From assembly GCF_016859285.1 (NCBI RefSeq), contig NC_053404.1:13701105-13765104 (forward strand): a DNA stretch of 64,000 nucleotides. Reading direction: 5' to 3'. Under the pieces are notes generated by a model. That model was not told where the DNA came from. It saw only the letters and a program-made list of their open reading frames with translations, and did no database searches. The stretch is from Xiphias gladius (taxonomy: Eukaryota; Chordata; Actinopteri; Istiophoriformes; Xiphiidae). A program made the position numbers and the translations under genes. Shown here piece after piece: positions 1-64,000 of this stretch (within the stretch, counting starts at the first letter, position 1; each line of letters starts with the position of its first letter).

Positions 1-2865
1 AGTGTTCCACCAAAACCAGTAGGAGTGCAGCAATAATGACTTTGAACACTGTCAGTACTGACCACTGAACCTGAAACTCTATGATAGTGGGTGAGTGCAT
101 TGTTTCTGCACCTGTGTGACTAACATGTATTGTGAAAAAAAAAATCCTGTTCAGTAGTTTTCCTCGAAAGAACCAGTATTTATTACTAATTATAGGGAAA
201 AGAGGGATTTCCTTGAATGAAAGCTGCATTTCAACCCACAGGAATTCATTATTGATTTGTTATCATAAACTTCACTCTACATACTGTATGTTGAATTGTA
301 TGCTAACCTGTGCTCAATCTGCAATTTGTGGCATGTTCATCTTAACTGCTGTGCACTGAATAACTCTCTAGTTTATGAAAGCAATTCATTGGAATTGATG
401 GGTAGTGTATCTTTTTATATTTTTCTGATAATTTTACCAAATATATAGCTCCTTCCAGGAAATGTCTTTGAATTAATAGTAAATTGTACTAAAATTAGGA
501 AATTATGGAGCCTCATTGCTTGAAAACTCTTGAAACAAGTCAACTCGTTTTGGAAACTGGCTGAAATATCTTCACTACACTGTCAGGATAAACCTCTTGT
601 ACATAATTTTAAACACTCAATGAGCTCTCCCTGAGCTTGTGTTGCCTTCAGGGCAAAATGTCAACTTTGCGCACAAGATGTCTATTAATGTAAAAAACAG
701 ATTGCCATGAAATTGGATGAGCACTTGCATGCTACCAAAGGGAATAAATTCTTTTTAATGACCCTATAACCTTTCCTCCCGCAGCATCTACGGAGAAACG
801 TAATGTTTTTAGCTTCACTGCTGGTAAAGATGAACATAGACATCATAAGTATGTTTGATCCATTGAGCTGCTTCATATCGTTCGATACAATGAACACTGC
901 AGCCTCTGGGGGTCTATAAAGTGGCTCCAGGCCTTTGGGGCATTTGGCTTGTTGCAGTTGATTTCCATTAAGAGGTCAATGAATGTTTTTTATTATTGTT
1001 TCTGAATGACTGGATGTCATCTAGAGGCACATGTGCACAGCTGTGCAGTATTTAAACCCTGAGATACATCTTTTATTAAATTAACTCATATTCAAATTCA
1101 ATTAAAGAACAGAAGAGAACAAACACCTCATCCTATCATTATGTAATCTTAACTTCATTTTGGTTCATAACCTAATTACACCACTGTAAATATGCATTTG
1201 TTTAAGTCTCTACATCGTATTAAATATTGATTTCAGTTGCATGAGGACAGAAGGAAAACATAAACTAATTCTTTGGTTTAATAAGGTTTGCCTTATGATG
1301 ATCATGTACTACAGGTTCCTCTCACATCACATCGTGCATCCATAAATAAAGGCATGCACACACACCTGGTACGTCATCATCGTAAGTACTCTCAGCGGAA
1401 CGAGGCACAAAGTATCACGGGAGATTCGTTTTTGCCTCTCAGAGAAATAACAGAGTTTGAGTTGCAGGCTGAGAGAAAGACAACCCCCCCCCTCTTCCCT
1501 TTCCTCCTGCAGATATTCACTATCCGTCTACCTTTTCTTCCTCCCACAGTCATCTTTGATCTTTGTTCCTTGTTTCCCTTCCTCTCCTTTTTGGCTTTAC
1601 CCCTTCCTACTCCGCTTTCCCATCATCCCTTATGTCCTTCTGTTTTCCTCTCCAGAGTCATCCTCCTTCTGTTTCATTGTTGCTTCTCTTGTTCTGTCTC
1701 TAAATCTCCCAATATCCTGTTCACTCAGCTTGGTTCCTCTTTTGTTCTTCCCAGAAAAACCACTAACATTTTTACTCTCCAATATCTGATGGTGTCTTTC
1801 ATCACAAGCAAGATTCAGGCATACACATGCATACATGAGCTGTGTAGTATTGTGTATAGATAGATGATTGCAAGGTTTGAAAACATTTCTATATTTTTTT
1901 TAAATTTACAACACATTGCAGTAAATGCTCTTTCCATGACAAACCTGCCCACCACGTGGTTTACAATCATGCTTGATTTCTTAAGATCACAAAGCTCCTG
2001 TCTTAATCAGCACATCAAAAGAGCCAGCAGGTAACTCTAAATCACGGGGAAGTTTGCCATTAAATAGACAGTCCCTTTGAAAAACAATGAAAATGTTTCC
2101 ACTTTGCATTACATCAAAATCTCACATTTTAAAATTCGAATTAATCCAAATGGCACACAATGCCTCGACATCAATTTATATGACAATCTTCAAAATTATG
2201 TGACTTTCGGCAGGGACGAATACGATATTTCGAGCACAATTCAAGTGAATGGCCTTGAATTATGGTTTGTGCATCTACAGGTGAATAACTGATAGTGTTG
2301 ATGATGTAGGAGGGAATGTGTAGAGGAGGTGAGTAATATCAGTTAATCCACACAGTGCGGTGGCAGCAAGTGTCAGGATAAGGAAGCCTGCAGTCAATTC
2401 ATCAGCCTTAAAGCTCCATTGTGGTTTTCAAACTTACATTGATTGGAAAGTCCTGAACTGAGGAACTGTGCCAATGAGCAGTACACATACTGTACAGGAT
2501 ATAACCACGAGAAAGTCCAACACCTCGTGCTATCAATCAAGACTGAATGCATGTAAAAAATGTAAGTCTTATTTGATGAGTAATACTATTCAAATGGAAT
2601 CCCTGCCTTGTTGACAAACAAAAGTTTGAACCTTTGTTAGAATCAGAAAAGTAAAAATTCTCTCTTGTTTGAATTCATTGCATGACACAATGTCGGTTCA
2701 CCTCACTTCTATTGTATAACTCCTGTAGGACACAAAGCAGGTTTGCTTCCCTTGACCATGACCAGTGTACATCTGAGGTCATTGTTTACTGAATGCACCA
2801 CACCTGATTTGTAGCATGTGTGCTCAGCCTCATTTCCATTTTAATTTCCTGGCGCGCCTCCTTCC
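1..2865. other. Flank downstream of drd3, no gene seen
   Basis: No exon with recognisable protein similarity is visible on either strand. The last part, just left of the drd3 stop codon, should be drd3 3' untranslated sequence. A minus-strand AATAAA (TTTATT on the plus strand at 1072-1077) is one possible end of the transcript, but the call is weak. A long pyrimidine-rich tract at about 1480-1760 creates open frames on the plus strand that are compositional and not gene-like. Confidence 0.5.
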
Positions 2866-20254
<17,389 letters not shown>

Positions 20255-20296
20255 GGAGATGCCCCGGTGACATGGGAGGTGAATTGTTTAGCAGAC
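20255..20296 (-). other. drd3: drd3 5' UTR part of first coding exon
   Basis: A strong acceptor (pyrimidines then GGTAG) at 20297 opens the exon, leaving 42 nt of leader before the ATG at 20254. The start context is GGCATCTCC then ATGGCG, with G at +4. Confidence 0.7.
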
Positions 20297-22164
20297 CTAC
20301 CAAAGGAAAAGAACATAGTTTGGTGTTTACTCTTTCATCACATAACTTCCTCTCTTTTGGACTGTCATTCTCAGACGTAACACTTCTCACTTCCCATTAA
20401 TCAGATGATGGTGGCAGCATCATTTCAGGTCAGAGGACTACGGGAAACATATCCTGGCTCCTAGCAAAAGTAGTCAGATGAAGTGATAAATAAACGGTTG
20501 AAATGCATCCTAGCAGTAACATTCCTTGTTACGACTGCTGTTTGCAGTAAACTGGAAAAAGTGTTTAATCCCTGCTGACTGAAAAATGGAAGAACATACA
20601 GCAAACTTCATCGACATTGTAATACATTTATGATGGTTACAGCCAGCCTTGGAATGTATCCCTTTGTATCCATTTCCTTCCTGTAAATGGCTTTTTACAC
20701 AGCTACCAGAGAAAGAAACTACAAAACAGAGATGGTAACTTTAATGATGGGCTGGCTGTGGGCCTTTGGCAGTGTCAGTGAGGTTAGCTTGTTGGGGAGG
20801 GTTAATAACTCTGTGCTGCCACCCTGAGAGGTCCAGTTGGCTCTCGTCCCAGGCGCTCTTTGTGCTCCACCTTTCTCTCATTTATTCCCAAACCTCCCTA
20901 TCCGGCCTGAGTCGAGATAACAGTACTGTGGTAATGCTCACACCTGTGTCTAGATGGTAAACATACTGATCCATCTTATCCAACTTCCCTCTCTGTGACA
21001 GAAATAGGGAAAAAGACACTGAGAAACTTGGGACATATTTAGACCTAGCTCAAACCCAGGAAGATTTGAAAGATTTCCTCAGTCTATAATTCCACTCGGT
21101 TCCTCAATGGCTCCAGTGTCATATTTTTCTCCACAAGACCATCTTAAGAAGGAAAGAAATACCAGCCACCCGATACTGATAACCTTGAAGTCTCCTGGTG
21201 GAAGTGCAGTGCTGAGTTTATCACAAAATTAAGTGTGACAGGTCAGGAAGAATGCAAATTATAAAACATTTGAAGAAAAGCACATCCATGCATGCCCACA
21301 CAACCCATATACACACATAAATTTTTAATCTGATGGCAGTGGTTAGGTAACACAACACTGCATAGAACTCCAGTGAAAGGTTTGTTTATACTTGTAGATC
21401 AAGTGCTAATTGAGACTGATGTCCCTCTTCACTTTTTTTTTTTTTTTTTTTACTGGATCTTGATCTTACATTAACCACCACCTGATCCTGCTCTGTCACT
21501 GTCAACATTAAGTACTCTGACCTCCAAGGGTGTGTGAAATGGGCATCATCCGACCCTTAAATTCACAGCACACACATGCATGTGCACATACATATAGTTC
21601 CTGGCTCAGTGTGTATGCTCTGAGGCCATTAGGAAGTATGTACAGTATTTGGGGGAGGGTGTTTTTCTGTATTTAAGCACATAAAGACCTAAAGACAACT
21701 TGGCTGGATTATCACAAGAATAAGAATTAATTGTGGAGTAATTAACTGGATGTAATGCAGCCAAACTAATAGCGACTGATTGTTGTTTTTTTTCCATGTT
21801 AATTTGAAATCTGGAAAAGTTATTACAGCTGCCAAGGAATCATAATTAGCACGAGTCTAACCTTAATGCAAAATTTAATTAAAAACCAATGATAGGAGCA
21901 TGTTGTCGTGCTTCACAATCACGCTCCAAGAAAGATTGGGGTGAGATATAGTCCAGTAATTCGAAGAAGTAATTAGGCTAAAATGTTTGTTTGTTTTTTT
22001 GCCATATGATGACCTATCAGAGCACATGCTGGACGGAAGAATTAAGAAACAAAGCAGCAGATAAGAATTTAACAGGCACAGACAGTGGGAAAAAAAACAT
22101 TTCAAAGGGCGTTTAATGATACTTCAGCGTGTGCGTGTTTAATAAAGTAAACAGACTTACTTAC

Positions 22165-22330
22165 CTGTTACTGTTTCCCACTGAAGAATTCATCAGATGC
22201 CAGCGAAGAAGAATATCATCCGTGCAGAGTCAAAAGTTGTCCGGTCATCGCGTCCAGCACTGCGAAGCGAGCAGGAGGAGCAGGAGGAGCGCTCAGTGGC
22301 GTTGCGCATAGGCGAATGCGAATGTGGGAA
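22165..22330 (-). promoter_or_regulatory. drd3: drd3 untranslated first exon and promoter region
   Basis: Minus strand shows AACAG then GTAAGT, a consensus donor, so an exon ends at 22165. The sequence upstream of it (22200-22330 on the plus strand) is CpG-rich and unlike the AT-rich surroundings, fitting a promoter with its first exon. No Met codon of this exon opens into the receptor frame. The transcription start is not determinable by eye, and the right limit given here is a guess. Confidence 0.5.
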
Positions 22331-22373
22331 GCTCACAGATGAGTCGTCGCGCAATCCCCCCACCCCACCCCAA

Positions 22374-22432
22374 CACACACCACCTCCACGACCACCACCA
22401 CCACCACCACACACACACACACACACACACAC
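22374..22432. repeat. CCA-rich tract and (CA)n beside the drd3 promoter
   Basis: A CCACCTCCACGACCACCACC-type tract runs into a CA dinucleotide run. It lies immediately upstream of the inferred drd3 first exon, so length variation could be near the promoter. Confidence 0.85.
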
Positions 22433-25400
22433 TCAGAAGCTCTGTTGAGCTTTTTTGCGTGTTGAGCTTTTTACACTTTGATTATACTGTTACACCAGTG
22501 GAGCGCGTATGGGTGGTGGAGATGCAAGGTGGTATCTTCCTTTGCGCTTTAAGTAATGCAGTTGCAAAAGAAGATGACCAATTATTTAAAAAAAAAATTA
22601 AAATCCGGCTCCATGGCTGTATTCCTCAGTATGACCCTGAACTAGTCTGGGTCATGCTTTGCTGGAAGTGACATTCGCATAAAAATAGCCTAATGTTGGC
22701 CTCATAAAACAGGACAAGTAAGACGTGTTTACCGTAAATTAGGTCAGTCTGGGTCCATGCGTGAAAAAAAAAAAAATATATAGACTGACATGCTGTTAAG
22801 GCTTTGGTTCCATTTCCACACAAGAAATGCCAAAAAAAACAAAACAAAACAAAACAAAAAAAACCCAACAACCCCAGTGCAGATAAAAAGTAAATGTGTC
22901 TAATATCTCACATTCCCAGGCTTGCATTTTAAGACAGGAGTTATAAGCCCTGCAGGAGCCACTACAGCACATACCAAACAAATAAGACCCTATCAATTTA
23001 CAAAAAATAAATAAATAAAAAAATAAATAAAAAAATCACATTTTATAAGAAATTCAAGACTTTCTTTATGACATTTAATTGTATTCACATACATAACAAA
23101 TGACAGACAGCGAAAGCCAAAACGTAATGGAAATGTTATAATGTGCATTTTTTAAGAGCAATGAGCAGCAGAACCTTGACGACCTGTTCTATGTAACTGC
23201 AGCAGGTGACAAACAGCCCTAAACTGCTCATTTTTCATTACGAACCTGCAGTCAGATGGCCGTGAACTAATGTAAAAGTGTCCAAATGTCCTTGTTGCTC
23301 ATTGGAAATTTGTCCTATCACTCTCCTCTACAGCAGAACGCTGGCAAATATCTCCTGTACTGTGCGGAGCTGAAGAGAATCCTAATACCTACTGTAGCTG
23401 GCATGAATCCATACATCTGAAACTTGACAAAACTGATGATGTGTGACAGCTGTAACACATGGTGACTTTTGACTTTGGATGATACTACAGCACAAAACTG
23501 CTTCTCCACTCACTCAAAAAATGTCCAGTAAATTCTGATTTCCCTTCCACTCCATTTATATACACTATGCAATGGAGAAACAGAGTCAGTCTCTCACATG
23601 TGAATGATAGCTTCTGGAATTGTATAATTTTTTTTTTCTGGAATGGCTTTTGCCTCACTGACTTGGTGATTTATAATACAGAGTTAAATGTACAAAGGAA
23701 TGAAGGTGCTTTGGAATAGAAGCACGTCCAAACTCCTCTTTCACAGTCACAGAGAGGATCCACTTGGATGTATAACAGCACCTGCTATGCTGTTGATGTT
23801 TTGCAAATAGCCCTGATGAAAGGGGATAAAATAGAAAGGTGGAGGGTAAAGTGGGATCTGCGCTCTCTCAATGAGGAATGTACGGACCTTGTGCAGATTG
23901 AGGTTTTCACAGCTGCTCACAAAGCTGTTACTCACAGGATCTATACCTGTCTAGACTGATACCAGAGTGAAGGTCAGGCCTGAGAGGGCATCACTACAGT
24001 AATGATGAAGGACAGTGGCGGTGGAAAAATAGAAATAAACATTTTCAACGTTGGTTGAAACCTTGCTGCCATCTACTGGTCCAGAGATCAAACTGCTTAT
24101 ATCCCACTGTCTAGATCAATAATTCTAAGCAAGTTTTGAGTTTGTAGTATGTGTGATTATGGTCAGCGTGGAAAAGTGAAAAAATAAAGTATACTCAAAA
24201 CAGTCTCAACAGATTTTGAGTGAGCTGCTTGATGAGCCCTATTATCCCGTGATTTATTTCACAAAGTAAATGCAGGAGCCTAAAATAAATTCAGAATGGC
24301 GCTAAAATACTTTGGACAAATTGCAAAAAATAACTATTATACCTCTGGTAAAAACATTTTGCTGTCTTTTTTTGACGCTTAATTGCAAATTTGTTTTGAT
24401 TGACATGCACTGGCACATGTACAGTATTTTAACAAGTTTTTTTTCTCCTCTTATAAATAATGTTTTGGACATACTCCTGCAAATGAGTCCCAAGAGTGCA
24501 GCACTGGGAGTGATTCCTGAAGACCAGAGACATTTGTACTTGCTAAATATTCATCTGGTTATGTCAAGGAAATGTACTGCACTTTGGCTTAGTGAAGATG
24601 CACTGTTCACAGGAGAATGGACAATTGGACTAAAGGAGGTGTATGGAATGGAGAAAAAAAAAAGCACCTATAAACTGAAATTATAGACAAAAAATGTCAC
24701 TCACCTATTAGAAATAATTTCTTAGGCTCAAGAAAAAAAACTTCAACTGTCATTCTGAATTCATCAACTCTTATGATTTATTTTAACTAACCTTTTATTT
24801 CTTTTTTAAAAATTAATTTCTCTCTTTCTTGAATTTTTTATTTTTTGGCATTTATTTCATTTTCTTTTTTTTTTTGGCCTTTTCTTCTTTTTCTTTTATT
24901 CTTGGAGCTGCATTTGTAAGTCATTTTTTGTAAACTACTACAAGGAATTGAAAAGAAATAAGTTGGGGGAAAAAAAGTCTATAGTGTTAAGCAATGTGTG
25001 TTGATTTTTTTTGCTAACTAGAGAAACAGTACACAATGACAAATACAATATAATGGTAAAAACTGCAAAAAAAAGTTTGTAATGTGGAATTGGAACAAAC
25101 TGCAGGTCTACAAAGACATACAAAGACATGATGAGTTTTATATGTAATTTAATCAACATCAAGCACTTTCACATTAATCAGTTTTGTCATAGAACATATT
25201 TCTTTACGTGGAATCCAAAGGGTGCAGAGCATGAAATGAGAAACCTTATTGGCCGGGTTGAATCAGTTAAGAAACATAAAAAGCCAACGAAGTGCAATCT
25301 TCTAAGTGGTATTTACTTATAAAATAACAGCCAATGTGAATTTAAACTGTCACTTATAAACATTCAGTATGATATAAAATTGTAACTGAACATTGCTCAA

Positions 25401-25503
25401 CAGTAATTCTTATGTGTCATCTTTAATGTACATTCTGTAGTTCTGATCTAGCTGTATTTTTAATCAAGATATGGGACTATAATGTGCAGAATTCAGCCCA
25501 GGT
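22433..25503. other. Intergenic region between drd3 and tstd
   Basis: AT-rich, with many short A or T runs. A repeat related to 15868-16300 lies at about 24090-24330. T-rich tracts at 24780-24900 should be 3' of the tstd gene; minus-strand AATAAA signals occur at 24777-24782 and 24794-24799. No additional gene could be supported. Confidence 0.5.
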
Positions 25504-26844
25504 TCATTTTCCTTCTTGCCCTGCCCACTCACTGTACCCTCCTTTATAATGTCTCACCCTGAGAACAAGAAACATAAAGAGAGTAGCTTAGTCTCCTATC
25601 ACTGTTGTTTGAATTTCTGCCAAAAGGTTATCAAGTGTTAAAAGAAACTGAAGCTCTATCTGAGGACATTGTACTCTAGCTGCAGAACCAGGACTGATTA
25701 ATAATTAAACAGCAACACGTAAACTTTGCCATTGCCTTCGCATTATTTACCTGCTAAATCCCAGTTGACGGGCGATGTCCAATGCTTTGGCGCTCCTGTT
25801 GCCACTTTTGCAATGAAACACGATGTTGGCGTCATCTTTCCCAGGAGCCTTCACTTCAAACTTCTGCTGAAAGCCCTCTGGGGACAGGTTCAGAGACTCT
25901 TCCAGGTTGCCCACTGATATTCACACACACATATGAATATGAAATTTAAAAAAAAAAAAAAAAAAGAAAGAAAAATCCCCACAGAAAACCACACTTTTCC
26001 CCTCTTTGTACATGTGTTGCCACTTACATGGGATGTTGACAGCATCTGGAATGCGTCCAGCCTGGTGTTCATCAGGATTCCTCACATCAAATAGCTGAAT
26101 GTCACGGTTGGACAACATGCTCTTCAGCTGCGAGTAGGTCACCACTGAAGCTGAGATGGAAACAAAACAAGACACTTTAGTATAACAATAACATTCAACT
26201 TTTGCCAGTTTAAAGCCTATTTACTTAAACTGACCATCCACTGATTTAATAGCAACCTGTTATTTTAACTTCCTCTGCAGGTAAATGCTGTTGTTGTCTG
26301 CTTTGAGGGTAAACTAGAGCTTTGACCATTCTTTTCCATTTGAAACAAAATTGCCAGTCAGCCAAACTCTCTGTTTCAAGCAGTCAGGAACAACACTGGA
26401 CGCACAGCCGGAAGTCCATTCGTCGTGAAGACGTTGGCAGCAAACGCAAAGGCAGGCTTTGATAGTGGCATAAACTACTACAGTAACTTGGCTACAAAAC
26501 ATTTTTTACATTGGTAAGCACTTAACAGCTCTTTAAAACGACAATAATATGAATATTACGACACCCAGAAGATTAAAAGTTCACTACTAAGAGACACAGA
26601 CACGTAGACCTGCAGGACTAGCATTGGGTGACTGTATATCAGGATACATATATTTTATTTTACCATTGTCCGGTGCTTCTCCGAATTTAGGACTTGAGGT
26701 TGTAAAAGTCCGTAAAACCGAACCAATGGTCTTGCAAGACCTGCGGTTCACTTCGGCAACAACAGGGCAGAAACTACGTGACAGCACATAGGACAGCATG
26801 ATGGCGACAAGTGCACAGTTCATGCAACGCCGAGTAGTTGCCAT
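25504..26844 (-). CDS. Single-domain rhodanese / thiosulfate sulfurtransferase-like protein
   Basis: Persulfide-handling sulfurtransferase of the TSTD1/TSTD3 (Hsp67B2-like) type. Coding exons: 26844-26664, 26150-26028, 25913-25751 and 25558-25504; all GT-AG; total 522 nt, 173 aa. Residues 1-60 are basic and Ser/Thr/Cys-rich, with a hydrophobic stretch at 11-21 and an R-T-F-T-T-S-S-P cleavage-like motif, so mitochondrial import is likely (inference). The rhodanese domain covers about 62-168: LFDVRNPDEH, then GRIPDAVNIP, then the active loop CKSGNR at 136-141 (CxxGxR, catalytic Cys136), then HYKGGYSEW near the end. The small last exon (55 nt) was located by phase and the GGYSEW motif. Start: ATG at 26844 lies in a strong context (AGCCATGG); the frame runs further upstream without an ATG. 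TSTD1 and TSTD3 cannot be separated by eye, so no symbol is given. Confidence 0.88.
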
Positions 26845-29534
26845 GGCTGAAGGCTGTCGACGATGTACCACCCTCGCGCAGGCGTATTTCCTCTTCTCCT
26901 TCTTCAGGCCTGACCCCGACTAAACGCTGCACTTGGCGCCATCCTCAGGTTGGAAACGCTATAGCTCTCACAGACATGTTTATTGATAAACGCTACACCG
27001 GGACGCGAGTTGCGAGAGCATTTTAGAACAAGAAAAATCAAGAAACAAAAATCTAACTTGCCAGATATAACAGGATACATTATGTTTTTGGGTGAAAAAT
27101 CCTGTCGGGAGTTGCCATGAGATTTGTGCGAAAGTCTGTTATTTGTGTGTCGTTTTTGACTTGAGGATACTTCATCGGTACCTCAAGGGGCAATTCGAGG
27201 CCTGCGAGGGCAAAAACAAGGCACTCATAGACAACTCAGCTTACACATAAAAACAACACAAACATACAAACATCGGGAAGGGTTAAAATATACAAGAAAC
27301 AACAACACAAAGGCACATACCATGTTAAAAAAAAGAGTAGAAACCAGTCTTTACACAAGGCAAACTGACCATTTCTTGTACCGTGACTGCTCACAGGTCT
27401 AATGGTTTCTGGAATACTTTCATTGATTACCCCAAAATCTATCCATTATGCCAGAAACTTCGGCTTATATAGTTTTGTATTTGCAAATCAAAGTGAGTTT
27501 CTTATCAAACAAAGCCCACAGACATTTGGATGATTTAACTCTTTGCAGCTTTAGAATACAAATATTATTTGATCTGCATTATTATAATCCCACTTTTTTG
27601 CCACATCTTCACAAACTGCCTTTACTTTTGACAGAATCCCCCCTTGTTGTGCAATTGTGCCTTCCAAGGTTTTAACATGATTTTGTTCTTTTTAAAAATC
27701 CTGTCACGTGCTTCCTAATTTTCTTATATGTCTCAGTCTAGAGTATATTCCTTTGGCCTATTTTGAATCAATAATAAAAAGAAAGATCTTTTTTTTTTCC
27801 CCAACAGTGAACAATCTCTCTGTGGGAGTTTCCTCCTTTTTTCACAATCATTACACACTTTCATCTCTTTGGCAGGCTCCCAGCCTCCAGAACTGTATCA
27901 GTCAGTGAAAGCAGCTCTCCCATCACCACCCACCACCCGGATGGAAGAATATTTCATATATCTTAACTCATTGCTCCCCAGGGGGGAGTCCTGCCCCATC
28001 TGATGACATAATTCAGCCATTGTGAGGGAATATATGGTGTGCAGCCTCATTAACCCTGCTGAACACTGTCTTACTCAGTGCTCATTAAAACATCTCTTCA
28101 TTGACCCTTGAGATCTCCATCCGCACATTACTGAAGCAACCGCCTGCAAATTCTTCACACACTTATCAGCTTTATTCCTAACTGCTTAAATACTTCCACC
28201 TCTCAAAACTGTCAGAGCTAGTGTATCATAGCCCTGCCACATATTGTGCAATTGCTGAAACCTATCTGTTCTTGGTGTCTGGTTCCATGAAAAAAATTGA
28301 TTTTCCCGCAAGATATTTTTAACGCACTTGCTTCGCTGCTGTGCACAGGGTACAGTCTGTACTGTAGGCCGGTGATTTCAAACCTCAAGCAGTCACAAGA
28401 CACAGTAAATCTAAGAGGTTTCAAGAATTTTTAGTCTGGACCAGAGTTGATTGATAGACCAAGCAAGTGACATTGCCGTCACTAGAGCAATGCCATTAGC
28501 ATGGCTAAAAACTGTTGAAATGAAGCTGTCTGAGAAGGGGACATCACTGTTTAGCCAAACTGGTTGCATTTCGTTGATATAATCTGCTGGTAATGAGGGG
28601 TCATGACTGATTGGCTATACAAGGTTGGGAATCAGTGCAGTAGGCAACTTCTATAGAAGGCTCACTTCTTTCAACTGGACTACTATTCTCTGCCCACTGA
28701 CCAATTTCTTCCAGTCAAATTTGGTAAAAAGTGGTTGGTATTCTGAATCCAGAGAATCATCAATTGTTCTGTCTCTCTTGCTCTACATCATGCCAGGGGT
28801 TCTCTATTAGAGTTAGCATGAACCAATTCAACACAAAAGTCTACAGGCAGTGTTGTAAAACTAGGTCAGGTGGCCAAATTTAGAATTGGAGATATTTGAT
28901 TGTATTTTACAATGATGGATCTAATATTACAGCTAGATGAAAGTCAGGAGTAGGATGTCTATCACGTCTGAATTTCTTACTGATCCTGGATTTATCGTAC
29001 TTGTCCAGAAGATGTCCTCATTGGATATTTCATATGCTTCTTCTATGTCTCCATCATGCATTGGTTGGAGTGGTCAGCCCTCCTTAATATACATTATACA
29101 GGCAAAATAACACCGTATGCTATTGAATTAAGTTTTCCCTAATTGGAACTAAGGGCTAAAACCAAATCATGAAAAGCAGCCCCAGACCAAAAGTGCACAA
29201 ATGTGGACAAGATTCTGGGAATTCTCAGGCCTTTATAACCTGAAGAGTTTACAATCTACAATTACACACAAATTATAATTTTTCTTTATTTTAAGCTGAT
29301 TTAGGTTTTCTGGACCCAGTGCATTGGAAATTGGGCTGCTTCTTGCAGAGAATAAAAAATAAAATCTAATTTCAATAAAATACAGTGATCCCACAACAAC
29401 TGTACTCCTGCAAGTCTGGAGAAGGCTTTAAAACAGACCATCATGTATGGCAATGGTACCAAACTACGGGCTGGATTACTTAATTGGCTCTAATTATTAA
29501 TACGAAATTCTATTAGCCCATCATAGGAGAACTT
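26845..29534. other. Intergenic region upstream of tstd, no gene seen
   Basis: The first 120 bp are GC-rich with CpGs and are probably the tstd promoter. From about 27050 to 29534 the DNA is AT-rich. I find no exon with protein similarity and no clear repeat family. Confidence 0.45.
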
Positions 29535-29760
29535 TAAGGCTGCAACCAACAATTATTTTCATTTTCAATACATCTGACAAGTATTTTCATTCATAAATAA
29601 TTGACTTTTTAGGATAAAAAAGTCCAGGAAAGAGTTTAAAATGGCCATCATTATTTCCTGAAGCCCAAGTTAAATATTCAAATATCTTATATTTGTTTGA
29701 CCAATAATAATAAAAAAAATTGACTTTAATGGTTAATCTTTTATCAAGGTCTACTTTAAC
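29535..29760. repeat. Partial fish MITE (GCTGCAAC...ATTATTTTCATT family)
   Basis: Begins 'ggctgcaaccaacaattatt' and continues through 'tgaagcccaagttaaatat'. It is related to the elements at 56640-56935 and 61585-61945, whose ends are inverted copies of AGAGCTGCAACTAACGATTA-like sequence. Only one end is recognisable here. Confidence 0.5.
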
Positions 29761-29979
29761 CATACTTAGTCTGGTCACATCTGGAAAAAAAATTATCTTG
29801 TATGTACTCTTGCCTCCAGTTCCCATTAGCCCATCCAGTCTTCCTAGGCTGAAATATTTGTGTCTGGTTGTGGCAGTTTCATTAAATACAACTTTATTAG
29901 GAATGTGAAGCATGTGAGCATAATATAAACTAAATAATAAATCTTTAAAACAAGGCCTATACATGTGAACAAAACTGGG

Positions 29980-30669
29980 TCATAATTCTATAGATGTGCA
30001 CATTTGTGCGCAAACATAAATCAAAGAGATCAAACTGAGACGCTTCTTCTTTTTTTCCCTTTGAATGTGAAACACTTTTTTTTTTTCGCACTGTTTGATC
30101 ACACCAAAAATCTTTCTAGAAAGATGGTTCACTTGTAGTTGATGAAGTGGCCGTTCAGGGTTCTCTTGACTGCAAAGCAAAACACAAGAGGTTAAACACA
30201 TTTCAGGCCGGCCAGTCTCAAGTTATTACATGAATGCTTTGATAAAGGTAAAACTGCTGTCAGACTGCTTTTCAGGGAATTTAGTTTCCTACTTACTGAA
30301 TTCATCTTTGTGCACAAAGTTTGAATCAATTTCTTTGGTAGGTATAGTTTGATGATGATTGGGTAAGTATGGCTGGATAACTAACAGATGACTTCGTGAT
30401 CACTTAAAGACTTCTGACAATAACATTAAATGAGTTGATACATACCCTTCACATGAGAGGGTGGACTGTTCATTTTGCCCTCCTGCCTCCTCTCCTCTCC
30501 TCTCACATCTAAAAGAAAAATGGAGGTCAAGCAAGTTGTAGTTAATAACTTTAGAAATCAAGTCAGAGGTATAATTCATCACTGCATTAAATCTAATAAC
30601 ATGAAATATTTACCTTTTACATGAGAGGGTTCCCTCGTCATATTGCCCTACAACCTCCTCTCCTCTCTG
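29980..30669 (-). other. Unrecognised cluster of small phase-matched exon-like segments
   Basis: Two similar segments lie on the minus strand, 30669-30614 (56 nt) and 30508-30446 (63 nt). Each is flanked by AG upstream and by GTAAAT or GTATGT downstream. In one frame they read QRGEEVVGQYDEGTLSCK and CERRGEEAGGQNEQSTLSCE, clearly related to each other. Both end in phase 2, and the second is a symmetric 21-codon unit. A third open segment begins after TTTGCAG at 30169 in the matching phase (starting QENPERPLHQLQ) and stays open to 29980. I do not recognise the protein, see no start exon and cannot exclude a chance purine-rich open frame. See findings. Confidence 0.3.
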
Positions 30670-30689
30670 CTGTGAGTTTCATTATATCC

Positions 30690-30830
30690 TTCTTCTTTTC
30701 TCCTCCCTTCACTTCACTTCTTCCTCAATCATTTCTTCTTGTCTTGTCCCTTCTCTGTGTTTTTCTCTAGTTTCTTCTTTTCTTCTCTTTCTCGTACTTT
30801 CACTTCCCTACTGTAGTACATTCTTCTTTA
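30690..30830. repeat. Polypyrimidine tract
   Basis: About 140 bp that is nearly all C and T on the plus strand (TTCTTCTTTTCTCC-like). It borders the exon-like cluster and may be simple sequence or, read in the minus sense, a purine-rich leader. Confidence 0.7.
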
Positions 30831-32575
30831 AGAAGTTGGCACACAATATGTTTCTGATACTTTTATAACATTGCGAGTATTCACCAGGTGCTTGATATCC
30901 CACAGAGGTTGGACAATGCCCCTCAACTGTGCATTACCAAATCTGGACAAGTATGAGGCAGTTGGGAGTCAGATAAACTTGATCTAGTTCCAACTCTACC
31001 CAAGACAGGGAAACACAGGGAGATTTAGAAACAGCCATCCATTTATTACAGATGCTTGTCCATTTGTTAGATTCATCATTAAATCAATGTATGTGCAGAA
31101 AGCAATTAAGGGATTTACAACAACTTTGTAAAAGATTACATAGTTGAAAGAGCTGGTGGTCATCGGACACGGATGCTCCCTAAGTACAGTGTATCCCAAA
31201 CTGCTCAGCAGCAACAGCGGACATGTTAGGAAGCACCCACACTGAATTCACTTCTGTTACAAAGTGATACTCAAATCCTTGTTCTGACTGTGGACTGGGG
31301 TTGGGCACTGACTTGCTTATTTTAGTGCGGGACACAGATATGGTCACGTCTCTATTTTTATCAGGACTCGATTACTGTCATAAATAACAATTTCAATAAA
31401 AAACAACTGATACTTTTTAAAATCAAATATTTGATGTTTTCTATGCAGTGGCTTCGGCAAATGATCTTCATTCAACCTTTGTAATACATTTAAATAGCTT
31501 CTTTGCAGCCATGTAATTAATTAAATTGTGAGCATGTGGAAGAAATACTCAAATCCTTTACTTGTGTAAAACCTGCAGTACCACAGTGTGGAAGTACAAC
31601 ATTACATGATTTAGTTGTACACGGTTGGCAGTAAAATGTCCTCAGGTCTCAAGAATACATTTAAGAGTGTTCAATTACTGATCTGTTTACATATGAGCAG
31701 TATCTTAATGCTGCATATAGTCTGTGTGTATTAATGCAGTAAAACTTAAAATAAACTACCATCTCTTTGGAAGAAAGTAGTTCCAGTGAAGACTGTTGAA
31801 AGCGAGGTCTGTCATTTAGTCCTGTTGAAAGCGAGGTCTGTCATTTAGTCCAAGTCAAGTCATAAGTCTTTATACACTAATCACAAGACACGCTGCAAGT
31901 CATTCAGTTCTCTGAATGCTGGTCAATAACCAAAAATGTTCCTTTTAAAGCTGTGTTAATAGTGTTTTGTTTTGTTTTGTTTTTTTACATAATGGAGACC
32001 AATTCCTTCCAGTTCAAAAATACTAATAAATGAATACATCACTGCAAGGTCTCCCTGTCCCTACCCTATCTAATATTATTGTTCTGGGATTTTATCAGGT
32101 CAAAACTTGAGACTTGAGCAGTGGCTCAACATACTGCAACTTAAGAAAGCACATGCAAATAATCAAAACACAACCAAACAGACAAACATGCTGCAAGTAA
32201 ACACAAAAAAAAAAAAAAAAAAAAAAAAAGCACTGCAAATACACACAGTACACGTGTTGTCAAATTGATGAAGACGTTTAATTAATTTGCTTGTGTTTTG
32301 TCTAGAGTGTTATGCTCTTACAGGGGAACAGCAGAAATAATCTTGGAGGTGCCGGGAAGAGAGTTTTGTGACATGACTCCTCAGGAACGGACGGGAGCAA
32401 TATCACAATGTAAAAGTACTCAGTTACACATAAAAGTCCTGAATTAAAAGTTTTACTTGAGGTATTATCTGCAGAATATGTTTAAGGTGTTAAAGTAAAA
32501 ATACACATTATGCAGAAGCCAGTTTCATATTATTATAATATATATATTATATAATACATAAACCTTTTATTTTAA
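30831..32575. other. Intergenic region before the cstb-side array
   Basis: AT-rich, with a direct 22-bp duplication near 31795-31850 (a 'gttgaaagcgaggtctgtca' block twice), a poly-A run of about 26 bp at 32203-32228, and an AT palindrome near 32535-32560. No gene could be supported. Confidence 0.5.
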
Positions 32576-33328
32576 TCATTTTAACTACTATACATATTGT
32601 TGGGTAGTCAGCTTAATGCATAAATGCCTCAAATTTTAGTTGTTGATCACAGACCATGTTTTGTATGTAAAATCTGAAAAGTCACTAAATGGTAAGTGGC
32701 TGCATCTATATAATGCCTTTCACAATGTGTTTACAAACACACTCACACATGCATAGCAGCAAGCGACCATGCAAGGTGCTGACCTTACCAGAGCTGAGTT
32801 ACACAGGGGGCTTTAATCCTAATAGGCAACTCTGTTTTTGGGACCTGCTGATCAGCTCCACAGCAGAATTTAAAAAAAAAAAAAAAAAAAAGCTTGTGAA
32901 GCAGTTTAGTTAGTCTATGACTTATTAAACAATGAACTGGACTAATCAGTGAGTGTGATTCATCTTCCCAGGTTTCAGAGTAATCAGTGCGTGAAATTCC
33001 AACTTAAGACTTGCCAGCAGTGTGTTGAAGACAAGGCTCAACTGTGACATCCAAACACAACACCTCCGCCCTAACACATTGTTGTAAAGAGGGACAGACA
33101 AAGAGACACATTGAAATGTTTTCTACCTACCTCCCCTACTCTTACTTTAAATGATCTATAATAGGAATATAAGCGTAAATTCTAAAGTTATTTAAAATCA
33201 GATACGTTTTTGTTATTTTTTTAATCAGCTTGCATTGTTTAAACCCACCTGCCACCCTCTCCTCCTACGCTGGTGGTACACTCCAAAGTATAAACGTGAG
33301 CGCCACACAGAAGCTGTTTGAAATGGTA
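32576..33328 (+). repeat. Tandem unit 1 of the cstb 5' array
   Basis: First of four head-to-tail copies. The unit opens with ATCATTTTAACT, carries a SINE-like cassette (GTAAGTGGCTGCATCTATAT to a poly-A run and AAGCTTGTG), and closes with GGTGGTACACTCCAAAG followed by TATAAA at 33289-33294 and CACACAGAAGCTG. That closing block resembles the segment just upstream of the cstb leader. Confidence 0.85.
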
Positions 33329-34080
33329 ATCATTTTAACTTCTATATGTATTGTTGGGTAGTCAGCTTAATGCATAAATGCCTCAAATTTAAGTTGTTGA
33401 TCAGAAACCAAGTTTTGTATATAAAATCTGAAAAGTCACTAAATGGTAAGTGGCTGCATCTATATAATGCCTTTCACAATGTGTTTACAAACACACTCAC
33501 ACATGCATAGCAGCAAGCGACCATGCAAGGTGCTGACCTTACCAGAGCTGAGTTACACAGGGGGCTTTAATCCTAATAGGCAACTCTGTTTTTGGGACCT
33601 GCTGATCAGCTCCACAGCAGAATTAAAAAAAAAAAAAAAAAAAAAAAAAGCTTGTGAAGCAGTTTAGTTAGTCTATGACTTATTAAACAATGAACTGGAC
33701 TAATCAGTGAGTGTGATTCATCTTCCCAGATTTCAGAGTAATCAGTGCGTGAAATTCCAACTTAAGACTTGCCAGCAGTGTGTTGAAGACAAGGCTCAAC
33801 TGTGACATCCAAACACAACACCTCCGCCCTAACACATTGTTGTAAAGAGGGACAGACAAAGAGACACATTGAAATGTATTCTACGTACCTTCCCTACTCT
33901 TTCTTTAAATGATCTATAATAGGTATATAAGCCTAAATTCTAAAGTTATTTAAAATCAGATACGTTTTTGTTGTTTTTTTAATCGGCTTGCATTGCTTAA
34001 ACCCACCTGCCGCCCTCTCTTCCTACGCTGGTGGTACACTCCAAAGTATAAACGTGAGCGCCACACAGAAGCTGGTTGAA
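33329..34080 (+). repeat. Tandem unit 2 of the cstb 5' array
   Basis: About 752 bp and full-length like unit 1, differing by scattered substitutions and by poly-A length. TATAAA lies at 34047-34052. Confidence 0.85.
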
Positions 34081-34740
34081 ATGGTGGTACACTCCAAAGT
34101 ATAAACAAAGTATAAATCTGAAAAGTCACTAAATGTAAGGCGTTAGCCTTTCACAATGTGTTTACAAACACACTCACACATGCATGGCAGCAAGCGACCA
34201 TGCAAGGTGCTGACCTTACCAGAGCTGAGTTACACAGGGGGCTTTAATCCTAATAGGCAACTCTGCTGATCAGCTCCACAGCAGAATTTAAAAAAAAAAA
34301 AAAAAAAAGCTTGTGAAGCAGTTTAGTTAGTCTATGACTTATTAAACAATGAACTGGACTAATCAGTGAGTGTGATTCATCTTCCCAGATTTCAGAGTAA
34401 TCAGTGCGTGAAATTCCAACTTAAGACTTGCCAGCAGTGTGTTGAAGACAAGGCTCAACTGTGACATCCAAACACAACACCTCCGCCCTAACACATTGTT
34501 GTAAAGAGGGACAGACTAAGAGACACATTGAAATGTATTCTACGTACCTTCCCTACACTTACTTGAATGATCTATAATAGGAATATATGCGTAAATTCTA
34601 TAGTTATTTAAAATCAGATACGTTTATGTTATTTTTTTAATCAGCTTGCATTGTTTAAACCCACCTGCCGCCCTCTCTTCCTACGCTGGTGGTACACTCC
34701 AAAGTATAAACGTGAGCGCCACTCAGAAGCTGGTTGAAAT
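34081..34740 (+). repeat. Tandem unit 3 of the cstb 5' array (shortened)
   Basis: Lacks the first roughly 100 bp of units 1 and 2 and instead opens with a second GGTACACTCCAAAGTATAAA block. It shares this start with unit 4, so units 3 and 4 come from one shortened ancestor. TATAAA lies at 34705-34710. Confidence 0.8.
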
Positions 34741-35335
34741 GTTGGTACACTCCCAAGTATAAACAAAGTATAAATCTGAAAAGTCACTAAATGTAAGGCA
34801 TTAGCCTTTCACAATGTGTTTACAAACACACTCACACATGCATGGTAGCAAGCAACCATGCAAGGTGCTGACCTTACCAGAGCTGAGTTATACAGGGGCA
34901 ACTCTGCTGATCAGCTCCACAGCAGAATTTAAAAAAAAAAAAAAAAAAAAAAAAAGCTTATTAAGCAGTTTAGTTAGTCTATGAATCATCTTTGATTCTC
35001 AAAATCCCCAAACAAGGAACCCCAAAGTCCTCGCCTAACCATGATTTCCCAGCTGTGTGTTGAAGAAAAAGGCTGAACTGTCACCTCACAACACAGCCAC
35101 TTCTCGGACTAACACACATTCTTGTAAAGAGGGAAGAACAAAGGGAAATATTGAAATTTATTTTATGTACCTCCCCTCCTCTTACTTCAAATTATTTACA
35201 ATAGGAATATAAGCGTTAATTCTAAAGTTATTTAAATTCAGATACTTTTTTTGCTGTTGTTTTAATCGGCTTGCATCGTTTAACCCCACCTCCCACCCTC
35301 TCCTCTTACGCTTGTGGTACACTCCAAAGCATCAC
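34741..35335 (+). repeat. Tandem unit 4 of the cstb 5' array (gene-proximal, most diverged)
   Basis: Shortest and most diverged copy. Where the other units read AAAGTATAAACG, this one reads AAAGCATCACATG, so the TATAAA is absent directly upstream of the gene. It leads into CACAGAAGCAGACAAG and the cstb leader. Confidence 0.75.
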
Positions 35336-35440
35336 ATGATTGACCGACTCAAAAAGAAAACCTCACAGAAGCAGACAAGTTTGGCTAAGTTCCTTTTTTC
35401 AGTTCATTGTAGTTACAACTGTAAAACTGTAACAGCAGCT
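35300..35440 (+). promoter_or_regulatory. cstb: cstb proximal promoter and 5' leader
   Basis: Inferred from position: the repeated promoter-side block ends here and the ATG follows at 35441. No TATAAA is present. The transcription start cannot be placed exactly; the CACAGAAGC block at about 35363 is shared with the array units and may be leader. Confidence 0.45.
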
Positions 35441-36676
35441 ATGATGTGTGGAGGTCTTTCCGATGTAACTGAGGCCGATGCCGAAGCCGAAGTTCAGAAG
35501 ATCTGTGACATCGTAAGTAGAACAAGGATCATAGTTAGACTTTGACTTTGGTCCCTCAAAACTATTCACCCACATTTAGCAGCGCCTCTGTTTTATTTTT
35601 GATATCGATGTCTATTCATTCTCACTCAGATGAAGCCCCATGCAGAGCAGAAAGCAGGGAAGACCTATGATGTTTTCACAGCCAAGAGATACAGGACACA
35701 GGTTGTGGCCGGGAAAAACTACTTCATTAAGGTGATTATTATTTACAAGGCAAACAAATCATGAAAGGTGATCATTTAATTTGTGTCCACAAGCTTATAA
35801 AAAATGTCATCTTTAAAGATATTTGGGGCTCCTTAGAAAAAAAACAGATGGATTACTTGAAACGAATTTTACTCTCTCGCAACAAGATCAAGTGAAATTT
35901 AAAGTGGCTATAATAAGTATTTTTTTCTATTTAAACAATGGATCACATAACTTGTGTGTGAAAGGGCTTGCTTATAGTGATGAACCCACAGGGGATTATC
36001 ACTGGACTCTGCAGTTCCCTTCATCTTTATGGAGACTTGTAGTGACTTCCAGCTATTTGTTTTGGTTTTCCAGCCCACAGCTTTAATGTTTTGGTTCACA
36101 GTAATACAGTTGGTACACAGTTGTATACAACTGTGTATCAACACAAAGAAACACCAACTTTTCCACGTCTGCAAGTTGTAAAAACAAATTTTTGGGGAAT
36201 TTTTGGAGTTTCCATTCCACAAGTTCTTTATGCACAAATTGAAAATGCACATAAAAAACGGGTGGATGGAAACACACTTTCAGACTCATAGCATCATTTT
36301 CGGACGCAGCAGGCAGCAGTTTTCAGCAGAATGCTCTAAAAATCCACTGTATGGTACCTGTCTGCCTCCAAACAGCAGACAGAGATAGTGAGCAACTAGA
36401 TTGTGAACATAGCGGTACATTTAGCACCTAAGGACCCAGATTGTTTTCTCAGGAGTTGTTGGAGAGCAAAGCAGAGCTAAAAAGGAGATGATTACTGGAC
36501 TCACATTCATCAGGTGGACACAAACACTTACTTTTGCTTCCTTGCAGGTCCATGTGGGAGGAGATGAACATGTTCACCTCCGTGTTTACAAAAGACTCCC
36601 ATGTCATGGAGAAGAGTTTGAGCTGTCTGGTATCCAGCAAAACAAGAGTCTCCAAGACCCCATTGAGTACTTTTAA
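35441..36676 (+). CDS. cstb: Cystatin B / stefin-type cysteine protease inhibitor
   Basis: Cytosolic inhibitor of papain-like proteases (cathepsins). Three exons, 35441-35512, 35630-35731 and 36548-36676, both introns phase 0, total 100 aa (human CSTB 98). No signal peptide and no disulfide cysteine pairs, as in stefins. Visible protease-binding parts: N-terminal MMCGG (the stefin glycine), QVVAG at 48-52 in the first hairpin followed by KNYFIKVHVGG, and a second-hairpin Leu-Pro at 75-76. The C terminus is IEYF, like the TYF of human CSTB. Start: the first of two adjacent ATGs, as in human. The gene lies beside mix23, which in human borders CSTA, so it could be called the shared csta/cstb orthologue. 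An AATAAA follows at 36856-36861. The phase-0 exon 2/3 junction is compatible with the extra terminal exons at 41363 and 47855. Confidence 0.93.
35985..36480. repeat. Fish interspersed repeat in cstb intron 2
   Basis: Related to 5505-5820 in drd3 (see that entry). It carries 'ttttggttttccagcccaca', a GTTTTGGTTCAC block and a final 'acccagattgttttctcagg' stretch. It accounts for most of cstb intron 2. Confidence 0.5.
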
Positions 36677-36855
36677 TGGGATCATAAACCAAGCATAGCA
36701 TAAAGGCTGCACTCTCAATTTAATCTGGTAATAATACTCTGTCTTATCTCTTTATATTAAACAATGTTACCAGTTACTAACATGTAATAACATACTGTAT
36801 ACGTAATGTAGATCATGATGACAGGAATATGTCAAAATTGAACTATTTTTGAATG

Positions 36856-36861
36856 AATAAA
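36856..36861 (+). terminator. cstb: cstb polyadenylation signal AATAAA
   Basis: A canonical hexamer 180 nt after the cstb stop codon; it is the first such signal downstream. If it is used efficiently, transcripts would not reach the extra exons further right. Confidence 0.6.
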
Positions 36862-39589
36862 TGATAATTGAATCAATCAGATATGTTATGATTCTCTTTA
36901 GTGTTGCTTTTCTTTCTGTGGTGGTTTCTGATTTGTAAAATAGCTGCAGGGCAGGCTGTACATTGACTTCAGAAAAGTGTTCAGATCCCTTCAACTTTTG
37001 CCCACTTCATTATGTTGTGGATTAAATTTTAAATGAGTAAAATTGCCATTTTTCCCATTAATCTAAGCTGAATAACCCATAATAATTAAGTGAAAACATA
37101 TTTTTAGACATTTTTGCAGATGTATCGAAAATCAAAAAATGAAATCTCATCTAAATTAAATTACTGTAAGATTTCGTTTCAAGTAAATGTGGCAGCTAAA
37201 GCTGTTTCACTTTGGACTTATATGTGTGGAAAAATTGGAAAATCCACTCTGACATAGTATTTTACATAGATTTGAATAATACTGTGGGGTTAGAGTTCAC
37301 TTTTATTTCCTGAATTTAAATTTAAACGAATGTCTTTCACAGACTTTATTCGTTTTTTCTTCCAGAGATAAATTGCAGACTTAAATACCTTAAACTCTTC
37401 AACCCCTCAGACCTGCCAGTAGGCCAGTCATTGCAAACTTGTGCTGTGCGGTCAGATATTATTCAAAACCCAAAGAACTTTATTTCAATATTTTAGTAAA
37501 GATCCCGAAATTTCTTAAGATACGAAATATATTGGGCTGAATTTTGGCCAGGTATGTAAAAATGATGCACAATACATTTAAATTATTATATCCATTTGCT
37601 AGAATGGTGCAGCTCTAAAGATATAATTAGTGAAATATGTGTGCCACAGTAACAAGTTTGCCAAGTCCTCACTTTCTTATCCATCTGTCTTATAGCCAAA
37701 CACCACTCTCTCATAATTCTGCAGGTTTAACAGGTCCACTTTTTACATAGCAGACATTTTAGCTTGTCAAAACAGGAAACGCCCAGGTGTAATTGATGAC
37801 ATTAAAAACAACAGCATTTCCTTTAGGTGAACTAGTTCCAGGGTTCTGATATTGTGCGTGCAGGCACAATCTTTACTTACTGGGACACTTGATGGAACGG
37901 AGCAAAATATTTGTTTCACCTATGCTTTTCCGGCACTGTCAAAATGCAAACCTTTTACCCCATGACTTTATGGCAATAAATTGATCGGACTCTCTTTTCT
38001 TGTAGGTTCCAGAATAGTGTTTTAAAAAAAATCCTCATCTCATCTAGCTGTAGTACGGCGGAGCGCAGTGCTCTTTTTTTTTAAGGATTACACACTTGAA
38101 AGTCACTCAGTACAACTAGTCCAACCTGAGCTCCATTTAGGGCCTTGCTCACGGTCATATAGTTGGTAATAAAGGAGGGACAGAGCACTAAGGTTTATCC
38201 TGTTATAAGTTTCATCTCTATTAATTATTGACAATAATTTTAAGCAACATGGGTTGGTCAGTTTGCTTGCTCAAGGTGTTGTCAGTGGTGGTAATAAGGG
38301 AGGGGCAGGCACTCAGGTTGTGGCTCTAGCTGTGGCTTAGAGTTAAAGGTGGAGTGCAATGATTTTGTAACTTTTCCAATCAAACAAGCTTTCAGAAAGA
38401 AAAAGCACAAGTTCGCTAAACCTTGAACAGTAACAATTTACTTTTGAAATCCCCCTATTTAGCATTTATATTCAGTACATAAACGCGATAAATGGTTTAT
38501 AAAACACAATAATGTAGTTGTTAGCAAATATAAGGACATTTAAAAAAGGGATAGCTGATGGATTCTCACGAACTGTCTCTGTTAAACGTGATTTTGGCAA
38601 TCTTCCAAATCCAACCCAAATCAAACCAAATCCTGCAAGCCATGCAGTTAAAAATGTTGAAACGGTTGATTGTACTAAATTACAGTCCAGCTTTTTCTTG
38701 GGGACATATTAGCCACCTTCCAGTCAGTTAATTTCATCATTTGAAAGCTGTTCCTGTTTTCAAGCACATGCATGATTTATGTTTCTGCAAACAAATGAAG
38801 TAACTTTGCAGAAACTTGACCTTTCTCTCTGCAGTTCAAAACTCATAAAGTCACTTTTTTATAATTGTGTGTATATGTTTAATTTTCTTTTAACTCCTAT
38901 TCCATGAAGTGTTCTTGTAAATTTTATTGGCATGTGACTAAGTGGAGGAAATATTAATGTCCTTATTTCTGTCTTAAATTATAAATTCTGTCTTATTTTC
39001 AACATTATTCACCATTCAAGGCTGACTTGATGAGGTTTAACTGCTCAGTGTACTTTTTACCAAAGCAACTAAATTGGCCACTTAAATATCTACCACTAAA
39101 AAACATTGGTGTTTTTATCTGCTCCAAAATGTTTTAATAACCAACTTTGCTATTAATATTTTTTTATACATTATTCATCTCAATTTCTCTCCTTTTTTGT
39201 GCCTGGCTGACCTCTCACAGGTTTTTGGTTTGGCTCCCTCACACATTTACACTGTTTTTGAGTCGTAATGTTATGCAGCTAATATGCATCTTCCGATGTT
39301 ATAATCTCCTGAAGTACGCTTTAATAGGAGGAAATGCAGCCAGTCTTTTAGTGGGAAAGTAAAGAAGCCCTAATTTTATTGTTTCACATTTAGCATCAAA
39401 ACAGTTCTAATCTTCGAATGATTGCATTATTTGAATAGCAGAATCAATATTTAAATTGTATTAAAAGAAAATTGTATTGAAATTGTATTACAAAAACATC
39501 TTGAAAAATTAGCTAACTGGATTTTTTGCTGAGAGTTATATGAGAAGATTCTGACCACTCTTGTTTCTGTATGCTAAATATTCTAAAAC

Positions 39590-39720
39590 CAAGAGACAGT
39601 TAGCTTAGTTCATCCCAAAGACTGGAAGAAGACGGGAAATAGCTAGCCTGGCTCTGTCCAAAGTAATCCACCTACCAGCACCTCTAAAGCTCACTAGTTA
39701 ACATGTATCTGTTCTGATTT
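39590..39720. repeat. Fish interspersed repeat (copy A)
   Basis: Carries 'gacagttagcttagttcatc', 'gctagcctggctctgtccaa' and 'cctaccagcacctctaaagc', a recognisable abundant teleost repeat. The counterpart in copy B is at 46080-46209. Confidence 0.65.
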
Positions 39721-40226
39721 TCAAGCCACCTGGGGGTTGTGGATACCCTTAATATGCCGATAATACCTAATACCCGAAAATGCTCTGTATAGCTAAAGGG
39801 AACTGAAAAGTCACTACAAGAAACATCTCTCAAATATTTGTAGTTATTTGATTCTTTGTCAATATAAAAGTAATCAATCATAGCTGCTTTAAAGATACAA
39901 CAGGTGATCAGAATCAGAATTACACAATTTGAAACGTGTATTCTTTTGAGAAGTGCCACAATTTAAGCTGGAATTTGTTCAGTAATTCATCAAGGATGAG
40001 CAACACTAACAACAGCGTCAGGGCTGCGGTTACACATGTACTGTACCTCCACCCATAATGCCATGTATTAGATCCATCTTTATGCTGTAGTGAATACATT
40101 TGATAACCAGCTGAACTTGAGACATTAAAAGCACACAGTTGACTTCTCTGTTAACTTCAACTGACCTTGTGACAATGGCTAACATGCTTGGAGGATTAAC
40201 TGAGCCACAGGATGCCACTGAGTAGA

Positions 40227-41337
40227 GACCACAGAAGACAACTAAATTGGATGATCGCAGAATTCTTTCCTTGGTGAAGAAAAACCCTCCACAAAATCTA
40301 GCCAGGTCCAAGAGGAGGTAGGTGTATCAATGTCAAAGTCTCCAATTACGACACACGCCTTCATGAATGTAAATACAGAGGGTTTATGACAAGGTGCAGA
40401 CCACTGTTCACTCAAGAACAGAAAGGCCAGATTAGACCTTGCTAGAAAAAAAAAAGCCAGCCCAGTTCTGGAACAAGATTCTTTGGACAGATGAAACCAA
40501 GATTTACTTGTACTGGAATGATTGGAAGAGAAGAGTCTATAGGAGGAAAGGAACGGCTAATGATCCAAAGCGTACCATATTATCTGTCAAACATGCCATA
40601 ATATGCAGGCAGTGTTATGGCATGGTCACGTGTGGCTGCCAATGGAACTGTTGTCATTGGCGTTTGTTCATGATGTGACGGCTGATATAAGTAGCAGGAT
40701 GAATTCTGAAGTGTACAGGGCTACACTATCTGCTCAGATTAAGCCAAATGCTGCAAAAACTAGGACAGAGCTTCACAGTACAGAGGAATAATGACCCAAA
40801 ACATACTGCTAAAGCAACGCAACAAGAGCTTCTCGAGGAAAAAGAAATTGAATATTCTTCCATGGCCAAGTCAATCACCTGACCTCAACCCAATTGAGCG
40901 TGCTTTTCACTTCCTGAAGACAAAACTGTGGGCAGAAAGACCCACAAACAGGCATCAACTGAAGGCGGCTGCAGTAAAGGCCTGGCTAAGAATCTCAAGG
41001 GAGGATACTCAGCGTTTGACAGGGTTCCAGTCTTCAGGTAGTCATTGGCTATGAAGGATTTTTGGCCAAGTAATAAAAATAATACTTTTAATAAATTTAT
41101 GTTGTTGTTGGTTTGTCCAATTACTTCTGAGCCTCTGAAAATGAGGGACTATGTATAAAAATGGCTGAAATTCCTAAACAGTTAATGCAATATTTTTGTT
41201 AAACCTCTTGAATCAAAGCTTAAAATCTACACTTCAGTCACATCTTGATGACTTCGTTTCAAATCCATTGTGGTGGTGTACAGAGGCAAAATAATGAAAA
41301 TTGTGTCACTGTCCAAATACTTATGAACCTAACTGTA
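40227..41337 (+). mobile_element. Tc1/mariner-like transposon remnant (copy A)
   Basis: The plus strand carries fragments of a Tc1-like transposase: WNKILWTDETKIYLYW, then HTAKATQQ, then WPSQSPDLNPIERAFHFLKT, which include parts of the DDE catalytic set. The frame is broken more than once, so this copy cannot encode an enzyme. The right terminal inverted repeat is clear and ends CCTAACTGTA at 41337. The matching left repeat was not found, so the 5' end is truncated or replaced. The left limit is where similarity becomes recognisable. It lies immediately upstream of the cystatin exon at 41363. Confidence 0.85.
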
Positions 41338-41362
41338 TAAACTGTATTTACTTTTCCCACAG

Positions 41363-41491
41363 GTTCACGCTGGAGGAGTGAACTACATCCACCGGAGTGT
41401 CTTCGAAGCATTTTTGTGTGATGGAGGAGAGTTAGTGATGCGTGATGTACAGCAGGACAAAACTGAAAACGAACCCCTCATAACTTTTTGA
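41363..41491 (+). CDS. Orphan cystatin terminal exon A (divergent, intact)
   Basis: After a strong acceptor (TTTTCCCACAG) an open segment of 43 codons including the stop begins VHAGGVNYIHRSVF and ends ENEPLITF. It has exactly the length (129 nt), start phase and opening VHxGG of cstb exon 3, but otherwise differs greatly. The second-hairpin Leu-Pro of stefins is missing (FLCDGG instead). No cognate exon 1 or 2 was found in the duplication. It is either the last exon of a decayed paralogue or an alternative last exon of cstb. Similarity to stefin C termini is moderate, and the exon-length match is the stronger argument. Confidence 0.65.
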   Translation, partial: VHAGGVNYIHRSVFEAFLCDGGELVMRDVQQDKTENEPLITF

Positions 41492-44400
41492 AGTGGTCAT
41501 ACCGTCTGTTTCAGCAATTATGTACCTAAAGGCTGCAGTCTCATTTTAAAGTGCTCTGCTTCTCATATTCTGAAATGATTCTACACCAAAATATTCCTTT
41601 ATGATTGATTTTCAATTTTTGATTTCAAGTGTGTTAACACATAGAGATGAAATTAAATGCAGGTGGGTAGGAGAAAGCTGAATGCATCACCTTCTAAAAA
41701 AATAGATAAAAATAAAAAAAAGTTTATTATTTTCTTCTTTTCTGTGAAGTCTGATTTTAAAATAGATGCAAGCTGGGTCGTCAGATATGGTAAGAATTAA
41801 TCAAAAGAAAAAAAAGAAGGCAGCTGAACCAAATGAAGACATTCACATAGGTCTGGCAGTTAAAATTAAACATGAATAAACAATTGGATTCTGCCTGGTG
41901 CCTATATAAGTAACAATTTCTGCAAATAAGGAGACACATGTTATAGTCTCTACTGATGTGCAGATCTTTTTGTAGTTTGGATTAACATGTGGTTTAGTTG
42001 TGATGCAGGTGGCATTTTATTTTTAACTCCACAGTCTCCTGGTAAATTGATCCAGCCATGACATAGATTTTTAACTAACTGTGATCAAATCTTGTGATTA
42101 AAAAACCTCCTCATGTTGTGAGTTTACACAAACCAGGAAACACTTTCTTATTGTCATTTACTTTTGACAGGAGCCCTGGACGAGAAATAAGATTTCATAC
42201 ACACTTATTAATGAAAAAACAAGAGAGAAGAATCAACTTAACGAGTAAACATAGACATGGACTAGGGTCCTGTCTGCCAGCTTTCCTGAACTAACCCCGT
42301 GTAAATTATGTGATGGCGGATGTTATTGAAGTGGGTGAGTTCAAATGTTGCTGCCACAAGGAATTGTGGGAAAGCATTATCTCCTTTTCTTTCATAAAGG
42401 GTGGTCCAGTGTACCCTATGTTTTACCCTATATTTTTAGAAATTTTTGCAGATGTATTGAAAATCAAAAAATGAAATCTCTCATCTAAATTAAATTACTG
42501 TAAGATTTCGTTTCAAGTAAATGTGGCAGCTGAAGCTGTTTCACTTTGGACTTATATGTGTGGAAAAATTGGAAAATCCACTCTGACATAGTATTTTACA
42601 TAGATTTGAATAATAGTGTGGGGTTAGAGTTCACTTTTATTTCCTGAATTTAAACATGTCTTTCACAGACTTTATTCGTTTTTTCTTCCAGAGATAAATT
42701 GCAGACTTAAATACCTTAAACTCTTCAACCCCTCAGACCTGCCAGTAGGCCAGTCATTGCAAACTTGTGCTGTGCGGTCAGATATTATTCAAAACCCAAA
42801 GAACTTTATTTCAATATTTTAGTAAAGATCCCAAAATTTCTTAAGATACGAAATATATTGGGCTGAATTTTGGCCAGGTATGTAAAAATGATGCACAATA
42901 CATTTAAATTATTATATCCATTTGCTAGAATGGTGCAGCTCTAAAGATATAATTAGTGAAATATGTGTGCCACAGTAACAAGTTTGCCAAGTCCTCACTT
43001 TCTTATCCATCTGTCTTATAGCCAAACACCACTCTCTCATAATTCTGCAGGTTTAACAGATCCACTTTCACTTATCCACCTCTTTGAGGCCTTTTACATA
43101 GCAGACATTTTAGCTTGTCAAAGCAGGAAAAGCCCAGGTGTAATTGATGACTTTAAAAACAACAGCATTTCCTTTAGGTGAACTAGTTCCAGGGTTCTGG
43201 TATTGTGCGTGCAGGCTCACAATCTTTACTTACTGGGACACTTGATGGAACAGAGCAAAATATTTGTTTCACCTATGCTTATCCGGCTCTGTTAAAATGC
43301 AAACCTTTTACCCCATGACTTTATGGCAATAAATTTATCAGACTCTCTTTTCTTGTAGGTTCCAGAATAGTGTTTTTAAAAAAATCATCTAGCTGTAGTA
43401 CAGCGGAGCGCAGTGCTCTTTTTTTTAGGATTATACACTTGAAAGTCACTCAGTACAACTAGTCCAACATGAGCTCCATTTAGGGCCTTGCTCAAGGTCA
43501 TATCGGTGGTAATAAGGGAGGGGCAGGCACTCAGGATTTGGCTCTAGCTGTGGCTTAGAGTTAAAGGTGGAGTGCAATGATTTTGTAACTTTTCCAATCA
43601 AACAAGCTTTCACAAAGAAAAAACACAAAATACGGTAAACCTTGAACAGTAACAATTTACTTTTGAAATCCCCCTATTTAGCATTTATATTCAGTACATA
43701 AACACGATAAATGGTTTATAACACACAATAATGTAGTTGTTAGCAAATATAAGGACATTTAAAAAAGGGATAGCTGATGGATTCTCACGAACTGTCTCTG
43801 TTAAACGTGATTTTGGCAATCTTCCAAATCCCACCCAAATCAAACCCAATCCTGCAAGCCATGCGGTTAAAAATGTTGAAACTGTTGATTGTACTAAATT
43901 ACAGTCCAGCTTTGCTTGGGGACATATTAGTCACATTCCAGTCAGTTAATTTCATCATTTGAAAGCTGTTCCTGTTTTCAAGCACATGCATGATTTATGT
44001 TTCTGCAAACAAATGAAGTAACTTCGCAGATACTTGACCTTTCTCTCTGCAGTTCAAAACTCATAAAGTCACTTTTTTATAATTGTGTGTATATGTTTAA
44101 TTTTATTTTAACTCCTATTCCATGAAGTGTTCATGTAAATTTTATTGGCATGTGACTAACTAGAGGAAATATTAATGTCCTTATTTCTGTCTTAAATAAT
44201 AAATTCTGTCTTATTTTCAACATTATTCACCATTCAAGGCTGAATTGATGAGGTTTAACTGCTCAGTGTACTTTTTACCAAAGCAACTAAATTGGCCACT
44301 TAAATATCTACCACTAAAAAACATTGGTGTTTTTATCTGCAGCAAAATGTTTTAATAACCAACTTTAGATTATTCAAGTGCTATTAATATTTTTTTTATA

Positions 44401-44536
44401 CATTATTCATCTCAATTTCTCTCCTTTTTTGTGCCTGGCTGACCTCTCACAGGTTTTGGGTTTGGCTCCCTCACACATTTCCACTGTTTTTGAGTCGTAA
44501 TGTTAATGCAGCTGCCCTGCATCTTCAGATGTTATA

Positions 44537-45805
44537 AAGCTCTGTGTTCTTAATCATACGTTTTGTGTAATGTGATTATAAGTACACTCCAGTTACACCA
44601 GTTACTAATGCTCCACAGGATGAGTCACACTTGATATAAAATACTACAAAATAATTTAATAACAATAATATAAATAATAATTGGAAAATTTATAATGTTC
44701 TTATACCTGTTCATAACTGCGTTAAAGTGTGTTATAAGCCATTTAGTTATTGTTCATGTGCTTCTTAAATGCTAAAAAGGGGGTTTTAAATTTAGTGTTA
44801 CTGGACTGTACATTTTGTCCCACATTATTAGATTTCATCTCAAAAATTGTACCTTGAGTACATTTATTTAAATACTGCAAAGCAACTGTGTTCATATCAT
44901 AAAATCTTATTTACATAATTTCAGTTTACAGTTTGTTTCATGTTTTTTCAGCATGTACTGAGTCCAGATTCAGTCATTAAGATAATGTTTCCGTAGATTT
45001 ATACACTGACAACCAAAAAATTTTCTTTCATGATGTTGAAATCAAACTAACATCGGTGGACCTTTGTGTCCACATACCTTCTGATTAGTCACCATGATTG
45101 CAGGTACAAAAGATGTAGTGTGTTTTCGTACTTATAGTCCATATACAGAAAATTTCATAAAAAACTTCATAAACTTTCAATTGTAAAGATGCCTTGTTTT
45201 TTAATTTTACATTTGCTGTGGATTATACCCATATCATCTTAAACTGCATACATAGCTACAAATACACACCAAGAATCTGTGCCTAGCGGTGTTTACAAAA
45301 CTTGTAAACGACCAAAAAGATTGATTCTCTACCTGATTGGTTTCAAGTCAGTTCATTCAACATCTGACAGAAGCACAATGGGAGAGATACACACTGTACT
45401 GAATTCAACTTGCCACTGCAAGTCCAAATGACCAAATTATCCAATTTCAACTGGTTTATTCCAAGTCAAAAGCTTCACGTTGCAACTGTCCTGAACAAGA
45501 AACTCTCACTATTTGTTGAGAAATACTAATATAATGGGAAGGAGGGGAAGTTGATGATTTCTTGCATTCTTTGAACATTTCTGCAGTGACAAAGGGTGTA
45601 GATAGGCTTTCCAAAATATTAGGGAGTGAACACAACCTTTTACTGATTTGCAAGTATCTACTGACCTCCTTCATGTCTGTATTTCTGAGATGATGCAAGT
45701 TCTCTGAACCGAAATGCTAGTAAAGAAATTTGCTCTTGGTTATGCAGTAACTTTACAAGTTATTACTGTCATTATAAAGACTGATTTTTGTGCCAGGCTT
45801 CCATC
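44537..45805. other. Block present in duplication copy B only
   Basis: Copy A goes directly from GATGTTATA to ATCTCCTGAAG; copy B has about 1.27 kb between them. No terminal repeats or target-site duplication are evident, so loss from A is the simpler reading. An 80-codon open frame on the minus strand (45698-45456, ending QREAFDLE) is unlike anything I recognise. Confidence 0.6.
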
Positions 45806-46079
45806 TCCTGAAGTACGCTTTAATAGGAGGAAATGCAGCCAGTTTTTTAGTGGGAAAGTAAAGAAGCCCTAATTTTATTGTTTCACATTTAGCATCAAAA
45901 CAGTTCTAATCTTCAAATGATTGCATGATTTGAAAAGCAGAATCAATATTTAAATTGTATTAAAAGAAAAATTGTATTAAAAAAACATCTTGAAAAATTA
46001 GCTAACTGGATTTTTTGCTGAGAGTTATATGAGAAGATTCTGACCACTCTTGTTTCTGTATGCTAAATATTCTAAAACC

Positions 46080-46209
46080 AAGAGACAGTTAGCTTAGTTC
46101 ATCCCAAAGACTGGAAGAAGACGGGAAATAGCTAGCCTGGCTCTGTCCAAAGTAATCCACCTACCAGCACCTCTAAAGCTCACTAGTTAACATGTATCTG
46201 TTCTGATTT
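46080..46209. repeat. Fish interspersed repeat (copy B)
   Basis: Duplicate of the repeat at 39590-39720, essentially unchanged. Confidence 0.65.
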
Positions 46210-46715
46210 TCAAGCCACCTGGGGGTTGTGGATACCCTTAATATGCCGATAATACCTAATACCCGAAAATGCTCTGTATAGCTAAAGGGAACTGAAAAGT
46301 CACTACAAGAAACATCTCTCAAATATTTGTAGTTATGTGATTCTTTGTCAATATAAAAGTAATCAATCATAGCTGCTTTAAAGATACAACAGGTGATCAG
46401 AATCAGAATTACACAATTTGAAACGTGTATTCTTTTGAGAAGTGCCACAATTTAAGCTGGAATTTGTTCAGTAATTCATCAAGGATGAGCAACACTAACA
46501 ACAGCGTCAGGGCTGCGGTTACACATGTACTGTACCTCCACCCATAATGCCATGTATTAGATCCATCTTTATGCTGTAGTGAATACATTTGATAACCAGC
46601 TGAACTTGAGACATTAAAAGCACACAGTTGACTTCTCTGTAAACTTCAACTGACTTTGTGACAATGGCTAACATGCTTGGAGGATTAACTGAGCCACAGG
46701 ATGCCACTGAGTAGA

Positions 46716-47829
46716 GACCACAGAAGACAACTAAATTGGATGATCGCAGAATTCTTTCCTTGGTGAAGAAAAACCCTCCACAAAATCTAGCCAGGTCCAA
46801 GAGGAGGTAGGTGTATCAATGTCAAAGTCTCCAATTACGACACACGCCTTCATGAATGTAAATACAGAGGGTTTATGACAAGGTGCAGACCACTGTTCAC
46901 TCAAGAACAGAAAGGCCAGATTAGACCTTGCTAGAAAAAAAAAAGCCAGCCCAGTTCTGGAACAAGATTCTTTGGACAGATGAAACCAAGATTTACTTGT
47001 ACCGGAATGATTGGAAGAGAAGAGTCTATAGGAGGAAAGGAACGGCTAATGATCCAAAGCGTACCATATTATCTGTCAAACATGCCATAATATGCAGGCA
47101 GTGTTATGGCATGGTCACGTGTGGCTGCCAATGGAACTGTTGTCATTGGCATTTGTTCATGATGTGACGGCTGATATAAGTAGCAGGATGAATTCTGAAG
47201 TGTACAGGGCTACACTATCTGCTCAGATTAAGCCAAATGCTGCAAAAACTGATAGGACAGAGCTTCACAGTACAGAGGAATAATGACCCAAAACATACTG
47301 CGAAAGCAACGCAACAAGAGCTTCTCGAGGAAAAGAAATTGAATATTCTTCCATGGCCAAGTCAATCACCTGACCTCAACCCAATTGAGCGTGCTTTTCA
47401 CTTCCTGAAGACAAAACTGTGGGCAGAAAGACCCACAAACAGGCATCAACTGAAGGCGGCTGCAGTAAAGGCCTGGCTAAGAATCTCAAGGGAGGATACT
47501 CAGCGTTTGACAGGGGTTCCAGTCTTCAGGTAGTCATTGGCTATGAAGGATTTTTGGCCAAGTAATAAAAATAATACTTTTAATAAATTTATGTTGTTGT
47601 TGGTTTGTCCAATTACTTCTGAGCCTCTGAAAATGAGGGACTATGTATAAAAATGGCTGAAATTCCTAAACAGTTAATGCAATATTTTTGTTAAACCTCT
47701 TGAATCAAAGCTTAAAATCTACACTTCAGTCACATCTTGATGACTTCGTTTCAAATCCATTGTGGTGGTGTACAGAGGCAAAATAATGAAAATTGTGTCA
47801 CTGTCCAAATACTTATGAACCTAACTGTA
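46716..47829 (+). mobile_element. Tc1/mariner-like transposon remnant (copy B)
   Basis: Same insertion as at 40227-41337, copied with the segment. It has a longer open stretch (47237-47533) holding NNDPKHTAKATQQ and WPSQSPDLNPIE; the Asp-to-Glu spacing there is 33 residues where Tc1 transposases have 34, which fits a one-codon loss. Truncated at the left, with the right terminal repeat ending at 47829. Not able to encode a full transposase. Confidence 0.85.
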
Positions 47830-47854
47830 TAAACTGTATTTACTTTTCCCACAG

Positions 47855-47983
47855 GTTCACGCTGGAGGAGTGAACTACATCCACCGGAGTGTCTTCGAAG
47901 CATTTTTGTGTGATGGAGGAGAGTTAGTGCTGCGTGATGTACAGCAGGACAAAACTGAAAACGAACCCCTCATAACTTTTTGA
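47855..47983 (+). CDS. Orphan cystatin terminal exon B (divergent, intact)
   Basis: Duplicate of the exon at 41363-41491, with the same acceptor, same 129-nt length and same stop. The only coding difference I see is Met to Leu in the middle (GTGATGCG against GTGCTGCG). Both copies therefore remain open after duplication. Function as for exon A. Confidence 0.65.
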   Translation, partial: VHAGGVNYIHRSVFEAFLCDGGELVLRDVQQDKTENEPLITF

Positions 47984-48786
47984 AGTGGTCATACCATCTG
48001 TTTCAGCAATTATGTACCTAAAGGCTGCAGTCTCATTTTAAAGTGCTCTGCTTCTCATATTCTGAAATTATTCTACACTAAAATATTCCTTTACGATTGA
48101 TTTTCAATTTTTGATTTCAAGTGTATTAACACATAGAGATGAAATTAAATGCAGGTGGGTAGGAGAAAGCTGAATGCATCACTTTCTAAAAAAATAGATA
48201 AAAATAAAAAAAAGTTTATTATTTTCTTCTTTTCTGTGAAGTCTGATTTTAAAATAGATGCAAGCTGGGTCGTCAGATATGGTAAGAATTAATCAAAAGA
48301 AAAAAAAGAAGGCAGCTGAACCAAATGAAGACATTCACATAGGTCTGGCAGTTAAAATTAAACATGAATAAACAATTGGATTCTGCCTGGTGCCTATATA
48401 AGTAACAATTTCTGCAAATAAGGAGACACATGTTATAGTCTCTACTGATGTGCAGATCTTTTTGTAGTTTGGATTAACATGTGGTTTAGTTGTGATGCAG
48501 GTGGCATTTTATTTTTAACTCCACAGTCTCCTGGTAAATTGATCCAGCCATGACATAGATTTTTAACTAACTGTGATCAAATCTTGTGATTAAAAAACCT
48601 CCTCATGTTGTGAGTTTACACAAACCAGGAAACACTTTCTTATTGTCATTTACTTTTGACAGGAGCCCTGGACGAGAAATAAAATTTCATACACACTTAT
48701 TAATGAAAAAACAAGAGAGAAGAATCAACTTAACGAGTAAACATAGACATGGACTAGGGTCCTGTCTGCCAGCTTTCCTGAACTAA

Positions 48787-49873
48787 GCAAAAACGAAAGA
48801 GACTAAAGCTGTGGTTGAATTGTCAAAAAAATTCAAAAGGATCCACCTGCAGCCTGCAATACTTAAGAGTTATACCCAATTCAAGTTACGGACCACTTCG
48901 AGTTACGGCCACTTTGAGTTAGGTCATGCTGCTGCTCCTCCACATCGAAAGGAGCTAGTTGAGGTGGTTCAGGCATCTGTGTAGGATGCCTCCTGGATGC
49001 CTGCTAGGTGAGGTGTTTTGGGACAATGGAGCAGACCCAGGACACGCTCTAGAGATAATGGTTCTCGGCTGGCTTTGGAAAACCTTGGAATCCCCCTGGA
49101 AGAACTGGAGAAGGTCACGGGGGAGAGGGACTGGGTAGCCCTGTGTAGACTGCTGCCCCCGCGACCTGGAACTAGCTGGGCTTTTTTTTTTATTATTAAA
49201 CAAAATGTTTCTGTATGTCACGTCACCACATAGAGTAGGCTACTGGTGAGTTGAGGTGTCTGCACACCTACAATTCTTCTCAGCAAGTGCAAAAGGAGAA
49301 AGGCAAAACTGCAGAGCAGTGTTCATGGAAGTCCTCCATCGCTGCGCCATCTGGCCGACATCATCTCATTTTGACATGCCGTGGCTTTGTGTAATTTGGA
49401 CAACTTAAAGTTACGCCCCTTGCTTAAGTTACGCTCACTTAGAGTTACACCCCTCTCTTGCAGCCTGCAGACAGACCCCGCTCATAAAATGACATCTGTC
49501 CTTTCCTTACCACTTTTCCTTGACTTTGATGGACAATGTCATGAGGTCAAGGAAAGATGTGAAGGAGAATTCATAAGGACTTAGGAAAAGAAAACCACGG
49601 TGCTAAGAGAATCTGACTGCACATACTCTAAGCTACCAATTGGTAAATGCACTGGACTTTTCTAGTCTTATCGACCACTCAAAGCGCTTTACACTACATG
49701 GCACATTCACACAATCACCCACTTGTTCATACAGCTTTCTATACATACACACTCACACTGACACACTGATGATATATCGAGGACATTTTGTGGCTCAGAA
49801 TCTTGCCCAACGAGACTTCGACATGTGTACTGGAGAACCGGGGATCGAACTCCCGACCTCCCGGTTAGTGGAC
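48787..49873. other. Second block present in duplication copy B only
   Basis: Holds short GAGTTACG-type direct repeats at 48885-48930 and 49405-49460, a Rex3-type LINE tail and a SINE. Copy A jumps from CTGAACTAA straight to CCCCGTG. The CCCC matches the SINE end at 49873 in B, so A seems to have lost this block. Confidence 0.6.
48925..49183 (+). mobile_element. Rex3/RTE-like LINE, 3' end fragment
   Basis: It runs from 'ctgctgctcctccacatcga' through 'acccaggacacgctctagag' and 'gaatccccctggaagaactg' to 'gctgcccccgcgacctgga', which is the conserved C-terminal coding tail of Rex3-type LINEs of fish. It is 5'-truncated and decayed. The dispersed GAGTTACG repeats lie on both sides of it. Confidence 0.7.
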
Positions 49874-49876
49874 AAC
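49640..49876 (-). mobile_element. tRNA-derived fish SINE
   Basis: Read on the minus strand it has a tRNA-like head with GTCCACTAACCGGGAGGTCG then a B-box-like GTTCGATCC, and a tail with AAAGCGCTTTGAGTGGTCGA. The A-box end is cut at the CCCCGTG junction. It is similar to the AFC-type SINEs of percomorphs, named from memory. Copies of a related tail seem to make up the cassettes in the cstb array (32690, 33444, 34136, 34794). Confidence 0.65.
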
Positions 49877-50164
49877 CCCGTGTAAATTATGTGATGGCGG
49901 ATGTTATTGAAGTGGGTGAGTTCAAATGTTGCTGCCACAAGGAATTGTGGGAAAGCATTATCTCCTTTTCTTTCATAAAGGGTGGTCCAGTGTACCCTAT
50001 GTTAAAGGAGATATGAAAGGAACGGAAGTACTAACTGACTGACTGTACACTTTCCTTGGCATTTAGAGAATTCGACCAGCTCTTATTACGGCTGCCACTT
50101 ATATACTTCTGGGTCATTTCCCTCATTTAGGAACCCTCTTCCTAAGTAAAAAAAAGACTTTGAC

Positions 50165-50590
50165 CGCATACAGCCATGCTAGCAGCTCTGTGAGACTAGA
50201 CTGAGGTGCTGCTTTAAGTTAAATATTAACACTAGCATCCTGAAATGCTCAAAACAGCATTTTAACATGCTCATGTTCAGCAGGTATGTTTATCATGCTC
50301 CTCTTAATTTGGCGTTGCAGAATACAAACATTTGCTAATTAGTGATGAACGTAAGGTACAGCTGAGGCTGATGGAAATGTCTTTAGTTCTGAATGTTTTT
50401 TGGTAATAAAAAAATATTAGATCTGATGATGATGCTAGATGGGAAGTTAAGGAATTACCAAAGTTCTTAGAATTTATCCTGAGGCAGACATGAATGTCTT
50501 GAAGGACATGAATGGACAAAACGACAAGCTAATCCAACCAACAGTTGTTGAGATATTTCAGGCTGGACCAAAGTGGTGGTCCCACAAACC
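50165..50590. repeat. Long copy of the TTAGCATGCT-type fish repeat
   Basis: It runs from 'gccatgctagcagctctgtg' through 'gaggctgatggaaatgtctt' to 'gttgttgagatatttca'. It is in reverse orientation relative to 8010-8205 and includes an extra half absent there. It lies just outside copy B of the duplication. Confidence 0.6.
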
Positions 50591-50970
50591 GACACTGCCT
50601 TCCGAAATATTTGCATTGAATTTGTACAAGATTTTAAGACAGCATATATTAAACTGTGCCTTTCATTTCTAATTGAATTTAGAAAACACTGAATCACTCA
50701 GACAACCAGCGTCACTTGAAAACATTTCACTGTCTTTTTAAAAAACTAATTTTGTACGATGTTTCTCATTAAAGAAACATACAGATGACTGGTGTACAGC
50801 GGTGGTAATACAATACAGTAATCACAATGGAATATAAGTGTGTTGAAGAAGAGGTCAGAGTTGTCTGGATGATGGAAAGCCTGCAGTCAGGACTCAGCAT
50901 CAGGTCACAGTTTCAGCTCCAGTCTGGATTTAAACCTCGAGTGAAACAGCTGATCTCATCAGACAGAGCT

Positions 50971-54500
<3,530 letters not shown>

Positions 54501-56070
54501 AGTGGACTGCGGGGTCCTCAGGAGACAAAACGCCAAGTGACTGTTCGAGAAGGTGCCTGAATGAATGTTAAATATATGATTGCACTGTAATGCATTTACC
54601 ACATTTATTCCGAATGTCAATAGATTTATTAAAATCATTAAAAAGTAACATTAAAATAGAAATGACCCTATTTAAATAAACTTACATTTAACTAATGGAT
54701 ACAGAACAGTTACATAACTAACTGCTTGTGTCCCCTCACCATTAAGAAAAAGGAGGTGTTCTTCAAACAAATTTTAACAGATTTTAACCCTGTAAAGCAC
54801 TTTTTAAAATATTTGAGAATGATATTGATGTGTCATGTTCCCTTTGCAATGCACCACATCTTGAAAAAAAAAAGGTGGTAAGAAAAATTTCTAAGTTTAT
54901 TAATCATAAATTAAAGGCTGGCTTTGCATGACTGTATGAACATATACTGCCTTGGTTTCTAAGTTATAGCAGAAAACAAAAGAAAAACAAGCATGCCTCA
55001 TCAATTTTATAATTGTCATAGCTAAGTTTCATATTCATAAATGTTAGGTTGCCCACAAAAGAACCCCTCTTTTCTGTTTTACATAAAGAATGTGAGCAGC
55101 ACTTAGAGACCATTAAGTCTTGCATGATTAAGAAGGCTGTAAAAGCTAAATGAATGTACTGTTTTTAAAGTCTTTATTTAAATGCATTCTGCTGTTCTGC
55201 TGATTATTTATTTGTTGTCGTTTTTTTTTTTTATTTCCGTGCTGTGATTTTTTAAAGTCTGTCTTAAAACAACAGTCAGGCACTCATTTGAACATTAAAA
55301 AAGGTTTTGCTTGCTTTAATAATGGACATTAGAATATCTAATCCGATGTAAGTAAAATATACATTTATTCCATGGTTTATCTGAAGATAACGCAAGGCTT
55401 CAGAAAACCAAGTTTATATCTTCCAAAGTTACAATTACTTTTAATGTGAAACTGCTGCTGCAGTGGAGGAATAGTTACAAAACCAGGGAATTTTATTCTA
55501 AAAAAAGGCTGTAACTCTGCGAGATACCCACTTCATTCGACTAACCCAGGCTGCTCAAGCCACATATTAGCTTCAGAGCAACACTGGAACACATGTGCAT
55601 GCCTGCACAGGGGGTTGGACTGTGGATTTTGTCCCCCAATAGTTTAATAGAAAGCACATTAGGAAGGGATGTTGTAGTGACCAGTATGGACAGGAGGAAT
55701 GATTACACCAAGCAAAACCTGTTTCATATTAGTATGGGCACCTCACCATTGTTTTAACATAGACTTAACTTAAGATAAACTTAAAAAAAAAAAAAAAACC
55801 CTGATCAGTAATCTTTTTGATGCTTAACGATAATCAAACCGTCACCTAACTTCAGCTGCACCGCCAGCCATATTCAGAGGGGGAAACAGACTTTAGCATA
55901 AAAACTGTGTCCTTTTTGATCAGGCACATGGATCAGGCTCCTATGATTATGTGACTGCATCCTGTTGGGCAGTTGTTCGACTTTCAGTAGCTGATGGAGG
56001 ATTGGAACTGTTTCGACGCAAATTAATGGCTGGAATGACTCATTGACTCTTTTTTATTTGATCAAAAAAC
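54501..56070. promoter_or_regulatory. Divergent promoter interval mix23 / fam162a
   Basis: The two genes start 1.57 kb apart and face away from each other. CpG-containing sequence lies close to each start (54340-54540 and 56020-56110); the middle is AT-rich with an A16 run near 55782. No classical TATA box is obvious at either end. Shared control is an inference from layout only. Confidence 0.45.
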
Positions 56071-58195
56071 ATGAATTTCGTCAGATCGCGCTTTTCCATT
56101 GGCAACATTTTAGGTTCGTATCATTACGTTGAATGTCTGTGTTGTTTTCGGTCAATAACTGGGTGGCTCTGGCTTCTCTCCCACTTGGTATTTGTAGTTA
56201 ACTTGACCTTTAAATTATTGTAGTTGTAGCTAATAATCCAACATGCTTATACTCTTTTTTTTGTTTAACCACTTTTTCTTACGATGCCACGATTCGATTA
56301 AATGATTAAATGGTGCGTTACTCGACAGTTGTGTTGATCAATATAATGACAATTACAGTTCCTGTATTGTGTTATTTGTACTTGATGTTCACGTTTACTC
56401 ATCCCGTAGAAACGTCTCACTAAAAAACCTTGACCCTGCTAACTTTTTAGTTGTTTTATTACACGATGTCTCAGGATATGTTAACCACACACACCTCCAT
56501 CTTATTATGCAAGAGAGCAGCACATTTTCTAAGCCCTCAAGACTTTATGGTGTGAGTTATTTTGTGAGTACTTACTGTGTTTAGTCATGTAAAATTGGTT
56601 GTTGTGAGATTTTGGCATGAATTATGCATGCATGTGTTATAATTAGAGCTGAAATGACAACAGCAAATTAATCAGCAACTATTTTGAAAATCAGATAAAT
56701 AATTTTATAAGCCAAAATGAGCAGTTTTTAGTTGATAGTAAATTGAATCTTATTAGTTTTTGTTTATATCTGTTTGGACAAAAGCAATTTGGAAAAATCG
56801 CCTTGAGCTTTAGGAAATTCCAACATGCATTTTTTTCACTACTCTGTGACAGTTTTTACATAAAATGATCAAGCAAGAAAATAATCTGTAGATTGATCCA
56901 GGTAATGAAAATCATCGTTAGTTGCAGCCTTACAGCACATTTACTATTTTTTATTTATCTCAACAGGTCAGAGGTGCACACACGTTGCTGAAACATGGAG
57001 CCACAGAGGGATGTGCACTAAACCACAGGAGGTCAAAGCAGAGCCCGTGCCTGGAGAGCCTGTGCCTACAGTCCCAGCAGAAGGTAGAGTTTTGGATCCA
57101 GTTCAGCCACAGAAATTTACCACCACTCATTTGTTCTTAGTGTCTAATCCAGGATGCCATTGTAGGTGGCACAGCTTTACAAGGGAAAACTGCTCAAATC
57201 AATCAGGTGTTAAACTACTACATAAATTAAGTTTTTCAAAATGATTCAAAGATAGAAATCTACCATATTTATTTAGATAGATTTTGTAAATCACAGGTCA
57301 CTTCTTGTTCCCATAGCCACTGTGAATGTTTTTTTTAAAGTCCCAAAGGAAGGAGGGACACAGGAAGTGGGGTCACAATCCTGGGGTGTTAGATCTAATG
57401 ACTGGGGCTTGTGGACTTCTGCTCTGTTTGTTTGTTTTTTGGACACATGCTCTGTTTTTTCGTACAGCACCCCGTCCCGGGTTCAGAATCCCAGGCTCTA
57501 GACCCTCGGAGCTGGACAAGAAGATTTTGATCTGGTCGGGACGTTTTAAGACCGCAGACCAGATACCAGAGCTTGTGTCGTAAGTAGCCTCTTCCTGTTT
57601 ATACCAGACCTTGAGTCTGATTGGATCACTGTGTGATTTTAATTAAGTTGCATCCCAGTAAACAGAGCTAAGTTAACTGGATGAGCGGTGGTGAGACTGC
57701 TGCAGTTCAAAGACGGACTCTGTTTGGCTGGAGGTAATTAACTGACATCAGGTTGGAGATGATATCTGATGTACTGCTTTGGTAAAAGACATGATTGTCA
57801 CGCATATAAAACTGCAGACCTCCCACCTTATGTACACACAATGAACCAAGGCTCAGCATCAAACAATATTTATCTGTGATTAGTCAGTTGTATAAAGGAC
57901 ATAAGTGGCAGATGACTGAATTGTTGTGATCATAAAAACCTTCATTTTATAATAAAAAGTATTTTATAATATAAAGTATTTTTTCTAAACCCACCTGTGC
58001 CACAGGTATGAGATGATTGATGCTGCCCGAAACAAAATCAGAGTGAAAGCCTGCTATATGATGATGGCAGTCACAATAGGGGCCTGTCTGGTGATGGTGG
58101 TCCTGGGCAAGCGGGTGAGTGACAATAGATGAGTGCACTGTGTTTGGATGCTTCTCCATTATCTGATTGCAAGGAGCAAAGTGTTAGTTGAACGG

Positions 58196-58235
<40 letters not shown>

Positions 58236-58391
58236 TGTTACTGCTGTTTCTTCAGTATCTCTGGTCAAATATACAGTAAATACCATCACCTGTATCTTGT
58301 CCTGTTTTTGTAGGCTGCAGGCAGGAATGAGTCCCTGACAGCTCAAAACATGGAGAGGAAGGCCAGGTGGAGGGAGGAACTACAAAAATAG
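56071..58391 (+). CDS. fam162a: FAM162A (HGTD-P), mitochondrial membrane protein
   Basis: Single-pass mitochondrial protein, tied in mammals to HIF-1alpha-driven apoptosis. Exons: 56071-56113, 56967-57083, 57468-57579, 58006-58114 and 58314-58391; GT-AG; total 459 nt, 152 aa (human 154). Residues 1-35 form a basic, Ser-rich presequence leading to CTKPQE, the same motif as in human FAM162A. The family signature KKILIWSGRF lies at 71-80, followed by IPELVS, an amphipathic stretch, a transmembrane segment at about 106-125 and a charged tail ending ELQK. The first exon (43 nt, starting MNFVRSRFSIGNIL) was placed by phase and presequence character; its donor is GTTCGT, weaker than the rest, so this start is the least certain part. 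Intron 1 holds a MITE (56640-56935) and intron 4 a CA run (58198-58230). Confidence 0.92.
56640..56935. mobile_element. MITE of the AGAGCTGCAAC family
   Basis: Left end AGAGCTGAAATGACAACAGC and right end ATCGTTAGTTGCAGCCT are inverted copies of each other with changes. About 300 bp, non-coding. It resembles 61585-61945 and partly 29535-29760 and 59395-59445. It fills part of fam162a intron 1. Confidence 0.65.
58198..58230. repeat. (CA)n microsatellite in fam162a intron 4
   Basis: About 16 CA units, roughly 85 bp upstream of the last fam162a exon. Confidence 0.95.
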
Positions 58392-58835
58392 GGGGAGCTG
58401 CTGTTGCCCGGTTTGAGACGGCTCAGTGATGGAGGACAGCTTGTCCCTGCAAAACCATGTAATTTTCCCTAAATACTGGGCCAGTAGTTTCCCCACTTCC
58501 TACTATATCTATCACAACTTCAAATCTCTCCACTCCTATTCCTTTGGAGGAGCAGAGCAAACCAGAGATATCAAAGCACTTGACACTTAGTAGTACTTTT
58601 GCAACCAGCAGATTGACTTTAACACACAGCTATGGATTATTTAATCATTTTTGAAATCAGTTCATGAATGTATTGAGGTTAAAAACCCGTTCTTGAGGAA
58701 GCTGCACTAATAATTTGTGTGGTGGTAACATTTGTTGTATTAGAAGTCAGTGGAAACCTCATACTGTAATGCAGGTTTTAATTTTTTTTATAAATAGCTA
58801 TTGGCATTTAGAAAGCCAAATGATTTTTTTCAGAC

Positions 58836-59188
58836 AATAAATCAGTTGCAGAGACCCACAAGTTGGGACTAAAGTACTCTTGTCAATGCTTCAAGTAAAC
58901 CTTCAACACGTAGCTCTCCAACCAGAATGCCTTAGGTATTCCTGTTTTTAAATTTACCTCAGAGGCAACAGTCTACTTGTTTTTATCCACCTTGTGAAGA
59001 CACTTCAACCTTCAAGGGTTTCAGACGGTCTTCAGTTTTTGAAAGCGAATATCAAGAAGTGGCTCAGGCATACAGTATATGATCCATCTGTACGATGGTC
59101 TGTCCTGTCCCAATACTCACGTAATTAGGCTTGTTTGTCACATCTATGTTTGTATATAGTGAGCACCAAAATAATTCATTACAATAAA
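58836..59188 (+). terminator. fam162a: fam162a polyadenylation signals
   Basis: AATAAA occurs at 58836-58841 and again at 59183-59188, 445 and 792 nt after the stop codon. Either or both could define the 3' end. No further plus-strand gene follows. Confidence 0.5.
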
Positions 59189-61250
59189 GTGATGCTTCTT
59201 GAGATTTTCTGTCTGATTTAATGACCTGATCTGGTTCTGGTTCATAAATAAATGCAACTCTCAGCACTTTGGAGAAATCATCTAAGATTTTTCTCAATCA
59301 GAAAACGAACCTGTTCGACCTTCTCATTTGTGAATATTTTCTGTTTTTTATAGTCTTATGTGAATTTTTCAATAATTTCACATTTTGTAGACCAAACAAA
59401 TTAGCTTATTAATCAATAATAAAAATCATTAGTTGCCACCTTACACAGAAAGTTAAAGTACTTCCATTCAATTAGTCGTATTGCAGTAAGTGGATCAAAG
59501 AAAATACTTACTCATACCGTGTCCCATCTACAGTGAAACTGATTCTTACACTGTGGTTCATGAAACGGCTTTTATGCAAATGGCATAACAGGGGACAGTT
59601 GCACAAACTCAATACAACAAACAGTAATGAACATGTAGAGCTGGTCATCTCTTGCAGACATTTTGACAAAAGTAAGCAATGTAGAGAGAACGTGGTAAAC
59701 AAACATTCAGTTTAGCTAACTAAGCTGATCACCAGTATTCAAGTTTTAAACTGGATTTTTTTTTTTTTTAATTATCTGGAAGGATTTCTGTAGAATATGG
59801 CACCATCAGCAAAATGACAGATGCTAACCTAAACAGCCAATTTTCCAAAAATAATCAAATTAACTTTGTCACAATAAAGTTCTTGTAGCTTTGCTGAGGC
59901 AGTATCATCTACTGATTGTAATTAGTGTGCTAAGAGTTTCAGTCCACAATCTGCTTGAGTCCCTCTGTGGGAAGGGTAAACAGTGAAGTAATCCTTGTCA
60001 TACCAGAAGGGGACCGAGGATACAGATCACACCTCTCTACACCTCACTTCCTGAGGAGGAAAGAGTCGTGTCAACCAATTAAATAGTTAATGTAAAAACT
60101 ACGGTATACTCTCAAAGAGGCATCAGTCCTGAACTAAAGTGCTGCAAATGAAATGAAATTATGGAACGATAATAAAAATCCCCGCTGTTCTGCTGCTGGA
60201 CAGAATCCAGGGTTAAATAATCTGTTTTGTCTTGTCCAAGTCTGTCCAATTGTCTCAGTGCGAGGGAAGACTCCAATTCCCATGGTTCCATGGGGTTATT
60301 TGTGTCCCACCAGAGGCAGGAGGTAGTCTAAACTCTTCAGGATGGAGCGTGTGCAGGTGGAAAAGTCCCACTACTGGAGAGAGGAATCTGAGAGGATATG
60401 GGATCCAGGAGGGAATGCAAGCAGCCTGGTGTCACCCACATGCTCCACCCCTCAGCGACACAATCAAGTTCCTAATTTGTCCATCTGTGGTCACTTATCC
60501 AATGGCCGGAGAGAGGAGGCGAGGGAATTCACCTCCATTTTCTTGAGTCGTTTAAGTGCCTTTTGTAGAGGTCAGTTGAGTCCTAGGATTGGAACTGGCC
60601 ACGTGGCCCTGCTGTGGGCAATTCAGTTCAGTGACCACGGTTAAACATGTGGTCACCATCTCATGGTCAGTCCAGTGTTCAGGTTAGATCATTCTTCTGT
60701 GTGTGTGTGTGTTTTTTTTTTTTTTTTGGGGGGGGGGGGTAAAAATCATGTCCATGTTTGTCTGTGTTGCGAGTCATTAATGCTTCAATCAGACAAGCGG
60801 TGCAGTCTTAAAGCTCCCACTAACTCAGAGATAGGGGTCATCAATCCTACGGGAAGAGAGGTGCTTTTAATTTTGGATGAGCTGAGGAGGAAATCCAAAC
60901 AGCAAGATGCAGGTGTTGTTACAGGGAAAATCTGCTCCTAGAAGATGCTGGGGCCTAAGGAAGGTAGGAGGGCTTCAGGTGCTGAGGAATTAGGCGCAGA
61001 GGTGAGCTCAGCGCAAGACAGAACGATGAGTGAAACCTTCACAAACTGGCTGATAAGACTGGGGAACTTGACCCACATTGGACGTACGCACACAGACGTG
61101 CTCCTGTAGTGTTACATTTTTCCATAGTTGTGATAATGATTAAATCGATCGCTGAGAGTTGTTGTCGCCCTTGATCATGGCAGAGTGCGAGAGAAATGAG
61201 CATAGGTGAGGATGAAGGTGGAGCACAGGGGGGAGAGGGAGGATTTAGCA
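59189..61250 (-). other. Convergent intergenic region and likely kpna1 3' UTR
   Basis: fam162a and kpna1 converge here. The right part, perhaps from 60 kb, is richer in GC than the surroundings and is probably the kpna1 3' untranslated region, since importin-alpha genes often have long ones. A T17-G11 tract lies at 60712-60739. A MITE end fragment lies at about 59395-59445. I could not find a convincing minus-strand AATAAA. Confidence 0.4.
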
Positions 61251-63952
61251 TTATAGCTGGAAGCCCTCCATCGGGGCCTCACACTGTTGGAAAAGGAACT
61301 GCTGCTGCTGCAGGTCGACGGCCGGAGCCAGAGACGGGTCTTCGTCTTCAGTGTTGAAGTAGCGCTCGATTAGGTCGAAGGCCTTCTGGTAAATTTCCTG
61401 GTTCTCGTGGCCCTGCAGGAACTCAAGCTTGTCCAGCCCTGAGGAAGAGGAGGCGGCAGAGGAAGAGGAGAAGGAGAAGGAGAAGAAGCAGAAGAAGTAG
61501 TTAGTGCTGAAATAAATGTCAATTGACAAATAATTGACTGCCAACAATTTTAATCATCAGTTGTTTAAGTAATTTATCAACCAAAGCTACCTAGAGATGC
61601 AATAATTAGTTGTTTATAAATTGAACAACAGAGGATTAACTGGCAACTATTTTGTTAACTGAGTTGTCATTTTTGAGCAAAAAATGTATTATATTCTTTT
61701 GTAACAGCTTCTCAAATGTAATGATTTACTACTTTTCTCTGTCATATATGATATTGATATGACTATCTTTGGATTTTATACAGGTGATCGAATAAAACAA
61801 GCTATCTGAATACATCAACTTGAGCTCTGGAAATCAATAAGCGACATTTTTCACAATCTTCAGCTGTTTTTATGAATGGCACAATTAATAAGTTAAAAGC
61901 AATGAGACAGATTAATTCATAATGAAAATAATTGTTAGTTGCACACTAAAACTGTCAAAGATTCTGTGGTTTCAGTTTTTTCAATTTGCAAATTTTCTGT
62001 AATTTCTATTTCTCTAAATTCAACATCTTTAGGTTTTGGACAACACCTTGAGTTCACAGCTTGCATCACTGATTAAAAATGTTAATAATAGTAATAATTT
62101 GGCACTTGCTTGGCACTGCACTTGTAATCAGTGTATATGTAATCATTTAAATATATATGTATTTTTTTTTATTAATGAAAATATGTCCACCTACCGTAGG
62201 CCTCTTCGATTAATGCACAGTAGGGGTTGATGCCTCCTCCCCTCTTGGCCTCCAGTTCTCCCAGTCGCAAGATGTTCTCTAGCCCATTTAGAGCCACCTG
62301 GACTATTTTGGAGTCCATAAGTGTGAGTAGGTCACACAAAGGTTTTATGCAGCCCAGCTCCACTAAGTGCCTGCAGCGGGCAGTACACACACAGAAACAG
62401 AATAGAATTTTTAATTGTTCATCAAAAATGAAGTGCAATAAGCAATCCAGTCATCCTGTATCAATAGATAAAACTACTCCACAGTCATTACACCAGCTAA
62501 AGGAAGGTCTTTGCCGGCCTACTACGTCAGTAGATGAAAACCACTATAATTAACAATAACAGCCCATTTCCTCCAGATTATTTCATGGTTGTTTCATGAT
62601 ATCATTTTACGAAGCCTGCTAAATGCTATATTTTTGTCAGCTTTAAAATTCTAACATAATAGCCTTCAATCTAGCTTGACATTAAGTGATGCATTTGTAT
62701 AAATTAATTCCAACTGAGGGTGTTGTAGCTCTCACAACCTCATATAAATTTAAGGGACATATTGTACATTGGTTGTAGGGAACACATGCTATATTTACTG
62801 TACAGCTATGTTAAAATGCATCAGTGGCCTTACCTGATTTGCTCTGCAGAGCCCCCCGAGGTGGCATTGGTAATGGCCCACGCTGCCTCCTTCCTTGTGC
62901 GAAACTCTGCTACTTGCAGGATGGTGATGAGAGGTGGCAGCAGACCTGCATCTATCACCATCTACAAAGAGGGGAAAAGACTGATAATAGGAAATTGCTC
63001 ACATCAAGTTTAAAACCTCTGTGAGTAAACATTTTCCAGGTTAAACCGAGACACAGCACACACACCTGTATTTGTGCTCGGTTCCCTGCAGTGATGTTGG
63101 AGATTGTCCAGCAGGCTTCTTTCTTGACGGACTCCTTGGGGCTGCTCAGGAGGTGAAGTAGGGACTGCAGCGCTGAGCAGTTCAGGATCACCTAGAAAAT
63201 AATACAAATTACAACCAAAGTCAGAAATATTCACATGTAAGTATTCAGTTGCTTTCTGCATAAGCAGTTGAACTTCATTTGTATGGACATACTGCTTTTA
63301 CCTGTGTCTGTAGATCATCTCCAGTGACTATGTTCCCAACAGCTCGCAGTGAAGGGGATACCACCTTATAATCAGAGTGCCTAGAACAAAGCAGAATTGT
63401 AGTGTAAGATCGCTCAGATGTTCTGATATTTTGAAACTACATGATATTAAAATATTTGCCCTCCAGTTTTAGGATGTTAAAAATAAATTTTAATTAATTC
63501 TTTCTGTTGTAGCTCATCAACATTGAGTTTATGGTATTTTCTCACATGGAAATACTATTAACTTTTTGAAATGTCGTGCATCCTCTCCAAACCTCTGCAG
63601 TTTTCCACAGCTGCTAATGACTAAATCAAATTTGAATAATGTCTGGGAATATTCAAAACACATCCACATCTGGACTGTCACACCCAATGTACTGGTAAAG
63701 AATGGTGCACATAGGAGATTCTGTTGCTGTCTGAGTGAAACAGAGCACTTGGGTATTATCGGCTGGTCGTGCCTGCCTAGAGCCTTACATCAGTAATTCC
63801 ACCAGCCTGCGACAGACTCCTGAGTCAATAACTGCCTGGATTTTGTCATTGGGGCCATCAGAAAGGTAGGAGAGAGCCCAGCATGCATCAGCTAGGATGT
63901 CTGTGTCATTGACGAAAAGCAGCCAAGACAGCACACTGAGACATGGGGACAC
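61251..63952 (-). CDS. kpna1: Importin subunit alpha-5 (karyopherin alpha 1), C-terminal half
   Basis: Nuclear import adaptor that binds classical NLS cargo with armadillo repeats and pairs with importin beta. Visible exons: 63952-63789, 63380-63302, 63191-63066, 62961-62834, 62370-62195 and 61438-61251, all GT-AG and phase-consistent, 286 codons plus stop. The gene continues beyond the right edge, so the N terminus and IBB domain are missing. ARM-repeat motifs include [43 protein letters not shown] and [15 protein letters not shown], which hold the conserved Trp and Asn of the NLS grooves. The C terminus [13 protein letters not shown] fits KPNA1 better than KPNA5 (EAPMDGFQL) or KPNA6. The final acceptor is preceded by a pyrimidine tract of about 58 nt. 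Position next to fam162a supports kpna1. Confidence 0.95.
61585..61945. mobile_element. MITE of the AGAGCTGCAAC family in kpna1 intron
   Basis: It begins AGAGATGCAATAATTAGTTG and ends AATAATTGTTAGTTGCACAC, imperfect inverted copies. About 360 bp, AT-rich, non-coding. It is the same family as 56640-56935. Confidence 0.6.
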
Positions 63953-64000
63953 CTGGAAGAAAAACAAGGGGACAAAGAAACATGGTGGGTGAACAAGTTG

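Follow-up and report, generated by a model that had tools for sequence, protein, structure and literature searches.

Direct Tandem Copies of Promoter-Side DNA Upstream of a Stefin Gene in Xiphias gladius

The Stefin Gene and Its Neighborhood

We analyzed a window of 64,000 nucleotides from Xiphias gladius (contig NC_053404.1), in which a gene with three coding exons is preceded by an array of direct repeats (Table 1). The spliced 100-aa protein matches PF00031 (E 5.4e-14), and its translation contains QVVAG, the loop motif of type-1 cystatins. Judged by this predicted protein, the gene is a type-1 cystatin (stefin). Eleven solved cystatin sequences or designs were matched at E 1e-3 or better, and the protein resembles solved cystatin A (E 1e-21) and cystatin B (E 4.5e-21) about equally.

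Table 1. Coordinates of the stefin gene, the upstream array, and neighboring exons in the window
Feature	Position	Strand	Basis or remark
7tm_1 GPCR exon	19799-20239	-	Pfam
Rhodanese-domain exon	25924-26220	-	Pfam
Left flank and start of unit 1	32395..32690	+	left edge of the array (32573) falls inside
Unit 1	32573..33327	+	96.6% to unit 2 over 759 columns
GGTACACTCCAAAG + TATAAA, unit 1	33275..33294	+	block search
Unit 2	33327..34085	+	self-comparison, unit alignment
GGTACACTCCAAAG + TATAAA, unit 2	34033..34052	+	block search
Unit 3	34086..34743	+	left end shorter than in units 1 and 2; starts with the extra GGTACACTCCAAAGTATAAAC copy
Extra GGTACACTCCAAAG + TATAAA, unit 2/3 junction	34086..34105	+	block search
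GGTACACTCCAAAG + TATAAA, unit 3	34691..34710	+	block search
Recent partial unit (left half of the originally predicted unit 4)	34744..34984	+	has the shorter left end of unit 3 and the extra block
Extra GGTACACTCCCAAG + TATAAA, unit 3/4 junction	34744..34763	+	block search
Older promoter-side copy attached to the gene	35043..35330	+	16.7-19.3% from units 1-3
Gene-proximal block, then CATCACATGA in place of TATAAA	35316..35339	+	block search
Stefin coding exon 1	35441..35512	+	tblastn; borders from reading frame and GT/AG
Stefin exon 2, opening with an in-frame ATG	35630..35731	+	tblastn
Stefin exon 3 with stop codon	36548..36676	+	tblastn
DUF1075 gene exon	57467-57580	+	E 3e-14
Importin alpha-5-like exon	61251-62450	-	best solved match alpha-5 (9.2e-68), then alpha-7 (5e-63)

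Several neighboring exons could be assigned to families. We take the DUF1075 gene to be FAM162 and the 7tm_1 GPCR exon to be DRD3-like. Minus-strand exons at 52-54 kb, which by eye we presume to be MIX23/CCDC58, gave no Pfam match. Human CSTA, CCDC58, FAM162A, and KPNA1 (importin alpha-5) lie close to one another on 3q, with CSTB on 21q. The original prediction had named the gene cstb; the near-equal E values for cystatins A and B and the CSTA-like neighbors do not support this name over csta.

Two orphan stefin-like third exons were found by tblastn at 41354-41488 (E 4e-6) and 47846-47980 (E 2e-6), each 33-36% identical to exon 3 of the gene. Neither has a Pfam match, and no accompanying first or second exon was found by tblastn. 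Both lie near Tc1-like transposase relics, with DDE_3 in the one piece examined (40764-41051).

Structure and Divergence of the Array

Comparison of the window with itself by blastn revealed adjacent direct copies with recognizable junctions over 32573-35330. Segment 32573-33327 aligns with 33327-34085 at 96.6% identity over 759 columns, beginning in both at TAATCATTTTAACT, and 33420-34337 aligns with 34111-34984 at 91.5%. The gene-side segment 35043-35329 is 81.3-83.7% identical to each of the three distal units. The top off-diagonal score was 1254 bits, compared with at most 30.7 bits (19 bases) in 50 first-order Markov resamplings of 32401-35440. A search of 31500-37500 for inverted repeats (seed 11, minimum length 25) returned no pairs. 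The units measure 0.66-0.76 kb and lie in DNA of 36-39% GC, and each contains a run of A that is at least about 20 bases long.

This self-comparison bears out the predicted direct copies upstream of a cystatin gene and changes their layout. What had been described as the last of four units is a composite of a recent copy (34744-34984) and an older, diverged one (35043-35330). From unit 3 to the recent partial unit the block spacing is 658 bp. The two differ at 4 of 153 columns before the A-run and at 4 of the last 32 after it, which leaves the right border of the partial unit uncertain. Between 34984 and 35043, 32-33 of 52 aligned columns differ, and the stretch is not usefully alignable.

On the gene side, similarity stops at about 35330, and the ATG at 35441 follows roughly 110 bp later. 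A tblastn search of the array with the stefin as query gave no exon above chance (best E 22). Both results agree with the claim that promoter-side DNA was multiplied without the coding exons. No stop-to-stop open reading frame of at least 80 aa is listed between 31248 and 35212, and the window contains no RNA family at the Rfam gathering score and no tRNA detectable by ARAGORN.

The left flank and the start of unit 1 together look like a single copy of an interspersed repeat common among teleosts. Outside the array there are only two short matches in the window, one of 27 bp (E 0.02) and one of 26 bp (E 0.4). Six words typical of teleost repeats had no match in the literature, and such words were also unmatched in viral contigs and prokaryote genomes. 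The array has no relatives in the viral contigs or prokaryote genomes scanned, both of which apparently contain no fish and are therefore silent on conservation. A literature search for tandem promoter duplication at teleost cystatin genes found no match, and one on the synteny of cystatins A and B in fish was likewise empty. An exact 29-bp tandem duplication is present at 31793-31851.

Within the promoter core, units 1-3 differ from one another at 11-12 of 280-281 columns (3.9-4.3%), and the gene copy differs from them at 47-54 of 280-281 columns (16.7-19.3%). Against the distal consensus, the gene copy has 49 mismatches in 282 core columns, and these are not clustered: among 20000 shuffles, 76% matched or surpassed the longest run (19), 74% the squared-run sum, and 16% the windowed variance. 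Because shuffles reach these run statistics, the 16-base identical end of the core is not unusual. Conserved regulatory blocks in the core, as the original prediction had envisaged, are therefore not supported; duplicated factor sites would have to lie in a core whose conservation shows no clustering. The likeness that survives 17-19% divergence could come from mild, evenly spread constraint.

TATAAA and the Shared Blocks

The block GGTACACTCC(A/C)AAG occurs six times on the plus strand of the window (Table 1), with TATAAA directly after the first five. The original count of four had missed the copies at 34086 and 34744. TATAAA was found at 33289, 34047, and 34705, as had been stated, and is likewise lacking in the gene-proximal copy, which reads (G)CATCACATG at that place. 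The longer sequence there, CATCACATGAT, contains TCACATGA, one of three TCAYRTGA sites in the window and a lead chosen post hoc.

The two additional blocks are located at unit junctions. A 24-base word, GGTGGTACACTCCAAAGTATAAAC, is found at 34030 and again, 53 bp farther along, at the unit 2/3 junction (34083); the unit 3/4 junction has an altered version of it. From this arrangement, the extra blocks look like a templated insertion that would have arisen a single time and been carried along when the 658-bp unit was duplicated.

Over the whole window, the plus strand has 52 occurrences of TATAAA and the minus strand 44. When a TATA matrix was applied with a cutoff score of 7, the array was found to hold 8 sites, compared with about 2 expected from the window rate of 0.78 per kb; the 8 sites are copies of four. 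Because the distal copies are about 4% apart, single inheritance is the simplest account of their TATAAA, and TATAAA after the block is probably one inherited distal state. Similarity to the gene copy ends at TATAAA, and a loss in the gene-proximal unit is therefore indistinguishable from a gain in the distal ancestor. With so little divergence among the distal copies and the end of similarity at this very place, we do not regard TATAAA kept only in distal copies as the meaningful pattern originally proposed.

Past GGTACACTCCAAAG, the gene copy differs from the distal copies at 17-18 of 37 columns, and the likeness is gone. The motif CAC(A/T)CAGAAGC, said to be shared with the 5' side of the gene, has weak support as a homologous feature, as 111 of 5000 random 71-bp stretches drawn from 36800-63900 match the unit tail equally well. 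The CACAGAAGC similarity beyond the position of TATAAA is suggestive at best.

History of the Array and Alternative Readings

Divergence among the distal units is unevenly distributed. Units 1 and 2 show 1 difference in 452 bases in their middle (32668-33119), whereas their ends together show 20 in 302 bases (Fisher p 1e-7, with borders picked after viewing the differences and one A-run difference at 32871 omitted). Pairwise comparison of units 1-3 over the core gives 0-1 differences in the 112 columns of the left half, compared with 10-11 in the 168-169 columns of the right half; for the three unit pairs, Fisher tests of left against right half gave 0.004, 0.055, and 0.031. The left-half identity does not reflect constraint, because the gene copy differs from each of units 1-3 at 26-27 of 112 columns there (and at 21-27 of 168-169 in the right half). 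A near-identical middle with differing ends suggests gene conversion or repeated unequal exchange; assembly smoothing is a possible alternative source.

Two-against-two sites, scored with gap columns and 32925-33007 excluded, give a mixed picture. Eight such sites join unit 3 with the partial unit; of these, six fall within 9 bp next to an indel and perhaps arose from one event. Three join unit 1 with the gene copy. Two nearby sites (33215 and 33227) join unit 2 with the gene copy. They do not fit a single simple tree, and the working promoter may have taken part in exchange.

From the divergence classes and junctions, we read the array as the probable product of two rounds, an old duplication on the promoter side and a recent amplification of its distal copy, with the partial unit abutting the old proximal flank. 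In this scheme, the roughly 290 bp next to the gene on its upstream side would first have gained a second, distal copy, which would then have been duplicated in tandem together with several hundred upstream bases. Next would have come a junction at which DNA was lost and a short templated insertion was made, and duplication of the resulting 658-bp unit would have completed units 1-3 and the partial unit. Finally, the unit middles may have been homogenized by gene conversion or unequal exchange. This order is read from the degrees of divergence. The gene's own proximal flank would remain the working promoter, and the distal copies, which we assume to be mostly passive, might at most add duplicated binding sites with a modest change in expression. 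We consider it fairly probable that the array is such a nested and mostly neutral local tandem duplication of the stefin 5' flank, with distal copies that are mostly passive and have at most a modest effect. If the copies are passive, as we expect, the locus shows an ordinary duplication close to the start of a gene and cautions against taking repeated TATA boxes as independently conserved.

It is unlikely, though worth some consideration, that stefin expression is increased by the extra promoter or enhancer units and that the array is kept for dosage. No copy is more than about 2.9 kb from the coding start, all have the orientation of the gene's own flank, and the surplus of TATA-matrix sites would fit. 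A precedent by analogy is cyp51A TR34/TR46 of Aspergillus fumigatus, where promoter repeats of 34-46 bp are reported to enhance transcription (PMC9239056). These duplicated 34- or 46-bp segments share with the present array a direct tandem duplication before the gene that leaves the coding part uncopied. The cyp51A repeats, however, have known factor sites and an effect on transcription, whereas the units here, at 0.66-0.76 kb, are some 14-22 times longer and carry no known factor site. Moreover, the core lacks clustered conserved sites, and the TATA-like matches reduce to copies of four. In C. elegans rcan-1, one report describes a complex rearrangement with inversions and coding copies in which the altered upstream region accompanied lower expression (PMC7058356). 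That locus resembles ours as a local multistep duplication altering the upstream regions of a gene; unlike it, the present array contains only direct, noncoding copies. If the copies were active, the locus would amount to a dose series of a vertebrate promoter made by nature, in which copies of different age stand next to each other, and would be useful for learning how promoter copy number sets the expression of a cysteine-protease inhibitor.

Descent of the distal copies from the promoter of a lost neighboring stefin gene, with its coding part deleted, seems improbable. The exon-3-like relics indicate that the locus probably had other stefins, and set against the gene copy the distal copies are old. 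Nonetheless, tblastn found no stefin exon in the array, promoter-core queries matched nothing in the interval from 36.7 to 48.8 kb with an E of 1 or less, and the 33-36% protein identity of the relics suggests a split much older than the 17-19% divergence of the promoter DNA.

An assembly error in copy number or order merits little credence. The almost identical middles of units 1-3 invite collapse or expansion, as do the long A-runs, but substitutions, indels, and dissimilar junctions set the units apart, which are thus not one sequence pasted repeatedly; in addition, the window is free of N.

We also regard as very doubtful that the TATAAA at 33289 fires as a remote promoter, with a first exon ending before the donor at 33446 spliced to exon 2 to give a shortened inhibitor. 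The donor-like ATG/GTAAGT at 33446 scores 5.87, compared with 1.15 and 3.64 for the gene's own donors, and exon 2 opens with an in-frame ATG. However, 27 of the 3557 plus-strand GT sites in the window score at least 5, making a chance donor likely; its counterparts in unit 3 and the partial unit score lower (3.25), and the putative remote exon holds several upstream ATGs by eye. The fuller proposal is scarcely credible. In it, the array would represent evolving remote promoters whose distal TATAAA copies start transcripts spliced from 33446 to exon 2, the product would be a stefin shortened at its N terminus and expressed in a pattern of its own, and the proximal start would be TATA-less with a TCACATGA E-box. 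A second donor-like ATG/GTAAGT, at 32692, also outscores the stefin gene's own donors.

The nested local duplication that we favor resembles ordinary local tandem duplication with exchange in its direct copies, apparent templated junction insertion, and near-identical middle. Placement at the 5' end of a gene looks like the sole special feature of an otherwise ordinary local duplication.

A parallel with the human CSTB expansion of Unverricht-Lundborg disease, which the original prediction itself had called loose, was set aside. That expansion involves a GC-rich 12-mer present in 2-3 copies in healthy individuals and over 30 in diseased ones (PMC9655992). The likeness is that of a tandem repeat on the promoter side of a stefin gene; the units here differ from the GC-rich dodecamer in both length (0.66-0.76 kb) and composition (DNA of 36-39% GC). 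The parallel is further weakened because the importin alpha-5-like and DUF1075 neighbors match those of the human CSTA locus.

The neighborhood is itself prone to duplication, with a segmental duplication just downstream of the gene. Its two copies, 37098-42294 and 42430-48786, are 93-99% identical in three pieces, and the second is about 1.2 kb longer. An exact 130-bp repeat at 42293-42422 and 49874-50003 is possibly a young mobile element.
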